64,000 bases of DNA from Streptacidiphilus albus JL83 (GTDB lineage Bacteria; Actinomycetota; Actinomycetes; Streptomycetales; Streptomycetaceae), in contig NZ_JQML01000001.1 of NCBI RefSeq assembly GCF_000744705.1, positions 7,574,017-7,638,016 of the forward strand, in the 5' to 3' direction. Each line of letters begins with the position of its first letter. Within the stretch, counting starts at the first letter, position 1. A program made the translations under genes and the position numbers. Positions 1 through 64,000 of the stretch are shown here, one piece after another. The notes below the pieces were generated by a model, which worked only from the letters and a program-made list of their open reading frames with translations, ran no database searches and was not told where the DNA came from.

Positions 1-746
1 ACCACCGCGCCGACGCTGGTCAGGCCGGGTGCCAGCGGGATGTACCAGAACCACCCGTCGCTGAACGCCTCGCAGAAGATGTTGCCGCTGCGGGGCTCGG
101 GCAGCCGCTCGCCGCCCTCGAAGTAGCCGAACAGGGCGACGTTCTGGAAGAACTCCGAGTACACCCGCTCGCCGCCGACGGCCTTGTTGATGCGGCTCCT
201 GTTGCCGGAGGCGTCGACGACGAACTGCGCCCGTGCGATCCGGGCCGTCCCCTCGGCGTCGGTGTACTCCACGCCGTTGACCCGGTCGCCCTCCTCCAGG
301 ACGCGGGTGACGGAGCACTCCTCCCGGACGTCCACGCCCAGCTTGCCCGCGTGCCGCAGCAGGATCTCGTCGAACTTCATCCGCTCGACCTGGTAGGCCC
401 GCGACGTCGGCCCGGCCAGCCGGGGCGAGAGCGCGAACACGAAGGACCACGGCTCGGGGCTGCTGCCCCAGCGGAACGTGCCGCCCAGCTTGGGGGTGAA
501 CCCCATGGCCTCGATCTCGTCCGCCACGCCGAGCAGGCCGCACACTCCGTGCACCGTGGCCGGCAGCAGCGACTCGCCGATCTGATAGCGGGGGAACCGC
601 TCCTTCTCCAGCAGCAGCACCCGGTGGCCCTGTTTGGCCACCAGGCCCGCCAGGGCGGACCCGCCGGGGCCACCGCCTACCACCACAACGTCGAAGGTCT
701 CCTCAACGGGCGTGCTCACGTCGTCCTGCTCCTGTCGCTCGGTCAT
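1..746 (-). CDS. FAD-dependent halogenase, C-terminus beyond window
   Basis: Flavin-dependent halogenase; the family uses FADH2, oxygen and chloride to halogenate aromatic rings, often on carrier-protein-bound substrates. The first ~248 residues are present and the rest runs off the left edge. Visible are the GGGPGG FAD-binding loop near residue 20, an RYQIGESLLP segment and the halogenase WFWYIP motif near residue 232. The ATG was chosen because it gives MTERQEQDDV directly before the flavin fold. It lies 35 bp downstream of a second, clearly paralogous halogenase on the same strand, so the two are probably cotranscribed. Nearby NRPS genes suggest an aminoacyl- or peptidyl-carrier substrate (inference). 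Confidence 0.88.
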   Translation of the reverse strand, partial: MTERQEQDDVSTPVEETFDVVVVGGGPGGSALAGLVAKQGHRVLLLEKERFPRYQIGESLLPATVHGVCGLLGVADEIEAMGFTPKLGGTFRWGSSPEPWSFVFALSPRLAGPTSRAYQVERMKFDEILLRHAGKLGVDVREECSVTRVLEEGDRVNGVEYTDAEGTARIARAQFVVDASGNRSRINKAVGGERVYSEFFQNVALFGYFEGGERLPEPRSGNIFCEAFSDGWFWYIPLAPGLTSVGAV

Positions 747-781
747 CTCGGTCACTCTCGTTTGCGGGGTCCGGCGCCGTT

Positions 782-2275
782 TCAGGCGCCGACGACCGAC
801 CAGTGGAGCCCGTCCGCGGAGGGCACGAGGCTCCCGTTCGGGGCGTCGAGCTCGTCGTCGTCCAGGTCGGCGCCGAACTCGGCCTGCAGCTGGATCCGCG
901 CGCCCTCCTCCAGGACGGACTCGACCAGCGACGAGCCGAACATGTCGCGGTCCGCGTCGGCGGGGTCCGCGGGGTTGTCGATGAGATCGGCGAACTCCCG
1001 GAAGGCCGACTCCCGTTCGCCGCTGTACGCGGCCGCGTCGATAAGTCCGTGCTCGCCCGAGGCGGCGCCGCCGACCAGGTCGACGAAGGACTCCAGCTGC
1101 GATCCGGCGCCCTGGGTGATCTTCTTGGCCGACCAGAAGTACGAGCCCTCGTCCCGGTGCATGTCGTAGAAGGCCAGCAGGAACTCGTGGAAGACGCCGT
1201 ACTCCTTGCGGTACCGGGTCTCGTACTCGGCGAAGCAGGTCTCCTCGGCGACGGTCCCGGCCAGCACCGTGTTGATCGACCGTGCGGCCAGCAGGGCGCT
1301 GTAGGTGGCCAGGTGGACGCCGGAGGAGAAGACCGGGTCGATGAAGCAGGCGGCGTCGCCGACCAGGACCATCCCGGGCCGCCAGAAGCGGTCCTGGGTG
1401 TACGAGTAGTCCTTGCGGATCCGGACCTCGCCGTAGGGGCCGCTCTGCACCGGGGTCGCGTCCGCCAGGAAGTCGGCGATCAGCGGGCACTGCTCGACGA
1501 AGCCGTCCAGGGCCTGCCGGCGGTCCTTGTCGATCCGGTCCAGGGAGTCGCGGCGCAGGACCGCGCCGACACTGGTGAGCCCCTCGGTGAGCGGGATGTA
1601 CCAGAACCAGCCGAGCTCGAAGGCGGCGCAGAGGATGTTGCCCTGGTTGGGGGCGGGCAGCCGCTTGCCTCCCTCGAAGTACCCGAACAGCGCCAGGTTC
1701 TGGAAGAAGGGGGAGTACTCCCGGGTGGATCCGACGGCGCCGCGGATCCGGCTCTTGTTGCCGGAGGCGTCGATGACGAAGCGGGCGCCGACGGTGACCC
1801 GGTCGCCCTGCGCGTCGTCGTAGACCAGCCCGCTGACCCGGCCGTCCCGCTCGACGACGTCCACCACCGAGCACTGCTCACGGACCTCGACCCCCTTGCG
1901 GCGGGCGTTGTCGAGCAGGATCTGGTCGAACGTCATCCGCTCGACCTGGTAGGCCATCGAGGTCGGGCCCGAGAAGGTGTCCGACGCGGCGAAGGAGAAC
2001 GTCCACGGCTCGGGGTTCTGCCCCCACCGGAACGTCCCGCCCCGCTTGGGCATGAAGTCGGCCTTCTCGATCTCCTCCGAGACGCCGAGGATGCGGCAGA
2101 TGCCGTGGACGGTCGACGGCAGCAGGGATTCGCCGATCTGATAACGCGGGAACTGCTCCTTCTCCAGCAGCAGGACACGATGTCCCTGCATTGCCACCAG
2201 AGTGGCCGCACTCGAACCGCCGGGCCCACCGCCGACGACGACGACGTCGAATTCGCGGGAATCCTCGCAGCCCAT
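782..2275 (-). CDS. FAD-dependent halogenase
   Basis: Complete 497-residue flavin-dependent halogenase. GGGPGG at residues 15-20 binds FAD, RYQIGESLLP follows, and WFWYIP at 223-228 is the signature separating halogenases from ordinary flavin monooxygenases. Sequence style and length fit the group acting on carrier-bound phenolic or pyrrolic substrates (glycopeptide and pyoluteorin types) better than free-tryptophan halogenases. The start ATG sits 6 nt after a perfect AGGAGG; longer in-frame starts upstream lack protein-like sequence. It is paralogous to the halogenase just downstream and follows a small LuxR-type gene by 64 bp, which may be its regulator. Substrate is not determinable from sequence. 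Confidence 0.92.
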   Translation of the reverse strand: MGCEDSREFDVVVVGGGPGGSSAATLVAMQGHRVLLLEKEQFPRYQIGESLLPSTVHGICRILGVSEEIEKADFMPKRGGTFRWGQNPEPWTFSFAASDTFSGPTSMAYQVERMTFDQILLDNARRKGVEVREQCSVVDVVERDGRVSGLVYDDAQGDRVTVGARFVIDASGNKSRIRGAVGSTREYSPFFQNLALFGYFEGGKRLPAPNQGNILCAAFELGWFWYIPLTEGLTSVGAVLRRDSLDRIDKDRRQALDGFVEQCPLIADFLADATPVQSGPYGEVRIRKDYSYTQDRFWRPGMVLVGDAACFIDPVFSSGVHLATYSALLAARSINTVLAGTVAEETCFAEYETRYRKEYGVFHEFLLAFYDMHRDEGSYFWSAKKITQGAGSQLESFVDLVGGAASGEHGLIDAAAYSGERESAFREFADLIDNPADPADADRDMFGSSLVESVLEEGARIQLQAEFGADLDDDELDAPNGSLVPSADGLHWSVVGA

Positions 2276-2339
2276 GATTCCTCCTGCTTGAACGGGCCGG
2301 ACTTGGTCGGCCGCAGATATTCCGCAGAGTCGGGCCGAC

Positions 2340-2537
2340 TCATGCGGAGGGATGTCCCCGGCCGACGATGCAGGCGATCTCCGCCCGGCAGCACACGTCG
2401 AGTTTCTTGAAAATCCGGGAGAGGTAGGTCTCAACGGTCTTGGCGCTGAGGTTGAGGCTCGTGGCGATCTGCTTGTTGGTCCGGCCGCGGCCGACCAGAA
2501 GGGAGACCTGCAACTCCCGCTCGCTCAACTCGTGCAC
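2340..2537 (-). CDS. Small LuxR/GerE-type HTH protein
   Basis: About 65 residues consisting almost entirely of a LuxR-type helix-turn-helix: LSERELQVSLLVGRGRTNKQ, then the recognition helix in LSAKTVETYLSRIFKKL. There is no sensor or receiver domain, so it resembles stand-alone GerE-sized regulators. A GTG preceded by GAGGGG is preferred; an open frame continues upstream but reads as non-protein-like sequence. It lies immediately upstream of, and on the same strand as, the two halogenases, and divergent from the A-T-TE NRPS gene, so it could control either. Whether it acts alone or is the remnant of a larger regulator is unclear. Confidence 0.6.
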   Translation of the reverse strand: MHELSERELQVSLLVGRGRTNKQIATSLNLSAKTVETYLSRIFKKLDVCCRAEIACIVGRGHPSA

Positions 2538-2789
2538 GCCAGCCCCTCGTCCGCTGTGGACCTGCTCCTGTCGGTAGCTTCGACCACGGGCGGCGCACGG
2601 TGCCAGAGCGATCGAGTGACAGCAAACTGCACGGCACCAAATAACATCGGGTCCGGCCGCCGCTCCCCGTGCCCGTTCGGGCCGGAGAAATAGCACGGAA
2701 CGGGCGGCCTGCCAAGTCGGGATTTACCCCGACGCCCGCACCCCTGATTCCGGCACCGCGGCTCCGTAGTCTTGCTGCGGTATACCTTC

Positions 2790-2804
2790 ATATCGCGTCG
2801 ATAT
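2790..2804. promoter_or_regulatory. Perfect inverted repeat before NRPS gene
   Basis: ATATCG-CGT-CGATAT, a perfect 6-bp dyad with a 3-bp spacer, lies 22 bp before the NRPS start codon in the divergent region between the small LuxR gene and the NRPS. A TATACCT sequence just upstream could be a -10 element. Operator function is inferred only from position and symmetry. Confidence 0.35.
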
Positions 2805-2826
2805 CTGCGGGACGGAACAGGACCGC

Positions 2827-5469
2827 ATGACCGCCGCACGAACGGAGTTGATTCGGATGCGAGTGGCGAATCCCAGCAGCGTGGACCGGGACCGGGTGCG
2901 GGAAACCGGAGAGGCCGGACCGCGCGACCATTCCTCCCTGGCCGCCGCCTTCGCGGCGCAGGCGGCCCGGACACCCGGGGCGGTCGCGGTGAGCTGCGCC
3001 GGCCGGGCCCTGACCTATCGGGAGCTGGACGAACGGGCCGCAGTGCTGGCGGGGCGACTGCTGGACCTGGGAGTGGGACCGGACGTTCCGGTGGCCGTCC
3101 TGATGGAGCGTTCGGTCGACCTCGTGGTCGCCCTGTTGGCGGTCGTGCAGGCCGGCGGGTACTACGTGCCCCTGCACCACGGCTACCCGGAGGAGCGGAT
3201 GCGGTGGATCGTCGAGGAGACCGGCGCCTCGGTGCTGCTGGCCGACCCGGCGACCCGGGCGCGCGGGCTGCCGGGCGACTGCGAGGTGGTGGTCGTGGGC
3301 GGGCCGGACGGCGCGGCCGGAGCCACCGGCCCCGCCGTCCGCCCGGCGCCGCGGACCCTCCCGGAGCAGCTGGCCTACGTGATGTACACCTCGGGATCGA
3401 CCGGCACTCCCAAGGGAGTCGCCGTCACCCAGCGCAATGTGCTGGACCTGGTCGCGGACGGGATGTTCGGGGCGGGGGCCCGGGAGCGCGTCCTGATGAT
3501 CGCGCCGTACTCCTTCGACCCGTCCACCTACGAGCTGTGGGTCCCGCTGCTGCACGGCGGCCAGGTGGTGATCGCTCCGGACGGCGACCTGAGCGTCGCC
3601 ACCGTGGCCCGCCTGATCGTCGAGGAGCGCATCACCGGTCTGCAGATCACCGCGGGGCTGTTCCGCGTGATCGCCGACGAGGAGCCGCAGAGCCTGGCCG
3701 GCGTGCTGGAGGTGATCACCGGAGGTGACGTGGTGTCACCGGCCGCGGTCCGCCGGGTCCTCGACCACTGCCCCGGCACCGTCGTGCGCTGCGCCTACGG
3801 CCCGACCGAGACCACGCTCTTCGCCACCCAGCACCCCTGGACGGCGAGCCGCGACGTGCCCGCGCCGGTGCCGCTCGGCCTGCCGCTGGACGGCATGTGG
3901 GCCTATGTGCTCGACGACGCGCTGGCCTGGGTCGCGCCCGGCGGCACCGGCGAGCTCTACCTGGCCGGCACCGGGCTGGCCCGGGGCTACGTCCGGCGGC
4001 CGGAGCTGACCGCGGAGCGGTTCGTCGCCGACCCGTTCGGCGCCGCCGGGACGCGGATGTACCGCACCGGCGACCTGGTGCGCCGACTCGACTCGGGCCA
4101 CCTGGAGTTCGTCGGCCGGGCGGACGGCCAGCTGAAGATCCGCGGCTTCCGGATCGAGCGCGGAGAGATCGAGTCCGTCCTGGGGGAGCACCCCGCGCTC
4201 GCCCAGGTGACGGTGGCGGCGCGGGTGGACCCGAGCGGTGAGCGCAGCCTGGCGGCCTACGTGGTGCCGGCCCCGGGCGCGGGCGCTCCGCCGGACCTGG
4301 AGGAGCTGCGGCGCCACGCGGCCGGAAGGCTCGCCGAGTACATGGTGCCCTCGACCTTCACCGTGCTGGAACGGCTGCCGCTGACCACCAACGGAAAGGT
4401 GGACCACAGCGCCCTGCCGGAGCCGGCCCTCCCGGTGGATCCGGCCCGCACCGGCCCGCGCACCCCGCACGAGAGGATCCTCTGCGACCTGTTCGCCGAG
4501 GTGCTCGGGGTGGACTCGGTGGGCGTCGACGACAGCTTCTTCGAGCTGGGTGGCCAGTCCCTGCTGGCGACCCGGCTGGCCAGCCGGATGAGGTCGGTGC
4601 TGGGCGTGCGGCTGTCCATCCGCGACCTGCTCAGGAACCCCACCGTGGCGACCCTCTGCCGGCACCAGGAGGGCTCCGGCGGCCGGCGCAGCGCACTGGG
4701 CCCGGTGCTGCAGCTGCGGTCCAACGGCAGCCGCCCGCCGCTGTTCTGCGTCCACCCGGGCGGCGGCATGGCCTGGTGCTACGCCGGGCTGCTCAGGTAC
4801 CTGCCCAAGGAGCACCCGGTCTACGGCCTGCAGGCGAGCGGCCTGACCGCGGGGGAGAGCCTCGCCCCCGACTTCGACGCGATGGTCGAGGACTACCTCG
4901 ACCGGATCCGCGGCATCCAGCCCGAGGGCCCGTACGCCCTGCTGGGCTGGTCCTTCGGCGGCAAGGTGGCCAACGCCCTCGCGGTCCGGCTGCGCGCCCA
5001 GGGCGAGCGGGTGGCCCTGCTCGCCGTCGTGGACGCCGGCTACGGCAGGCGTACGGGGCCGGCGGCACCGCGCGAGCTGCTGGAGCTGGCGTTCGACGGA
5101 ATCCCGGCCTTCCGCGACGAGCCCGGCGAAGGACCGGTGCCCGCCCGGCGCATCCAGGAGATCCTCCGGGCGCAGGACAGCGCGCTGGCGGGCCTGGAGG
5201 AGCACACCCTGGGCGCGCTGCTCGACATCACCGCGAACAATCTGGAGCTGGGCGCGGTGGAGGCACTCGACCGGTTCGACGGCGACGTGCTCTTCTTCGA
5301 GGCCGTCGACCGGGACGGCGCGCCCACCGGCCAGGCCGAGCGCTGGGAGCCCTTCGTCGGCGGCCGCTTCGAGTCGCACGGCGTCCCCCACCGGCACAAC
5401 CAGATGATGGGCCACGAGGCCCTGGCCCTGATCGGCCCGGTCGTGGCCCGCAGGCTCAAGGACATCTGA
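2827..5469 (+). CDS. NRPS module A-T-TE (free-standing)
   Basis: Nonribosomal peptide synthetase of 880 residues with adenylation (~30-530), thiolation (~545-620) and type I thioesterase (~630-880) domains but no condensation domain. Motifs: A3 [11 protein letters not shown] near 188, A4 FDPSTYELW near 230, YGPTETT, carrier LGGQSLL near 576, TE GWSFGG near 707 and a late His in HNQMMGHE. The Asp of A4 is present, so an alpha-amino acid is the likely substrate; my reading of the pocket is DPYQIGALFK, which I cannot match confidently to a residue. The module looks built to load, expose and release one amino acid. An alternative ATG 30 bp downstream also has a GGAG ribosome site. It is paralogous to the A-T-TE gene at 53543-56092. 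Confidence 0.93.
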
Positions 5470-5475
5470 GGACAC

Positions 5476-5515
5476 ACGGAAGCGGGTACCGGCCAGGGCC
5501 GGTACCCGCTTCCGT
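5476..5515. terminator. Bidirectional terminator hairpin
   Basis: A perfect 19-bp inverted repeat (arms begin ACGGAAGCGGGTACC) with almost no spacer lies between the converging NRPS gene and the next gene. It is a strong rho-independent-like stem without a U-tract, typical of actinomycetes. Confidence 0.85.
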
Positions 5516-5527
5516 CGGTCGTCGTGC

Positions 5528-6577
5528 TCAGCGCAGCCAGACAGGCCCCCAGGCCAGCGGCTGCCCGCCCAGCAGCGGGTCCTCCTCGACCCGGACGCCC
5601 AGGACCCGCAGCCGGCGGGAGGCGAGGCACTGGAGGACGTCGGCGGTGAGCCGGTCCATGGACCGCTGGTTCAGCAGGCCGAGCAGCTCGTCGGTCGAGG
5701 GCGCGCCGACCCGGTGCGAACCCCGCCCGTGCGGCGTGGACCGGGCGGCGAGAGCCGTCGCCGTCGCGTGGCGCACCGCACCCGCGGCGCCGGCTCCCCA
5801 GGCCGCGGACAGGACGGCCCCCGAGGGCTCCGCGGTGATCCGCGCGATCCGCCAGTCGCCCGGAAGATCGGGGACCCGGTACACCGCCGCGCCGTGCTCC
5901 GCACCCAGCCGCCCGGCCTCGAACGCGCTCCCGGCCACGGCCTGCCGGGACAGCAGCGTGAGCGCCCCGTCCAGCAGCCAGTAGCTCTCGGTCGGCCCCG
6001 CCGCGGCGACGACGGCGCCGGTCGGCAGCGGACCGCGGCCCGGATACGGCTCGACGGCCTGTGCGCGCAGGCCGTCGAGCACCAGATTGAGCGCGACCCG
6101 TTCGTCGAGGCCCGCGCCGTAGCAGTCGAGGGTCCGTCGGGTCAGGGCGAGCAGGCCGCTCCACGGCTCCAGGAGCGCGGTCGCACGGCGCAGCGAGTCC
6201 CCGACCGGAGGCTGGTCGAACGCCGACTGATCGGCGAGCGCCCGGATTCCGCTCCAGGACGGGCGGGGCGACCGGCCCGTCAGCAGCAGCCGGTCGACCG
6301 TGCCGTCCGCCCGGTGCACGATTGCCGCGCTCCCGGTGGAGGACGGCCCGCGCAGCTCCCTGAGGGTGTCGCGGACCGCCGCCGCGGCATCGAGGGCGAC
6401 GTACGGAGCGGCCGGTGCACTGCCCACGCCCCGCCACAGATCGACGCGCCGCACCAACTCGTCGTGCAGCTCGCCGGGTCGGGCCCCCGCGGGCCCGAGG
6501 ACCACGTAGTCGGACAGGACGGTGGCCGGTATTTCCTGCTCATGTCTTGAGCGCGAAGGTTCCCTGTAATTCTGCAT
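5528..6577 (-). CDS. Uncharacterised 349-aa protein, possibly YcaO-like
   Basis: Not firmly recognised. It has no signal peptide or membrane segment and is rich in Ala, Leu and Arg. The C-terminal third (a Gly-Ala-rich segment followed by a predicted helix, ending GGQPLAWGPVWLR) is faintly reminiscent of divergent YcaO cyclodehydratase-like proteins of peptide-modifying clusters, but no ATP-binding YcaO motif can be shown. It lies directly downstream of a 70-residue peptide gene on the same strand, separated by 54 bp, so the two may be an operon. The ATG has only a weak ribosome site (GGCTGAG). Function unknown. Confidence 0.6.
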   Translation of the reverse strand: MQNYREPSRSRHEQEIPATVLSDYVVLGPAGARPGELHDELVRRVDLWRGVGSAPAAPYVALDAAAAVRDTLRELRGPSSTGSAAIVHRADGTVDRLLLTGRSPRPSWSGIRALADQSAFDQPPVGDSLRRATALLEPWSGLLALTRRTLDCYGAGLDERVALNLVLDGLRAQAVEPYPGRGPLPTGAVVAAAGPTESYWLLDGALTLLSRQAVAGSAFEAGRLGAEHGAAVYRVPDLPGDWRIARITAEPSGAVLSAAWGAGAAGAVRHATATALAARSTPHGRGSHRVGAPSTDELLGLLNQRSMDRLTADVLQCLASRRLRVLGVRVEEDPLLGGQPLAWGPVWLR

Positions 6578-6631
6578 GCTGACTCAGCCTTGGCAACCGG
6601 ATCCAGTTCTGCGCGGCCCCCCACGCAGGGA

Positions 6632-6844
6632 TCAACGACTGACCAGGCAGTGCTCCTCCTGCCGCTCGGCCTCGGCGTTCGGCTCGGGCTTTCCGCGCTC
6701 GGGCGCACGGTCCGCCTCCGGCGCGATCGCCTGCATGAGGCCGTTCGGGAGCCAGGCGTCGAGCAGGCGGAACCGGCGGTCGGTGAACCCGTCCACCGGA
6801 TGGGGCCGTATCTCTCCAGGTGGCTCTGGTGCGGAATTCGTCAC
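6632..6844 (-). CDS. Small protein, 70 aa, possible peptide precursor
   Basis: GTG start with a strong AGGAAAGGGA ribosome site 7 nt upstream, which is why the short version is preferred over a longer open frame. The product is hydrophilic and Pro/Glu-rich, with a central RRFRLLDAWLPNGLMQAI segment and a C-terminus EEHCLVSR containing its single Cys. There is no signal peptide. Size, position before the 349-residue unknown and a lone C-terminal Cys would fit a modified-peptide precursor, but a small accessory protein is equally possible. Confidence 0.5.
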   Translation of the reverse strand: MTNSAPEPPGEIRPHPVDGFTDRRFRLLDAWLPNGLMQAIAPEADRAPERGKPEPNAEAERQEEHCLVSR

Positions 6845-6929
6845 GGGTGTCCCTTTCCTCGGCGGAGAACGTGGTGCGGCGGTGGTCGTGCGACACCTCG
6901 TCGAAGTCGGCTGCACCGCCTGGATCTCG

Positions 6930-7302
6930 CCGAGGAGCTGTGGGGCAGTTGCGAGGCGACCGCGTCGTGGCCGGGCCGGAGCAGCCGCTCCGCGAGCAGT
7001 TGCTCGCAGGTGAACCGGAGCTCCCGCGACGGGAGTTCGGTGTCGTTGAGCAGCACCGCGCCGACGGGCCGGTCGGCAGCTGTCGATCACCCCGGGCATC
7101 GTGGGCCCATGGGGTCGGGGGCGGGGCCCCGGCGTGCTCGACGAGCGCCGCACCGATCGGCTGCCCTCCTTCTTGGGGCGGCTGTGCCGACGGCTCGACG
7201 CGCGGATCCGGCCAGGTCCGACCCGGCGTCCGCGACCACCGCCACCGTCCCCGGGGTGCGGGCGACTTGCTGCTCGAAGAGCTCGGGCGGGGTGCCGGGG
7301 GG
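6930..7302 (-). pseudogene. Decayed NRPS adenylation-domain fragments
   Basis: Two unconnected stretches resemble the start of NRPS adenylation domains. Near 7203-7302 the minus strand reads PPELFEQQVARTPGTVAVV, the hallmark opening of an A domain. Near 6930-7065, in another frame, it reads TELPSRELRFTCEQLLAERL followed by a QLPHSS segment, like motif A1 and the helix after it. Stops and frame changes separate them and no start or downstream motifs remain, so this looks like the eroded 5' end of one or two lost NRPS modules. It fills the gap between the ferredoxin and the 70-residue gene. Confidence 0.6.
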
Positions 7303-7314
7303 ACCTACCGCGTG

Positions 7315-7530
7315 CTACTGCTCGTGGGAGGGCTGGTCGGGGGACCGGTGCAGCGAGATGGCCAGGGCGGGGCAGAGGTCACGGGCCTCGGCCGCGGCGC
7401 CGGCGTCGGCCGCCCACCCGGTCACCGGTTCGGACTTCCCGTCGTCACCGAGGTTGAAGACCTCGGGGGCGATCGCGGAGCACTGTCCGACCCCGAGGCA
7501 GGCCTCCCGGTCGATCTCGACCCGGATCAC
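7315..7530 (-). CDS. Ferredoxin, [3Fe-4S] type
   Basis: A 71-residue ferredoxin of the kind that feeds electrons to actinomycete cytochromes P450. Iron-sulfur ligands are seen in CLGVGQC and the distal DLCP, the spacing expected for a single [3Fe-4S] cluster, with the usual VEIDREACLG opening. The GTG start overlaps the TGA of the siderophore-interacting protein (GTGA), so the two are translationally coupled; the flavoprotein may reduce this ferredoxin. The only P450 in the window is about 45 kb away, so the partner is uncertain. Confidence 0.88.
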   Translation of the reverse strand: MIRVEIDREACLGVGQCSAIAPEVFNLGDDGKSEPVTGWAADAGAAAEARDLCPALAISLHRSPDQPSHEQ

Positions 7531-8402
7531 CGGGCGTCCTGCGCCGCGGTCCCGACCGTCACCAGGGCCTTCTGCTCCTCCAGCTCCACCTGCGCGTTCC
7601 AGGTGGACTTCGAGGACTGCCAGCCGTCCTCGTCCATGCCCTGGCGCCAGTAGCCGGAGATGGAGAGCAGTTCGCGGGGCAGTCCGCGGTCGGTCCGCAG
7701 ATGGTGGCGCAGTTGCTTGACGAAGTTCGCCTCCCCGTGGACGAAGACCTGGGGCTCCCCGGGCAGGAACTCCAGCGCGGACACCCGTTCCACCAGCAGC
7801 TCGCCGATCCGGCGCGCGCCTCGGTGCAGCCAGACGATCTCGGCGCCGGCCGGTGCGGCGACGGGCTGCTCCTCCAGGTGGTCGGCGACCTCGATGAAGG
7901 CCACCGCCCGGGCTCCCTCGGGGAGCGCCTCGACGGCCGCGGCAATGGCGGGCAGCGCGCTCTCGTCGCCCGCCAGCAGGTGCCAGGCGGCCTCCGGGTC
8001 CGGTGCGTACCCGCCGCCCGGACCGCCGAAGTGGACCTCGGCGCCCGGGGACACCGTCGTGGCCCAGGGCCCGGCCACCCCCTTGGCGCCGTGCTGGACG
8101 AAGTCGATGGTCAGCTCGCGAAGCTCCTGGTCCCAGTGGCGGATGGTGTAGGTCCGCGTCCGCGGCCACAGGGTGCGCGGCAGGCTCGCCCGCAGCTCCG
8201 CGAGGTCGCTCAGGTCGTGCTGCTCGGCGCCCACCGCGGGGAACAGCAACTTGACGTAGCTGTCTGTGTTCTGGCTCACAGTCAGGTCGGCCAGGCCGTC
8301 GCCGCCGAGCACGACGCGGACCATGTGCGGAGTCAGCTGCTCGGTGCGCAGGACCACCGCCCGTCGGGAGGTGGCCTTCCTGGCCTGTCTGGGGTTCGTC
8401 AT
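7527..8402 (-). CDS. Siderophore-interacting protein (FAD/NAD(P)H reductase)
   Basis: 291-residue flavoprotein of the siderophore-interacting (ViuB/SIP) family. RTRTYTIRHWD near residue 85 is the FAD-binding RxYTxR element and the C-terminal half has the SIP fold with LLAGDESALPAI and FVHGEANFVKQLR. Family members reduce ferric siderophores using NAD(P)H, although some serve as redox partners for other enzymes. The ATG has GAAGGAC upstream. Coupling to a ferredoxin gene and absence of siderophore genes nearby suggest an electron-transfer role here, for example to a P450 or to supply reduced flavin for halogenases (inference). Confidence 0.88.
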   Translation of the reverse strand: MTNPRQARKATSRRAVVLRTEQLTPHMVRVVLGGDGLADLTVSQNTDSYVKLLFPAVGAEQHDLSDLAELRASLPRTLWPRTRTYTIRHWDQELRELTIDFVQHGAKGVAGPWATTVSPGAEVHFGGPGGGYAPDPEAAWHLLAGDESALPAIAAAVEALPEGARAVAFIEVADHLEEQPVAAPAGAEIVWLHRGARRIGELLVERVSALEFLPGEPQVFVHGEANFVKQLRHHLRTDRGLPRELLSISGYWRQGMDEDGWQSSKSTWNAQVELEEQKALVTVGTAAQDAR

Positions 8403-8704
8403 GAGTAAGTCCTTCGGATGGTTTCGGCTCGACAAGGCCGGGAGGGTTGCCGCACGGCGGCGGGGCGGGCACGGAGGACGCCTGTGCACAGTCTCGGGCA
8501 AGGCGAAACCGGGTGCCCAGGGCCGACCGGTGACAGGAAGCTGCACGGCAGGCACTCCGCGTGCCCGTTCACGGAAGAAGCGGTCATGCAGCTTGCTGCC
8601 GTCGCTGTGCGCTTCCCACGGGGGCCCCGCAGATTGAATTCTTTCAGGGCGAACAAACGTAGCTGCAACTGAGCAGCTAGTTTTCTACGTTGGGGGTACG
8701 CATC
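8403..8704. other. Intergenic region with upstream signals for a peptide gene
   Basis: About 300 bp between divergent genes. No coding sequence is supported. The right end is less GC-rich than its surroundings and carries nested dyads described separately, consistent with a promoter/operator for the exported peptide gene. Confidence 0.5.
8656..8691. promoter_or_regulatory. Nested inverted repeats before peptide gene
   Basis: An outer perfect 7-bp dyad AACGTAG...CTACGTT (8656-8662 and 8685-8691) encloses a perfect 6-bp dyad AGCTGC-AACTGA-GCAGCT. They lie 14 bp before the ATG of the small exported peptide and just before its GGGGG ribosome site, so they could be a regulator-binding site or a 5' leader hairpin. 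Confidence 0.45.
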
Positions 8705-8866
8705 ATGAAGAAGACCAACTCGCTCATCGTCTCGGCAGCCGTCGCGGCCGTGGCGGCCGTCGCCTTCCTCGTCTCCGCTCCGGTCGGCCACCACCCGGCC
8801 GCCGTGAGCGCCGTGTCCGTCCCGGCCCCCACCTACACCCCCTCCGACTCCACCGGCTGGGACTGA
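8705..8866 (+). CDS. Small exported peptide, possible signalling peptide
   Basis: 53-residue peptide: MKK-type basic start, a hydrophobic Ala/Val core to about residue 28, then a short hydrophilic tail ending YTPSDSTGWD. This is a signal-peptide-plus-mature-tail layout with no further domain. The ribosome site is GGGGG, 8 nt before the ATG. The next gene on the same strand encodes a TrmB/LuxR-type regulator, and tiny exported peptides next to such regulators suggest a secreted signal processed to a few C-terminal residues. That role is inference; no receptor or protease gene is adjacent. Confidence 0.68.
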   Translation: MKKTNSLIVSAAVAAVAAVAFLVSAPVGHHPAAVSAVSVPAPTYTPSDSTGWD

Positions 8867-9042
8867 CCGGTCGGTCGGCGCCGGGACACGGAGGTCGGGG
8901 GCCGTAGGGGGTGCTCTCCGGAGATCTTCTCAGCTATTGTTGCGGCTTTATCAAGGAACGCAATCGACTCGCGTGGGGGCGGGGGTCGGAGCGACGTCAT
9001 CTCAACCGAGCCCAGGGTTCGGCTCCGGGGGTATGAGCAAAC

Positions 9043-10128
9043 TTGGAAAGCGCAGGAGCTGTGAAGCTGACGCCGACCGCCGTCGCCATCTACGGCTGGG
9101 CCATCAATCACGGTCAGATATCCGAGGCGGACCGACCCGAGCTGGCCGCCGAACTGCGGGTCGGCGCCGAGGAGATCGAAAACGGGCTCAACCTGCTGGC
9201 GGCGCTGAGACTCCTGGTACCTGCCATGGCCACGGGGGCGCTCACTCCGGCCAGTCCGGACTCGGCGGTGGCCGAACTGGTCAATCCCATCGAAGTGGAG
9301 ATCAAGGAGCTCGAAGGGCTGGCCGGGGATCTGAGGTCCCAGGTGCTGCCGCTGAAGTCGATGTACTTCGAGAGCCGTCAGACCCGCAACCGGCGGGAGG
9401 CGGTCGATGTGATCGACGGTGTGGACCGTGTACGCTCCATGCTGAGCGAGGCCTCCCGCGCCTGTTCCGTCGAAATTCTCAGCGCTCACCCGGGAATCTT
9501 CTCCGCCGGTGCCATCGAGAGCTCGCTCTCCACGGACCTGGAGCTGCTGAACCGCGGCGTTCGTATGCGCTCTCTCTTCCAGCACCCGGCCCGGGTGAAT
9601 CCCCAGATGCGTGAACTGGTGGGGCAGCTCGGTCGGGCCGGCTGCGAGATCCGCACCTGCGAGGAGATCTCCGACCGGATCATCATCTTCGACCGCGAAA
9701 CGGCGTTCATCCCGAATCGGGTCGGACCGGCCGGAGCCGTGGTGGTGCGCGAGCCGTCCATCGTCGACTTCCTCTACCGGAAACTCGAAAAGGAATGGTC
9801 GGTCGCGGTGCCGTTCGACGGCGAGACGACCACCCCCTCGGGGGACGGGATCGCCGACGAGGAGATCAAGCGGGCCATCCTCCGCATGCTCGCCACCGGG
9901 GCCAAGGACGATCTGATCGCGCGCCGGCTGAGCATCTCGGTGCGGACCTGCCGTCGCCATGTCGCCGAGGTGATGGACGAACTGCAGGCCTCCAGCCGGT
10001 TCCAGGCCGGAGTCCACGCCCTGCGGGCGGGGCTGCTCACCAACTCGGCGACGCCGAACACGAAGCCCGCCGCCGACACCGCCGCCGACGAGCCGGGGGA
10101 GCCCCAACTGTCGGACCTGGCCGGCTGA
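9043..10128 (+). CDS. TrmB-like / LuxR-type transcriptional regulator
   Basis: 361-residue regulator. The N-terminal ~70 residues form a TrmB-like winged helix (TPTAVAIYGWAINHG...). The middle resembles the phospholipase-D-like effector part of TrmB proteins (RVRSMLSEA...LLNRGVRMRSLFQHP...). The C-terminus carries a LuxR-type HTH (ARRLSISVRTCRRHVAEVMD). Such hybrids are common in Streptomyces clusters. The start is uncertain: TTG at 9043 is the longest reading; GTG at 9061 gives a natural VKLTPTAVAIYG opening, but its AGGAG is only 2 nt away. It follows the exported peptide gene by 176 bp and may respond to it. Confidence 0.82.
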   Translation: MESAGAVKLTPTAVAIYGWAINHGQISEADRPELAAELRVGAEEIENGLNLLAALRLLVPAMATGALTPASPDSAVAELVNPIEVEIKELEGLAGDLRSQVLPLKSMYFESRQTRNRREAVDVIDGVDRVRSMLSEASRACSVEILSAHPGIFSAGAIESSLSTDLELLNRGVRMRSLFQHPARVNPQMRELVGQLGRAGCEIRTCEEISDRIIIFDRETAFIPNRVGPAGAVVVREPSIVDFLYRKLEKEWSVAVPFDGETTTPSGDGIADEEIKRAILRMLATGAKDDLIARRLSISVRTCRRHVAEVMDELQASSRFQAGVHALRAGLLTNSATPNTKPAADTAADEPGEPQLSDLAG

Positions 10129-10403
10129 CTGCAGCCGCACGCGGTGCTCGGGCAGCCGTCCCAGCACCGCGTGGCGGTATGCCGCGGGCGGCTCCGAGGC
10201 CGGACCGGCCCCGGGCAGTGAAGGGTCGGCCGGACTTGTTACTGACTGGTAATGCACGCCCCGCTCGGGGCGGGGCGAGCCCTCGCCGGCCGTTCCGGCC
10301 GGTCCGCGCGCACCGGGGGCCTCCCGTGTCGGCTTGTTCCCTCGCGTGGGCGGGTCCAGGCTGATCCTATGGAGTCCGGGAGCCGAGACCACGGATCGCA
10401 GCG

Positions 10404-12569
10404 ATGAGTACCCCCGTCGACGACACCGACGGCACTGACCTGCTGGCAGGCATGTTCGCCCGTGCGCCCGTGATCTTTGCCGCGCTCAGCGGTCCCGACC
10501 ACCTGCTCGAAGGAGCGAACGAGGCCTTCTTCCAGGCGGTCGGGGTCGGCCGGGGAGCCGAGCTACTGGGCCGCCCGGTGGCGCAGGCGGTGCCCGAGCT
10601 GGTTCACCAGGGCCTGCTGGAGCTGCTGGACGCGACCTATCGCGATGGGGAGCCGTTCGTGGAACAGGGCGCCCCGGTGCTGCTCGGACCGGCGGGCCGG
10701 GCGCGCCAGCGGTACTTCGACTTCAGCTTCGAACCCCGCCGCGACCGGGCCGGGCGGGTCCGGGGCGTGGCCTTCCTCGCGGTGGACGTGACCCGGCCGC
10801 GCGCCGCCCGCAGACTGGCCGCCGAGCAGCAGGTACTGCTGGAGCAGATAGCCCGGGACGCGCCGCTGTCCGAAGTCCTGGACGGCATGTGCCGGGCCAT
10901 CGAGAAGCTCTCACCCAAGGTGCTCAGTTCCGTGCTCCTCCTGGACGAGACCGGAGCCCGACTGGTGCACGGAGCCGCCCCGAGCCTTCCCGGCTTCTTC
11001 AACGAGGCCGTCGACGGCAGCGAGATCGGGCCGCGGGAGGGCTCCTGCGGGACCGCCGCGTACCGCCGGGAGATGGTGGTGGTCAGCGACATCGCCGTGG
11101 ATCCGCTCTGGGCCGACTACCGGGACCTGGCCCGCCGGGCCGGGCTCGCGGCCTGCTGGTCGTACCCGATCACGGCCGGCACCGGGGAGCTGCTGGGCAC
11201 CTTCGCCATGTACTACCGCACGCCACGGGCGCTGAACGAGGACGATCTCGACCTGAGCATCGTCTTCACCCGCACGGCGGCCCTCGCCATCGAGCGGCAC
11301 CGGACCGAGCAGGCGCGCCGCCGGGCGCACGAGAGCGAGCAGGCCCTCAGCTCCGATCTGGCGTTCCTGCTCGACTCCAGCACGGCGGTCAGCGAGGAGG
11401 CGCACTACCCGCAGAACATGCAGCGGATGGCACGGATCGCGGTACCGGCCCTGGGGCCGGTCTGCGTCATCGACGTGCTGGAGGAGGGACGGATCCGGCG
11501 GGTGGCTGTCGGCGTCGCGCCGGAGCTGCCCCGCCGGGCCGGGGAACTGCTGGCGGCCGAGACGCCGGCCCGGTCCGGGGCCTCCCTGGTCGGGCGCGTG
11601 CTCGCCACCGGCGCGAGCGAGGTCAGCCGGACCGCCCCCTCGGGGCCCTGGCAGGACCTGGGCCTGCGGATCACCGGGCAGGCCTGCTTCCCGCTGACCG
11701 CACGGGGGCACACCTTCGGCACGCTGACGCTGGTGGCGACCGAGGAGCAGCCGCTGGACGCGCGGGCGATCGCCCTTGCGGAGGAGCTCGCCCGCATCGC
11801 CGCGGCCGGCGCCGAGACCACGCGCCAGTACGACCAGCGGGCGCGTCTGGCGCACGACCTGCAGGCCGGGCTGCTGCTGGCTGCCCTGCCGGTGGTGCCC
11901 GGCGCGCAGCTGGCCGCCTCCTACCGGCCGGCGGGCGAGGGGTTGGAGATCGGTGGTGACTTCTACGACGTCTTCCCGCTCCCGGGGGACTGGTGGGGGC
12001 TGAGCATCGGGGACGTCTGCGGCCGGGGCGCCTATGCGGCGACCACCACCGCACTGGTCCGCAACACGGTCCGTGCGGTGGCTCCGTTGCTGCCGACCCC
12101 GGGCGCGGTGGCGCAGGCGGTCAACGAGGCGCTGCTGGGCCGGGAGGACAACGGCGAGAGCTTCGTCACCATGATCTATGCCGAGCTGCGGCGGACGCGT
12201 GAGGGGATCGCGGTGAGCATGGTCCGGGCCGGGCACCCGCCCCCCGTGGTGCGCCGGGCCGACGGCGTCGTGGTCAGCCCCAGCCCGGCCGGCCAGCTGC
12301 TCGGCGTCTCCGCCGACCCGGAGCTCCTGCTGGACTCGTTCACCCTGGCCGGCGGGGACAGCCTGGTCCTGGTGACCGACGGAATCCTGGAAGCCCGGGA
12401 CCCGGCCGGGAACTTCTTCGCCGAGGAACGCCTCGCTGCCGCCGTCCGGTCGACCACCGGAATCAGCGACGTGCACCGGATCCTCGACGCGGTCACCGGC
12501 GCCGTGGACGCCTTCACCGGCGGCGTCACCGACGACGACCAGGCGGTGCTGGCCCTGGTCGCCGACTGA
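10404..12569 (+). CDS. PAS-GAF-SpoIIE protein phosphatase
   Basis: 721-residue PP2C/SpoIIE-type Ser/Thr phosphatase with sensory domains: PAS (~15-130), GAF (~145-300), a second GAF-like region (~325-490) and the SpoIIE domain (~500-720). Phosphatase motifs include LEIGGDFYDVFPL, the GDVCGRG metal-binding Asp, MVRAGHPPP, LVLVTDGILEAR and the final TDDDQAVLAL. In Streptomyces these usually act on anti-anti-sigma factors in stress or developmental switches. No anti-sigma partner is adjacent. It converges on the LAL regulator gene with only 19 bp between stops. Confidence 0.92.
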   Translation: MSTPVDDTDGTDLLAGMFARAPVIFAALSGPDHLLEGANEAFFQAVGVGRGAELLGRPVAQAVPELVHQGLLELLDATYRDGEPFVEQGAPVLLGPAGRARQRYFDFSFEPRRDRAGRVRGVAFLAVDVTRPRAARRLAAEQQVLLEQIARDAPLSEVLDGMCRAIEKLSPKVLSSVLLLDETGARLVHGAAPSLPGFFNEAVDGSEIGPREGSCGTAAYRREMVVVSDIAVDPLWADYRDLARRAGLAACWSYPITAGTGELLGTFAMYYRTPRALNEDDLDLSIVFTRTAALAIERHRTEQARRRAHESEQALSSDLAFLLDSSTAVSEEAHYPQNMQRMARIAVPALGPVCVIDVLEEGRIRRVAVGVAPELPRRAGELLAAETPARSGASLVGRVLATGASEVSRTAPSGPWQDLGLRITGQACFPLTARGHTFGTLTLVATEEQPLDARAIALAEELARIAAAGAETTRQYDQRARLAHDLQAGLLLAALPVVPGAQLAASYRPAGEGLEIGGDFYDVFPLPGDWWGLSIGDVCGRGAYAATTTALVRNTVRAVAPLLPTPGAVAQAVNEALLGREDNGESFVTMIYAELRRTREGIAVSMVRAGHPPPVVRRADGVVVSPSPAGQLLGVSADPELLLDSFTLAGGDSLVLVTDGILEARDPAGNFFAEERLAAAVRSTTGISDVHRILDAVTGAVDAFTGGVTDDDQAVLALVAD

Positions 12570-12588
12570 ACAGCAGTGGTCCGTGGGC

Positions 12589-15558
12589 TCAGGCCGGCTG
12601 GGTCGCCGAGCCGCGGCCGACGACGTGGCGGGTCGTCTCCGCCGCGTAGTCGCAGAGGGCGGCGCGGTTGGGACGGCCGGTCTTGGCCAGCAGGCTGGCG
12701 ACGTGCTTCTCGACGGTGCGCGGGGAGATGTACAGCCGCTGCGCGATCTCCTGGTTGCCCATGCGGGGTACCAGCAGCAGGAAGACCTCGTACTCGCGCG
12801 CGGTCAGCCCCTGCCACCGCAGCTCCGCGGGGACCTTCGCGGAGCCGCCGCGCCGCTGCCGGACGGTGGCTCCGGCGCGCCGCAGCAGCTCGCGGCAGGC
12901 ATTGGCCACCGCCGGTACGGCAGCGCCGTGGAAGTACTGCTCGGCGGTGCGCAGCCAGTCGACCGGATCGCCCCAGCCGTCGGCCAGCGCCGCCTCCGCG
13001 ACCAGCCGGAGGCCGAGGTGATGCGCCATCGGGAAGTGCTCCGACGCGGCCCGGGCCTGCGCCACCGCTTCGAGCGCGGCCGTCGTCCGCCCGGCCCGGC
13101 CCTGGTGCACCGCGTACGCGAGCTGCTCGAACTGCCGGTTCCAGGGCAGTCGGGCCGCCGGATCGGCCGCCGCCGCACGGTGTTCCGCCGGGTCCGCCCG
13201 GCCGGACAGGGCGCGCAGCAGCGGGCGCAGCCCGTAGCGGCCGTTGAAGTAGAAGACCGTGGGGTTGGCCTCCTCCCAGCCGAGTGCGCGGTCGAGTTCG
13301 TCGAGCGCCGCCGCACGGTCCTCCTCCAGCAGCGCGCAGACCGCCCGGCTGCCGAAGACCAGCGGCAGCTGCAGCGAGTGCTCGCCGTCCCAGCGGTGGA
13401 ACTCGGCCAGTTCCTCCTCCATCTCCCGGCGGCGTCCCTGGTGCGCGGCCAGTGCGGCCCGGGTGAGCAGGACGTACTGGTGGATGTCGGCGTCGCCCAT
13501 CCGGGCGGTGGCCTCGATGCAACGGTCGGTCAGCTGTCGCGCCGCGGCGTACTCGCCGCGCAGGACGGCCTGCATGGCCATGGTGGCCTCGGCGGTGTGC
13601 ATCAGCACCAGGGAGCCGAGGCCGAGCGCGGCCCGGTGGGCCCGTTCGAGCCGGTGCACGGTGCCGCTGCGCATGAAGTCATTGGTGCCCAGCCGGATCA
13701 GCAGGCTCACCTGCCAGGTGATCAGCCGGTGCTCGGTGGCCAGCGCCAGCCCGCGCTCCAGGCAGGCGTCGGCCCGGCCGAAGCCATGTCTGCGCTCCAA
13801 CAGGGCCAGGAACTGCCAGGCCTGGCAGGCGACTTCGGCCAGTCCGGCACGCTCGGCGCCGTCCGCGGCCCGCCGGGCCAGGCGCTCCGCCTCGACCGCC
13901 CGGTCCGCGGCGGCCGGCTCGCCGGCGGCCGGTTCGGCGCCGGTGAGCACCAGATGGGCCTCGACCACGTCGAGGGCCGGGGTGTGGGCCGCGCCGTCGC
14001 CGAGCAGCCGCCGGACGTAGCGCAGTTGGGCCGCGGCCTCCTCGTTGCGCAGGACGTTGACGGCTGCCCAGGCGAGTCTGGTGTGCAGGGCGGCGGTGCG
14101 GGCGGTGTCCAGCCTGCCCGGACCGGCCTCGGGGATGTTCTCGGCCAGGAGCAGCGCGCGGTCCAGCTGGCCGCGTTCGATCAGCGCGTTGACCAGCTGC
14201 TCCACCACGTCCGAGCGGTCCGCGCCCCAGGCCGGGTCGGCGAGCAGGTCGTGGGCCCGATCGAGCAGTTGGACGGCGGAGTCGACGGCGCCGCTGCCCA
14301 GCGCCTCCGTGCCTGCCTGCGCGTACCGCAGCGCGGCGGACCGGGTGTCGCCGGCGGTCAGCCGCAGCTCCGCGACCCGGAGGCACCACTCGCCGGGCAG
14401 CCCGGGATGGGCCTGACCGATCGCGTCGGCGGTCCGGGTGGCGATGGCGGCCCGCTCGGGCGGGAGCAGCTCGGCGCGCAGGGCGTCCGCGGTCAGCGCG
14501 TGCCGGAACTCGTACCAGTCGCCCACCGGGCCGCTGGGCGAGATCAGTTGGGCGTCGATGCTGGCCCGCAACTGCACCAGCAGCTCGCGGCCGGTCAGTC
14601 CGGTGACCGACTGGATGACCGGCAGCGGGAAGCGGCGCCCGAACACGGCGGCGGTCTTGAGCAGCATCTGCCCGCCCGGGCCGAGCCGGGCGGCGCGTTC
14701 GGCCACGCTCCGCATGACGGTGTTCGGGACGTTGATCCCGAGGTCCCCGCAGACCTGCCAGCCGTCGGCGCCCCGACGCAGCACCTCGGCCGCGATCATG
14801 CTGCTCAGCAGTTCCTCCACCACGAAGGGGTTGCCACCCGCGTCCCGGACCAGCTGCTCGGCCACCGGCTCCGGCAGCAGGCCGGTTCCGGCCGCGAGCG
14901 CGAACTCGGCCATGGCCCGGACGTCCTCGGCCGCCAGCGGCCGCAGCTCGGTCAGCACTGCGGAGCGGCGCCGTTCGGCCGCCCTGGCCAGATCCCCGGC
15001 CGGACCGGCCTCCGGGCGCAGCGTGGCCAGCAGGAAGACCGGCAGGCCGCGGATGTTGTCGCAGAGGTACTCAAGGACGGTGAGGGTCTCGGCGTCGGCG
15101 TTGTGCAGGTCCTCCACCAGCAGCAGGCAGCCGGCCTGCTGCCCGGCGGGCTGCTCCCCGACCGCGGCCAGCAGCCGCAGCACGGCCTCGGCCGTCTCCA
15201 CCGGCGAGGGTGCGGCTGCCTGCTCGGCGACTCGCCACTCGGGTAGCAAGGAGCCCAACGCCGTGCGGTACGGGGCCAGTTTGGCGTCGGTCGGCGGCCC
15301 GGCGAAGCGGAAGTGGGAGAGCAGGGCCTCCGCGATCGGCCGGAACGGCAGGGTGGTGCCGGCCCGGCCGCGCAGCACTGCGGTACCGCTGCTGAACGCC
15401 CGGAACGCGCACTCCGTGGCCAGCCGCGACTTGCCGATGCCGGCCTCGCCCAGCAGGAAGACGGCCTGTCCCTCTCCCTGCCGGGCTGCGGCGAGACCCG
15501 TCTCAAGCAGCGCGAGTTCAGTCCCGCGCCCAACCATCACCGGCGATGTGACGAGCAT
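12589..15558 (-). CDS. LAL-family LuxR regulator (large ATP-binding)
   Basis: 989-residue large ATP-binding LuxR regulator. Walker A GEAGIGKSRL lies near residue 42, Walker B CLLLVEDLHNAD follows, a long TPR-like helical middle spans ~400-880, and the LuxR HTH is C-terminal (LTAREYEVFLLL...YISPRTVEKHVASLLAKT). These proteins are commonly pathway-specific activators of secondary metabolism (PikD and related). The gene starts 69 bp beyond the stop of the lanthipeptide-type precursor gene and shares its strand, so it may regulate or be co-transcribed with the LanM operon. The ribosome site is weak; an internal GTG or ATG a few codons later is possible. Confidence 0.9.
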   Translation of the reverse strand: MLVTSPVMVGRGTELALLETGLAAARQGEGQAVFLLGEAGIGKSRLATECAFRAFSSGTAVLRGRAGTTLPFRPIAEALLSHFRFAGPPTDAKLAPYRTALGSLLPEWRVAEQAAAPSPVETAEAVLRLLAAVGEQPAGQQAGCLLLVEDLHNADAETLTVLEYLCDNIRGLPVFLLATLRPEAGPAGDLARAAERRRSAVLTELRPLAAEDVRAMAEFALAAGTGLLPEPVAEQLVRDAGGNPFVVEELLSSMIAAEVLRRGADGWQVCGDLGINVPNTVMRSVAERAARLGPGGQMLLKTAAVFGRRFPLPVIQSVTGLTGRELLVQLRASIDAQLISPSGPVGDWYEFRHALTADALRAELLPPERAAIATRTADAIGQAHPGLPGEWCLRVAELRLTAGDTRSAALRYAQAGTEALGSGAVDSAVQLLDRAHDLLADPAWGADRSDVVEQLVNALIERGQLDRALLLAENIPEAGPGRLDTARTAALHTRLAWAAVNVLRNEEAAAQLRYVRRLLGDGAAHTPALDVVEAHLVLTGAEPAAGEPAAADRAVEAERLARRAADGAERAGLAEVACQAWQFLALLERRHGFGRADACLERGLALATEHRLITWQVSLLIRLGTNDFMRSGTVHRLERAHRAALGLGSLVLMHTAEATMAMQAVLRGEYAAARQLTDRCIEATARMGDADIHQYVLLTRAALAAHQGRRREMEEELAEFHRWDGEHSLQLPLVFGSRAVCALLEEDRAAALDELDRALGWEEANPTVFYFNGRYGLRPLLRALSGRADPAEHRAAAADPAARLPWNRQFEQLAYAVHQGRAGRTTAALEAVAQARAASEHFPMAHHLGLRLVAEAALADGWGDPVDWLRTAEQYFHGAAVPAVANACRELLRRAGATVRQRRGGSAKVPAELRWQGLTAREYEVFLLLVPRMGNQEIAQRLYISPRTVEKHVASLLAKTGRPNRAALCDYAAETTRHVVGRGSATQPA

Positions 15559-15626
15559 AGGCGGACGCTACCACCGCCCCTACGACCGCACCACAGAGCG
15601 TTTGCGCCCGTCGGGCGCACTGTCCG

Positions 15627-15827
15627 TCAGTTCTGCGAGAGGGTGGTCACGGTGAGCCACTCGGCGGTGAATCCCGCGTCCGGACCCGTCGCCCCGGACA
15701 GCAGACGGGCCCGGCGGCCGGCGGCCGAGGACGCCGAGACGCGGATGTCCCCGGCCGGGTGACATTCGACCGCGCCTTCCCGTGCGTGCGGGTCCTTCCA
15801 GTTGTTGATCAATGCCTCGTCGGTCAC
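15627..15827 (-). CDS. Candidate class II lanthipeptide precursor
   Basis: 66-residue peptide translationally coupled to LanM: its GTG overlaps the LanM TGA (GTGA) and has AGGAGG 7 nt upstream. The opening MTDEALINNWKDPHAR and the HPAGD turn near residue 23 look like class II leader peptides of actinomycetes. The presumed core is rich in Ser/Thr (VSASSAAG, ATGPDAG, LTVTTLSQN) but has no Cys; the only Cys sits in CHPAGD. Lanthionine rings therefore could not form within the core by the usual chemistry. It could be a dehydrated-only product, a non-functional copy, or a peptide cyclised in another way. Confidence 0.65.
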   Translation of the reverse strand: MTDEALINNWKDPHAREGAVECHPAGDIRVSASSAAGRRARLLSGATGPDAGFTAEWLTVTTLSQN

Positions 15828-18800
15828 GACGTTCCTCCTGTGGTTGCGGTGCGGGCGGCGTGGACACGCCGTCCGCCGGCGGGTCCGGGCGGCTGAAGGA
15901 GCAGTACGGACGGTACCCGGTCACCGAAGCCGAGCCTGAGCAGCCCGTGTCCGATTCCGGCCAGGCCGCTGAGCAGCCCGGGGCTGCTCAGCGTGGCAGG
16001 GGTGGCGCAGCGCGGACCGAACCGGTCCAGCGCGGCGAGCAGGGCGCCGCCCCGGGGCAGGGCCGCCCCGGGCGCGGCCCGGCCGGCCGCGGCGGCGGCC
16101 AGCAGCAGTTCGAGCAGGCCGGTCTCGCCGTGGCACAGGCTGTGGTCCGCGGTCACCCAGTGCCGGGCCGCGGCGGTCGTCACGGTGTCCAGCAGGGTGG
16201 CGAGTCGTGGGTCGGCGTCGGCCGCCCCGCTGTCGGCCAGCGCCAGCGCGAGGCCGCCCGGCCCCGCGCACCAGCCGGCCCGGGAGTCGCGCACCCGGTC
16301 CGGGGACCAGTGGGCGGCTGCGGCTCGCAGCCTGTCCAGTCCGGCCTCGGCGAACTCCGGCCCGCCGCCCGCGTGGGCGAACCGCAGCAGGGCCCAGCCG
16401 ATGCCGGGCGTGCCGTCGGTGAAGCCACCCGTGGACAGGTCGTCCACCGGGTGGGCGAGCAGTCGGCGGGCGCCGACCCGGGCGGTGTCCCAGGCCGCCG
16501 GCAGGCCCGTCGTCCGGTGGACGGCGAGCATGGCGGCCAGGCAGCCCGCGTCACCGTGCAGCACGCCGGGGTCGGTGCCGGTCCCGGCCGCCGTTGCGGC
16601 GAGGTCGACCGCGGTGGCCGCCCAGGAGGAGAGGTCCGGGTCGTCCAGCAGCCCGGACAGCAGGGCGAGCGCGTAGGCGATCCCGCCGAGTCCGCCGAAG
16701 CCGGTACCGACGAAGGGGAGTTCGGCCGGCTGCCGGCCGAGTGCGGTGAGCAGCGCGGGGATCGGGGTCAACGCCCGGCGGGCCACGTCGGCGTAGCGCT
16801 CGACGCCGGTGAGGTCGGCCAGTTGGGCGAGGAAGAGCGCCGTCCCGCAGTAGCCGTGCGGCAGGCCGGCCCCCTGCGGCAGCAGCGCCCAGTGCAGGTC
16901 GTCCTCCAGCGGCTCCAGCCCGAGCCAGTTCACCCGGCGCCCGTCGTCCTGGGCACCGGCCAGGATCTGGTCGGCGATCCCGCAGGCGGCCGTCAGCAGC
17001 CGCTCCTGGTCGGGGATGGTCGCGCTCGCCGGGCCCGGCGGGGTCACGGCGAGGCGGTGGTCCCCCTCGCCCTTCCGGACGGCGAGGGCGGCGCGGATCA
17101 CCCACTCCTGGTCGTAGCGGTCGGTGCGGCCCATGGCGGCCAGTCGCCGACGCACCCAGTCGTGTCCGGACTCCGCGACCGCGTCGGCGACCGTCGTCCG
17201 GCCGAGCCGCAGCCGGCGCTCGGCCGGGCGGCCGGTGACCAGCGGGACGTCACCCGCCCACAGGTCGGCCAGTTCGGCGTCGACCAGCGCGCGCAGCAAC
17301 GGATCGCCCGCCGAGTCCCGCCAGAGCAGGTCGAGCAGCCGGTCCCGGTCGACCGCGTCCCGCAGCAGGTCCGGATGGGTGGACTCGTCGAGCAGGGCCG
17401 TGTACTGCCGGGTGTGGCGGAGCACCACCCGGGTCTCGTCGGCCGCGGAGCCGGCCAGCAGGCCGGCCAGTCGGTCGCGGCCTGCGGCGATCGCGTCGTA
17501 CCCGGCCCGGAAACCGGCCAGCAGGGCCTCGGTGTGCACCGCCGGATCGGCGTCGGCGCCGTTCAACCGGGGCCGGTTGTCCGCAGGACGGAAGACCCCG
17601 GTGGTGCGGATCAGCTGCATCTCGTCGGTGGCCGGGGCCGACCATCCGGTGACCGGGTCCGGCAGCGGCGCGTCCGGGTCGCCGCCGAGCGCGGACAGGT
17701 CCACCGCGCCGTGGTCGCCCACCAGCAGCACCGGCAGCAGCGCCGTCCGGTACACCGAGTCCGTCAGCAGGACCCGCGCCGGGTCGAGGAGGTCCTCCGA
17801 CGGCCGTTCCAGGGTCGGATGGAAGAGGGTCTCCAGATCCACCAGCACCGGCTGGTCCGCACAGGCGATGAGGTTCTCGAAGTGGAAGTCGGTGCCGCCG
17901 AGGGTGTGCGCCAGCGCCAGCAGCGCGCCGAAGCGGCGGTAGAAGCGGCCGACCTGGGCGTCGTCGGTGCAGGGCGAGGCGGCCGCGTGCTCGACCCAGC
18001 CGTAGCCGGGCCGCTCCAGCACCGTCAGGGTGCGCAGGTCCAGGTCGGGCAGGCGGGAGTTGAGCCAGTGGACCGCCTCGTTGAAATGCCGGTGCGCCGC
18101 CAGCGAACGGGGTTTGAGGACCACCCGGTCGCCGTGCTCGAAGCTCAGCACGGCGACCGCCCGGCCACGCCGGTGCCGGTCTCCCGCACCGGCGCGCACC
18201 TCGGCCAGCAGACCCGGGTCACGCCCGGCGAACACCGTCTCGACCAGCGCGGCCCGGTCCTCGGCCAGCCGGACCAGCAGCTCGGACCAGGCGTCGACCG
18301 CGTGCTCGCAGGCCTGTGCCAACAGCCGTGCCAGTACCGGGTACTCGGTCAGCAGCGCGCCGAGACCGGCCCGGGACGCGGTCCGGCGGACGAAGTCGGC
18401 GAACCGCAGCTCGGGGGTGGCGCCGTCGAGCGCCCCCCGGACCCGGAGGACGTTCAGTTCGAGGACCAGGGTCCGCCGCGCCAGCCGGACCAGCACCGCT
18501 GCCAACTGCTCGGTGAAGCAGCGCCGCAGCGCCCCGGGGTCGGCCGGCGCTCCGGCGGCGAGCTGCTCCGCCGCGTGCAGCAGCCGTTCCGCCGCGGTCA
18601 GGGTGAACGGCGCGAGTACGGTGGCGAAGCCCTCCTCCCAGGAGAGCCCGGCGACCGGAGCCGGCGCCGCCGTCGGCGCGGCGCGCAGCGCCCGCTGGGC
18701 GGTGTCGGCCCAGGACGGCCGCTCCAGCCGGGCCGCCAGTTGCTCCGGCGCTTCGGCGAGCAGCGCGCCCAGTCCCCGTTCGTCCAGGCCGAGGTCATCC

Positions 18801-18946
18801 AGCCTGCGGTGGAACAGGGCCTCTGACTCGTAGTCATCACGCCAGTGCTGCGTCCCCCCGGCCGGGCTCCCGCCCGACCCGGAATGCGCGGGCAGCCGCT
18901 CGGTCAGCGAGACACCCCGGACCCACCAGGTGCGCGCAATGGTCAT
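15824..18946 (-). CDS. lanM: LanM-type lanthipeptide synthetase
   Basis: 1040-residue bifunctional class II lanthipeptide synthetase. The N-terminal dehydratase (DUF4135-type, ~180-560) shows VVLKPRSLAAHRHFNEAVHW, a TDFHFEN catalytic segment and LVDLETLFHP. The C-terminal LanC-like cyclase (~690-1030) has GFGGLGGIAYAL, HGDAG and the zinc ligands in GWCAGPGG (~892) and LCHGETG (~938). It would dehydrate Ser/Thr and add Cys thiols. The only in-frame ATG with a sensible N-terminus (MTIARTWWVRG) was chosen although its ribosome site is weak. Divergent from a 25-residue peptide gene; no LanT transporter or protease gene is adjacent on its own strand. Confidence 0.93.
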   Translation of the reverse strand: MTIARTWWVRGVSLTERLPAHSGSGGSPAGGTQHWRDDYESEALFHRRLDDLGLDERGLGALLAEAPEQLAARLERPSWADTAQRALRAAPTAAPAPVAGLSWEEGFATVLAPFTLTAAERLLHAAEQLAAGAPADPGALRRCFTEQLAAVLVRLARRTLVLELNVLRVRGALDGATPELRFADFVRRTASRAGLGALLTEYPVLARLLAQACEHAVDAWSELLVRLAEDRAALVETVFAGRDPGLLAEVRAGAGDRHRRGRAVAVLSFEHGDRVVLKPRSLAAHRHFNEAVHWLNSRLPDLDLRTLTVLERPGYGWVEHAAASPCTDDAQVGRFYRRFGALLALAHTLGGTDFHFENLIACADQPVLVDLETLFHPTLERPSEDLLDPARVLLTDSVYRTALLPVLLVGDHGAVDLSALGGDPDAPLPDPVTGWSAPATDEMQLIRTTGVFRPADNRPRLNGADADPAVHTEALLAGFRAGYDAIAAGRDRLAGLLAGSAADETRVVLRHTRQYTALLDESTHPDLLRDAVDRDRLLDLLWRDSAGDPLLRALVDAELADLWAGDVPLVTGRPAERRLRLGRTTVADAVAESGHDWVRRRLAAMGRTDRYDQEWVIRAALAVRKGEGDHRLAVTPPGPASATIPDQERLLTAACGIADQILAGAQDDGRRVNWLGLEPLEDDLHWALLPQGAGLPHGYCGTALFLAQLADLTGVERYADVARRALTPIPALLTALGRQPAELPFVGTGFGGLGGIAYALALLSGLLDDPDLSSWAATAVDLAATAAGTGTDPGVLHGDAGCLAAMLAVHRTTGLPAAWDTARVGARRLLAHPVDDLSTGGFTDGTPGIGWALLRFAHAGGGPEFAEAGLDRLRAAAAHWSPDRVRDSRAGWCAGPGGLALALADSGAADADPRLATLLDTVTTAAARHWVTADHSLCHGETGLLELLLAAAAAGRAAPGAALPRGGALLAALDRFGPRCATPATLSSPGLLSGLAGIGHGLLRLGFGDRVPSVLLLQPPGPAGGRRVHAARTATTGGTS

Positions 18947-19182
18947 GGACCGAGGATGCCCGTGCACCCCGTTGCTCGGGAATGGGGGAGGGCCCCCATA
19001 TTCCGTCGGCGACCGGGCGGGCCCGAGAAGTCCGGGGGCCGTTCCCCATTGGGGCGGCGCTCCGCCGGGCGGCAGGATCGAGGGCAGGAAGTCCGGACGG
19101 GGCGGCGCCGGCCCGCGGCCCGGGCACCCGGTGCCCGAGCAACCGCCGACGCGGCCCCATGCACGCCGAGGGGAGGAACACC

Positions 19183-19260
19183 ATGCAGAAGATGTCGATT
19201 CGCAAGCCGGGCAGTATCCGGCTGACGTCCGCCGCCAACTACAGCTGCAAGAACGTCTGA
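19183..19260 (+). CDS. 25-aa peptide, candidate RiPP precursor
   Basis: A 25-residue open frame with an excellent ribosome site (GGGGAGGAAC, 3-4 nt before the ATG). It reads MQKMSIRKPGSIRLTSA, then ANYSCKNV: a basic leader-like start and a short Thr/Ser-rich tail with one Cys near the end. It is divergent from lanM and 112 bp upstream of a PqqD-M50 protease gene, with a hairpin and tandem repeat between, as often seen after RiPP precursor genes. A single ring between Thr15 or Ser16 and Cys22 would be possible if LanM used it; PqqD-like recognition by the next gene is the alternative. Confidence 0.62.
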   Translation: MQKMSIRKPGSIRLTSAANYSCKNV

Positions 19261-19274
19261 CAGCCGGTAGCGGT

Positions 19275-19313
19275 GAGGGCCGGGTCCACGGTGCCCGCCG
19301 GGGCCCGGCCCTC
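19275..19313 (+). terminator. Hairpin between precursor and protease gene
   Basis: GAGGGCCGGG pairs perfectly with CCCGGCCCTC across a 19-nt loop. It follows the 25-residue peptide by 14 bp and precedes the membrane protease gene. As in many RiPP loci, it could terminate most transcripts so that precursor mRNA exceeds enzyme mRNA (inference). Confidence 0.6.
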
Positions 19314-19342
19314 CTCACCCCCGCCCCTCCTCACCCCCGCCC
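19311..19342. repeat. Tandem 16-bp direct repeat, two copies
   Basis: CTCCTCACCCCCGCCC occurs twice back to back just after the hairpin stem and before the protease gene. It is C-rich and non-coding. It may simply be slippage, or part of the leader controlling readthrough. Confidence 0.7.
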
Positions 19343-19372
19343 CTCGCCCTGCCTACCGAAAGGCGTGCGCGC

Positions 19373-20575
19373 ATGGCCACGACCGCATCGGGCCGGAACA
19401 CGGTCCGGCTGCACCGGCTCACGATGGTCGCCGAGGACGACGGCATCATGGTCGGCCGACCGGAGACCGGCTCCTACGCCGTGTTCCCCGAGGAGGGCGC
19501 GCAGGCGCTGCGGATGCTCGGCGCCGGCACCCCGGTTAGCACCATGGCCGAGTGGTACCAGCAGGCGTGCGGGGAGCAGTTGGACGTCGAGGACTTCCTG
19601 GGGACGATCGAGGAGCTCGGCTTCGTCCGCGCCGAGGGCGAGGAGGAGCCGGCCGGGACGCCGGTGCGGTGGCAACGGCTCGGCAGGTGGGCGTTCTCCT
19701 GGCCGGCCTGGCTGTGCTACCTGGCACTGACCGCCGCCGCGTTGGCCGCGATGGTGCGCAGGCCCTCGCTGCGGCCCTCCTACCACGACGTGTTCTTCAC
19801 CGATCACCTGGTGCTGATCCCCGTCGTGCTGACCGCGACCCAGATCCCCTGCGTGCTGCTGCACGAGGGCTACCACGCGCTCTCCGGCCGCCGGCTCGGT
19901 CTGCCCTCGACGCTCTCCATCGGCCGGCGGCTGTACTACCTCGTCGCCGAGACCCGACTGGACTCGCTCTACAGCGTTCCCCGGAACCGGCGCTATCTCC
20001 CCTTCTGCGCGGGAATCCTGGCCGACGTGCTGCAGGTCTCGGCGTTCACCCTGCTGTCGGCGGCACTCCACGGCCGGGGGATACCGCCGTGGTGCCCGGC
20101 GCTCTGCCTGGCCGTGTCGTTCTCCTGCGTCATCCGGATCGTCTGGCAGTTCATGTTCTACCTGCGGACCGACCTGTACTTCGTGATGACCAACGCGCTG
20201 CGCTGCTCCGATCTGGACGTGGTCACCCGCTTCCAGCTGCGCACCTTCTTCCTGCGGCTGCTGCGCCGCACCCCGCCGGAGCCCGACGCCGAGTGGTCCG
20301 ACCGGGACCGCGCGATGGCACGCGTCTACGCGCCCGTCATGGTGGCCGGCTACGGCTTCAGCCTCGGCAGCCTGCTGTGGGCGGGGCTGCCGACCACCCT
20401 GCACTTCTGCACGCTGATCGCGAACCGGTTCACCGGGCCGCACACCTCCCTCGGCGCCCTGCTCGACGCGGCCAGTTTCCTCGGCCTGACCCTGCTGGAG
20501 TTCGGCCTGGTCGGCTATGTCGCCCTGCGGGACCGGCGCGCGGGTCGGACCACAACCCAAGGAGCTCCGTCATGA
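19373..20575 (+). CDS. PqqD-like domain fused to M50-type membrane protease
   Basis: 400 residues. The N-terminal ~95 residues (VRLHRLTMVAEDDGIMVGRP...FLGTIEELGFV) look like a PqqD-type RiPP-recognition element, which binds leader peptides. The rest is membrane-embedded with about eight hydrophobic segments and a zinc-protease HExxH in LLHEGYHALSG near residue 165, as in site-2/M50 proteases. The fusion suggests recognition and intramembrane cleavage of a modified peptide. ATG with GAAAGG upstream; its TGA overlaps the next gene's ATG. The 25-residue peptide just upstream is the obvious candidate substrate. Confidence 0.82.
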   Translation: MATTASGRNTVRLHRLTMVAEDDGIMVGRPETGSYAVFPEEGAQALRMLGAGTPVSTMAEWYQQACGEQLDVEDFLGTIEELGFVRAEGEEEPAGTPVRWQRLGRWAFSWPAWLCYLALTAAALAAMVRRPSLRPSYHDVFFTDHLVLIPVVLTATQIPCVLLHEGYHALSGRRLGLPSTLSIGRRLYYLVAETRLDSLYSVPRNRRYLPFCAGILADVLQVSAFTLLSAALHGRGIPPWCPALCLAVSFSCVIRIVWQFMFYLRTDLYFVMTNALRCSDLDVVTRFQLRTFFLRLLRRTPPEPDAEWSDRDRAMARVYAPVMVAGYGFSLGSLLWAGLPTTLHFCTLIANRFTGPHTSLGALLDAASFLGLTLLEFGLVGYVALRDRRAGRTTTQGAPS

Positions 20576-22791
20576 ACTCGCCCTCGGCCCGCCACTACTG
20601 GGCCGCCGCTTCGACCACCGGCGACCGGCGCCCGGCGCCCGGGGCGCAGCTGGAGGTGCGCTGTCACCGCCGGCTGCGCGGCCCGCACACGGGGGGCGGC
20701 GCCCTGCTGCGGCAGGTCGTGCCGGAACTGGCCGAACACCAGCCGGCCCTGGTGACGGCACGGGCGACCGAGGTGCTCGCCATCGCGCCGGACCTGCTGC
20801 CGCTGGTCCCCGACGCGCCGCAGACGCTGACCAGTATCGCCGAAGGCGCGGAGCGCACCCGCTTCTACTCCGCGGACCGCACCGGACGCCTGGCCCACGG
20901 CATCGCCGAGTTGCTGACCGACTGGGCCCGCCGGCTGCACCCCGAAGGTGTGGTGGTCGCCTTCCGGGAGCTGGCCCAGGCCGATCCCACGGACCGCGAG
21001 CTGGTGGCGGTGCTGCTGCGCCGCTGCGACCCGAGGGTGCTGACCCTGGTGGTGGAGATCGATGCGGTGGAGCAGGACGGCAGCGTGGGCGACGCCCTCG
21101 AAGCCGCCCTGACCGGCTACGCGGACCGGGTCGCACCAGCGGTCCGCCTCCGGTCCGTGCTGCCGCCCGGCGCCGACCCCGCCCAGCTCTTCGTCGACTC
21201 CGACGGCACCGCCGCCGACCCCGAACTGCGGCGTGCCTACGAGGCCCTGCCGGCGGACGAGCGGGCCCGGCGGCACACCGACCGCGCCGCCGAGCTGACC
21301 GCCCGGAACGAGCCGGGCGTACGACTCGGGGCCCTGCCCTACCATCTGGAACACGGCACGGACCCGGCCGGCGCCGGCGCCGGCGCCTGTGTCAGGGCCG
21401 CCGACGCCTGCTTCGACCTGGGCTGCTACGAGGCGGCCATGGACCTGGGGCTGCGCGCACGGCTGCTCTTCGGCGACGAGCGGCCCAAGGAGTACTGGAC
21501 CGTGACCCATCGGATCGGCGCCTGCCTCTCCTACCTGGGACGCGGCGAGGCGGCCTTCGACTACTTCGCCGAACTCCGCGCCGGGAGTACCGAACCCGCC
21601 GTCCACATGAACGCGTGCTACATGGTGGCGATGCTCCACACCCGCCACCTGCCGAAGCACCTGCAGGACCACGACACCGCCCTGGCCTGGATCAACACCG
21701 CGATCGCGATCGCGGACAGCGAAGCCGACCCCCATCGGCGCACCTTCGCCGGAGCCTTCATGCGCAACGGGCGCGCGCTGGTCGACATGCACCGCGGCGA
21801 TCTCGACGGCGCGCTGGCCCTGGTCGAGCGGGGGATCGCGATGACCGACGCGGACCTCGGTCCGGACGAGCAACTCCTGCACCGTTCCGTGCTGCTGTTC
21901 AACCGCGCGCAGATCCTCGCCGCGCAGGGCGACCACGCCGCCGCGCTGCGCGACTACGACGTGCTGATCAGCCGTGACCCGGACTACGGCGACTACTACT
22001 TCGAGCGGGCCGCCGAGCGCCGCGCGGACAACCGGTACGCCGAGGCGCTCGCGGACTACGCCGAGGCCATCCGGCTGAACCCGGCCTTCCACGAGGCGCA
22101 CTGCAACCGGGCCGATTTCCTGCGGGAGCTGGGCGAGGAGGAAGGCGCGCTGCGGGATCTGGACCGCGCCCTGGAACTGGAGCCCGACCACCTGGACTCG
22201 CTGGTCAACCGCGCGGACGTGCTGATGGCGCTGGACCTGGGCGAACGGGCCGCGGCGGACGTCGCGGCGGGCCTGGCCCTGGACCCGGTCAATGTGCACC
22301 TGCTGACCGCCCGGGGGTCGCTGTCGGCCGAGGCGGGGGACACCGAGGCCGCGGAGGCGGACTTCGCCGCCGCCCTCCGGACGGACCCGGGCTTCGTCGC
22401 GGCCTGGGCCAACCGTGCCGTCCTGCGGTACTCGGCAGGCCGGTTGGCGGAGGCGCTGGACGACCTCGACCGGGCGATCGAGCTCGGTGACGACGCGGTG
22501 CTGCGTGCCAACCGGGCGCTCGCGCTGCAGGACCTCGGCGACCACGACCGTGCGCTCGCCGACCTCGACCTCGCCGTCCCCGCCCTGGGCGAGCAGTCGC
22601 CCGACCTGTTCCACCGGCGCGGGCTCAGCCGGCACCTGCTGGGAGACCTGGAGGGCGCCAGGTCGGACTGGCGTGCGCATCTCACCGGGTACGGCTCCGG
22701 CGAGGCCTCGCCGTTCCGCGCGCAGATCGAGCGGTACGCCGCGGACCTGCTCGCGGGGTGCGAGGCACCGGGGGGCGCCCCCGGCCGCTGA
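20572..22791 (+). CDS. TPR-repeat protein
   Basis: 739 residues, translationally coupled to the PqqD-M50 gene (ATGA). The N-terminal ~250 residues contain RCHRRLRGPHTGGGALLRQV and a TRFYSADRTGRLAHGIAEL segment resembling a nucleotide-binding-like domain found before TPRs in actinomycetes, but no intact Walker A is seen. From ~370 onward there are many tetratricopeptide repeats (for example YAEALADYAEAIRLNPAFHE and ALRDLDRALELEPDHLDSL). TPRs mediate protein or peptide binding, so it may scaffold the RiPP machinery. Specific function unknown. Confidence 0.85.
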   Translation: MNSPSARHYWAAASTTGDRRPAPGAQLEVRCHRRLRGPHTGGGALLRQVVPELAEHQPALVTARATEVLAIAPDLLPLVPDAPQTLTSIAEGAERTRFYSADRTGRLAHGIAELLTDWARRLHPEGVVVAFRELAQADPTDRELVAVLLRRCDPRVLTLVVEIDAVEQDGSVGDALEAALTGYADRVAPAVRLRSVLPPGADPAQLFVDSDGTAADPELRRAYEALPADERARRHTDRAAELTARNEPGVRLGALPYHLEHGTDPAGAGAGACVRAADACFDLGCYEAAMDLGLRARLLFGDERPKEYWTVTHRIGACLSYLGRGEAAFDYFAELRAGSTEPAVHMNACYMVAMLHTRHLPKHLQDHDTALAWINTAIAIADSEADPHRRTFAGAFMRNGRALVDMHRGDLDGALALVERGIAMTDADLGPDEQLLHRSVLLFNRAQILAAQGDHAAALRDYDVLISRDPDYGDYYFERAAERRADNRYAEALADYAEAIRLNPAFHEAHCNRADFLRELGEEEGALRDLDRALELEPDHLDSLVNRADVLMALDLGERAAADVAAGLALDPVNVHLLTARGSLSAEAGDTEAAEADFAAALRTDPGFVAAWANRAVLRYSAGRLAEALDDLDRAIELGDDAVLRANRALALQDLGDHDRALADLDLAVPALGEQSPDLFHRRGLSRHLLGDLEGARSDWRAHLTGYGSGEASPFRAQIERYAADLLAGCEAPGGAPGR

Positions 22792-23172
22792 CGGCCCTCG
22801 ACCGGGGCGGGCGCCTGCCCGGACCCGGCCGCCTGCAGCTCGACGCCCGGCGTCGGCAGCCGGGCGCGCGACCACTCGCGCGCCCGCTCCGGCGCCGGGC
22901 GTCCGTCGTTGCGCGCCCGCCCTTCCGCCCCCGGCCGGAGCTGCGCCGGAAGCGCTCGGAAGGTGGACGGACGGGAGACGTACGGACCCTGCTCCGGCAC
23001 GCATTGATTCCTCCAGTCTGCGTGTGCGAAACGCATGAACGGGCATGCGGAAACACCCTTCCGTGGGGCTGAAGCCGACGGCTAAAGTCGAGCCAGTCGC
23101 CTTGCCTCGGCGTTGTGTCAGTGAAGGGGCGCCGAATCGTCGGCCAGATCTCTTTTCCTGGAGGAACAGGCT
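22792..23172. other. Intergenic region ending the RiPP block
   Basis: About 380 bp without a supportable gene. It begins with a terminator-like hairpin (listed separately). The last ~150 bp are more AT-rich and probably hold the promoter for the rightward cassette; no clear -35/-10 pair is evident. Confidence 0.5.
22861..22886 (+). terminator. Terminator hairpin after TPR gene
   Basis: CGGGCGCGCG pairs perfectly with CGCGCGCCCG across a 6-nt loop, 70 bp after the TPR stop codon. It separates the RiPP block from the downstream oxidase cassette. Confidence 0.65.
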
Positions 23173-24144
23173 GTGCTGCGTCAATCCGTCATTCCCCGTA
23201 CACCCTGGGAAACGGTGGCGAAATCCATCGAGTTCATACCGGCCGAGTATTCCCACAAGACCCAGCCCGAATCGACGGCGCAGGAAATGCTGAGGTGCGA
23301 TCCGGCGGACATCGACCGGCTCGCCGAGGCCGGCCTGCCCTTCGAAGTCCGGGCTGGCGTGCGCTACTTCGACGTGAGCGACCTCTACAACCTCGGCATG
23401 TACTCGGGCCGGGGGAACACCCAGCCGGAGCTCGCGTTCCGCATGCTGTTCCGCTTCGCCGGGCGTCCGGTCGACGACCTGCTGCGGGAGAAGTCCTGGG
23501 ACTTCAAGGTCACGCTGGAGTGCACCGAGTGCGAGGGGGAGGCGCCCTGGCGTTTCGCCGGGCCCGACGCCGCCCGCTTCGGCGGTCGCCAGAGCGGGGG
23601 AGCGGCGCCCGGGGCGAGTGCGGGCACGGCGCACTACGGGGCGACGGTCACCACGCTCGGCGCGCGGACCCCCCTGCGCTCCGCCCGGTTGCGCGGCATC
23701 ACCCGCGACTACCTCGACTCCGGCTACCGCTGGCAGATGATCCCGGTCCCGATGCAGGCCGACTACCAGCTGGTGCACTCGCTGGGCGCGACCAGCTGCA
23801 TCGCCGCGAGCCTGCTGCTCGCCGAGCGGTTCCGGGCGGCCGGGTACCAGGCCGAGGCGAAGCGGGGCTGGTTCTGCGGCGTGCTCGGCGGCGCCCTCGA
23901 CCTGCCGCACGCCTGCGTGGAGGTGGTGGACGAGGACGGCGTGCTCAGGACCGTCGACATCGCCAAGGCGCAGCTGGCCGCCCGCCTGTCGGCGGAGACC
24001 GGGGACTTCCAGGAGCTGTGCCTCGGGTCGATCTACAACAAGGTGATCCCGTCCACGGCCTCCGGCGGTGCGTCCTTCGGGTACCACGAGTGCGGCTCCC
24101 GGAAGCCGGTGGAGGTGCGCGCGGACATTCGATCGCTGGGCTGA
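23173..24144 (+). CDS. Transglutaminase-like protein
   Basis: 323 residues. The C-terminal half has the papain-like transglutaminase layout: Cys209 in GATSCIAASLLLAERF, His246 in LDLPHACVEV and Asp262 in RTVDIAKA, in the right order and spacing for a Cys-His-Asp triad. In natural-product pathways, transglutaminase homologues such as AdmF join amines to carrier-bound acyl groups, so amide formation is plausible. The N-terminal ~110 residues have no assignable fold; a CTECEGEAPW segment follows. The GTG start has GAGGAAC upstream. First gene of a rightward run with carrier proteins, so an acyl-carrier substrate is likely (inference). Confidence 0.72.
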   Translation: MLRQSVIPRTPWETVAKSIEFIPAEYSHKTQPESTAQEMLRCDPADIDRLAEAGLPFEVRAGVRYFDVSDLYNLGMYSGRGNTQPELAFRMLFRFAGRPVDDLLREKSWDFKVTLECTECEGEAPWRFAGPDAARFGGRQSGGAAPGASAGTAHYGATVTTLGARTPLRSARLRGITRDYLDSGYRWQMIPVPMQADYQLVHSLGATSCIAASLLLAERFRAAGYQAEAKRGWFCGVLGGALDLPHACVEVVDEDGVLRTVDIAKAQLAARLSAETGDFQELCLGSIYNKVIPSTASGGASFGYHECGSRKPVEVRADIRSLG

Positions 24145-24180
24145 AGCGGAAATCCTGTACCACTGCGTTCGGAAGGGCGA

Positions 24181-25065
24181 GTGAAAATGGCGGTACGTGA
24201 GATCGAGCCGGTCGTGCTGGACCTGGACCGGTTGGAGAACCTGGCCGAATCCGGCTACTACAACCCCTATTCGATGTTCGACTGGCCCGACGCCATCGAG
24301 GACGGCCTGCCGTGGATGAGCGAGAGCCTCACCACGCTGGCCGGCACCGAGATGTGGGACGAACTGACCCGCGAGCAGCAGATCGCGCTCACCAAGTTCG
24401 AGGCGATCAACTTCTTCAGCCTCAACATCCACGGCATCCGCGAGCTGCTCAACGACGTCGTGAACCGCATTCATGAGCGGACCTATGCGGACGTCTCGGA
24501 ATTCCTCCACCACTTCATCGGTGAGGAGAACGAGCACATGTGGTTCTTCGCGCAGTTCTGCCTGCGCTACGAGGGCCGGCTGTACCCGGCGCAGCCGGCG
24601 CTGAAGGCCGACTCGGTCGAGCACCTCTCCTCGGTGGCCCGCGAGCTGATCGTGTTCGCCCGCATCCTGATCTTCGAGGAGATCGTCGACTACTACAACG
24701 CGCACATGGCGACCGACGAGTCGCTGCCGCCGATCGCCCGCGAGATCAACCGCGTGCACCACCAGGACGAGAGCCGGCACGTCGCCTTCGGCCGGATGGT
24801 CTTCACCAACCTGCTCGCGCAGGTGGCCAGGCGCGACCCGGCCGAGGTGCCGGTGGTGGCCGAGTACCTGGAGAGCTACCTGCAGTACAGCATCGCCACC
24901 CTCTACAACCCGGCCGCCTACCGCGACGCGGGCATCCCCGACGCCCTCGCGCTGCGGCGGCGGGCGCTGGAGCACCCCGTCCGGATCGAGGCGCACGAGC
25001 AGGTGCTGAAGCGGACACGGAAGTTCCTGTCCAAGGCAGGCGTCGGCAGGGAGCTGATCAAGTGA
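24181..25065 (+). CDS. AurF-type diiron N-oxygenase
   Basis: 294-residue non-haem diiron oxygenase of the AurF/CmlI type, enzymes that oxidise amines to hydroxylamines, nitroso or nitro groups. The ligand pattern is visible: E116xxH119 in GEENEHMWFF, a Glu at FEEIVDYYN (~167) and H193xxxE197xxH200 in HHQDESRH, matching AurF's distinctive C-terminal arrangement. Either GTG 24181 or ATG 24187 could start it, both served by GGAAGGGCGA. Its stop overlaps the carrier-protein start (GTGA), so the substrate is plausibly an amino group presented on that carrier. AurF relatives also act in diazeniumdiolate pathways. Confidence 0.88.
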   Translation: MKMAVREIEPVVLDLDRLENLAESGYYNPYSMFDWPDAIEDGLPWMSESLTTLAGTEMWDELTREQQIALTKFEAINFFSLNIHGIRELLNDVVNRIHERTYADVSEFLHHFIGEENEHMWFFAQFCLRYEGRLYPAQPALKADSVEHLSSVARELIVFARILIFEEIVDYYNAHMATDESLPPIAREINRVHHQDESRHVAFGRMVFTNLLAQVARRDPAEVPVVAEYLESYLQYSIATLYNPAAYRDAGIPDALALRRRALEHPVRIEAHEQVLKRTRKFLSKAGVGRELIK

Positions 25066-25307
25066 GTACCGAACCCATGCAGGCGGTGCGCGAGTTCATC
25101 GTGGCCCGCAACCCCAAACTCGACCAGCTGTCCGACGACCTGGACCTCATCGACAGCCGGGCCATCAACTCGCTGGCCTTCGTCGAGTTCATCTTCCTGC
25201 TGGAAGAGCTGACCGGGGAGTCGATCGATCCGGAGGACCTGGACCTCGACGACTTCCGCACCCTCAGCGCCGTGAGCGCCCGATTCTTCACGAAGGAAGC
25301 AGTCTGA
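25062..25307 (+). CDS. Acyl/peptidyl carrier protein
   Basis: 81-residue free-standing carrier protein. The phosphopantetheine site is Ser37 in RAINSLAFVEFIFLLEELTG, with Asn instead of the common Asp before it. The helix pattern and acidic C-terminal half (IDPEDLDLDDF) are typical. It sits between the diiron oxygenase and an amino acid:carrier ligase, with stop/start overlaps on both sides, which strongly implies that the ligase charges it and the oxygenase acts on the charged form. The PPTase downstream would activate it. Confidence 0.88.
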   Translation: MSTEPMQAVREFIVARNPKLDQLSDDLDLIDSRAINSLAFVEFIFLLEELTGESIDPEDLDLDDFRTLSAVSARFFTKEAV

Positions 25308-26134
25308 TGACCACAGTGACCGACAACGGCCTGGGAGTTCTCGACGGCAGCCAGCTGCGGGTGCTGCGGGCGATCGACGCGGTGTTCCGGCGCCTGGCCG
25401 AGGGCTGGGACGCGCCGGAGTTCCGCTTCCCGTTCCTGATGCGCTGCGAGGACCTCGACCGCTTCGACTACTACGACAACTTCCCGCACCTGGGCCTCGC
25501 GGCGACCCGGCTCGACCCCGAGCGGCTCGGCGGCCTGCTGAAGGGGGCGGAGCGGCCGCTGGAGCGGATACCGGCCGAGGTGATGGAGCCGACCGCGTTC
25601 GCGCTGCCCTCGGCGGCCTGCTACTCGATCTACGTCAACCTGGCGGGCTCCACGCTGCCCGCCGAGGGGACGGTGCGGACCACGGTCGGCACCTGCTTCC
25701 GCAACGAGACCCACTACGAGGGCCTGCAGCGGTTGCTCGGCTTCTCCATGCGGGAGATCGTCTGCGTGGCCTCGGAGGACGTGGCCAAGAACCACCTGCT
25801 CCGCGCCAAGGACGCGGTGACCACCCTGTTCGCCGAACTCGGCCTGGACTTCAAGCTGGAGGTCGCCACCGACCCGTTCTTCGACAAGAACGGCGGCAAG
25901 GCGAAGATGCAGCGGCTGTTCCCGGTCAAGGAGGAGTTCGTGGTGGGCGGCCTGGCGGTCGGCTCGGTCAACTACCACCGGAACTTCTTCGGCGAGCGGT
26001 GCGGCATCCAGGCCGGCGCGGACACGGCCCACACCAGCTGCCTGGCCTTCGGCCTGGAGCGCTGGGTGCACGTCCTGACCGAGCGGTTCGGCAGCGCCGA
26101 GGCCGCCGCGTCCGCGGTCGAGGGCCTGCACTGA
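25307..26134 (+). CDS. Amino acid:[carrier protein] ligase (seryl-tRNA-synthetase-like)
   Basis: 275-residue class II synthetase core lacking the N-terminal tRNA-binding coiled coil of SerRS. Motif 2 is seen as CFRNE (130-134) and motif 3 as FGLERW (~247). Cys130 and Cys244 correspond to the zinc ligands of the Bradyrhizobium amino acid:carrier ligases, which activate glycine or alanine and charge the phosphopantetheine of a partner protein instead of tRNA. The immediately preceding carrier gene (ATG overlapping TGA) is the natural partner. Amino acid specificity cannot be read from sequence; a small amino acid is the family precedent. Confidence 0.88.
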   Translation: MTTVTDNGLGVLDGSQLRVLRAIDAVFRRLAEGWDAPEFRFPFLMRCEDLDRFDYYDNFPHLGLAATRLDPERLGGLLKGAERPLERIPAEVMEPTAFALPSAACYSIYVNLAGSTLPAEGTVRTTVGTCFRNETHYEGLQRLLGFSMREIVCVASEDVAKNHLLRAKDAVTTLFAELGLDFKLEVATDPFFDKNGGKAKMQRLFPVKEEFVVGGLAVGSVNYHRNFFGERCGIQAGADTAHTSCLAFGLERWVHVLTERFGSAEAAASAVEGLH

Positions 26135-27132
26135 TGCGATCCGCAGCGAGCGTGCTCGGCCTCCAGGTGAGCCTGCTCCAGTCCGGCATGGGCGGGGTCG
26201 CGGGCTCGGAGCTGGCCTGCGCGGTGTCCAACGCGGGCGCTGCGGGCTGCGTGGGCGGCTACAAGCTGGTCGGCGGCGCACTGTCGGCCATCCTCGCCCG
26301 GCTGACCGCAGGCACCGACCGGCCGGTCGGCGTGAACCTGATCCCGGAGGTGGTCGGGCCCGAGGAACTGGACCGGCAAGTGGCCCAGGTACTCGACGAG
26401 ACGCCGTCCCGCGTGCACCTGTCCTTCTTCGGCATGCCCGACGACTCGGTGTTCGACCGGGTCAATGTGGCGGGCCGGCAGGTGGTGGTGCAGGTCGGGT
26501 CGGTCCAGGACGGCGTCCACGCGGCCGGCCGCGGCGCCGTGGTGGTGGCCCAGGGCACCGAGGCGGGCGGCCACCTGCTCGGCACGTCGCGCCGCGACGA
26601 CCTGGTGGGCGCCCTGCGGACGCTGCTGCCCGACGCCTGCCTGGTCGCCTCGGGCGGTATCGGCTCGCCCGAGGAGGCCGCCCGGGCACTGGCGGCCGGC
26701 GCCGACGGGGTGCTGCTCGGCACCGCCTTCGTCGTCGCCCACCAGTCGCGGGCCCACGCCGGCTTCAAGTCGGCGGTGACCGCCGCGGACCGGACCGACA
26801 CCGTGATCACCGACGTGTACGAGATCGGCTGGCCGGGCCGGCGGCACCGGGTGCTGGCCACGGCCGCGACCGCGGACCCGGGCCTGCCCGCGAAGTTCAT
26901 CGGCAGGACGGTGGTCGAGGGAAAGCCGTACCTGGTACCGCGCTTCAGCGCCGCCGTGCCCACCGAGGCGACCAGCGGCCGCATCGAGGAGATGGCGCTG
27001 TACTGCGGCCGGTCCTGCAGCGAGATCAACGAAGAAGTGTCGGCGGCCGACGTCGTCGCCGCGTTCGCACGGGTCCTCCCGGGCGCCGAACCAGTCAAGA
27101 CCAACGAGAGGGCGGAAAGCCATGTCGGCTGA
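26134..27132 (+). CDS. Nitronate monooxygenase family flavoenzyme
   Basis: 332 residues, FMN-dependent TIM barrel of the nitronate monooxygenase (2-nitropropane dioxygenase) family. Typical elements are VGVNLIPEVV, the AQGTEAGGHLLG catalytic/FMN loop (~143) and VASGGIGSPEEAARALAAGA followed by DGVLLGTAFV. The family oxidises alkyl nitronates, which fits downstream of an N-oxygenase that could make a nitro group; it might remove the nitro function or protect the cell. TGATG overlap with the ligase gene and an 11-bp overlap with the next gene show one operon. Some relatives are enoyl reductases, so the reaction is not certain. Confidence 0.85.
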   Translation: MRSAASVLGLQVSLLQSGMGGVAGSELACAVSNAGAAGCVGGYKLVGGALSAILARLTAGTDRPVGVNLIPEVVGPEELDRQVAQVLDETPSRVHLSFFGMPDDSVFDRVNVAGRQVVVQVGSVQDGVHAAGRGAVVVAQGTEAGGHLLGTSRRDDLVGALRTLLPDACLVASGGIGSPEEAARALAAGADGVLLGTAFVVAHQSRAHAGFKSAVTAADRTDTVITDVYEIGWPGRRHRVLATAATADPGLPAKFIGRTVVEGKPYLVPRFSAAVPTEATSGRIEEMALYCGRSCSEINEEVSAADVVAAFARVLPGAEPVKTNERAESHVG

Positions 27133-27991
27133 AGCAGTGCAGGACGAGTACTACCACGACCTCAGCTACCGCGAGGGCACTCCGCTGGTCGGCACCAGGG
27201 AGGGCGTCGCGCTCTACCACGAGTCCACCGGTGAGGGCGTCGCCATCACGACGCTCAACAACTTCTTCTTCACCGCCCCGTTCTGGCGGGACTACACCGA
27301 CGAGCTCGCCAAGCACTACCGCGTCGTCAGCTACGACCTGGCCAACCACGGCCACTCCACCCGGCTGGAGCAGGAGCCGACCTGGGAGGAGCACGTCGCG
27401 GACCTGGTGGGGCTGCTCGACGCCCTGGAGATCGACTCGACCTACCTGCTCGCCTCGTCGGCCTCCACCCAGCTCGCCCGTGACGTGGCCCTCGCCCACC
27501 CGGACCGGGTGCGGGGCCTGGTGCTGGCCGGACCGGTCGTCGGCCCGCAGATACGGCGTCACCGGATGCTCCAGCGGGCCTGGCTGCGGACGCTGAACAG
27601 CAACGACATTCCCGTGCTGTTCAGCCACATGTACCCCGAGTTCGTCAGCACCCAGATGATCGAGGAGTACGGCGTACCGGGCTACCTCGGCCTCCGCGAG
27701 AGCTTCGTGGCCATGTCGACGCCCGAGGAGCTCAACAACGGCCTGGCGCTGGCCCAGCAGGGGGACCCCAGCTCCGAGCTGCTGACCCGGATCCAGGCGC
27801 CGACGCTGATCGCCCTGGGCGACGACGACATCCTGCTCGGCCCGACCGCGGGCCACGAGCTGGCCGCACTGTTCCCCAACGGCCGCTGCGTGATCATGCC
27901 CAAGGCCGGCCACGTGCCCTTCCTCGACGACGTCCTGGGCTTCCAGGAGCTGGTGCGGAAGTTCATCGAGGAAGCGGAAGACAATGCCTGA
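27122..27991 (+). CDS. Alpha/beta hydrolase
   Basis: 289-residue alpha/beta-hydrolase fold protein. The nucleophile elbow reads LLASSASTQLA (Ser113) rather than GxSxG, with an acidic residue in ALGDDDILLG and His in KAGHVPFLD, so a Ser-Asp-His triad is intact. YDLANHGHST is the usual oxyanion-side strand. Within an operon of free carrier proteins and no TE-containing NRPS, it may release the finished residue from its carrier, as Bhp does in beta-hydroxytyrosine formation (inference). Esterase or haloalkane-type activities remain possible. Confidence 0.85.
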   Translation: MSAEAVQDEYYHDLSYREGTPLVGTREGVALYHESTGEGVAITTLNNFFFTAPFWRDYTDELAKHYRVVSYDLANHGHSTRLEQEPTWEEHVADLVGLLDALEIDSTYLLASSASTQLARDVALAHPDRVRGLVLAGPVVGPQIRRHRMLQRAWLRTLNSNDIPVLFSHMYPEFVSTQMIEEYGVPGYLGLRESFVAMSTPEELNNGLALAQQGDPSSELLTRIQAPTLIALGDDDILLGPTAGHELAALFPNGRCVIMPKAGHVPFLDDVLGFQELVRKFIEEAEDNA

Positions 27992-28238
27992 CACCGCGGC
28001 GGAGGTCCGGCAGCAGATTCGGGAGGTGCTGGTCGGCGTGTTCGGCGGCCCCTCCTTCGTCAGCCAACTGCAGGACGCCGGCTCGCTGCGCGAGGCCGGA
28101 GTCCCCTCCACCGCGCTGGTCGCCCTGCTGGTGGCGATGGAGGACGCCTTCGGCTTCCAGTGGGACGACGACGTCCGGCCCGAGGTGCTGCGCTCGATCG
28201 ACTCACTGGCAGGCCACGTCCTGGCCCTGCGCAACTGA
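27984..28238 (+). CDS. Second carrier protein
   Basis: 84-residue carrier protein overlapping the hydrolase gene by 8 bp. The likely phosphopantetheine Ser42 is in AGVPSTALVALLVAMEDAFG; Val-Pro replaces the usual Asp before Ser, but flanking helices 2 and 3 are well conserved. It is distinct from the first carrier, so the cassette holds two separately addressed carriers, perhaps one for the amino acid and one for an acyl acceptor or a later intermediate. Confidence 0.8.
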   Translation: MPDTAAEVRQQIREVLVGVFGGPSFVSQLQDAGSLREAGVPSTALVALLVAMEDAFGFQWDDDVRPEVLRSIDSLAGHVLALRN

Positions 28239-28249
28239 GGGCCCACGCG

Positions 28250-28816
28250 GTGATCGTCGAGTCGGCCGCTCCCCGGGGCGCGGCACCGCTGATGTCCATG
28301 GAGACGTCCCGGGTGGCGCCGCCCCACGGACCGGCCGAGCAGTTCGCCGCCGGCCGTCGGGCGGCCGCCGCGGCCCTGGCCGCGGCCGGATCGGCCGGGC
28401 GGACGGTGGAGCGGGCCCGGGACGGCCGGCCGCTCTTCCCCCAGGGGTTCGCCGGTTCGATCTCCCACACCGGGCGGCTCGCGGTCGCCCTGGTGGTCCC
28501 CGGCGCCGAGGCGGTCGGCGTCGACATCGAGACCGCGGCCGTCACCCCCCGGATGGCCGCGTTCGTCCTGCGGGAACAGGAGCGCCGACTGCTGCTCGCC
28601 CCGGCCGGGCCCTACACCGCCCGGGACCTGTTCGCCGCCAAGGAGGCCGCCTTCAAGGCGCTGAACTGCATCGGCACGCTGGGGGAGTTCCTGTTCTGGC
28701 AGATCCAACTCAGCCGTCCCGAGGGCGTGCTGACCGCAACGTACCGCGGCGAATCGGTGCCGGTGTGGATCCACCCGCAGGCGGACCTGTCGTCCGCCGT
28801 GGCGATCCGGCGCTGA
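28250..28816 (+). CDS. 4'-phosphopantetheinyl transferase (Sfp type)
   Basis: 188 residues with PPTase signatures: SISHTGRLAVA (~70), the magnesium-binding GVDIET (Asp92, Glu94) and FAAKEAAFKAL (Lys131, Glu132). It converts apo-carrier proteins to holo form with CoA. The GTG follows GAGGG at a good distance; an ATG 42 bp later is an alternative. Its place 11 bp after a carrier gene suggests a dedicated enzyme for the two unusual carriers, although it could also serve the NRPS genes in the window. Confidence 0.9.
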   Translation: MIVESAAPRGAAPLMSMETSRVAPPHGPAEQFAAGRRAAAAALAAAGSAGRTVERARDGRPLFPQGFAGSISHTGRLAVALVVPGAEAVGVDIETAAVTPRMAAFVLREQERRLLLAPAGPYTARDLFAAKEAAFKALNCIGTLGEFLFWQIQLSRPEGVLTATYRGESVPVWIHPQADLSSAVAIRR

Positions 28817-28900
28817 AGCCCGACTCCGCTGCCCATCCGCCCCCGTACGAGCGTGATCCGTCGCTCGGTTCCGGACCGTCGCCCCCATCTGGAGACCCTC

Positions 28901-30391
28901 ATGACCGGCACACCCCTGCCCGGGGGGAGCGAACGCTTCCAGCGCACGCTGACCACCCCGAAGATCGTATTCATCGTCATCGCCGCGGCCGCCCCGCTGG
29001 CCGCGATGGTGTTCACCGTCCCGCTCGCCTTCGCCATCGGCACCGGCCCCGGTGTGCCGGCCATGTTCATCTTCGCGGGCCTGACCCTGCTGTGCTTCTC
29101 CGCCGGATATGCGGCCATCGCGCGGCGGATCAGCCACATGGGCGGCTTCTACACCCACATCGCGCACGGCCTGGGCCGCCGTGCGGCGGCCGGGGCGGGA
29201 ATGCTCGCGGTGCTCTCCTACAACGCCGCCACGGTCGGCGTCCTCGGCGCGTTCGCCTACTTCGCCCAGCACGTGGCCGCGGACCACGGGCTGAACCTGC
29301 CCTGGCAGGTGTGGGCCGGAGCCGGCCTGCTCCTGGTCGCCCTGCTCGGCTACCAGGAGGCCGACCTCAGCGCCCGGCTGCTGTCCGTCTGCATGGTGTG
29401 CGAGATCACCATCCTGGTCGCACTGGACATCGCCATCCTGGTCCGCCACGGCGGCGCGGCCCTGCCGTCCGCCTCCTTCGCCCCCGACAACGTCTTCGCC
29501 CCCGGACTCGGCGTCGCCGTGATGTTCGGCTTCGCCTCCTTCCTGGGCTTCGAATCGGCCGCCCTGTACGGCGAGGAGGCCAAGGCGCCCCACCGCAGCG
29601 TGCCCCGCGCCACCGTGATCGCGGTCCTGATCGTCGCCGCCTTCTACGCCCTGACCAGCTGGGTCGCCGTCGGCGCGCTGGGCCCCGGGCAGGTACGCGC
29701 CCAGGCCTCGAACCACCTCGGCGACCTGTTCTTCCGGCTCAGCGACAGCTACCTGGGCCACTCCGCCACCCTCGCCATGCAGATCCTGCTGTGCACCAGC
29801 CTGTTCGCCTCCTGGCTGGCGCTGCACAACGCCTCCAACCGGTACATGTACGCGCTGAGCCGTGACGGGCTGATGCCGGCCGGCCTCAGCGCCACTCCCA
29901 CGGGGCGCAGCTCCGTGCACCGGGCCAGCGTGACCCAGACCGTCTTCAGCACGGTGACGGTCGCCCTGTTCGCGGCCGCGGGCCTCGACCCCTACGTGAA
30001 CATGTCGACCAGCATGCTGGGGCTGGGCACCCTCGGCATCATCCTGCTGCAGGCCCTGGCCTCGACAGCGGTGATCGGCTACTTCCGCAACCGGCGCGAG
30101 GGACGCTGGCAGACCCTCGTCGCGCCCGCGCTGGGAGCCCTGGGACTGATCACCGCGGCGGTTCTGGTGGTGTCGAACTTCGACGTGCTGACCGGAACCA
30201 CCAATCCCGCCGTCACCGCCCTGCCGTGGCTCCTGCTGGTCGTCGTCGGCCTCGGCGTCGCCTACGCCTCCTGGCTGCGCTCGGCCCGCCCGGACCAGTA
30301 CGCGCGCCTGGGCGGCGGGTCCGTGCCGGCGCAGCCGCTCACCGTCCCGGTCAAGGAACCTTCCGGCAGCCTCTCCCAGACAGCGCCGTGA
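28901..30391 (+). CDS. APC-family amino acid permease
   Basis: 496-residue integral membrane transporter with about 12 hydrophobic segments and APC-superfamily features: VFTVPLAFAIGTGPGVPAMF in the first helices, GFASFLGFESAALYGEEAK in helix 6, and NRYMYALSRDGLMP. It probably imports, or exchanges, an amino acid or amine across the cell membrane. Position between the carrier/PPTase genes and a PLP decarboxylase suggests supply of the decarboxylase substrate or exchange of amino acid for amine (inference). Start ATG has TGGAGA upstream. Confidence 0.88.
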   Translation: MTGTPLPGGSERFQRTLTTPKIVFIVIAAAAPLAAMVFTVPLAFAIGTGPGVPAMFIFAGLTLLCFSAGYAAIARRISHMGGFYTHIAHGLGRRAAAGAGMLAVLSYNAATVGVLGAFAYFAQHVAADHGLNLPWQVWAGAGLLLVALLGYQEADLSARLLSVCMVCEITILVALDIAILVRHGGAALPSASFAPDNVFAPGLGVAVMFGFASFLGFESAALYGEEAKAPHRSVPRATVIAVLIVAAFYALTSWVAVGALGPGQVRAQASNHLGDLFFRLSDSYLGHSATLAMQILLCTSLFASWLALHNASNRYMYALSRDGLMPAGLSATPTGRSSVHRASVTQTVFSTVTVALFAAAGLDPYVNMSTSMLGLGTLGIILLQALASTAVIGYFRNRREGRWQTLVAPALGALGLITAAVLVVSNFDVLTGTTNPAVTALPWLLLVVVGLGVAYASWLRSARPDQYARLGGGSVPAQPLTVPVKEPSGSLSQTAP

Positions 30392-30435
30392 CTGCGGCTC
30401 GAACCGGGAGCCACGCAGTGAAAGGATCAGCTCCA

Positions 30436-32151
30436 ATGGTCAGTGAAGCCGAGAACCTTGCGGACATCCCCTTCGGTCCCGAAGACACGCCGTGGCAGAA
30501 GACCTTCAGCAGCCTACGGGTCGTCGGCGGCCGTCCCTACGGCACTCCGCCGTCCAGCGACCCCCGGACCGCCTACCTCGGCGTTCCCGAAGTACCGCAC
30601 CACAAGGTGCAGTTGCCGCCCTCCGGACTGGACGCGGAGCAGTACACCGAGGCCGAGTCGCTGTTCCGCCGTCACATAGACACCCAGACCCGCAACTTCG
30701 CCGGCTACCAGGTCACCAGCGCCCTCGACTACGAGCAGCGCCTGGGGCACTACCTCAACCGGCACCTCAACAACGTCGGGGACCCCTACCAGTCCAACTC
30801 GTACACGCTCAACTCCAAGGTGCTCGAACGGGCCGTGCTCGACTACTTCGCCTCGCTGTGGCACGCGAAGTGGCCGCACGACCCGGAGGATCCCGAGTCG
30901 TACTGGGGCTACGTGCTGACCATGGGCGCCAGCGAGGGCAACCTGTACGGCCTGTGGAACGCGCGGGACTACCTGTCGGGCAAGCCCCTGCGCACCCAGC
31001 ACCGCGAGCCGGGCCGGGACGGCGCCGAGCAGGCGCCGCAGGGCGAAGGTCCGAACGCCTTCCACCCCGTGGCGTTCTTCTCCGAGGACACCCACTACTC
31101 GCTGACCAAGGCCGTACGGGCACTGGACATCGACACCTTCCACGACCTGGGCTCCACGCGGTACCCCGACGACAACCCCCTGGCGCCGGGCGCCCCCTGG
31201 CCGCGGAAGGTGCCCTCGACCGCGGACGGCGCCATCGACATCGAGCAACTCGGGCTCCTGGTGCGGTTCTTCGCCAGCCGGGGCTACCCCGTCCTGGTCA
31301 GCCTCAACTACGGGTCCACCTTCAAGGGCGCCTACGACGACGTCGAGGCGGTCGCCCGCACGGTGCGCGGCATCTGCGCCGAGTACGGGCTGGACCACCG
31401 GCGCGTCCACCAGGACCGCGACGCCAACGGCAACCATGACGAGCGGTCGGGATTCTGGCTGCACGTCGACGGGGCCCTCGGCGCCGGTTACACGCCCTAC
31501 CTGGAGATGGCCCGGGACGCCGGCATGGTGGAGCAGGCGCCGCCGGTCTTCGACTTCCGCCTCTCCGACCTGCACTCACTGACCATGAGCGGCCACAAGT
31601 GGATGGGCACGCCGTGGGCCTGCGGGGTGTTCATGACCCGCACCGGACTGCAGATGGCCCCGCCCGGGGCCTCGGAGTACATCGGCGCCGCCGACACCAC
31701 CTTCGCGGGCTCCCGCAACGGCTTCTCCTCGCTGCTGATGTGGGACCACCTGGCCCGCAACTCCTACGACGACCAGGCCCGGGTCGCGGCCGAGTGCGAC
31801 GGCCTCGCCGCCTACACCCACCAGCAACTCCTGCTGCTGCAGCAGCAGCTGGGCCAGGACCTGTGGGTGGCCCGCAGCCCGCAGGCGCTGACGGTACGGT
31901 TCCGCCAGCCGCACCCGGACATCGTCCGCCGCTACTCGCTGGCCTGCGAGACCGTGCAGGTCGACGGCGCCGCCCGCACCTACGTCCACCTGTACGCGAT
32001 GCGCCACCTCACCAGGCAGCGCGTCGACGAACTCATCGGCGAGCTGCGACAGCCGGGCGCCTTCGCCCCGGCCCCGCCCACCGGCGCCACCGACGGCGGG
32101 GCGCGAGCGGCCCGACCGGCCGTACCGGTGGCCGACGCGATGGCGGGCTGA
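30436..32151 (+). CDS. PLP-dependent amino acid decarboxylase (VlmD-like)
   Basis: 571-residue group II-type PLP decarboxylase. The PLP Lys388 is in TMSGHKWMGTPWACG; upstream HVDGALGAGYTPYL supplies the cofactor-binding Asp, and LTMGASEGNLYGLWNARDYL matches the cofactor-binding stretch. The overall style is that of actinomycete histidine/valine decarboxylases; the valanimycin enzyme VlmD, which makes isobutylamine from valine, is the closest functional analogue I know. The extra C-terminal Ala/Pro tail looks disordered. It would supply an amine for condensation, possibly by the transglutaminase-like protein. Substrate unproven. AAAGGA lies 9 nt before the ATG. Confidence 0.85.
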   Translation: MVSEAENLADIPFGPEDTPWQKTFSSLRVVGGRPYGTPPSSDPRTAYLGVPEVPHHKVQLPPSGLDAEQYTEAESLFRRHIDTQTRNFAGYQVTSALDYEQRLGHYLNRHLNNVGDPYQSNSYTLNSKVLERAVLDYFASLWHAKWPHDPEDPESYWGYVLTMGASEGNLYGLWNARDYLSGKPLRTQHREPGRDGAEQAPQGEGPNAFHPVAFFSEDTHYSLTKAVRALDIDTFHDLGSTRYPDDNPLAPGAPWPRKVPSTADGAIDIEQLGLLVRFFASRGYPVLVSLNYGSTFKGAYDDVEAVARTVRGICAEYGLDHRRVHQDRDANGNHDERSGFWLHVDGALGAGYTPYLEMARDAGMVEQAPPVFDFRLSDLHSLTMSGHKWMGTPWACGVFMTRTGLQMAPPGASEYIGAADTTFAGSRNGFSSLLMWDHLARNSYDDQARVAAECDGLAAYTHQQLLLLQQQLGQDLWVARSPQALTVRFRQPHPDIVRRYSLACETVQVDGAARTYVHLYAMRHLTRQRVDELIGELRQPGAFAPAPPTGATDGGARAARPAVPVADAMAG

Positions 32152-32232
32152 CGCGGACTCACACCGCAATGACCTCCGAGGTGACGGGAACAGGCCCCGG
32201 GGGCCGTTCGCCGAGGCCGCCGCGGATGCGGC

Positions 32233-32262
32233 GGGCCCACGTGCTCCCGGGCACGTGGGCCC
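32233..32262 (+). terminator. Terminator hairpin with T-rich tail
   Basis: GGGCCCACGTGC pairs perfectly with GCACGTGGGCCC across a 6-nt loop and is followed by TTCCTTTC. It lies between the decarboxylase and halogenase genes, so the halogenase may have its own promoter or be reached by readthrough. Confidence 0.7.
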
Positions 32263-32320
32263 TTCCTTTCCGCGGCCGGCTCCGTCCCCCGGATGCCTTG
32301 AGCCATGACCGAGGAGAGAC

Positions 32321-33286
32321 ATGTCCGCTCAGCAGCACGACTTCCGGCTCACCGCCGACGAGGTGGCGGAGTTCCACCGGACTGGGTACGCGGGCCCGTT
32401 CACCCTCTACCAGCCCGACGAGATCGAGCGGGAGTGGGCCAGGACCCGCCAGGACCTCGCGGACCGCAGCGGCGCGGTGTACCGGTCCGCGAGCGACGGC
32501 TCGGGGGCGGCGGACGTGTCCAACTACGACCGGCACCTCGACAACGCCTTCCTCGCCGACCACATCACCCAGCCGCGGATCGTGGACCGGGTCGCCTCCG
32601 TGCTCGGCCCCGACGTGCTGTGCTGGCGCTCGGACTTCTTCCCCAAGTACCCGGGGAACGAGGGCACCGACTGGCACCAGGCCGCCACCTTCGCCAACGC
32701 CTCCGGTCGGCCCCAGATCCAGTGGCCGGCGGGCCCGGGCCCGGGCGGCGCCCTCACCGTGTGGTGCGCGTTCACCGACGCCACCGCCGACATGGGCGGC
32801 CTGCAGTTCATCCCCGGCACCCACCGCACCATGCACTACGACGAGACCAAGCGGATGCGCTACGACCCGGTCCGGAACGTCTCCCTGGTGAAGAACGGCG
32901 TCCGGCGCGGTTTCTTCGGCTACGACTACCGCGAGCTCCAGATCGACCCGCACTGGCAGCCGGACGAGTCCGAGGCGGTCTCCATGGAGCTGCGGGCCGG
33001 GCAGTTCGTCGTCTTCTGGTCGCGCCTGATGCATGCCTCGCACCCGCACAGCGGCCGGACCAGGCAGATGCGGATGGGCTTCTCGGCCCGCTACGTGCCC
33101 GCGTCGGTGCGGGTCTACCCCGGGGCCTCGGAGGTCGAGGAGTACGGCGCCCGGGTGAGCCTGGACCGGTACGGGACGGTGCTGGTCAGCGGCGAGGACT
33201 GCTTCGGCCACAACCGGGTGGCCACGAGCACCACCGCCGGTCATCTCTTCCGCCGCCGCAACGGCGGCGTGCCCATGGGCTCCTGA
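32321..33286 (+). CDS. Fe(II)/2-oxoglutarate halogenase (SyrB2 type)
   Basis: 321 residues of the PhyH fold. In the iron site the usual HxD is replaced by H119-Q-A121 (TDWHQAATF), the hallmark of chlorinating enzymes such as SyrB2 and CytC3, where Ala leaves room for chloride; the second iron His is probably H238 in LMHASHPHSG. Segments RGFFGYDYRELQIDP and RQMRMGFSARYVP are also shared with SyrB2-type enzymes. Those enzymes chlorinate aliphatic amino acids tethered to carrier proteins, which fits the two free carriers upstream. GAGGAGAGAC precedes the ATG. A hydroxylase is unlikely given the Ala. Confidence 0.85.
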   Translation: MSAQQHDFRLTADEVAEFHRTGYAGPFTLYQPDEIEREWARTRQDLADRSGAVYRSASDGSGAADVSNYDRHLDNAFLADHITQPRIVDRVASVLGPDVLCWRSDFFPKYPGNEGTDWHQAATFANASGRPQIQWPAGPGPGGALTVWCAFTDATADMGGLQFIPGTHRTMHYDETKRMRYDPVRNVSLVKNGVRRGFFGYDYRELQIDPHWQPDESEAVSMELRAGQFVVFWSRLMHASHPHSGRTRQMRMGFSARYVPASVRVYPGASEVEEYGARVSLDRYGTVLVSGEDCFGHNRVATSTTAGHLFRRRNGGVPMGS

Positions 33287-33310
33287 GGCCGGCCCGCAGC
33301 CGTCCGGATC

Positions 33311-33348
33311 GTGGCGCAGCGCACCGGTGGTCCGGTGCGCTGCGCCAC
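33311..33348. terminator. Bidirectional terminator hairpin
   Basis: A perfect 17-bp stem (GTGGCGCAGCGCACCGG and its complement) with a TGGT loop lies between the converging halogenase and lipase-like genes. It closes the rightward cassette. Confidence 0.88.
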
Positions 33349-33369
33349 GCGTGCTGTGCCCCCGTCGGG

Positions 33370-34302
33370 CTACTGCGCCGAGGGCGCCGAGGCCAGCATC
33401 CGTTCCAGGGCGGCCAGCACGTTGTCCGTCGCCTGGCCGGCGGCCGGTACGGTGCCGGCCATGAGGAGGTATCCGTGCACCAGGCCCTCGGCGGGCACGT
33501 GGTGCACCACGGCGCCGTGGGCGGTCAGCCGCGCCGCCAGTTCGACGCCCTCGTCGTGCAGCGGGTCGAACTCGGCCGTGCCGACCACCGTGGGCGGCAG
33601 CCCGTGGAGATCGGCGCCCAGCAGGTCGATCTCCGGGTCCCTGCGGCGCGCCGGGTCCGGCACGTACAGGTCGTAGTACCAGCGCAGGTCGTCGACGTCC
33701 GAGAGGTACCCCGAGCCGTACTCGCGGGCGGAGCGGGACCGCAGCTCCGGATCGGCCGGTGGATAGACCAGCAGCTGCGCGGCGAACCCGATGCCGCCGT
33801 GGTCGCGGTGGTGCATCGAGATCCCCACGGCCAGGGCCCCGCCCGCACTGTCCCCGGCGATCACGTGGTGGCGGCCGGGGAAGGCGCGGTCCGCCCACTC
33901 GGACGCGGCGATGCCGTCCCGGAGCGGGCCGGGGTGCGGATGCTCCGGCGCACGGCGGTAGTCGACGGAGACGACGACCGCGCCCAGTCCGTCGGCGATG
34001 CGACGGCAGACCGGGTCGTGGGTGTCGACGTCACCGACCGTCCAGCCGCCCCCGTGCAGGTACGTCACCAGACGCCCCCGGTCGGTGGGCGGCAGGTAGG
34101 TCCGGACGCCGAACTCGCCGTCGCCGCCGTCGATCAGCTGGTCCTTGGTCTCGATGCCCGCGTCCCGGACGCCCGCACTGAGCTGGGTCGCCTGTGCGCT
34201 GTAGCGCTCGCGCAGCTGCGCGACGGGGAGGTTGCGCGCCGGTTCGGGTCGGCTGCCCGCCTGCCACTGGATCAGGGCGCGGACGAAACGGTCCATGGCC
34301 AC
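33370..34302 (-). CDS. HSL-family alpha/beta hydrolase (esterase/lipase-like)
   Basis: 310-residue esterase of the hormone-sensitive-lipase group: HGGGW oxyanion motif, GDSAGG nucleophile elbow, Asp in AEFDPLHDEG and His in GLVHGYL. No signal peptide, so it is cytoplasmic. The GTG start is preferred because AAGGAG lies 7 nt upstream; the ATG two codons later is the alternative. It follows the KAS III-like gene on the same strand by 110 bp, suggesting a two-gene unit. Substrate unknown; deacylation of a pathway intermediate or resistance-type hydrolysis are possible. Confidence 0.9.
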   Translation of the reverse strand: MAMDRFVRALIQWQAGSRPEPARNLPVAQLRERYSAQATQLSAGVRDAGIETKDQLIDGGDGEFGVRTYLPPTDRGRLVTYLHGGGWTVGDVDTHDPVCRRIADGLGAVVVSVDYRRAPEHPHPGPLRDGIAASEWADRAFPGRHHVIAGDSAGGALAVGISMHHRDHGGIGFAAQLLVYPPADPELRSRSAREYGSGYLSDVDDLRWYYDLYVPDPARRRDPEIDLLGADLHGLPPTVVGTAEFDPLHDEGVELAARLTAHGAVVHHVPAEGLVHGYLLMAGTVPAAGQATDNVLAALERMLASAPSAQ

Positions 34303-34412
34303 GAGGGTTCTCCTTGAGTCGCACCGGCGGCGGATCCAACGGTGCGGATCCGCACAGCCGGCTGTACACGGGGTCGGCTTGAGCCGCTCCTCGTCGATGG
34401 GCGGCACCCTGG

Positions 34413-35495
34413 TCAGGCGCGAACCAGGTCCCTGACGTCGGCGGGCAGGTCGAAGTCGGTGGTGGTCTCGGGCCACTCCGGCACCGACTCGATCTCCAGC
34501 ACCGCCACGGTCACCGAGTAGCCGCCGCCGGTACCGATCATGAGCACGAGGTCGCCCGGACCGACCTCCTTCTTCTCCACCAGGCGGGCCACCCCCGCGC
34601 TCAGGTCGCCCGCGCCCATGTGCCCGGCGTGGCGGCCCCAGTTCCACAGGGTGCGCTCGGCCGGGATGTTCAGCGGCTTGAAGAACTGGGCCTCCATCAT
34701 CCCGTGGCCCATGTTGGGCACCAGGACCCGGGCGAAGTCGTCGACCCTGTGCCCGGTCCGGTCGAGCACCTTGGAGACGGCGCTCAGCAGCGTCTCCTCG
34801 GCGCGCTGCAGCACCGACTCCGACCCGACCTCCTCCAGGTACGACTTCTTGGGAGTGCGCAGGTTCTCGTTGGCGACCACCCCGTACGCGGTGGTGAACG
34901 GGGCAGTGCCCCGGTGCAGCGGCTCCAGGGAGGCATCGGTGGTCGACGCGACGGCGTGGATCCGGGCGAAACCGCCGGTCGTGGAGAGGACCAGCGCGGT
35001 GGCGCCGTCGCCGAAGGGGATGCCGTACGAACCTCGCCACCGGTCGAATCCGGGCGGGCAGAACCGGTCCGCGGTGGTGATCAGCGCGCTGGTGCCCCGG
35101 CCGGCTTCGAGCTGGGCCATCGCCAGATCGATCGCCGCCATGCCGCCGTTCGACATCCCCTCCAGGTTCAGCGCGAAGGCGTCGGTGATGCCAAGTTCGC
35201 GCTGGATGTAAGGAGCCGAATTCCAGTGGTGGTCGCGGCCCTGGTGGTATATCGATGCGTGCAGGATCAGATCGACCTGGTCTCCGACCACGGCCGCGGC
35301 CCGATCGAGGGCCTTTCGCCCCGCGATCACTCCCATGTCCGGAACCGGGACCTCGTCCGTGGCCACCGGCAGGCAGGGTATTTTATTGGTGTCGTTGTCG
35401 TTGGCGGGGTAGTTGCCGGCAGCCACTGCCGCCGCCGCCGATTCCGCCGGCGGAATCCAGGCTGCAGCGGACGCGATATAGACAGGAATATTCAT
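34413..35495 (-). CDS. KAS III-like enzyme with Ser in place of catalytic Cys
   Basis: 360-residue thiolase-fold protein of the ketoacyl-ACP synthase III family. At the nucleophile position the sequence is LEGMSNGGMAAI (Ser115) instead of Cys; the His (MGHGMMEAQ) and Asn/His region (WNWGRHAGHMGAGD) remain. Ser-containing relatives such as DpsC, and acyltransferases of the CerJ/ChlB3 group, transfer acyl groups rather than run normal fatty-acid priming. It may therefore acylate an amine or hydroxyl in the neighbouring pathway. GAAGAAG precedes the ATG. Confidence 0.85.
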   Translation of the reverse strand: MNIPVYIASAAAWIPPAESAAAAVAAGNYPANDNDTNKIPCLPVATDEVPVPDMGVIAGRKALDRAAAVVGDQVDLILHASIYHQGRDHHWNSAPYIQRELGITDAFALNLEGMSNGGMAAIDLAMAQLEAGRGTSALITTADRFCPPGFDRWRGSYGIPFGDGATALVLSTTGGFARIHAVASTTDASLEPLHRGTAPFTTAYGVVANENLRTPKKSYLEEVGSESVLQRAEETLLSAVSKVLDRTGHRVDDFARVLVPNMGHGMMEAQFFKPLNIPAERTLWNWGRHAGHMGAGDLSAGVARLVEKKEVGPGDLVLMIGTGGGYSVTVAVLEIESVPEWPETTTDFDLPADVRDLVRA

Positions 35496-35900
35496 CGTCC
35501 AATTCTTCTTCCGAGTGCGGTGAGCGCGATCATGCCGTGTGACCTGGGGCTCGGATCGCGGAGATTCATCGGGATGCGGCCATGCTACAATGCCGCCCCC
35601 GACCTCTCGTAGATGCATTTCTCATGACTTCAGGTGGCATCTGACTTCCGGTGGCACCGCCGACGCGGGGCACGGGTATCGGCGGGCGAATCGGATGCCG
35701 CGGCCGGAATTTTCGGGCCCGCCGCCACCGTCACCGAGGTTAGGGGCGGGCGCGCGAAAACGAAACACCCCGGCGGGCGCGTGAGAGATCCACGGAAAGC
35801 CGTGCGCGATGCACGTGGACGCGCCAGGGGCGTGTCTGAGAAACTGATCCGCGAAGGCCGGACTCGAATGTGCGACTGTCCACGGTGGGCAGTTGAACGG
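35496..35900. other. Intergenic region, no gene supported
   Basis: About 400 bp between the start of the KAS III-like gene and the end of the TetR gene, less GC-rich than the coding DNA near its left end. It probably contains the promoter for the leftward KAS III/esterase pair. No convincing open frame or hairpin was found. Confidence 0.5.
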
Positions 35901-36638
35901 TCAGCCCGACCCCGTGCCCGGTGTCGTCGATTCCGTTTCCGGTGTTGTCGGCGCCTCCGCCAGGCACTGCGCGAGCAGGCCGTCGACGAAGGCGCGCAGC
36001 CCCTGCGCGAAGGTGTCCTGCCCGGCCAGTCCTGCCCACTGGTCGGCGATGGCGGCCAGGTGCGGGTGCCGGAGCGGGCCGTCGGCGTTGCCGAAGTAGG
36101 GGTTGAGGAAGGCGGGGTCCTGCTCGTCCATCCTGCGGTGGCGGGTGTGCGCGCGCACGAGGATCTCGCCGACCGTGTAGTACCAGATGCTGCGGAAGAT
36201 CCGGACGGTCTGCTCCGGGCGGCACCCGGCGTCGACCACTCCGGCCAGGATCGTCTCGACCAGCCACAGGAACGAGTCGCCGAGCCGGGCGATGAACCCG
36301 TCGGTGGTGAGGATCTCCGCCGCCCAGGGCCATGCCGCCAGGCCGTCGTGGATCGCGACGGCGGCCGTGATGATCCGCTCCCGCGGCTCGCTCGGCAGTT
36401 CGGGGTGCGGGATCTGCTCCGCGTACTCGTAGATCAGCAGGAACAGCAGGTCCTCCTTGTCCCGCATGTGCGAGTACAGGGTCGTCGTCCCGACGCCGAT
36501 CTCGGACGCGAGTCGGCGGACCGTGAGCTTCTCCCAGCCGCACTCGTCGATGAGGGTGCGGGCCGTGGCCAGGATCTGCTCGCGGGAGGTCAGCGGGGGA
36601 CGGCCGACGGGCCGGCGCGGTGCGTTCGAACGGGGCAT
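35901..36638 (-). CDS. TetR-family transcriptional regulator
   Basis: 245 residues. The N-terminal TetR HTH is clear (REQILATARTLIDECG...LTVRRLASEIGVGTTTLYSHM, residues ~19-65), and the C-terminal ligand domain has the helical pattern of TetR_C families. It is divergent from an MFS exporter, the classic arrangement for a repressor that senses the drug the pump exports. A 24-bp imperfect palindrome lies in the shared intergenic region. Confidence 0.92.
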   Translation of the reverse strand: MPRSNAPRRPVGRPPLTSREQILATARTLIDECGWEKLTVRRLASEIGVGTTTLYSHMRDKEDLLFLLIYEYAEQIPHPELPSEPRERIITAAVAIHDGLAAWPWAAEILTTDGFIARLGDSFLWLVETILAGVVDAGCRPEQTVRIFRSIWYYTVGEILVRAHTRHRRMDEQDPAFLNPYFGNADGPLRHPHLAAIADQWAGLAGQDTFAQGLRAFVDGLLAQCLAEAPTTPETESTTPGTGSG

Positions 36639-36711
36639 CGCCCCATCATGCCCCGCCGCGACACCCGATGTGCATGACCTGCGCGGTCGACATCCCTCCG
36701 CCCCCGCTGCT

Positions 36712-36735
36712 AATTTCGGAACACGGTCGGAAATT
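36712..36735. promoter_or_regulatory. Candidate TetR operator
   Basis: AATTTCGGAACA/CGGTCGGAAATT forms a 24-bp imperfect inverted repeat (9 of 12 positions symmetric), in an unusually AT-rich patch between the divergent TetR and MFS genes, 36 bp before the MFS start. Position, length and symmetry fit a TetR operator. Confidence 0.55.
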
Positions 36736-36771
36736 CACCGGCACGACCAGGACGCAGAGGGGCTGGGTGCT

Positions 36772-38220
36772 GTGGCAAGTACGCAAGTAGCGAGTGAGAA
36801 GGCAGGCGTCGCGCATGTCGCGCGGACTGGGACCACCCTCGCCGCGGTCTCCGTGGTGCAGTTCATGGTGTCGCTGGACCTGACGGTGGTGAACGTCGGA
36901 CTTCCCCAGATCGGCAGCAGTCTCGGCTTCAGCGAGGTGGGCCTGACCTGGGTCATCCACGCGTACGCCCTCACCTTCGGCGGCCTGCTGCTGCTGGGCG
37001 GCAAGATCGCCGACCGGTACGGGTACAAGCGCGTGATGCTGTTCGGGCTCGTCCTGTTCGGCGTCTCCTCGCTCGTCGGCGGTCTGGCGCAGGTCCCCGG
37101 CCAGCTGGTGGCCGCGCGCGCGGTGCAGGGCATCGGGGCCGCCGCGGTCGCGCCGGCGGCGCTGGCGCTGCTCTCCTCGACCTTTCCCGGCGGCAAGGAG
37201 CGGGTGAAGGCCTTCGGCATCTGGAGCGCGGTGAACGCCTCCGGCGGCGCCGTCGGCGTCCTGGTCGGCGGACTGCTCACCCAGTACGCGGGCTGGCAGT
37301 GGGTGATGTTCATCAACCTGCCGATGGCCGCCCTCGCGCTGCTCCTGGCCTGGCGCGGCATCGCCCGGGACACCCCTTCCGCACGCCGCGGCCGCCCGGA
37401 CGTGCTGGGCGCGGTGCTGGCCACGGCGGGTGCGGCCCTGCTCGTGTACGGCGTGGTCAGGACCGACGAGTACGCGTGGACCTCGCCGAACACCCTGATC
37501 ACCCTTGCGGTCGCGGTCGTCCTGCTGGCCGCCTTCGTCCAGGTCGAGCGGACGACCAAGCGCGACCCGCTGATCCGCCTCGGTCTGTTCGCCAACCGCT
37601 CGGTCTCCGGCGCCAACATCTTCATGCTGCTGTTCGGCGGCGCCATGGCCTCGGCCCTGTACTTCGTCTCCCTCTACCTCCAGCGGGTGCTCGGCGGCAG
37701 CCCGGCCCGCGCCGGCACCGAGTTCCTGCCGTTCATGGTGGGCGTGGTCGTCGGCTCCACCCTCGCCGTCAAGTTCGGCTACAAGTTCGCCCCCCGGAAC
37801 ATGCTGATCGTCGGTGGCACCATGGCCGCGCTCGGCTACGCCTGGTTCAGCCTGATGCGCCCCGACGGCACCCTCCTGGTCGACGTCCTCGGCCCGTCCG
37901 TCCTCGCCAGCCTCGGCATCGGCCTGTGCCTCGCGCCGGCCGTCTCCATCGCCACCGGGGGCGTCCTGCCGCACGAGGCGGGCGCCGCCTCCGGCGTGCT
38001 CAACAGCACCCGCCAGATCGGCGCCTCGCTCGGCCTCGCCGCGCTCGGCACCGTCGCCGCCGACCGCACCGGCAAGGTGGTCACGGCCGGCAGCCTCAAC
38101 GCCGGGTACGCGCTGGGCATGCTGGTCGGCGCCGGAATGCTCGCGGTCGCCGTCCTCGTCGCGGTCTTCGTCCTGCCCCGGCCCGCCCGCGCCACCGCCG
38201 ACGGAGCCCAGCAGTCGTGA
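36772..38220 (+). CDS. MFS exporter, DHA2/EmrB type
   Basis: 482-residue membrane transporter with about 14 hydrophobic segments. QFMVSLDLTVVNVGLPQIG in the first helix, LGGKIADRYGYKRVMLFG between helices 2 and 3 and the motif C-like segment around GGAVGVLVGG are typical of proton-driven drug exporters. It probably exports, and gives resistance to, a toxic compound, perhaps the product of the cassette to the left. GTG start with GAGGGG upstream. Likely controlled by the divergent TetR. Confidence 0.92.
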   Translation: MASTQVASEKAGVAHVARTGTTLAAVSVVQFMVSLDLTVVNVGLPQIGSSLGFSEVGLTWVIHAYALTFGGLLLLGGKIADRYGYKRVMLFGLVLFGVSSLVGGLAQVPGQLVAARAVQGIGAAAVAPAALALLSSTFPGGKERVKAFGIWSAVNASGGAVGVLVGGLLTQYAGWQWVMFINLPMAALALLLAWRGIARDTPSARRGRPDVLGAVLATAGAALLVYGVVRTDEYAWTSPNTLITLAVAVVLLAAFVQVERTTKRDPLIRLGLFANRSVSGANIFMLLFGGAMASALYFVSLYLQRVLGGSPARAGTEFLPFMVGVVVGSTLAVKFGYKFAPRNMLIVGGTMAALGYAWFSLMRPDGTLLVDVLGPSVLASLGIGLCLAPAVSIATGGVLPHEAGAASGVLNSTRQIGASLGLAALGTVAADRTGKVVTAGSLNAGYALGMLVGAGMLAVAVLVAVFVLPRPARATADGAQQS

Positions 38221-38259
38221 CCTGACGGTCCGGGACCCGGCACCCGGTTCGAACCCCGT

Positions 38260-38318
38260 GGACACGGCCCCCGGCGATCGGGACTTCCCCACCCCGATCG
38301 CGAACGGGGGCCGTGTCC
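38260..38318 (+). terminator. Long nested terminator hairpin
   Basis: Outer 14-bp perfect stem GGACACGGCCCCCG/CGGGGGCCGTGTCC and inner 9-bp perfect stem GCGATCGGG/CCCGATCGC with a 10-nt loop, 40 bp after the MFS stop codon. A very stable terminator. Confidence 0.85.
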
Positions 38319-38517
38319 ATGCGTCATCGCCCGGGGGCACGAACAGGCCCGCGTGTGTTCACGTGTCCGAACCAGCGGTTGAACACCCGAACACACCGTC
38401 AACTCCCGCCGGGCCGCGCCCCGCAGACTTGCGCAGCCGGATTGCGTAGTTCTACCGGTGCGATCGACTTCCGTGGCTGGGCAGAGTCAGCCCCGCAATA
38501 GGAGTAGATGCCGAGAG

Positions 38518-38778
38518 GTGGCTACACAGCCATGGCTACGCCGTATCGACGCGGTCTACAGCGTCGCCACCGCCGCGTCGGCGATGGCGGAGCTGCTCGG
38601 CGACCTGCTGCACGGCTTCGCGCCGCTCGCCGACTCCGGCGTGCACCTGATCGGCGACGGACAGGGGGTTGCGTTCGTGATGCAGAACCGGGGCTTCCCC
38701 TTCGTCGGGACCTCGCTCGGCCAGGCGGTGCTGATCCGGGACCAACTGACCGCCGTGGCCCGGCGCGTGGGCGGCTGA
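38518..38778 (+). CDS. Small hypothetical protein, 86 aa
   Basis: 86 residues with a hydrophobic centre (AAELLGDLLHGFAPL-like helix) and third-position GC typical of real genes. No family recognised and no clear signal peptide. The GTG start is chosen because upstream codons look unprotein-like; its ribosome site is poor (GAGAG directly adjacent, GGAG 14 nt away), so the start and expression are uncertain. It sits alone between the MFS terminator and a hemB remnant. Confidence 0.45.
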   Translation: MATQPWLRRIDAVYSVATAASAMAELLGDLLHGFAPLADSGVHLIGDGQGVAFVMQNRGFPFVGTSLGQAVLIRDQLTAVARRVGG

Positions 38779-38865
38779 CACCGACCCCGGGCAGTCCGGA
38801 TCCACCGCGCGTCGGCCCGGCGGCAACCACCGCCGGGCCGACCCGGAACCACCTCGCGCCCTCGC

Positions 38866-38947
38866 TCAGCACCGGTTCAGCCGGCCGGCCGCCTCCACGG
38901 CCCAGTAGGTGAGCACGAGGTCGGCACCCAGCCGCCGGAGGGCAGGG
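38866..38947 (-). pseudogene. hemB: hemB 3' remnant (porphobilinogen synthase C-terminus)
   Basis: The minus strand reads LRRLGADLVLTYWAVEAAGR, then LNRC and a stop. This closely resembles the invariant C-terminal end of HemB (AGAD-hydrophobic-LTYWA-x-EAA). Similarity ends abruptly about 27 codons before the stop, and no start or upstream HemB sequence is present, so it is a fragment left by recombination rather than a gene. Confidence 0.6.
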
Positions 38948-39000
38948 GTTTGGACGTCCTTCCGGGCCGAATGCCCTGACCTCAGGGGCAGAGGCGGGGC

Positions 39001-40110
39001 TCAAGGGGTGGCAGTCGAACCAGCCGGAGGCGTGGCTGGAGGGCTGGGCATGGGCCTCGCAGTGGGAGCAGGCGGAGGGAGGGAGTCCCAGTTCCACGCC
39101 GTGGCCCAGGTGGCACAGTCGGCAAGCCGGGCGTGGACCCATGGATCGTCCCGAAGGGTCGGCGGCAGTTGCGTGCTCGCATCGATCCCAGTTTTCGAGA
39201 GCTGCTCGGCGGTCAGCTCCTTCGCCAGAGAAAGATCAACCGAGAGCAGATTCGCTCCAGTCAGGTCGGCTCGCAGGAATAGCGTCCCGGCGCAGGTGCT
39301 CCCATGGAGGAGGGCATTCGTCAGATCGGCTTCGACGAGTTGGGCATCAGAGAGATCAGACGCCAGGATGCCGATCCGACTGAGGTTCGCTCGGTAGAAG
39401 TTGACGCGGGCAAGGGAGACTCTCACCAAGTTGGCACGATGTAGATTCGAGTAGGCCATATTTGCGCCTTCCAGGCCACTCCCTTGAAGGATCTCGATCC
39501 TCGACAAATTCGTGTATCGCAGATCGACCCCGTAGTTCCGCTCGCCGACCTCGCTTCGAGCGAGGACGATCAATGCTGCTCCTAGATCCACGCCAAGATT
39601 CTCGTCCGATGGTGGCGTGGCTGGCGGCGTTGAGCCGGTCTGGCCTGTCGGTGAATGTTGGCGCAGGTAGGCGGCGAGCACCTCCGCGACCGTCCAGCGG
39701 TCCGCGTCGGAATCCTTCATTATCCTGCCGAGCGCATAGATGCCGCCCATGCGGACAGCGATGCCAGGAGAGCCGAGCTGCTCGACCGCTTTGATGTACC
39801 GGTCTGTTATCTGGCCTTGCTCCTCAAGCGCATGGGCTCTGCGGTCCAGGCTGTGCTTGCGTGCAGTGTAGATCAATGCAACAAGCGCTCCCAGCCCGGC
39901 AACAATCTTGAGGACTTGGGAGCGGTCCTCGTCGAGCGCGGAGTGCTGTGCGGCAATGCTCGTCCGGCCCAGTGTGTGAAGTCGCGCAGCATCCATCCAC
40001 CATGGCGCCTCGGCGAAGAGGCCGATGAAGGAGGCGATCACCAGGGCGCTGACGGCGCAGGTCGACTGTATCGGGTGCTGCTTGGACCAGGTTCGCAGCC
40101 GTATCCACAT
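39001..40110 (-). CDS. Pentapeptide-repeat membrane protein
   Basis: 369 residues. Two hydrophobic segments near the N-terminus (ALVIASFIGLFAEAPWW and IVAGLGALVALIYTARK) anchor it in the membrane. The cytoplasmic part has a helical segment (AVRMGGIYALGRIMKDS) and then pentapeptide repeats of the A(N/D)L type (LEGANMAYSNLHRANLVRVS, ANLSRIGI). The C-terminal tail is Pro-rich. Such proteins are common in actinomycete genomic islands; function unknown. Base composition is lower in GC than the flanking clusters, suggesting separate origin. Confidence 0.85.
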   Translation of the reverse strand: MWIRLRTWSKQHPIQSTCAVSALVIASFIGLFAEAPWWMDAARLHTLGRTSIAAQHSALDEDRSQVLKIVAGLGALVALIYTARKHSLDRRAHALEEQGQITDRYIKAVEQLGSPGIAVRMGGIYALGRIMKDSDADRWTVAEVLAAYLRQHSPTGQTGSTPPATPPSDENLGVDLGAALIVLARSEVGERNYGVDLRYTNLSRIEILQGSGLEGANMAYSNLHRANLVRVSLARVNFYRANLSRIGILASDLSDAQLVEADLTNALLHGSTCAGTLFLRADLTGANLLSVDLSLAKELTAEQLSKTGIDASTQLPPTLRDDPWVHARLADCATWATAWNWDSLPPPAPTARPMPSPPATPPAGSTATP

Positions 40111-40345
40111 GACCCTGAAATCTGGCACCGTACGAGCGGAGTTGGGAAGCCCTGCGCCGACCCCTCTGATCCTGGATCGGGGGCGGGATGTCGGCCGCAG
40201 GCAATGACGGTGGGCTGGGAGGCCGATTGGAGCGCCCGCCGGTAGGTGCTGAACCAGCGGCGGCACCGCAGGCATGGTCCGCCCGACCGTGCCCGAGCAC
40301 TGGCGACTAGTGCTTGCCAACCGCGGTGCGAAAGACTGGTGACGA

Positions 40346-41330
40346 ATGCCTCCCACAACCTCCCTCGCCTCCTCGGAGGAGATCCGCGCTCACCTCGTCG
40401 CCCAACTCAACAGTGCCCTCCGTCGGCCAGGGATGTGGGGCGAAGAGCTCAGCATCCGGCTGATCCTGGAACATCTTCTGTTTGTTGAACGTCGACAGGA
40501 GACATGGGATGACGAGCGCCGCGCGCTGGAGCAGCGCAAGGCGTGGACCGCGACAGGCGTGAAAGCGGCGTTCGAGAACTTCCTGCCTGCTGACCAAGGC
40601 TGCAGCATCGCCTCCGTCTACGCAGAATTCGCACACCGGCAGGGATGGCTCACCGCCGACAGGGTGCTGGTCCCCGCCGAGTACGCCTCGATGCACGAGA
40701 CGATCAACTCATGGGCCGACCAAGGCCGGGTCTGGGCCGACGTGACCTCCGCCTTCGGCCCGCCGTCGGTACTGCTCGGTGGTTCCAATCCCTACTACGG
40801 GAAGACGCTCGGCTACCTCAGCGAGGACGTATCCGCCCCCATGGTGTTCTTCCACCTCCGGAACGGCACGGACCGGGATGCCGATCCGTCCTGGCCGCCG
40901 ACCCGTGAGCAACCACTGCTACTGGCCATCCGCCGTGGCGACGTTCCGTTCCCCATCAGCTTCACGTTCACTCCGGAGGGGTATCGCCGTCGACCCGAAC
41001 AAGAAGACTGTCTCGACAACAGTGGTGAAGGTAGATGCTGGTGCATTGCCATGGTCGGAGGCGAAGGCGATGATGGCCCCATGAGTAACAGGGGGTTACC
41101 CAGTTCCGCCACTGCCTGTCTGACGATCAGTGAGACGGTGCCAGAGTTCGGTCCAGCTATTGCTCAGCAGGCGCGTATCCATGCGAGAGCAGCTGGTGAG
41201 CTCTTGGAGCGCAGGCGGCTACGGACGTCATTGCCAGAGGCGAGGAACCTCATCAACGAGGTCATCGGCTCTGGTGGTAGCAACAGCTCGCACGTCAACA
41301 CCTGGCTCGGAAGAATGACACACATACTAG
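40346..41330 (+). pseudogene. Hypothetical protein, 5' part, split by IS701 element
   Basis: N-terminal ~328 codons of an unrecognised protein. Coding continues in frame exactly up to the CTAG target site and then runs into the insertion element. Joining it to the part after the element, with one CTAG copy removed, restores a single frame of 670 codons. No signal peptide or known domain is visible; a soluble protein with segments such as LNSALRRPGMWGEELSIRLI and DVSAPMVFFHLRNG. GC is lower than in the biosynthetic regions. The ancestral gene was intact before the insertion. Confidence 0.75.
41327..41330. repeat. Target-site duplication, left copy (CTAG)
   Basis: CTAG immediately outside the left inverted repeat; the same four bases flank the right end. 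IS701-family elements prefer such YTAR targets. Confidence 0.85.
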
Positions 41331-42792
41331 TACTACAGCCGGTTGTTCACGTGACGTGATGGCGGCTGGCTCGTTACTCCATTCGTGGGAGTGATGCTGC
41401 CGCCAGGTGCGGTGCCGACGGGCGAGTTGAGCGAGGCTGATGTCCGTTCCATGGAGGGTGAGTTGGAGGCGCTGTGTGCCTCGGTGGACGATGTGTTCGC
41501 CCGCCCGGCCTCGCGGGAGAACCTGCGGGCGATGATGCGCGGGCTGCTGGCTGAGGTGCCGCGCAAGAACCTGTGGCAGCTGGCCGAGTTCGCCGGTCAC
41601 CCCAACCCCGACCGGCTGCAGGGCTTCCTGGCCAAGGCGGCGTGGGACGCGGACGAACTGCGCGACCGGGTCCGGGACTATGCCGTCGCCGCCCTGACCG
41701 CCCCGGATGCGGTACTCATCGCGGACGAGACTGGTGACATCAAGAAGGGCACCAAGAGCGCCGGGGTGCAGCGGCAGTACACCGGAACCGCAGGCCGGAT
41801 CGAGAACGCCCAGGTCAGCGTCCACCTGTCCTACGGATCCAGCCGGGGTCGGACACTGATCGACCGCGAGCTCTACCTCGGGAGGACATGGGCTGGAACC
41901 ACCGCCGAACATGAACGGCGCAGTGCCGAGCAGGGCATCCCGCCCGAGCGCGCCACGCAAGTGGCCACCAAGCCGGAACTGGCCCGGCGGATGGTGGAAC
42001 GCGCCGTGCGGGCAGGGGTCCCGTTCTCCTACTTCCTGGCCGACGAGGTCTACGGCCAGGCCCGCGCCCTGCGTGCCTGGCTGGAGGAACAGCGCATCCG
42101 CTACGTGCTGGCCATCCCCAAGGACGAGGCGCTGCCACTGCCCGACGGGCGCACCCGCCAGGCCCGCGAACTGTACGCGGCCGTGCCCGAGGACGTCTTC
42201 GAGCGCCGTTCGTGCGCCGACGGCGCCAAGGGCCCGCGCGACTACGACTGGGCCATCGTCCAACTCGCCCACACTGATCTGGAGTTGGAGCGCCACCTGT
42301 TGATCCGGCGTTCCACCGTTCCGAACAAGGTGAACAAGAAGACCGGCGAACTGGTCCGCGAGGTCGCCTACTTCCTGTGCCACGCCGACACCGGCACCAC
42401 CCTGTCCGCACTGGTGACCGCCGCCGGGCAGCGCTGGATGGTCGAGGAGTCCTTCCAGGTGGCCAAGGGCCAGGTCGGACTCGATGAGCACGAGGTACGC
42501 AAATGGTGCTCGTGGTACCGGCACACCACCGTATGCATGCTCGCCATGGCCTTCCTGGCCGACGTCCGGAGCCGGCTAATACCGCACCGTCCACCGACAG
42601 TCGACCCCCGACCGTGAACGAGATCCGCCGCCTGTACGACCGCATCGTCCAGGCACCAGTGCGCACCGCCCGCACCTGGCTGACCATGCACTGGCACCGC
42701 TGGCGCACCCGCCACCAAACCCGCGCCCGCCACAGCCACTACCGCACCCGAACCGCCCGCGCTCACTCACCGTAAAACCACCGGCTGTAGTA
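41331..42792 (+). mobile_element. IS701-family insertion sequence
   Basis: 1462-bp element bounded by perfect 13-bp terminal inverted repeats (TACTACAGCCGGT at 41331-41343 and its complement at 42780-42792), with imperfect similarity continuing inward, and by CTAG target duplications. It carries one transposase gene. Insertion split a 670-codon host gene in frame, and both duplication and ends are intact, suggesting a fairly recent event. Confidence 0.92.
41385..42617 (+). CDS. IS701-family transposase, C-terminus frameshifted
   Basis: 410-residue DDE transposase of the IS701 family: IADETGDIKKGTKSAGVQRQ, then YTGTAGRIENAQV around the first catalytic Asp, FSYFLADEVYGQARALR for the second and WMVEESFQVAKGQVGLDEHE for the Glu. 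The annotated frame ends RPPTVDPRP, while the -1 frame just after continues with TVNEIRRLYDRIVQAPVR and WHRWRTRHQTRARHSHYR, which resembles the usual C-terminal tail of the family. A frameshift near 42570-42610 has therefore probably cut off ~50 residues; alternatively a programmed shift makes the full protein. Start could be GTG 41385 or a nearby ATG. Confidence 0.9.
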   Translation: MGVMLPPGAVPTGELSEADVRSMEGELEALCASVDDVFARPASRENLRAMMRGLLAEVPRKNLWQLAEFAGHPNPDRLQGFLAKAAWDADELRDRVRDYAVAALTAPDAVLIADETGDIKKGTKSAGVQRQYTGTAGRIENAQVSVHLSYGSSRGRTLIDRELYLGRTWAGTTAEHERRSAEQGIPPERATQVATKPELARRMVERAVRAGVPFSYFLADEVYGQARALRAWLEEQRIRYVLAIPKDEALPLPDGRTRQARELYAAVPEDVFERRSCADGAKGPRDYDWAIVQLAHTDLELERHLLIRRSTVPNKVNKKTGELVREVAYFLCHADTGTTLSALVTAAGQRWMVEESFQVAKGQVGLDEHEVRKWCSWYRHTTVCMLAMAFLADVRSRLIPHRPPTVDPRP

Positions 42793-42796
42793 CTAG
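42793..42796. repeat. Target-site duplication, right copy (CTAG)
   Basis: Second copy of the CTAG target at the right edge of the IS701 element. Confidence 0.85.
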
Positions 42797-43824
42797 GGGG
42801 GTTCAACTGGGCCGCTGGCGATCCCCCCAACTGGGATCCGGGAGGTATCCGAGGCACCCTCTATCCCGCCCTGCAGGAGATGGACAGGGGGGATTCTTGG
42901 CTTCTGCGGGCCTCGGAAGGCGAGGTGCGCTTGGTGCTCAGCGAGCTTCATCGATGCCTCGTGGCATTGGCGGGCAGTCTTCCCAGTTCGGTCCCTCGCT
43001 CTCCCCTGCTTCCCGTACGGCGTCCGCCGAAGTTCGCCCGGTTGCACGAGAATACGGTCGCAGAGTCAGTGGCCGAAGAGCTAGCAACGCTCATCGATGA
43101 AGGCACCCGGCAGTACGAAGCAGCTCTGCGGGGAGGTTGGACCGGCTCCTCACGAAAGTCTGCGCTGAGCTGGCGCTTCGAGGATGTGCTGGCCGCGTTC
43201 CTCACCGATGAAGTCCGCCGGCGCTACCAAGAAGCGACCGACGGGTTTGAGCATGTGGAGGTGATGGCTGGCGGACGTCCGGCGAACCTGACCGACCACC
43301 TGACCTACGCGGCGTATAGAGAGACCGCGGCCGGGATCCATCCAAGAATCCACTCGTCGTATGTTGCCATCGCGACCAACTACCTCATGGAGGTGCTGGA
43401 ACTCATGCCTGACTATGCAGAAGCCTCTGGACAGGGAAAGCGCCGTGATCCCGTCACCGTGTACGGCAATGTAGGTGCGATCAACAGTCAGGTGCATGGC
43501 AGCCACGTGTCAGTGGGCGATACGGTCGCCAGCATCGGCGCGACCATCAGCGCTGTGGCTGACCGCGGGGAGATAGACGTCGCAGCCGGTCTCCGCGCGC
43601 TGGCTGAGGCCATCCAACTCGCACCGGAACTCGCTGAGGAAGAGCGTGTCGAACTGCTCGACCATGTTGCCGATGTCGCTGATGCGGCAGCGGCGCCGGA
43701 CGAGCCTCGCCGGGTCAACCGGGCCCGAGCTGCCATGGCCATGATCACTACTGCGGCTGGGGCCTCGGCTCAGATCGCGGAAGCTGTCGACTCTTGGCGC
43801 CACATCGGCGGCCAGCTCTTCTGA
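42797..43824 (+). pseudogene. Hypothetical protein, 3' part, split by IS701 element
   Basis: C-terminal ~342 codons of the gene interrupted by the insertion sequence. After removing the element and one CTAG, the frame continues from the 5' part without a stop (985 + 1028 = 2013 nt, 671 codons including the stop). The sequence contains RLHENTVAESVAEELATLID and GQGKRRDPVTVYGNVGAINSQ and ends with an Ala-rich helical region. No domain was recognised. A shorter protein might still be made from an internal ATG at 42880. Confidence 0.75.
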
Positions 43825-43890
43825 GTGGATCGGGGACGGGGCCGTTGATTCAGGGTCCCCTTACATCTCTGCTGCCTGGAGCATACGGCG

Positions 43891-43922
43891 GTGGTCCCGG
43901 ACACTCTCCGGTCCGGGACCAC
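43891..43922. terminator. Terminator hairpin between converging genes
   Basis: Perfect 12-bp stem GTGGTCCCGGAC/GTCCGGGACCAC with an 8-nt loop, between the split hypothetical gene and the Tn3 transposase remnant. Confidence 0.8.
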
Positions 43923-43989
43923 ACGGATTCTCGGCTGCGGTGGCATCACCAGCGTTTTGACACCAACTGCCGCCGCGTTCTCAACGGGG

Positions 43990-45288
43990 TCACTCGTCGT
44001 CCTCGTCGGTGTCCTGTGGCGCGGCGGGGTCGCGCAGGGGTCGAAGGCCCTGCTGGGGGGAGGTGGCCGCGAAGTTGAACTGGTAGCGGCCCATGAAGTT
44101 GATGTGCCGGTCCTTCAGCGGCGACAGCCGGGCCACGTCCTCGTCATTGACCTCGATCTGCCCGGCCTCGCGCAGCGCGGCCACCGCAGCGTCCAGGTAG
44201 CGGGTGTTCCACGGCACCACGGCGTTGAGCACCAGGCCGAGCGCCGCCAGCTGGTCCTCTTGGCCCTCGCGGTACGCCTGACGGATCTGCCCGCGCCCGC
44301 CGTGGCAGATCGCCCGTGCCAGGCGGTGCCGGGACTCCTGCACGGTCAGCTGGCGGGTCATCAGCCGCCGGTAGGTGTCGTCGACCGGGTCGACCAGGGC
44401 CAGCAGGTGCATGGTCTTGTCGATCCTGCCGTACTCGGCGAACGCGGCCCCCAACGGACTCGGGTGGCCCTCGCTGACGAACATCCGCAGCAGTTCGTAG
44501 GCCCGGACCTGGTTGGTGATCAGCGAGCCCGCCACTCGCAGCATGTCCGGCCAGTGATCCACAACCCGGGCCAGATTGACCTTGTTGACCGCGAGCTTCT
44601 CCAGCGGCCCGTAGTCCCCGGCGGGCTCCGCCCCCTCCGCCCCCGGCGGGGCGTCCGCGCGCCAGAACCGCTGGTCGGCCAGGTCCCGGAAGCGCGGAGC
44701 GAATCGGAAGCCCAGCATCTTGTACAGGCCGAACGCGATGTCGGAGTACGAGGCGTTGTCGGTGGCGATCATCTCCGGGCGGACCCCGCCGTCCAGGTTC
44801 AGCAGCGTGTCCAGGGTGAACAGGCTGTCGCGCGGAGTACCGCGCACGACCATTGCGCCGACCCCCGCAACTTGGTCGTTGACGGCGTTGAGCCAGGTCA
44901 CGCCGCGCTTGTAGCCGTAGTACTTCGGTGAGGGACCGGTGTTGATGCTCTTGACCGGCACCACGAACCGCAGCCCGTCCACCGACGCCAGCAGACCCCC
45001 GCCCCACATCTGCGCCAGCTCGATCCGCCCCTGAGCCGTGATCAGCAGCCCGTTGGCCGCCGCCAGGGTGTCGGCACGCAGATAGTTCTGGTCCACGTGG
45101 GAGAGCCGCGAGCGGGTCAGCGCCTTCTCGTTCACGTCGATGACCGGGGTCAGCCCGATGTTGCAGCTCTCCGCCACCAGCAGCGCCACCAGGCTCTTGC
45201 CCAGGTCCTCCATCCGGGCCGAGCGGCCCGAGACGTGCCGGAAGGCGTCCAGGAACCCGGTCCAGCCGTGGACCTCGAACAGCAGCGC
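43990..45288 (-). pseudogene. Tn3-family transposase, 5' truncated
   Basis: About 430 residues corresponding to the C-terminal part of a Tn3-type TnpA, which is normally near 1000 residues. Recognisable are LLFEVHGWTGFLDAFRHV, LSHVDQNYLRADTL, PEMIATDNASYSDI (a catalytic Asp region), FRFAPRFRDLADQRF and QLTVQESRHRLARAICHGGR. Similarity starts abruptly at a C-rich stretch around 45288, where a truncated LuxR gene begins on the other strand. No start codon context, resolvase or terminal repeat is visible, so it is a dead remnant. Confidence 0.85.
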
Positions 45289-45577
45289 CGCCCCCGCTGC
45301 CCCCGCTGCCCCCGCCCCCGCTGCGCCCCCCGCTTCCGTGGCGCCCGACGCCCAGGGCGGTGCGGACCCGGCCGGGCCGGCCCTGCTCACCGGACGGGAG
45401 CGGGAGATCGCCCGCCTCGCCAGCACCGGCCTGACCATTGGCGAGATAGCCGGCACGCTGTTCCTCAGCGTGCGCACGGTCGACAGCCACCTCGGCCGGA
45501 TCTACCGCAAGCTCGGCGTCTCCAATCGGGCGAGCCTCACCCGCGCCCTGCTGATCGAGGCCCCCGGCGCGGTGTGA
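45289..45577 (+). pseudogene. LuxR-family regulator, 3' fragment
   Basis: The final ~65 codons encode a complete LuxR HTH: LLTGREREIARLASTGLTIG, EIAGTLFLSVRTVDSHLGRI, YRKLGVSNRASLTRALL. It is preceded by an Ala/Pro linker from repeated CCCCGCTGC units. No start codon, ribosome site or N-terminal domain belongs to it; upstream DNA is the antisense of the Tn3 transposase. It is therefore the 3' end of a larger regulator gene whose front was deleted. The linker and HTH suggest a LAL-type parent. Confidence 0.7.
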
Positions 45578-45797
45578 GGGAACCCCCGTTCGGCGGCCCA
45601 CCGTGCGGCTGCCGGCGGCCCCGCGATTCCCGGGGCACGCGCCGGTACACCCCGGGCCGTCACCGGATCCGTCGCTGAAGTTCAGTTCGGGGAAAGCCAA
45701 CTGACGGCCCCCCGCCATGCCGGGGGCCTGGCGGATCAGGGCCGGTATTGCCAGACTTGTCCCGTCCGTGTCAAACATCGAGCCACTGGAGTCCCAA

Positions 45798-46682
45798 GTG
45801 ACCCCGTCGTCCTGGATCCGGGCCGGTGCCCGCACCGCGACCCTGACCGCCTCCGCCGCCCTCCTCGTCACGACGGCGCTCATGGGCGAAGCCCATGCCG
45901 CCGCGCCCGTCTGGACCGAGACCGGGAGCAGCCTCCAGGGCACCCTCGGCGCGGGCGAGGGCGTCACCACCGTCCACGCGGCGGGCGGCGGCGACACCGT
46001 GCTCTACCGGGGCGCGGGCTCGATCCCGCTCTCCGTGCTGGTCCAGGGCTGGACCCACATCGGTGACCCGGACTCCGCCGACGGGTACGTCTTCGACGCC
46101 TACCAGAGCGGCGCGAGCAGCCCCACCAGCAAGATGTTCCGGGTGACCACCCCGTCGGGGGCGTCCTACGAGTACGTTCACACCCTGGTCGCCGGCGAGC
46201 TGTACAACAACTCCTTCGACGCGGTCTCGCCCGACAGCCAGTGGATGGTCTCCGGGGAGTGGGGCACCATGGACCACCTGCAGATCTACCCGACCCCGCT
46301 GCTCAACCCGGCGACCTCACCGACGGGCGGCAGCCTGGACCTGTCCGGGCTGATCCAGCTCGACCACCCCGTCAACGACATCCAGGGCTGCGACTTCACC
46401 AGCGCCACCCAGCTGATCTGTGCCTCGGACGACTCCTCCACCACGCTGTTCCCCGACGCCAAGCCGCTGCTGGAGATCGACCTGTCCGGCCCGCTCACGG
46501 GGGGCGACACGACCGGCCATGTCACCGACATCGGCGCGATCCCCCAGAGCAGCATCTGCTCGGGCACCTTCGAGGCCGAGGGGGTCGACTACGACACCAC
46601 CACCGGGACGCTGCGCCTGGAGATGATCCAGCCGAGCATCTGCGGGGCCGTCACCACCGTCTACACCTACCGCCGCTCCTGA
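45798..46682 (+). CDS. Secreted protein of unknown function
   Basis: 294 residues. The N-terminus is a Sec-type signal peptide (RAGARTATLTASAALLVTTA, then LMGEAHA-AAP, likely cleavage near residue 34). The mature part is Gly/Thr/Asp-rich with beta-strand-like repeats (GDTVLYRGAGSIPLSVLVQG, MFRVTTPSGASYEYVHTLV) and two Cys pairs near the end, suggesting a disulfide-stabilised extracellular beta-rich domain. No catalytic motif recognised. GTG start with GGAG 8 nt upstream. Confidence 0.8.
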   Translation: MTPSSWIRAGARTATLTASAALLVTTALMGEAHAAAPVWTETGSSLQGTLGAGEGVTTVHAAGGGDTVLYRGAGSIPLSVLVQGWTHIGDPDSADGYVFDAYQSGASSPTSKMFRVTTPSGASYEYVHTLVAGELYNNSFDAVSPDSQWMVSGEWGTMDHLQIYPTPLLNPATSPTGGSLDLSGLIQLDHPVNDIQGCDFTSATQLICASDDSSTTLFPDAKPLLEIDLSGPLTGGDTTGHVTDIGAIPQSSICSGTFEAEGVDYDTTTGTLRLEMIQPSICGAVTTVYTYRRS

Positions 46683-46712
46683 CGGTCGAACGTCGCGCCG
46701 AGGTCGGCGGCG

Positions 46713-46740
46713 CGGGTCCGCCCCTGCAGGGGCGGACCCG
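46713..46740 (+). terminator. Terminator hairpin after secreted-protein gene
   Basis: CGGGTCCGCCCC pairs perfectly with GGGGCGGACCCG around a TGCA loop, 30 bp after the stop codon and before the converging nitroreductase gene. Confidence 0.82.
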
Positions 46741-46785
46741 GCGCGGGCGAGCGCATGAAGGCGTTCGTCCGGGCAGAACGCCCGC

Positions 46786-47460
46786 TCACAGCCGGACGAG
46801 GATCTCGTCCAGGTCCTTGCGGTGCAGGTCGGGTACCCGGGCGCCGTCAGCCGGGTAGCCGACCGGAATGACGTACGAGGCCCGCTCCTCGGCCGGGCGT
46901 TCGCACACCTCGTTGAGGAAGCGCATCGGGCTCGGCGTGTGGGTGAGGGTGGCCAGTCCCGCCTGGTGCAGGCTGGCCAGCAGCAGGCCGACGGCGATCC
47001 CCACCGACTCCTTGGTGTAGTAGGGGCGCGGTGACTGCGGGCCCTTGTGCACCTCGAAGACCACGATCACCGCCGGTGCGTCCTCCAGGAACGGCTTCTG
47101 CCAGTCGGTGCCGATCGGAGCCAGCGCCGCCAGCCACTCCTCGGAGGCGCGATGGGCGTAGAACTCGCGCTCCTCCGCCTCGGCGGCCTCGCGCAGCGCC
47201 CGCTTGCGCCCGGGGTCAGTGATCACCACGAAGCGCCACGGCTGGACGTGCGCCCCGCTCGGCGCGGTGGCGGCGGTGCGCACGGCCCAGTCGATCACCC
47301 CGTCCGGGATCGGGCGGGTCGAGTAGTCACGGACGGTCCGGCGCTGGGCCATGACCTGGTGGAAGAACCTGCTCCGGGCCTCGGCCTCGTGGGCGGGCAC
47401 CGTCATCGGCCGGAACGGGACGGTCGGGTGGGCCGTCGCGGCAGCTGTGCTGTCAACCAT
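46786..47460 (-). CDS. Nitroreductase-family protein
   Basis: 224-residue FMN-dependent nitroreductase-fold protein. QRRTVRDYSTRPIPDGVIDW near residue 40 and APSGAHVQPWRFVVITDP near 70 are the FMN-binding signatures, and SVGIAVGLLLASLHQAGLAT is the conserved dimer helix. The IPVGYPADGA segment near the C-terminus is usual. It resembles the iodotyrosine dehalogenase-like branch, so reductive dehalogenation or nitro/quinone reduction are possible. It sits 86 bp after the start side of an MFS pump on the same strand. A 224-residue length is normal. Confidence 0.9.
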   Translation of the reverse strand: MVDSTAAATAHPTVPFRPMTVPAHEAEARSRFFHQVMAQRRTVRDYSTRPIPDGVIDWAVRTAATAPSGAHVQPWRFVVITDPGRKRALREAAEAEEREFYAHRASEEWLAALAPIGTDWQKPFLEDAPAVIVVFEVHKGPQSPRPYYTKESVGIAVGLLLASLHQAGLATLTHTPSPMRFLNEVCERPAEERASYVIPVGYPADGARVPDLHRKDLDEILVRL

Positions 47461-47546
47461 GGTCGACAGCACAGCACACAGCCGCGCGGCAGGGAAGAGG
47501 GCGGTTCGGGGCAGCGGCGAGGACAGGGCGAACCGCGCCCGCCGGG

Positions 47547-48833
47547 TCAGCTCCGCTCGCGGCGCAGCGTGGCGGCGGCGATGGCCAGGCAGGCCAGACC
47601 CGCAGCGGCGGCGAAGCAGCTGACGGCCGGGAGGATGCCGTACTTCTGGGCCAGGATGCCGACGGAGATGGTCGGCACCGAGCTGCCCAGGTAGACCACC
47701 ACCCACAGAGCGCTGAGCTGGCTGCCGCGCCGGTCCGGATCCATGGCGGCGGTGGCCTGGGTGAACAGGGCCCGGAAGGCCAGGCCCTGGGACACCCCGG
47801 CCAGGAGGCTGCCGGTGAAGAGCAGGGCGGGCTGGTGGGCGTAGCCGGCCAGCACCACCATGGCCAGCCCCAGGGCCAGCCCGGTCAGGCCCATGGCCGG
47901 GACGCTGCGGCGCCGGGTCGGCCGGGCCAGCAGCTGCGTGGTCGCGGACGAGCCGAGCAGCAGCGCGGCGACGGCCGCGCCCGCCAGCGGGTCGCGGGTG
48001 TGCAGCAGGGTGGCGGCGTAGCTGGGGGCCAGACTGAGGTAGACGCCGAAGACGGCGTAGCTGGTGAAGCCGGTGGCGGCGGTCAGCAGGAACGGTCGGC
48101 GGCCGCCCGTCGGCAGGCTGAAGGCGCGCGGGCGGAGCGGGAGCGGCGGTCGCGGGTGGACGGCGGGCTCCTGGCCCGGCGCGCGAGGGTGCAGGATCAG
48201 CAGCGGCACGCACAGCACCAGCAGGGCGATGGCGTGCGTGGTGAACGGGGTGACCAGCGGGTTCGACCCGACCGCCAGGGTCGCGCCGAGCAGCGGTCCG
48301 AGCGCCACGCCGCCCGCGGAGGCGGCGAGGGTGAGCTTGGCGGCGGCGGAGGGCCGGTCGGGCAGCAGGTCGGCGAGCGCGGCGCCGGCCGCGGCGGTGG
48401 TCAGGCCGACCGCGACCCCCTGGATCGCGCGGCCGACGGCCAGCTGGGCCAGGCTGTGCGCGGAGGCGAAGATCAGGTCTCCGCCGGCGGCGAGGACCAC
48501 GGCGGGCAGCACCATGGCGCGGCGGCCGAGGTGGTCCGACCAGTGCCCGACGGCGAGGAGCACCGGGATCAGCGCGAAGACATAGACGGTGAACAGGACC
48601 GTGGTGTCCACGGCGGTCAGGTGCAGGCTGCGCTGGAGCGCCGGATAGAGCGGCGTGGCCAGATTGGCGCCGATCATGAGCAGTAGCAGCACGGACACGG
48701 TCAGGCCCACGCGGACACCGCGCAGGGCGTTCCATCGGCTCACGGCCGGGGCGCGCAGCAGCTCGCGAGGAGCGAGTTCGCGTGGAAGCAGGGCTTCGGA
48801 AAGTCTCGACCCGACAGGGGTGAGTTCCGCCAT
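47547..48833 (-). CDS. MFS transporter
   Basis: 428-residue exporter-like MFS protein with 12 hydrophobic segments. GHWSDHLGRRAMVLPAVV is the loop 2-3 signature, and GGVALGPLLGATLA matches the antiporter motif in helix 5. AGGAG 9 nt before the ATG supports the start. It precedes the nitroreductase gene on the same strand, so the two may form an operon. Substrate unknown. Confidence 0.9.
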   Translation of the reverse strand: MAELTPVGSRLSEALLPRELAPRELLRAPAVSRWNALRGVRVGLTVSVLLLLMIGANLATPLYPALQRSLHLTAVDTTVLFTVYVFALIPVLLAVGHWSDHLGRRAMVLPAVVLAAGGDLIFASAHSLAQLAVGRAIQGVAVGLTTAAAGAALADLLPDRPSAAAKLTLAASAGGVALGPLLGATLAVGSNPLVTPFTTHAIALLVLCVPLLILHPRAPGQEPAVHPRPPLPLRPRAFSLPTGGRRPFLLTAATGFTSYAVFGVYLSLAPSYAATLLHTRDPLAGAAVAALLLGSSATTQLLARPTRRRSVPAMGLTGLALGLAMVVLAGYAHQPALLFTGSLLAGVSQGLAFRALFTQATAAMDPDRRGSQLSALWVVVYLGSSVPTISVGILAQKYGILPAVSCFAAAAGLACLAIAAATLRRERS

Positions 48834-49518
48834 AGCAGGGATCTCCTGGCATACGGGCTCCGGATCGGCCCGACGGGGGTGTGTCGAGGCTGGCCCGGGT
48901 GGAGCGGGTGCGGATGTGCGGGAGGGAGCGCGATTGCGCCCGGGGCTTCGGCGGAGTGGTGTGCGCGTCGGCCCAGCGGAGGATACGGGGCGCCGGGCGC
49001 CATGGAAAAACGGCGGCGGGGGCCGGAGCCGACGGCCGGGCACCGGCAGGACCACCGGCTCCGGGGCGCTCGGTGTCCCGCTGTCCGCCGAACGGCGGTC
49101 GCGGCAAGGACAGTTCGGTGCTTCCGGGAGCCCGGTCCGGGCAGCCGGTCGGCGCGGACCGCCCGGCGACCGCAGGGCAGAGGCGGCAGCAGAAGTAACC
49201 GAAGTAACAGTGCGGGCGCCGATCGGGCAGCCGGGCGCCTGCCCCGGACCAGGTCACCCGCCACCCGATCGGGCGTTCGGCCGGGCGGGGGAGGAGAGGG
49301 GTCCGCTGCGGAGTCCCAGCATGGACATGTGACTCATAAGCAGACTAATTTCACTGTGGGGATGACAGATTGATAACGCCCTCACTAGTCTCAGCTCTCG
49401 AACCTCCGCCCTGACTGACGCTCGACCGGGCGAAGCGGGGGTTCCCGTCCTGGTTCCGGGCAACGCCTTCGGGCCGCGCCTCAAGGATCTCGGCGGTTGC
49501 AGGAAGGGAAACCCGCCC
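48834..49518. other. Long divergent intergenic region
   Basis: About 685 bp between the MFS and NlpC/P60 starts. No coding frame is convincing. It contains a direct repeat GAAGTAAC at 49192-49199 and 49201-49208, and the last ~200 bp are suitable for a structured 5' leader of the cell-wall hydrolase gene. I could not identify the consensus elements of a c-di-AMP (ydaO) riboswitch, which often precedes such genes in Streptomyces. Confidence 0.5.
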
Positions 49519-50601
49519 GTGGCCTCACATCGTCGTCCCAAGCCGGCCGGCCGTGCGCGTGCGTCGGTCTTCACCATGGCGGCGGTGGCGGTGGTCGCGG
49601 TGTCCGCGCAGAGCAGCGCCCAGGCCGCGCCCAAGCTGACCCTGAGCCAGGCCAAGGCCGAGCTGGCCGCGGACCGACAGGCCGCGGACGCGGCGGCCAA
49701 CCAGTACGACACCGCCCAGGGCAGCGCCCAGGCGCTGCAGCAGAAGGTCAGCATCCTCCAGGACGAGGTGGCCGAGCAGCAGGCAGTGATCAACAAGGAG
49801 CTGGTTCAGCTCGGCGCGGTGGCGGCGGCGCAGTACCGGACCGGTTCGGTCGACCCGGCGGTCCAGCTGATGCTGTCCTCGGATCCCGCCAACTTCCTGG
49901 ACGACGCCTCCGCGCAGGGCGAGGTGGACGCGACCCAGCAGGCGGAACTCGGCCAGTTCAAGGAGCAACAGGCCATCCTCGCCCGGGAGAAGGCCGAGGC
50001 CACGGCCGAACTGGCCCAGCAGCAGGCACTGCTGCAGACCATGCAGAATGCGAAGTCCGCCGGTCTGGCGAAGATCAAGGCGGCGCAGTCGCTGGTGCAG
50101 TCGCTGACCCCGGCCCAGCAGGAGCAGGTGAACGGCGGCGGCCTCGGGGGCCCCGGCCCCGGCACCACCGGCGGCTGCGGCAACGACTGCGGTGGGGACC
50201 TGGGCTACGACGGCTCGCTGAACAAGAGCCAGATCGACCTGAGCGGCATATCGTCGCAGGCCGCGACCGCCATGGAGGCGGCCATGGGCGTCATGGGCGA
50301 CTTCTACCACTGGGCCTACGCCGGTCCGACCCAGTTCGACTGCTCGGGCCTGGTGATGTGGGCCTACGCCCACGCAGGGATCACCCTGCCGCACTCGGCG
50401 GCCGGGGACGCCTCCGAGGGCACCGCCGTCGACAGCCTCGCGGACGCCAAGGTCGGCGACATCATCGTGCTCGACGGCTACCAGCACGTCGGCCTCTACG
50501 CGGGCAACGGAATGCTGCTGAACGCGCCGACGACCGGCTGGGTGGTCGAACTCATGCCGCTCAGCGACTTCGGCCCCATCGACGCCATCCGCCGCATGTG
50601 A
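49519..50601 (+). CDS. Secreted NlpC/P60 cell-wall hydrolase
   Basis: 360-residue secreted peptidoglycan endopeptidase. Signal peptide (~1-40, ending SAQAAP), a coiled-coil region ~45-205 rich in Gln/Ala/Glu (as in RipA and Streptomyces Nlp proteins), a Gly-rich linker with GGCGNDCGG, and the NlpC/P60 domain with Cys in TQFDCSGLVMWAYAHAG and His in GYQHVGLYAG. It cuts stem-peptide bonds outside the cell. GTG start with AGGAAGGG upstream. Confidence 0.92.
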   Translation: MASHRRPKPAGRARASVFTMAAVAVVAVSAQSSAQAAPKLTLSQAKAELAADRQAADAAANQYDTAQGSAQALQQKVSILQDEVAEQQAVINKELVQLGAVAAAQYRTGSVDPAVQLMLSSDPANFLDDASAQGEVDATQQAELGQFKEQQAILAREKAEATAELAQQQALLQTMQNAKSAGLAKIKAAQSLVQSLTPAQQEQVNGGGLGGPGPGTTGGCGNDCGGDLGYDGSLNKSQIDLSGISSQAATAMEAAMGVMGDFYHWAYAGPTQFDCSGLVMWAYAHAGITLPHSAAGDASEGTAVDSLADAKVGDIIVLDGYQHVGLYAGNGMLLNAPTTGWVVELMPLSDFGPIDAIRRM

Positions 50602-50688
50602 CGGCCGTGTTCGGCCGAGGACGGGTGCCCTGGTAACGTCGCTCCCTTCGGCGGGCGCGGCTCGCCGGAGTAGACGTCGGGAGTCGTC

Positions 50689-51348
50689 GTGGCCACCTCG
50701 GATGCTCGTTCGCTGCAGCTCGCGCTCGCCCGTGTCGCGGAGGTCTTCGCCGGCATGACGGCCCATCCGGACGAGGTCGGCTGCGGTCGCTGCTACGGCG
50801 CGGACGAGGTCGCATTGCTGCGGACCGCGGATGCGGCTCTGTCGGCGGAGCTGGTCGACCTGGTCGCGGTCGAGGCTCCCGACCACTGGGACGACCAGCC
50901 CGCCGTGATCCGGCGGGTGCTGCCGCAGCTCGCCGTGCTGCTGGCGGAGGGCTCGACGTCGCCGGATCTGGCCGCCCGGGGTCTGGCGGCCGCCCGCTGG
51001 TCCCAGTGGCCCGAGCAGCAGGTCCAGGCCGTGCTCGGCTTCCTGGAGGCGTGGTGGCGCTGGACCCTGCGGCAGGACTCCCCGCCGACCCCGGCCCGGG
51101 AGGTCTTCGAGAGCTGTGCCACCGCGAGTTCGTCCGTGGGCCCCTGGCTGAGCCTGTGGGAGACCGAAGAGGCCCCGGCGGCCGACCGGCACCTGGCCGA
51201 GTGCGCCGAGGGGTGGTGGGACGACCTCCGGGTCGACGCCTCGCCCTTCGCCTGGTGGTGGGGCCCGGCGGAGGAGGAGCGGTCGGCCTGCCTGGAGCTG
51301 GGGGCCTGGCTGGCCGCGCGGGCTCCGGCCGACGACAGGGCGCGATGA
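50689..51348 (+). CDS. Hypothetical protein, 219 aa
   Basis: Trp-rich soluble protein with an N-terminal CGRCYG pair of cysteines (~residue 32) in HPDEVGCGRCYGADEVALL, and a helical remainder ending in several Trp pairs. The CxxC could bind a metal, but no domain is recognised. GTG start; a short intergenic gap after the NlpC/P60 gene suggests possible co-transcription. Coding character is clear from codon use; function unknown. Confidence 0.75.
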   Translation: MATSDARSLQLALARVAEVFAGMTAHPDEVGCGRCYGADEVALLRTADAALSAELVDLVAVEAPDHWDDQPAVIRRVLPQLAVLLAEGSTSPDLAARGLAAARWSQWPEQQVQAVLGFLEAWWRWTLRQDSPPTPAREVFESCATASSSVGPWLSLWETEEAPAADRHLAECAEGWWDDLRVDASPFAWWWGPAEEERSACLELGAWLAARAPADDRAR

Positions 51349-51369
51349 CGGGTTCGGCGTCCCCGATGG

Positions 51370-52056
51370 TCAGCGCGTTCTGCCGACCTTGCGTTCCAGT
51401 CGCAGCCAGAGCCGGAGCAGGAGGCCCGCGATCAGCAGGGTCACCACGTTGAGTACGAAGAGGCCCTGGAACTGCGTGCTGTTGCCGCCCAGGGAGCCGG
51501 GGTGCGCCGGGTCGACACGCAGGGTCTCGGTCGGGCCGTTTCCGAAGGCTCCGCTGTCGACGTACGCCCGTCCTCGCACGGTGTACCGGTAGTAGCAGAA
51601 CCAGTCCGCTTCCTCATGCTCGTAGGCCGAGTCGTCATCCTGCTCCCACTGACAGTGCTCTGTCGTCGCCTGGACGCTCAGGGTGGCGCTGTGGTCGAGG
51701 TCCAGGCCGCGGAACCAGGCGCTGAGGCTGAGGGCGAAGCAGGCCAGCGCGACGCAGAGGAACAGCGCGGCAGTCCGCGACGCCTGGATGGCGCTGCCCC
51801 GCTCCAGGTCGCCGGCGCGGTGGACCGCCTTCACCTGCCGAACAGTCATCGCGCCCGCGACGACCAGGCCGGCGCCCGCGACCTGCCAGCCGGTCACCCA
51901 CTGCTCGGAGAACCAGGTGGCCGACGCGGTGACCACCAGCCCTGCCAGGGTGACGAAGACCGCGGCGGTCACGACCCCTTGCCCGAGCCGCACCGGGTCG
52001 GTCTGCGGTGCGGGTGCGGGTGCGGGCTCGGTGGCGGACGGCCCGGCGCGCGGCAT
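51370..52056 (-). CDS. Membrane protein, DUF3592-like
   Basis: 228 residues with four hydrophobic segments (TAAVFVTLAGLVVTASATWF, VAGAGLVVAGAMTV, AALFLCVALACFALSLSAWF, FVLNVVTLLIAGLLLRLWL). Between the third and fourth is an extracytoplasmic loop with acidic and Tyr/Cys residues and a YRYTVRGRAYVDSG strand followed by RVDPAHPGSL, the layout of DUF3592-type proteins. Function unknown. Confidence 0.75.
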   Translation of the reverse strand: MPRAGPSATEPAPAPAPQTDPVRLGQGVVTAAVFVTLAGLVVTASATWFSEQWVTGWQVAGAGLVVAGAMTVRQVKAVHRAGDLERGSAIQASRTAALFLCVALACFALSLSAWFRGLDLDHSATLSVQATTEHCQWEQDDDSAYEHEEADWFCYYRYTVRGRAYVDSGAFGNGPTETLRVDPAHPGSLGGNSTQFQGLFVLNVVTLLIAGLLLRLWLRLERKVGRTR

Positions 52057-52251
52057 CAGCCGCCGCCGGGCGCGCTGTCGATGAGCACGACGGCACGGAG
52101 AACGCCGATCACGGGTTGGCCACCTCGGCTTGGACGGATACGTGCTGAGTGCCAGCCTTCCCCCAAGTCGCCGTGAGCGTCAATGTCCGGACGACAGTCC
52201 ATGACGCCGCATCAAGATCCATAGCCCGCAACGGAGTCGAGCGGTCCGTGG

Positions 52252-53481
52252 CTACGCTCCGGCGCTCGGCCGGAGGCGTACCTTCAGGCTGCTGTAGCCG
52301 CGGAGGAAGGTCGAGTACACCGGCTCGGGTTCGCCCAGGGCCTCGATGGTGTCCACGCTACGCAGCAGGGCGTCGACCACGGCGGCGATCTCGGCCCGGC
52401 CCAGGTAGGCGCCGATGCAGAAGTGCGGGCCGTAACCGAACGTCAGATGCCTGTTCGGGGTGCGGGCCGGATCGAAGGAGTAGGGGTCGGTGAAGACCGC
52501 CTCGTCCCGGTTGGCGGACACGTTCCAGGCGGTGACGGTGTCCCCGGCGGCTATGGTGCGGCCCCCGATCTCGACCTCGGTGGCCGCGGTGCGGCCGAGG
52601 TGCATCGCCGGGGTCGTCCAGCGCAGGATCTCCTCCACGGCGACCGGGAGCGGCACCCGGCCGCTCCGCAGCGCCTCCCAGTCGTCCGGGTGCTGGCTGA
52701 AGTGCCAGACCGCGCCGGTCGCCGCCAGCCGGCTGGTCTCGTCCCCGGCCAGGATCAGCCCGTAGCAGTTGAGGACGAGCTCCTCCTCGGTCAGCGGGGC
52801 GCCGTCGACCTGGGCCGTGGCCAGCGTGCTGATCAGGTCGTCCTTCGGCACCGACCGGCGGAACTCGGCGAGTTCGGCGAAGTAGAGCAGGATCTCGCTG
52901 CGGGCCAGCCAGACGTCGTCCTCGGACTGGTCGGCGTCGTCGGAGCTCAGGGCCTGCTTGCTCAGCCGCAGCAGCTCGGCCCGGTCGGACGTCGGCACGC
53001 CCAGCAGGTCGCAGATGGTTCCCATCGGTACGTGCTCGGCGACCTCGGTCGCGAAGTCGCAGGTCCCGGCGGCGAGCGCGGCGGCGACGCGCTCGTCGGC
53101 CCGCGCCCGCACCTTGTCCGCGACGGGCTGGAGGGCGCGGGGGGAGAAGGACTTCAGCAGGGTGGTGCGCAGCGCGGTGTGGCGCGGCGCGTCCATCACG
53201 GCCAGCAGCTTCCCGCCCGCCGGGTCGCCGCCGCTCATCAGCGAGGTGAGCATGTTGCCGCGCTGCGAGACGAATCGCTCGGGGTCCTTGTAGACCGAGA
53301 GGACGTCCTCGTAGCGGGTCAGCACCCAGAACTCCGGCGTGGTCTCGGTCGCCGGGTGGAGGTGGACGGGATGCTCCTCGCGCAGGAGCCTCCAGACGTC
53401 CTCCATCGCGGGCTGGACGAAGGTGGCCGGATCGGTGAGGTTCACATGGCCGAGGTCCTCGGCGACCGTACGTGGCGACAT
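52252..53481 (-). CDS. Cytochrome P450, candidate aminoacyl-PCP beta-hydroxylase
   Basis: 409-residue soluble bacterial P450. I-helix LILAGDETSRLAATG, ExxR in EEILRWT and haem-binding FGYGPHFCIGAYLGR (Cys near residue 352) are intact. It is the last gene of the leftward operon, 61 bp after the A-T-TE NRPS. That pairing is known from NovH/NovI, NikP1/NikQ and BpsD/OxyD, in which the P450 beta-hydroxylates an amino acid while it is bound to the carrier domain. The same role is inferred here. Electrons may come from a ferredoxin encoded elsewhere. Confidence 0.92.
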   Translation of the reverse strand: MSPRTVAEDLGHVNLTDPATFVQPAMEDVWRLLREEHPVHLHPATETTPEFWVLTRYEDVLSVYKDPERFVSQRGNMLTSLMSGGDPAGGKLLAVMDAPRHTALRTTLLKSFSPRALQPVADKVRARADERVAAALAAGTCDFATEVAEHVPMGTICDLLGVPTSDRAELLRLSKQALSSDDADQSEDDVWLARSEILLYFAELAEFRRSVPKDDLISTLATAQVDGAPLTEEELVLNCYGLILAGDETSRLAATGAVWHFSQHPDDWEALRSGRVPLPVAVEEILRWTTPAMHLGRTAATEVEIGGRTIAAGDTVTAWNVSANRDEAVFTDPYSFDPARTPNRHLTFGYGPHFCIGAYLGRAEIAAVVDALLRSVDTIEALGEPEPVYSTFLRGYSSLKVRLRPSAGA

Positions 53482-53542
53482 GGTGACTGTTCTCTCAGGT
53501 GGCTTGGATCGAACGGCGGTTGGCCGGCATCGGAGGGTCGGG

Positions 53543-56092
53543 TCAGGCGGTCTGTTCGAGTCGGCGGGCGAGGATCGGACCGACGACGTCCAGCGCGGCG
53601 GGAGTCATCAGCCGAAGGTGCTCGACACCGACGACGTGGCGGTCGATGGACCCGCCGATGTGCGGCCGCCACACCTCGGCCAGTCCGCTCGGCTCCCCGT
53701 CCCGGCCGGTCGCCTCGAAGAAGAGCAGGTCCCCGTCGAAGTGGGCGGGGCGCGCCGCCTCGCTGACCCGGAGGTTGTTCGCGGTGACGGCGGTGATCGC
53801 CTCGATCACCCGGGGCCCCACGCCGGCCAGCGGGCTGCCCTGCTCCTGGAGGATCTCCTGGATCCGCGCCGCGCTCAGCGGTCCGTCGCCGGGCTCCGCG
53901 TGGAAGGCGTCGAGACCGTCGAAGGCCAGGTGCAGCACCTCGCGCGGGGACGGCGGCCGGGGAGCGGCCCCGACTCCGCCGTGGTGCGAGTCCAGGACGG
54001 CGAGCAGCGCGACCTCCTGGCCCTCCGCCCGCAGCCGGGCCGCGACGGACTGGGCCACGTTGCCCCCGAACGACCAGCCGACCAGCCGGTAGGGGCCGGT
54101 CGGCTGGAGCCGGCGGATCTGGTCCAGGTAGTCGCCGACCATCTCCTCCATGGTCTGCGCCACGGGCTCGGTGCCCGCCAGGCCACGTGCCTGGAGCCCG
54201 TAGACCGGGATGTCCCTGGGCAGGTGGCGCAGCAGCCCCGAGTAGCACCAGGCCATGCCGCCGCCGGGGTGGACGCAGAAGACGGGCGTCCGCGCGCCCG
54301 TCGCCCGGAGCGCGAGCACCGGGGTCAGGACGTCGTTTCCGCCGTCCGCGCCACCGGACCTGTGCACGGCGCCGGCCAGACCGGCCGGGGTGCGCAGCTT
54401 GAGCAGGTCGCGCATGGTGAGCCGGACGCCGAGCTCGGTCCTGATCCGGCCGACCAGCCTGGTCGCGCCCAGCGAGGTGCCGCCGGCCTCGAAGAAGTCG
54501 GTGTGGACGCCGACCGTCGGCACCGCGAGGGCCTGGGCGAACAGTCGGCAGAGGACCTCCTCGCGCGGATCGCGCGGTCCGGTGTCGGCGTCGGCGTCGG
54601 GCCGGTCCGGCTCCGGCTCCGGCAGCGCCCGGTAGTCGACCTTGCCGTTGGGCGTCAGTGGAAGGGCGGCCAGCACGACGAAGGCGGACGGCAGCATGTA
54701 GTCGGGCAGCAGTTCCGCGAGCCCGCGCCGGACCGCCTCCACCTCGGGCGGAGCGGCGCCCTCCTCCGGCACCAGGTAGGCGAGCAGGCGCTTGTCGTCG
54801 GCCTCGCCCCCGCGCGCCACGACCACCGCCTGAACCTCCGGCGCCACGACGGACAGGGCCGTCTCCACCTCGCCGAGCTCGACCCGGAAGCCCCGGATCT
54901 TCACCTGGTTCCCGACCCGGCCGAGGAACTCCAGCTCCCCCTGCTCGTTGTACCGGCCCAGATCGCCGGTGCGGTACATCCGGGTCCCGGGGTCGCCGAA
55001 CGGGTCGGCGACGAAGTGCTCGGCGGTCAGCCGGGTGCGGCCGAGGTAGCCGCGGGCGACGCCGGTGCCCGAGATGTAGAGCTCCCCGGCCTCGCCCGTC
55101 GGGGCCGGCTGCAGCTTGTCGTCGAGGACGTACACCCGCATGCCGTCGAGCGCGCGGCCGAGCGGCACGTCACCGCCGGGCCGGCCGGTCATCGGGTGGT
55201 GGGTGGCGAACAGCGTCGTCTCGGTCGGCCCGTACATGGCCCGGACGACCGTGTCGGGGCAGGCGTCCAGGACCCGCCCCACCGCCGTCGGGGAGACCAC
55301 GTCCCCGCCCGTCATCACCTCGCGGACGCCCGCGAAGATCTCCGGCGCCTCGTCCGCGACCACCCGGAACAGACCGGCGGTCAACTGGAGACCGGTGATG
55401 CCCTCCTGGCCGACGAGGGTCCGCAGGGTGTCGACGTCGATGTCGGGCGGGGCCATCACCAGCTGTCCGCCGCGCAGCAGCGGCACCCACAGCTCGTAGG
55501 TCGACACGTCGAAGGCGTACGGGGCCAGCATCAGCACCCGCTGGTGGGCGCCGCCGTCCCACAGGCCGTCGTCGACCAGGGCCAGCACGTCCCGGTGGGT
55601 CACCGCGACGCCCTTGGGGGTCCCGGTCGAGCCCGAGGTGTAGATCACGTAGGCCAGTTGGTCCGCCCGCGACTCCACGCCGGGGTCGGTGGCGTCGGGC
55701 CCCGCTGTGGCGGGGTCGAGCACCGTGAGACCGTCCGGCGACGGCAGCCCGCGCCCGCGCATGGCCTCGTCGGTCAGCAGGACCCGGACCCCGGCCTGAC
55801 TCATCGTCAGCCGGAGTCGCTCGGACGGGTTCCCGCTGTGCAGCGGCAGGTAGGCGGCGCCTGCCTTGAGCACGCCCAGGACCGCCACCGCCAGGTCGAC
55901 CGAGCGCTCCATCAGGACCGCCACCGGCTCCTCGGGGTGCACGCCCAGTTCCAGCAGCCGGTGCGCCAGTCCGTTCGCCCGTCGGTCCAGCTCCGCGAAG
56001 GTCAGCCGGTTCCGGCCGGCGGCGACCGCGACCGTGTCCGGCGCGAGCCTCGCCTGTGCGGCGAAGCGCCGCTGGATGGACTCCTGAGGCAT
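53543..56092 (-). CDS. NRPS module A-T-TE (paired with P450)
   Basis: 849 residues: adenylation (~15-515), thiolation (~520-590), thioesterase (~610-849); no condensation domain. Motifs: [11 protein letters not shown] (~150), FDVSTYELW, YGPTETT, carrier GGTSLGATR (~536), TE GWSFGGN (~674), VLDSHHG and late GVEHLRLM. My pocket reading is DVYQMGMLFK, with the amino-acid Asp kept, but I cannot name the substrate. It likely charges an amino acid, presents it to the adjacent P450 and releases it through the TE. The ATG overlaps the HpgT stop (TGATG). Paralogous to the A-T-TE gene at the left end. Confidence 0.93.
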   Translation of the reverse strand: MPQESIQRRFAAQARLAPDTVAVAAGRNRLTFAELDRRANGLAHRLLELGVHPEEPVAVLMERSVDLAVAVLGVLKAGAAYLPLHSGNPSERLRLTMSQAGVRVLLTDEAMRGRGLPSPDGLTVLDPATAGPDATDPGVESRADQLAYVIYTSGSTGTPKGVAVTHRDVLALVDDGLWDGGAHQRVLMLAPYAFDVSTYELWVPLLRGGQLVMAPPDIDVDTLRTLVGQEGITGLQLTAGLFRVVADEAPEIFAGVREVMTGGDVVSPTAVGRVLDACPDTVVRAMYGPTETTLFATHHPMTGRPGGDVPLGRALDGMRVYVLDDKLQPAPTGEAGELYISGTGVARGYLGRTRLTAEHFVADPFGDPGTRMYRTGDLGRYNEQGELEFLGRVGNQVKIRGFRVELGEVETALSVVAPEVQAVVVARGGEADDKRLLAYLVPEEGAAPPEVEAVRRGLAELLPDYMLPSAFVVLAALPLTPNGKVDYRALPEPEPDRPDADADTGPRDPREEVLCRLFAQALAVPTVGVHTDFFEAGGTSLGATRLVGRIRTELGVRLTMRDLLKLRTPAGLAGAVHRSGGADGGNDVLTPVLALRATGARTPVFCVHPGGGMAWCYSGLLRHLPRDIPVYGLQARGLAGTEPVAQTMEEMVGDYLDQIRRLQPTGPYRLVGWSFGGNVAQSVAARLRAEGQEVALLAVLDSHHGGVGAAPRPPSPREVLHLAFDGLDAFHAEPGDGPLSAARIQEILQEQGSPLAGVGPRVIEAITAVTANNLRVSEAARPAHFDGDLLFFEATGRDGEPSGLAEVWRPHIGGSIDRHVVGVEHLRLMTPAALDVVGPILARRLEQTA

Positions 56093-57417
56093 CACTTGCT
56101 CCACTCCGTTATCAGGGCCGCGAGGCGGTCCAGCCCGAGGTCGATCTGTTCCGGCGTCACGGCACTGATGGAGAGCCGCAGTTGGTGCTCGCCGCCGGGC
56201 CCGTCGTAGAAGTGGCGCATCGGCGTCCACAGCACGCCGTACTCCCTGGCCGAGTGCTCCAGCAGCGCGTCGTCGACGGGGAACGGCAGGGTCAGCACGA
56301 CGAAGAACCCGCCGGCCGGGGCGTTCCACTCCACCCGCTCCGAGGCGGGGGCGCCCGCGGGGAACCTGGCGGCCAGTCCGTCGAGGACCTGCCGGAGGTT
56401 GCGGGTGTACGCCTCGTGTTCGCGGACGTTGGCGGCGACCAGGCTGCACCCGTGGGCGACGAGCTTGCCGCCCACCACCGCCTGGGCGATGGGCGAGGTG
56501 TTCACCGTCAGCATGCTCTTGATCTTCGAGAGCTGGTCGGAGAGCAGGCCGATCCGGCCGGCGCCGTCGGCCACCCGCTGGTCGGCCACCACGTAGCCCA
56601 CCCGGGCGCCGGGCAGCGCCGTCTTGGCGAACGAGCCCAGGTAGACCACGCTGCGGTGCTCGTCGAGCGCCTTGAGGCTCGGGGTCCGCTCCCCGCCGCC
56701 GTGGAACAGGCCGTACGGGTTGTCCTCCAGCAGCAGCACGCCCTCCGCCCGGGCGATGTCCAGCAGCCGTCGCCGCATGGCGTACGTCAGGCTGAGGCCG
56801 GAGGGGTTGGCGAAGTCGGGCATGACGTAGCAGGCCCTCGGCCGCAGCCCGTCGCGCCGGGCGCGACGGATCACCGCGACCAGGTCGTCCAGGTCCACGC
56901 CGTCGACCCCGCCCGAGACGGGCAGGACCGGCATGTCGACCAGCCGCGCCGCGCCGGTGAGGCCGACGTAGGTCGGCGCCACGGCGAGCAGCACGTCCTC
57001 GGGACCGGCCCGCAGCGCCCGCAGGACCAGGTACATGGCCTCCTGGCAGCCCACCGTGACCACGACCGCCTCGGGGTCGGTCTCGATCCCCTCGTCGACC
57101 GCCAGGTTCCGGGCCACCAGCTCGTGGACGACGCCCTTGGTCCGGCCGTACTGGTAGAGCGTGCGGGTGACCTCCGCGGGCGACATGCCGCGGTCGCGGG
57201 CGAGGTGGTCGGTGAAGGCCCGCAGGTAGGTGTGGACGTCCTCGACGTCGAAGAACTCCTCGCTGGGCCGGCCGGCCGCGAACTGGACGGCCAGGGGATA
57301 GTGGTTGGCTATCTCGTTCAGCAGGTTCATCGAGGACAGCGCGGGGTCCTCCAGCGCCCCGTGCAGGTCCGCGGTGCTGAGGTCGACCGTCAGCCGGTCG
57401 GAGATCTCAGTGGTCAT
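56092..57417 (-). CDS. hpgT: 4-hydroxyphenylglycine aminotransferase
   Basis: 441-residue PLP-dependent class I/II aminotransferase. SFAKTALPGARVGY contains the PLP lysine, and VMPDFANPSGLSL and EDNPYGLFHGGGERTP are typical of the family. HpgT converts 4-hydroxyphenylglyoxylate to L-4-hydroxyphenylglycine, usually with tyrosine as amino donor. The identity rests on the operon HmaS-Hmo-HpgT, which is the complete late Hpg route. Start ATG (MTTEISDRLTV) overlaps the end of the Hmo gene by 11 bp; its stop overlaps the A-T-TE start. Confidence 0.9.
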   Translation of the reverse strand: MTTEISDRLTVDLSTADLHGALEDPALSSMNLLNEIANHYPLAVQFAAGRPSEEFFDVEDVHTYLRAFTDHLARDRGMSPAEVTRTLYQYGRTKGVVHELVARNLAVDEGIETDPEAVVVTVGCQEAMYLVLRALRAGPEDVLLAVAPTYVGLTGAARLVDMPVLPVSGGVDGVDLDDLVAVIRRARRDGLRPRACYVMPDFANPSGLSLTYAMRRRLLDIARAEGVLLLEDNPYGLFHGGGERTPSLKALDEHRSVVYLGSFAKTALPGARVGYVVADQRVADGAGRIGLLSDQLSKIKSMLTVNTSPIAQAVVGGKLVAHGCSLVAANVREHEAYTRNLRQVLDGLAARFPAGAPASERVEWNAPAGGFFVVLTLPFPVDDALLEHSAREYGVLWTPMRHFYDGPGGEHQLRLSISAVTPEQIDLGLDRLAALITEWSK

Positions 57418-58588
57418 GTGCGCCTTCTCCGCATCCACTCGGTCCTTGTCGCAGCACGGCCTTCGGGCCCAGCAGTGTGCGCAGTCCACCGGCCTCGCCG
57501 GGATCGGCGCAGCCGGCCAGGGTCAGGCAGTCGGCGAGCTCCGCCCGCAGCAGCGACAGGACCTGCCCGGCGCCCGCCGCACCGTCGAGCGCCAGGCCCC
57601 ACAGCAGCGGCCGGCCCACCATGACGCCCGACGCTCCCAGGGCGAGCGCCCGCAGGATGTCGGTCCCGCTGCGCACCCCGCTGTCCAGCAGCACCTGGCA
57701 GCCGTCGCCCACGGCCGCGCGCACCTGGGGCAGCACCGTCACGCTGGCCGGTGTGCCGTCCAGCTGCCGGCCCCCGTGGTTGGAGACCACCACGGCGTCG
57801 GCGCCGCAGGCGACGGCCCGGGCGGCATCCGCACCGGAGAGGACCCCCTTGACGATCAGTGGGAGCGCGCTCTGCGCGCGCAGCCACTCCAGGTCCTGCC
57901 AGGTCACCGCGGGGTCGAACACGGTCCTGGTGTGCTCGGCGACCGCCGACCCGCCGGCGACCCGCCCGTGCGCCTCGGAGGGGCCGGCGTCCAGGTTGAC
58001 GGCGCTCACCCAGGAGGGGAGCACGAACTCGTTGCGCAGGTCCCGCAGCCGCCGCCCCATGACGGGCACGTCGACGGTGATCACCAGGGCCTGGCAGCGG
58101 GCCCGCTCGGCGCGTCCGATCAGGTCGAGCATCCGTCCCCGGTCGCTCAGCCAGTACAGCTGGAACCAGAGCGGAGCCCCCACCTGCGCGATGCTCTCCA
58201 GCGAGCAGCTGCTGAGCAGGCCGACGGTGAACGGCACGTCCGCGGCCAGTGCCGCGGCGGCCATCGCCAACTCGCCCTCGGGGTGCAGCAGCCGGTGGTA
58301 GGCCATGGGCGCTATCGCCAGGGGCATCGCGCAGCCGGTGCCGACCAGTCGGGCCCGGGTGTCGCCGGCCCCCGCTCCGCGCAGCACCCGGGGCACCAGG
58401 GCCACGTCGTCCAGCGCGGCCCGGTTGGCCCCGAGGGTGTGCTCGCTGCCGCTGCCGCCCTGGACGAAGTCCCAGACGTCGGCCGGGACCCGGGAGGCGG
58501 CCAGCCGTTCCACGTCGTCCAGGCAGACCGGGAGCGGCTCCGCGAGCGCGGTCCCGGCCCCGGTCCGACCGGTGTCGGTGGGGCTCAC
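57407..58588 (-). CDS. hmo: 4-hydroxymandelate oxidase
   Basis: 393-residue FMN-dependent alpha-hydroxy-acid oxidase. LAIAPMAYHRLLHPEGELAM near residue 90, QLYWLSDRG, VITVDVPVMGRR, the LIVKGVLSGADA Lys and the VVSNHGGRQLDGT catalytic His match the family. In the Hpg pathway it oxidises 4-hydroxymandelate to 4-hydroxyphenylglyoxylate. The GTG overlaps the HmaS TGA (GTGA), and HpgT follows immediately. Context makes the mandelate-type substrate much more likely than lactate or glycolate. Confidence 0.92.
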   Translation of the reverse strand: MSPTDTGRTGAGTALAEPLPVCLDDVERLAASRVPADVWDFVQGGSGSEHTLGANRAALDDVALVPRVLRGAGAGDTRARLVGTGCAMPLAIAPMAYHRLLHPEGELAMAAAALAADVPFTVGLLSSCSLESIAQVGAPLWFQLYWLSDRGRMLDLIGRAERARCQALVITVDVPVMGRRLRDLRNEFVLPSWVSAVNLDAGPSEAHGRVAGGSAVAEHTRTVFDPAVTWQDLEWLRAQSALPLIVKGVLSGADAARAVACGADAVVVSNHGGRQLDGTPASVTVLPQVRAAVGDGCQVLLDSGVRSGTDILRALALGASGVMVGRPLLWGLALDGAAGAGQVLSLLRAELADCLTLAGCADPGEAGGLRTLLGPKAVLRQGPSGCGEGAHDH

Positions 58589-59673
58589 CGGAACGCCCCG
58601 TCGTTGGCACGCTGCAACTCGACCGCCTCGTAGAGCGCCTTGATGTTCCCCGAGCCGAAGGTGCGGGCGCCGGCGCGCTCGATCACCTCCATGAAGAGGG
58701 TCCGATTCGGGTGGACCGACCTGGTGAAGATCTGGAACAGCTGCCCGTCATGGTCCTCGTCGATCAGGATGTTGTGGTTCCGCAGGTCGTCGACGGAGTG
58801 CCAACGCACCGTCAGCCGCTCCGAGAGCAGGGTGTAGTAGGTCCCGGGGGCGCTGAGGAAGTCGACTCCGCTCGACTTCATGCTCCGGACCGAGCGCACG
58901 ATGTCGTCGGTGTTCCAGGCGATGTGCTGGACGCCGGGACCGTCGTGCCGCTTGAGGAACTCGTCGATCTGGCCGGGCTCGCGGGACAGGTCGGGCTCGA
59001 TCAGGGTGAGCGTGACCGCGCCGGACCTGCTCTGCACCACCTTGGAGATCATCGCCTGGGAGCCGACGACGATGTCCTCGGCGAAGATCACGTCGAAGCC
59101 GAGGACCTGCCGGTAGTGGTCGACGGTCCCTTCGAGGGTGCCGGCCTCCAGGCAGACCGCGAAGTGGTCCACCTCGGTCAGCCCCATGTCCTTCGCCGGC
59201 TCGCGCCGGGGGACCGGACGCAGGCCGGGAAGCGTCCGGTCCGGAATGCCGGCCCGGCGCTCCACGAAGGTGTGCGCCACATCGCCGAACGCCGTGATCG
59301 ACGCGGTCACCACGCCGTCGCGGGCCACGGGCCGCGCCAGCGGGCGCGCCCCGCGGCGGACGGCCTCGTCGAAGGCGGCGGTGGCGTCGGACACCCGCAG
59401 GGCGATGTTCCCCACGCCGTCGCCGTGCCGTGCCACGTACACGGCCGCCGGGTGATCCTCGTCCAGGGCCTCGGTGAGCAGCACGCTGATGCGGCTGCTG
59501 CCGAGGGCCACCGAGCGGGCGCCGGCCGGAACCGCCTCGTGCTCGTTGTCGGCCTCGACGGTGAGGCCGTACTGGTCGACCAGCCAGGCCGTCTTCGCCC
59601 GGATGTCGCTGACGTACAACTCGATGTGATCGACGGTCATGTCATCGAACGGAACTGCGGGCGCCGTGTTCAT
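58585..59673 (-). CDS. hmaS: 4-hydroxymandelate synthase
   Basis: 362-residue non-haem Fe(II) dioxygenase of the HPPD-like vicinal-oxygen-chelate family. Iron ligands can be placed at His170 (TEVDHFAVCL), His250 (PGVQHIAWNTDD) and Glu329 (LFMEVIERAG). It converts 4-hydroxyphenylpyruvate to 4-hydroxymandelate, the first committed step to 4-hydroxyphenylglycine. The neighbouring oxidase and aminotransferase genes distinguish it from ordinary HPPD. The ATG with a GGGGGGAAT ribosome site gives MNTAPAVPFDD; ATG 59640 is a shorter alternative. Confidence 0.94.
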   Translation of the reverse strand: MNTAPAVPFDDMTVDHIELYVSDIRAKTAWLVDQYGLTVEADNEHEAVPAGARSVALGSSRISVLLTEALDEDHPAAVYVARHGDGVGNIALRVSDATAAFDEAVRRGARPLARPVARDGVVTASITAFGDVAHTFVERRAGIPDRTLPGLRPVPRREPAKDMGLTEVDHFAVCLEAGTLEGTVDHYRQVLGFDVIFAEDIVVGSQAMISKVVQSRSGAVTLTLIEPDLSREPGQIDEFLKRHDGPGVQHIAWNTDDIVRSVRSMKSSGVDFLSAPGTYYTLLSERLTVRWHSVDDLRNHNILIDEDHDGQLFQIFTRSVHPNRTLFMEVIERAGARTFGSGNIKALYEAVELQRANDGAFR

Positions 59674-59705
59674 CCGGGCATTCCCCCCTAGCTCTTCAGC
59701 GGCCG

Positions 59706-59921
59706 TCAGGCGGTCGCGTCCAGTTGCGCCGCGAGGGTTCGCGGCCGCATGTCGGTCCAGTGCTCGTTCACGTGGTCGAGGCAGTCCGGCCGGGCGGCCG
59801 GGCCGTAGGCCGTGTTCCAGCCGTCGGGAACGGGGGCGAACACCGGCCACAGCGAGTGCTGGCCCTCGTCGTTGACCAGCACCAGGTACTGGGCGTCCGG
59901 GTCCTCGAAAGGGTTGCTCAT
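59706..59921 (-). CDS. MbtH-like protein
   Basis: 71 residues matching the MbtH family throughout: NPFEDPDAQYLVLVNDEGQH, SLWPVFAPVPDGW and the C-terminal DHVNEHWTDMRP. MbtH-like proteins bind and activate adenylation domains. It sits between the exporter and HmaS, and AGGAG precedes the ATG. It probably supports one or more of the A domains in this operon, and possibly the A-T-TE module at the other end of the window. Confidence 0.96.
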   Translation of the reverse strand: MSNPFEDPDAQYLVLVNDEGQHSLWPVFAPVPDGWNTAYGPAARPDCLDHVNEHWTDMRPRTLAAQLDATA

Positions 59922-59973
59922 GCTGACTCCTCGTGTTCACGGGTGGTTCGGTCGGGTGCGGAACGGCGGTGCA

Positions 59974-61275
59974 TCAGGCTTCACCGAGAACGTGGTAGAT
60001 CGGACGGGTCCGCTCGGCCCAGCGCACGACCAGGGGCATCGCCAGTCCGGCGAGGAGGAACACCGCCCCCATCACCAGCCAGCCGGGCGCACCCCAGGTG
60101 ATGCAGAGCAGACCCAGGACGGACGGCGCGCCGGCGCTCGCGAACCCCGGGCCGAGCCCGAACAGCCCCGAGTACTGCCCCTGCGCATGGGCGGGCGCGA
60201 GCGAGAAGTTCAGCTCGAACGAGGCCGCGGAGACCCAGAGTTCGCCGAAGGTGTGCACCACCACCCCGGTCACGATCAGCACCGCGGCCAGCCAGCCGGG
60301 CATCCCCGCGGTCACGGCGATCAGGACCATGCCGACCAGGAACACCACCCCGGCGCGGCGCATCGCGCGTCCGGCGGCGGACGTGGTGTCGATCCCACGG
60401 CTCGCCCTGACCTGGAGCAGCACCACCAGGCCGGTGTTCAGCACGGCGCTCGCGCCGACCAGCCACCTGGGCGCGTGGCTGTGGTCGACGATCCACAACG
60501 GCAGGGCGAAGACCAGGACGTAGCCCTGGATCGACATGATGCCGTCGAGCACGGTCACCAGCACGAACGGGGCGTCCTTCAGTGCGATCCACCGGTCGCT
60601 GTCGGGCGGCGCCTGCACCGGCGGCAGGGTCGGCAGCCGGAGGACCACGGCCGCGCTCACCGCGAACGACAGGGCGTTGCCCAGCACCAGGGCCAGATAG
60701 GCGGCGCGGGTGTCCATCTGCACCGCGACTCCGGCCGCGATGGCGCTGGTGCCGCCGGCCAGGTTGCCGATCGCGCGCAGATAGGACCGGTACCGGACCG
60801 GGTCGGGACCGGCGAAGCCGCGGATCAGCGGCCCGCGGGCCGCCTCGCTGGACGAGGCGGCGACCTGGGTCAGCGCGATGACCAGCACGAAGATCCAGAA
60901 GGAGTGGACCAGCACCAGCGCCGCCATCGCCAGGGCCTCGACGGACAGGGTGACCAGGTAGGTCCGGCGCGGCCCGCGCCGGTCGGCGACATGCCCGATC
61001 GGGATCCCGGCCAGCAGCCCGGCCAGGGCGGCGACGCCCATCCCGACCCCGACCTGGGTCACCGAGAGGCCGACCGAGCGGGTGAAGAAGATCGCGGCGC
61101 TGATCATGAACAGACCGTTGCCGATCTGCCGGACGAAGCTCGCCAGCGCGAGGGTGCGCCGGGGGCCGCGCTCGGGGACCAGCCCGCGGGCGACCCAGAA
61201 GCTCTGCCGCGGCGGCTCGCCGCCGGTCCCGCCGTCGTCGGACCGCGTCCCGGCGTCCGTGAGGTGCGCTGTCAT
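59974..61275 (-). CDS. MFS exporter
   Basis: 433-residue major facilitator with about 12 hydrophobic segments; [20 protein letters not shown] is the loop 2-3 signature. Its ATG overlaps the stop of the terminal NRPS gene (ATGA), so it is produced with that enzyme and is the likely exporter of the finished peptide. Followed after 52 bp by the MbtH-like gene. Confidence 0.92.
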
Positions 61276-64000
61276 CGGTTTCCGGTTTCGTCGAGGAGCC
61301 GTTCGGTGAGCACGTGTCCGATCGCGGCCGCCGCCCGCGGGGTGGTCATCTCCACGTGCTCGCAGTCCAGGCGGTGGACCTCGACGGCGCCCGTCACCTG
61401 CCGCCGCCACTCGTCCGGCAGGGACTCCGAGGACGGGGTGCGCTCGGCGACGAACAGCAGCACGTCGCCGTCGAGGCCGGGCGCCCGGTACCGGGCGCCG
61501 AGCCGCTGGCTGTTGAGCAGGACGTCCACCAGGGCGTCGGAGGTCCCGGCGTCCATGTCGGACAGCTCGGGGTAGGTCTTGTGGAGGGTCTCCAGGAACT
61601 GCGCCCGGGACAGGCCCTGGTCCGGTTCACCGTCCGGCAGGATGCCGAGCCCTTCGAGCACCTCGGCCATCAACCCGCCCTCGTCCGCGCCGTCCTCGGT
61701 CGCGGGGACCGGAGCACCGGTCCAGTCGGGGTGGGCGTCCAGTACGGCGAGCAGTTCCACCCGCTCGCCCCGGGCCTGCAGGAGGGCGGTGATCGCCTGC
61801 GCGACCATGCCGCCGAACGACCAGCCGAGCAGCCGGTAGGGGCCGGTCGGCTGCACCGACCTGATCTGGTCGAGGTAGTCCGCGGCCATCTCCTCGACCC
61901 GGTCCGGCAGTCGGTCCGTGCCGTTCAGCCCACGGGCCTGCAGCCCGTACACCGGCACCTCCGCCGGGAGGTGCGGGAGCAGGTTGGCGTAGCCCCAACT
62001 CACCGCGAGGCCGGGGTGGATGCAGAACAGCGGCGGGCGTCCACCGGTCGGCCGCAGCGGCAGCAGCGGTCGCAGGCCGCCGGCGGCGGCCTCGCCGTCC
62101 GCGCCGGACAGCCGCTCGGCCAGTGCGGCGACGGTCGAGGCGTCGAACACGGCCCTGACCGGAAGGTCGCCCCCCAGCTCCGTGCGGATCCGGCTGACCA
62201 GCCGGGTCACCAGGAGCGAATGCCCGCCCAGGGCGAAGAAGTTGTCGTCGATGCTGACCCGGTCGAGTCCCAGCACCTCCGCGAACATCGCGCAGAGCTG
62301 TCGCTCCTGCTCGGTGCGCGGACCCCGGCCGGCCGACAGCGCGGCGAAGTCGGGGGCCGGCAGCGCCCGCCGGTCGAGCTTGCCGCTCGGGTTCAGCGGC
62401 AGCGCGTCCAGCAGGACGAACGCCGACGGGATCATGTACTCGGGCAGCTCGGCGGCGGCCAGCTCCCGCAGCTCGGAGGTCCGGAGTTCGGCGGTCCCGC
62501 TGGGCACCGCGTAGCCGACGATCCGCTGGTCGCCCGGCTGGTCCTCGCGGACGACGACGGCCACCTGGGCCAGCCCCTCGTGCCGGGCCAGCACCGCCTC
62601 GATCTCGCCCAGCTCGATCCGGAAGCCGCGGACCTTGACCTGGCTGTCGGTGCGCCCGAGGTAGTCGATCTCGCCCGCGGCCGTCCAGCGCACGACGTCG
62701 CCGGTCCGGTACATCCGGCTGCCGGCCGGACCGAAGGGATCCGCCGTGAAGCGCTCCGCGGTGAGACCGGGGCGGTTCAGGTACCCCCGCGCCAGGCCGG
62801 GTCCCGCGAGGTACAGCTCGCCGGCCACCCCGGGCGGCACCGGTTGCAGCGCCGCGTCCAGGACGTACGCCCGGGTGTTCCGGATCGGCCGGCCGATCGG
62901 CGGTGCGCCCTGGGCCTCCTCGTCCGTGTACCAGGCGGTCGCGTAGACGGTGACCTCGGTGGGTCCGTAGATGTTGGCGATCCGGCTGCCCGGCACCGCC
63001 GCCCGGATGGTGTTCAGCGCGTGCGCGGACAGGCCCTCGCCCGCCAGCACCACCATGTCCGCGGTGACGACGCCCCGGCCCTGGCCGATCATCTGGGACA
63101 TCGCCGAGGGCACCGCGCTGACGAGGCTTCCGCTCCACCCGTCCGGGTTCTCCAGCAGCGCCAGCACATCGCGGACGACCTCGATGCAGCCACCGCTGAG
63201 CAGCGGGCCGAACATCTCGAAGACGGAGACGTCGAAGTTGAGCGAGGTGGCCGCCAGTACCTGCGAGAGCCGCTGCGGGCCGATGTCGCGGCCCGCCCAG
63301 GCGGCCAGGTCGGCGACGTTCCGATGCGGCACCACCACGCCCTTGGGGCGGCCGGTGGAGCCCGAGGTGTAGATCACGTACGCCGCGTTCGCCGGGAGCA
63401 GCGGGGCGAGCCGGTCCCGGTCCGTCGGCGCGGTGTCCGGCAGGCCGCGCAGCCGTTCCTGCACCTCGGGGGCGTCCAGCAGGATCCGGTTGCCCGGCGT
63501 CGCCCCGGCCGGAAGCACCGAGGCGACCACACTGCTCGTCAGGGTCAGCGCGGGCCTGGCGTCCTCCAGCATGAAGGCGATCCGGTCGGCCGGGTAGCCC
63601 GGGTCCACCGGCAGGTACGCGGCCCCCGACTTCAGCACGGCGAGCAGCGCGACCATCATCTCCGCCGAACGCGGCAGCGACAGGGCGACGAAGGACTCGG
63701 GCCCCGCGCCGCTGGCGATCAGCAGCCGGGCGAGCCGGTTGGCCCGCGCGTCCAGCTCCGCGTAGCTGAGGACGGTGCCCGCGAAGCGGACGGCCGGCGC
63801 CTGCGGTGTCCGCCGGACCTGCGCCTCGAACAGCTCCGGCAGGGTGGTCTCCCGCACCTCGGCGTCGGTCGCGTTCCACTCGACCAGCAGCCGCCGGCGC
63901 TCCTGGGCCGAGAGCACCTCCCAGCTGCCGACGGGGGCGTCCGGGTCGGCGGTCACGGCCGCCAGCAGCCGTTGCAACCGGGCCACCAGCACCTCGACCG
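61272..64000 (-). CDS. NRPS terminal module (C)-A-T-TE, N-terminus beyond window
   Basis: At least 906 residues, entering from the right edge. The first visible ~45 residues ([20 protein letters not shown], then [12 protein letters not shown]) are the end of a condensation domain and its linker to the A domain, so the gene is longer. Then come A (A3 [12 protein letters not shown]4 [10 protein letters not shown]), T (GGHSLLVTR) and TE ([21 protein letters not shown]). My pocket reading is DVFAVAIVYK; no substrate assigned. As a chain-terminating module it should release the peptide. The apparent GTG near the edge is not taken as the true start. Confidence 0.93.

Follow-up and report, generated by a model that had tools for sequence, protein, structure and literature searches.

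Carrier-bound glycine was reported by He and Ryan (Nat Chem 2021) to be converted to a nitronate by a diiron oxygenase and, as described in passages of three papers that cite that work, the glycine nitronate is either O-methylated or denitrified by a nitronate monooxygenase (NMO), in a system that includes enteromycin carboxamide. These citing passages are silent on the kind of enzyme that loads glycine. In the akazaoxime/A-76356 cluster of Micromonospora sp. AKA109, a diiron oxygenase is likewise proposed to oxidize carrier-bound glycine, akazaoxime itself being a glycine-derived aldoxime, but the proposal, as far as the passages from PMC9967187 go, differs from the locus described here in its NRPS loading of glycine, nitronate O-methyltransferase, and PKS module. 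The comparisons with the literature draw on published passages from PMC9967187, PMC13061610, PMC11705231, and PMC9379638, and further on passages from PMC11035981, PMC12183544, and PMC11205464. The locus lies in a 64,000-nucleotide stretch of the Streptacidiphilus albus JL83 genome, referred to as the window, and has in common with the cassettes of He and Ryan, as the citing passages describe them, a diiron oxygenase, a carrier-bound amino acid, and an NMO as one of the two fates. Set against that description, the window adds a transglutaminase-like protein (TG), an alpha/beta hydrolase (ABH1), a second carrier protein (CP2), and an amine-supply module, together with a halogenase that few members have. 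A preliminary description of this DNA held that no described pathway has such a combination, which is wrong for the core, given its match to the glycine nitronates of 2021 as outlined in the citing passages. The core chemistry has been known since then, and the larger version, with a borrowed amine module and an optional halogenase, is a new variant. Searches of the open-licence literature, several of them aimed at the chemistry rather than at a product, returned no product for this larger version, and an identical cluster already tied to a known product, which the preliminary description had named as refuting its reading, was not found in them. Lipoxamycin/neo-enactin was set aside after a literature search that gave nothing useful, and alanosine and the fragin/Pvf systems were provisionally set aside as direct matches.

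All of the genes named in the preliminary description were recovered by profile and PDB sequence searches, on the plus strand and in the order given there (Table 1), and their near-overlapping arrangement from AurF (24181) to the halogenase HAL (33286) was borne out, the intergenic gaps being, in order, -4, -1, -1, -11, -8, +11, +36, +26, and +169 bases. The extent assigned to the cassette holds for the genes listed, but it missed one core gene, TG (23173-24144), as well as the set at 33370-38220; the unit is larger, beginning with TG at 23173 and perhaps extending to 38220.

Table 1. Genes of the cluster and its possible extension, with positions in the window
Product	Position	Strand	Evidence or remark
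TG: HTH-like N-terminus + transglutaminase-like domain	23173..24144	+	Cys209, His246, Asp262; core gene
AurF-family diiron oxygenase	24181..25065	+	PF11583, 120 bits
CP1, free carrier protein, Ser37	25062..25307	+	PF00550 + motif
LIG, aaRS-like amino acid:carrier ligase	25307..26134	+	PDB 3mey, 85 bits; PRK07080, 126 bits
NMO, nitronate monooxygenase/FabK-family flavoprotein	26134..27132	+	PF03060, 105 bits
ABH1, alpha/beta hydrolase, possible thioesterase	27122..27991	+	PF00561
CP2, second carrier, Ser42	27984..28238	+	PRK07081, 33.5 bits (cut-off 72); PF00550, 14.7 bits (sub-cut-off)
PPTase	28250..28816	+	PF17837 + PF01648
APC permease, accessory	28853..30391	+	PF13520
DEC, VlmD-like PLP decarboxylase, accessory	~30418..32151 (start codon uncertain)	+	PF00282
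HAL, SyrB2-type Fe/2OG halogenase, accessory	32321..33286	+	TIGR01762; SyrB2 2fct; HQA at 119-121
HSL-type esterase, possible cluster member	33370..34290	-	PF07859
KASIII-like protein, possible cluster member	34413..35495	-	PF08541
TetR regulator, possible cluster member	35901..36638	-	PF00440
MFS exporter, possible cluster member	36685..38220	+	PF07690

For the oxygenase, residues E74, E116, H119, E166, H193, E197, and H200, the putative metal ligands by analogy with AurF, are invariant in all 18 aligned sequences. Its profile matched two R2-like proteins among PDB sequences, and in the AurF tree the window protein is set apart on a long branch with full support. A free carrier and an amino acid activator adjoin it, as expected of a member of the glycine-nitronate class. 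Judged by its sequence, the activator is a distant relative of the PRK07080 amino acid:carrier ligases, its 126 bits falling short of the curated cut-off of 357. It has in common with the Bradyrhizobium amino acid:carrier protein ligase (3mey) an aaRS-like catalytic core and, in a Pfam scan, the lack of a Seryl_tRNA_N domain, but differs from it in the strength of the match (85 bits only); a search of the open-licence literature on the Bradyrhizobium enzyme gave nothing useful. The genes present thus support the loading of a carrier by an aaRS-like ligase and the AurF-type N-oxidation that the preliminary description had predicted, and a specificity of the ligase for glycine, if it applies, would be carried over by analogy from related systems.

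The association of these genes extends well beyond the window. The first genome survey drew 391 genomes, with a match in 111, and 20 kb was fetched around the 20 best loci, while the set of AurF relatives comprises the best 80 of at least 260 confirmed; the corresponding locus sets, L038-L057 and L058-L137, overlap, with some contigs common to both. The preliminary description had proposed searching genomes for co-occurrence of the AurF-like, ligase, and carrier genes, and these genes do co-occur: among the best 80 of at least 260 relatives, a ligase match lies within 1.5 kb of AurF in 79, and a CP1 match lies within 1.5 kb in 68 and within 3.5 kb in 78. Around generic PF11583 loci, a ligase was found within ~1.5 kb in 0 of 30, with 3 of the 30 stretches shortened by contig ends. 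Of the 20 loci retrieved around the best ligase matches, 11 have the eight-gene core, and so do 22 of 26 named close loci, where the misses are mostly contig ends, and although these two samples overlap in part, some contigs being identical, such recurrence indicates that the gene order is not due to chance. A CP1-like match is present in every one of the 26 close loci. Against the denitrifying reading favored below, no matches to NMO, TG, or CP2 were obtained in L083 to L085, the loci closest to the core clade, and TG occurs without NMO in L115, L130, L137, L052, L053, and L055. An orphan gene set found, besides the window, in 26 listed loci of 25 genomes and nine genera is in this way tied to described chemistry.

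The fate of the nitronate is indicated by the distribution of two enzymes. Among the best 80 of at least 260 AurF relatives, an LCM-type methyltransferase lies within 6 kb in 34 (a tblastn count that supersedes the 23 obtained from gene calls, the latter still underlying the labels of the AurF tree), an NMO in 34, both in none, and neither in 12. This exclusion fits alternative fates of one nitronate and provides a simple rule for sorting such clusters. The probable enteromycin-type relatives L108 and L112 carry AurF, ligase, carrier, and LCM methyltransferase; the window has the NMO, and a tblastn search of its 64 kb at E 1e-8 gave no match to the nitronate O-methyltransferase, which is the pattern of glycine-nitronate denitrification. 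In the AurF tree, the window falls within a starred set of 26 rows, every one of which has an NMO; the NMO loci do not form one clade, L122 lying outside, and no star marks the branch (90/85) that unites the window's group with the other NMO loci. With an NMO present, the nitrogen is more likely to be lost as nitrite than kept, whereas the preliminary description had raised an N-O or N-N product as a possibility. FabK is slightly the better of the best PDB matches (2z6i, 77 bits, versus 66 bits for NMO 5lsm), and the protein might be a FabK-type reductase or act on some other intermediate, with the nitrogen kept as a nitro group or oxime, for which akazaoxime, as presented in the passages from PMC9967187, would be the model. 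The mutual exclusion of NMO and methyltransferase in the best 80 of at least 260 loci argues against this, and we consider it improbable. Marginally less probable still is that nitrite is the useful product and nitrosates or diazotizes the amine made by DEC to yield an N-N compound; the clade in which all members have an NMO and an amine supplier in common with an azoxy-type cluster would suit such a role, but among the 18 proteins scanned neither a known N-N-forming enzyme nor a PF09924 (VlmA-type) protein turned up.

Most likely, the gene set places glycine on a small carrier protein, oxidizes its nitrogen, which leaves as nitrite, and couples the remainder to a small amine. The genes, their conserved residues, the conservation of the core, the NMO/methyltransferase split, and the module swap are observed directly, while the steps that follow are proposed. 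The PPTase would prime CP1 and CP2, the ligase would load glycine on CP1, and AurF would oxidize the amine of glycyl-CP1 to a nitroacetyl/nitronate thioester, which the NMO would split oxidatively into a glyoxylyl thioester and nitrite. From there, the C2 acyl unit would be handed on, possibly via CP2 and ABH1, and joined by TG to a free amine from an exchangeable module, in which DEC would here convert valine to isobutylamine, while the target of HAL would be a second carrier-bound acyl group. On balance, we favor a reading in which the carrier-bound glycine-nitronate machinery, in its denitrifying branch, has here grown into a biosynthetic cluster with an exchangeable amine module and a second substrate for HAL. 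More tentative, and doubtful in its full breadth, is a widespread actinomycete pathway in which glycine nitronates are denitrified and TG couples the C2 thioester or nitrite to exchangeable amines, giving new N-alkyl C2 amides or N-N compounds, with one subgroup chlorinated by an NRPS-module-free halogenase.

The role proposed for TG draws on its predicted structure. TG has no Pfam or NCBIfam match, but the AF2 model (mean pLDDT 81.6) places a putative Cys-His-Asp triad in a transglutaminase-like fold, and Cys209, His246, and Asp262 are invariant in all 10 aligned sequences. The model aligned with 3isr over 192 residues at 3.5 Å (VIA-align Z 12.3), and residues 28-79 aligned with BldC over 52 residues at 2.5 Å (VIA-align Z 5.8). 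A Foldseek match reached E 9e-5, yet its TM was 0.35; the structural Z against the amide-forming enzymes NAT and GdmF was 5 to 6 only, and the single match of the TG profile to PDB sequences was a flagellin-hook family protein (E 0.0047). With its HTH-like N-terminus, TG may be a regulator or protease instead.

The amine module appears to be borrowed. DEC is 80% identical to the decarboxylase of L139 and matches Met decarboxylase in the PDB (7cif, 475 bits), and the permease is 79% identical to that of a valanimycin-type cluster. Together they are ~80% identical to a neighboring pair in one such cluster, which also contains serS, ilvC, ilvN, the acetolactate synthase large subunit, a PF09924 (VlmA-type) protein, a flavin reductase, and a VlmB-like protein. 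This identity would imply isobutylamine as the amine, and the presence of a VlmD-like decarboxylase lends support to the coupling to an amine that was raised as a possibility in the preliminary description. The valanimycin-type azoxy clusters differ from the window in that no counterparts of VlmA, VlmH, VlmR, or VlmB were found among the 18 proteins scanned (15.8-38.2 kb), and an azoxy pathway was rejected, the decarboxylase and permease being the only parts in common. Within stretches that stop ~1 to 6 kb past the PPTase gene and therefore miss a more distant halogenase or amine module, as L046 shows, the 26 close loci include 3 with DEC, 13 with a PigE-like aminotransferase (11 of them with an acyl ligase), 3 with a PKS, and 7 with no module, among which L059, L068, and L077 are short contigs and L080 has a weaker PKS match. 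We infer the link between amine and core from this neighborhood. The amine should be predictable from the module beside the core, as isobutylamine or a fatty alkylamine, and the product is thus testable.

The halogenase matches SyrB2 (2fct) at 440 bits and TIGR01762 at 433 bits (cut-off 226), and H119-Q-A121 provides HxA instead of HxD, as in the SyrB2-type enzymes of SyrB1/SyrB2 and CytC3 halogenation. The SyrB1/SyrB2 system has an A-PCP partner, whereas HAL has no adjacent AMP-binding gene, none being found among the 18 proteins scanned (15.8-38.2 kb). An A-PCP-like gene lies directly beside the HAL homologue in all five neighborhoods fetched, judging from weak similarity and position. The nearest one found, an A-PCP-TE gene (2827-5469), was rejected as a partner, as it is ~27 kb from HAL and carries a thioesterase domain. 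Should HAL act on a carrier with no A-PCP partner, SyrB2-type enzymes would have a broader use. Within the stored stretches, 2 of the 26 close loci have a halogenase, one of them broken (L078), and one more genome has it further downstream (L046). The preliminary description had a small amino acid loaded, N-oxidized, and chlorinated; on this reading, the ligase would charge CP1 with a residue that has a side chain (such as Ala, Thr, or Val), AurF would oxidize the nitrogen, and HAL would chlorinate the side chain on the same carrier. In its favor, SyrB2 relatives use amino acids bound to carriers, no carriers other than CP1 and CP2 were found near HAL, and LIG is the only amino acid activator seen there, as the scan of 18 proteins from 15.8 to 38.2 kb found no AMP-binding gene. 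However, few core clusters showed HAL, the L078 copy is broken, the ligase motifs are the same as in ligases of clusters where no halogenase was seen, and the substrate in the precedent, as the citing passages give it, is glycine. Should the ligase be glycine-specific, HAL could not act on the side chain of that residue, as glycine has none, which makes the chlorination scheme doubtful, and we regard it as unlikely; the preferred reading remains a second carrier-bound acyl group.

The hydrolase, KASIII-like, TetR, and MFS genes at 33370-38220 also adjoin some relatives, with the TetR and MFS genes found in L038, L039, and L040 as well. The KASIII-like protein has an 87% identical counterpart in L138, and in it Ser replaces the active-site Cys (EGMSNGG, read by eye).

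The genes named in the preliminary description were all found in the position and order it had given, and overlap or near-overlap was borne out for most adjacent genes. Missing from its list was TG, a transglutaminase-like protein encoded directly upstream of the diiron oxygenase AurF. TG forms part of an eight-gene core with AurF, two carrier proteins (CP1 and CP2), an aaRS-like amino acid:carrier ligase (LIG), a nitronate monooxygenase (NMO), an alpha/beta hydrolase (ABH1), and a PPTase. The idea of an undescribed pathway proves partly correct. The core itself appears to belong to a type of cassette already described, which makes a nitronate from glycine; the eight-gene set, with its exchangeable amine modules and optional halogenase, amounts to a new variant. 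Searches of an open-licence library brought up no product of this gene set.

Among 391 genomes drawn from the order, LIG matches (E up to 1e-20) occurred in 111, and 12 loci in 11 genomes, the window's included, reached at least 75% identity. The complete core was present in 11 of the 20-kb stretches around 20 of the best LIG loci. A scan of GTDB genomes with an AurF alignment gave 260 relatives, the best 80 of which were kept, with some contigs shared with the 20-locus LIG set. Among these best 80, LIG matches lay within 1.5 kb of AurF in 79 (L095 being without one) and CP1 matches in 68, rising to 78 within 3.5 kb, the exceptions (L102 and L113) being at contig ends. As a control, neither LIG nor CP1 was found within about 1.5 kb in 30 generic PF11583 loci, three with shorter stretches. 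The 26 close loci of the best 80 (AurF identity at least 80%) were spread over 25 genomes and, going by record titles, nine genera, and 22 held all eight core genes within the stored stretch; CP1, LIG, and NMO were present in all 26, TG and ABH1 in 25, and CP2 and PPTase in 24. Of the other four, L059, L062, and L068 are truncated at contig ends, and L076 has no CP2 match. Nonomuraea soli (L080) carries tandem LIG genes that share 79% and 62% identity with the LIG of the window, and the window's own genome, a single 9.9-Mb contig that judging from named relatives probably belongs to the Kitasatosporales, encodes a second, more distant LIG relative (41% over residues 99-266).

Seven AurF residues, which we take to correspond to the metal ligands of AurF, were invariant in all 18 aligned sequences, and LIG resembles a Bradyrhizobium amino acid:carrier ligase. 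As represented in passages of three citing papers, He and Ryan (2021) described a diiron oxygenase that converts carrier-activated glycine to a nitronate, which is either O-methylated en route to enteromycin or denitrified to nitrite by a nitronate monooxygenase; those passages leave the type of glycine-loading enzyme unstated. The neighborhoods of the best 80 of 260 AurF relatives agree with this fork, as a PF04072 (LCM) methyltransferase homologous to that of L108 (Streptomyces achromogenes) and an NMO each lay within 6 kb of AurF in 34 loci, never together, with neither in 12. So clean a split fits a single nitronate with two alternative fates. On the AurF tree, a starred group of 37 rows takes in all 34 methyltransferase loci, and another starred group, of 26 rows that all have an NMO, includes the window. 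Both L108 and L112 (S. albireticuli, which produces enteromycin) fall on the methyltransferase side of the fork. Against a simple fork, however, the branch that unites the window's group and most of the remaining NMO loci carries no star (90/85), L122 has an NMO yet falls outside it, and matches to NMO, TG, and CP2 are missing from L083-L085, which lie nearest the core clade. In L115, L130, L137, L052, L053, and L055, TG stands with AurF, CP1, and LIG but without NMO. The window's NMO scores slightly higher against FabK reductases than against NMOs.

The preliminary description had proposed that a single loaded amino acid is N-oxidized and then chlorinated. If LIG takes glycine, that scheme fails and the halogenase (HAL), a clear SyrB2 relative, must act elsewhere, perhaps on CP2; if LIG takes another amino acid, the scheme may be right. 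No AMP-binding partner was detected among 18 proteins scanned around HAL, whereas an AMP-binding-like gene directly adjoins the other HAL homologues in all five neighborhoods fetched. Intact copies of HAL occur in L060 and L046 and a broken one in L078 (Streptomyces zagrosensis), although most stretches stop about 6 kb past the PPTase, and farther copies would escape this count. By eye, the broken gene adjoins transposase-like sequence.

The window's probable amine-supply genes, a decarboxylase (DEC) and a permease (APC), are 80% and 79% identical to a neighboring pair on plasmid NZ_CP108116.1, in a cluster with serS, ilvC, ilvN, and an acetolactate synthase large subunit. The plasmid cluster also encodes a PF09924 protein (the VlmA family according to PMC9379638), proteins resembling an acyl-CoA dehydrogenase and, by annotation, VlmB, a flavin reductase, and a match to DUF4260 that falls below the cut-off; PMC9379638 gives DUF4260 as the family of Ady6, a relative of VlmO. 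The comparison points to decarboxylation of valine to isobutylamine by DEC. Among solved structures, a methionine decarboxylase comes closest to DEC. Among the close loci within the best 80 of 260, 13 of 26 carry a different module, a large aminotransferase fusion (PF00202), 11 of them with a fatty acyl ligase-like gene, and three carry PKS genes; the fusion in L044 is PigE-like by NCBIfam, scoring 284 bits where the cut-off is 850.

The predicted model of TG is of fair quality (mean pLDDT 81.6) and has a transglutaminase-like domain with a Cys-His-Asp triad invariant in 10 of 10 sequences. The structure it matches best, 3isr, is that of a putative cysteine protease (VIA-align Z 12.3 over 192 residues at 3.5 A); arylamine N-acetyltransferases and GdmF, the amide synthase of geldanamycin, come next with weak scores (Z 5 to 6). 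A regulatory role is possible, as N-terminal residues 28-79 (HTH-like, BldC/MerR-type) resemble BldC (Z 5.8, 52 residues, 2.5 A). We infer an amide-forming step, as well as the roles of CP2 and ABH1. The KASIII-like protein encoded downstream has, by eye, Ser where the active-site Cys is expected (EGMSNGG) and is perhaps an acyltransferase.

Coordinates of features in the window and in related loci
Feature	Location	Remark
Tryptophan-halogenase-family flavoprotein and A-PCP-TE protein	window 782-5469	side by side
LanM-type lanthipeptide synthetase	window 15824-18826	DUF4135 + LANC_like; adjoined by unassigned 400-aa protein and TPR protein
TG	window 23173-24144	core member
AurF to HAL	window 24181-33286	plus strand
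KASIII-like protein	window 34413-35495	
Hydrolase, KASIII-like, TetR, MFS set	downstream of cassette, up to window 38220	recurs beside some relatives
Transposase-like ORF	window 41385-42617	just downstream of cluster; by eye
P450, aminotransferase, FMN-dependent dehydrogenase, A-PCP-TE genes	window 52252-63992	minus strand; probably another cluster
Broken HAL gene and transposase-like sequence	L078 18400-20876	
Tandem LIG genes	L080 11124-12805	
Second LIG relative	G000:C1:8609697-8610212	window's own genome
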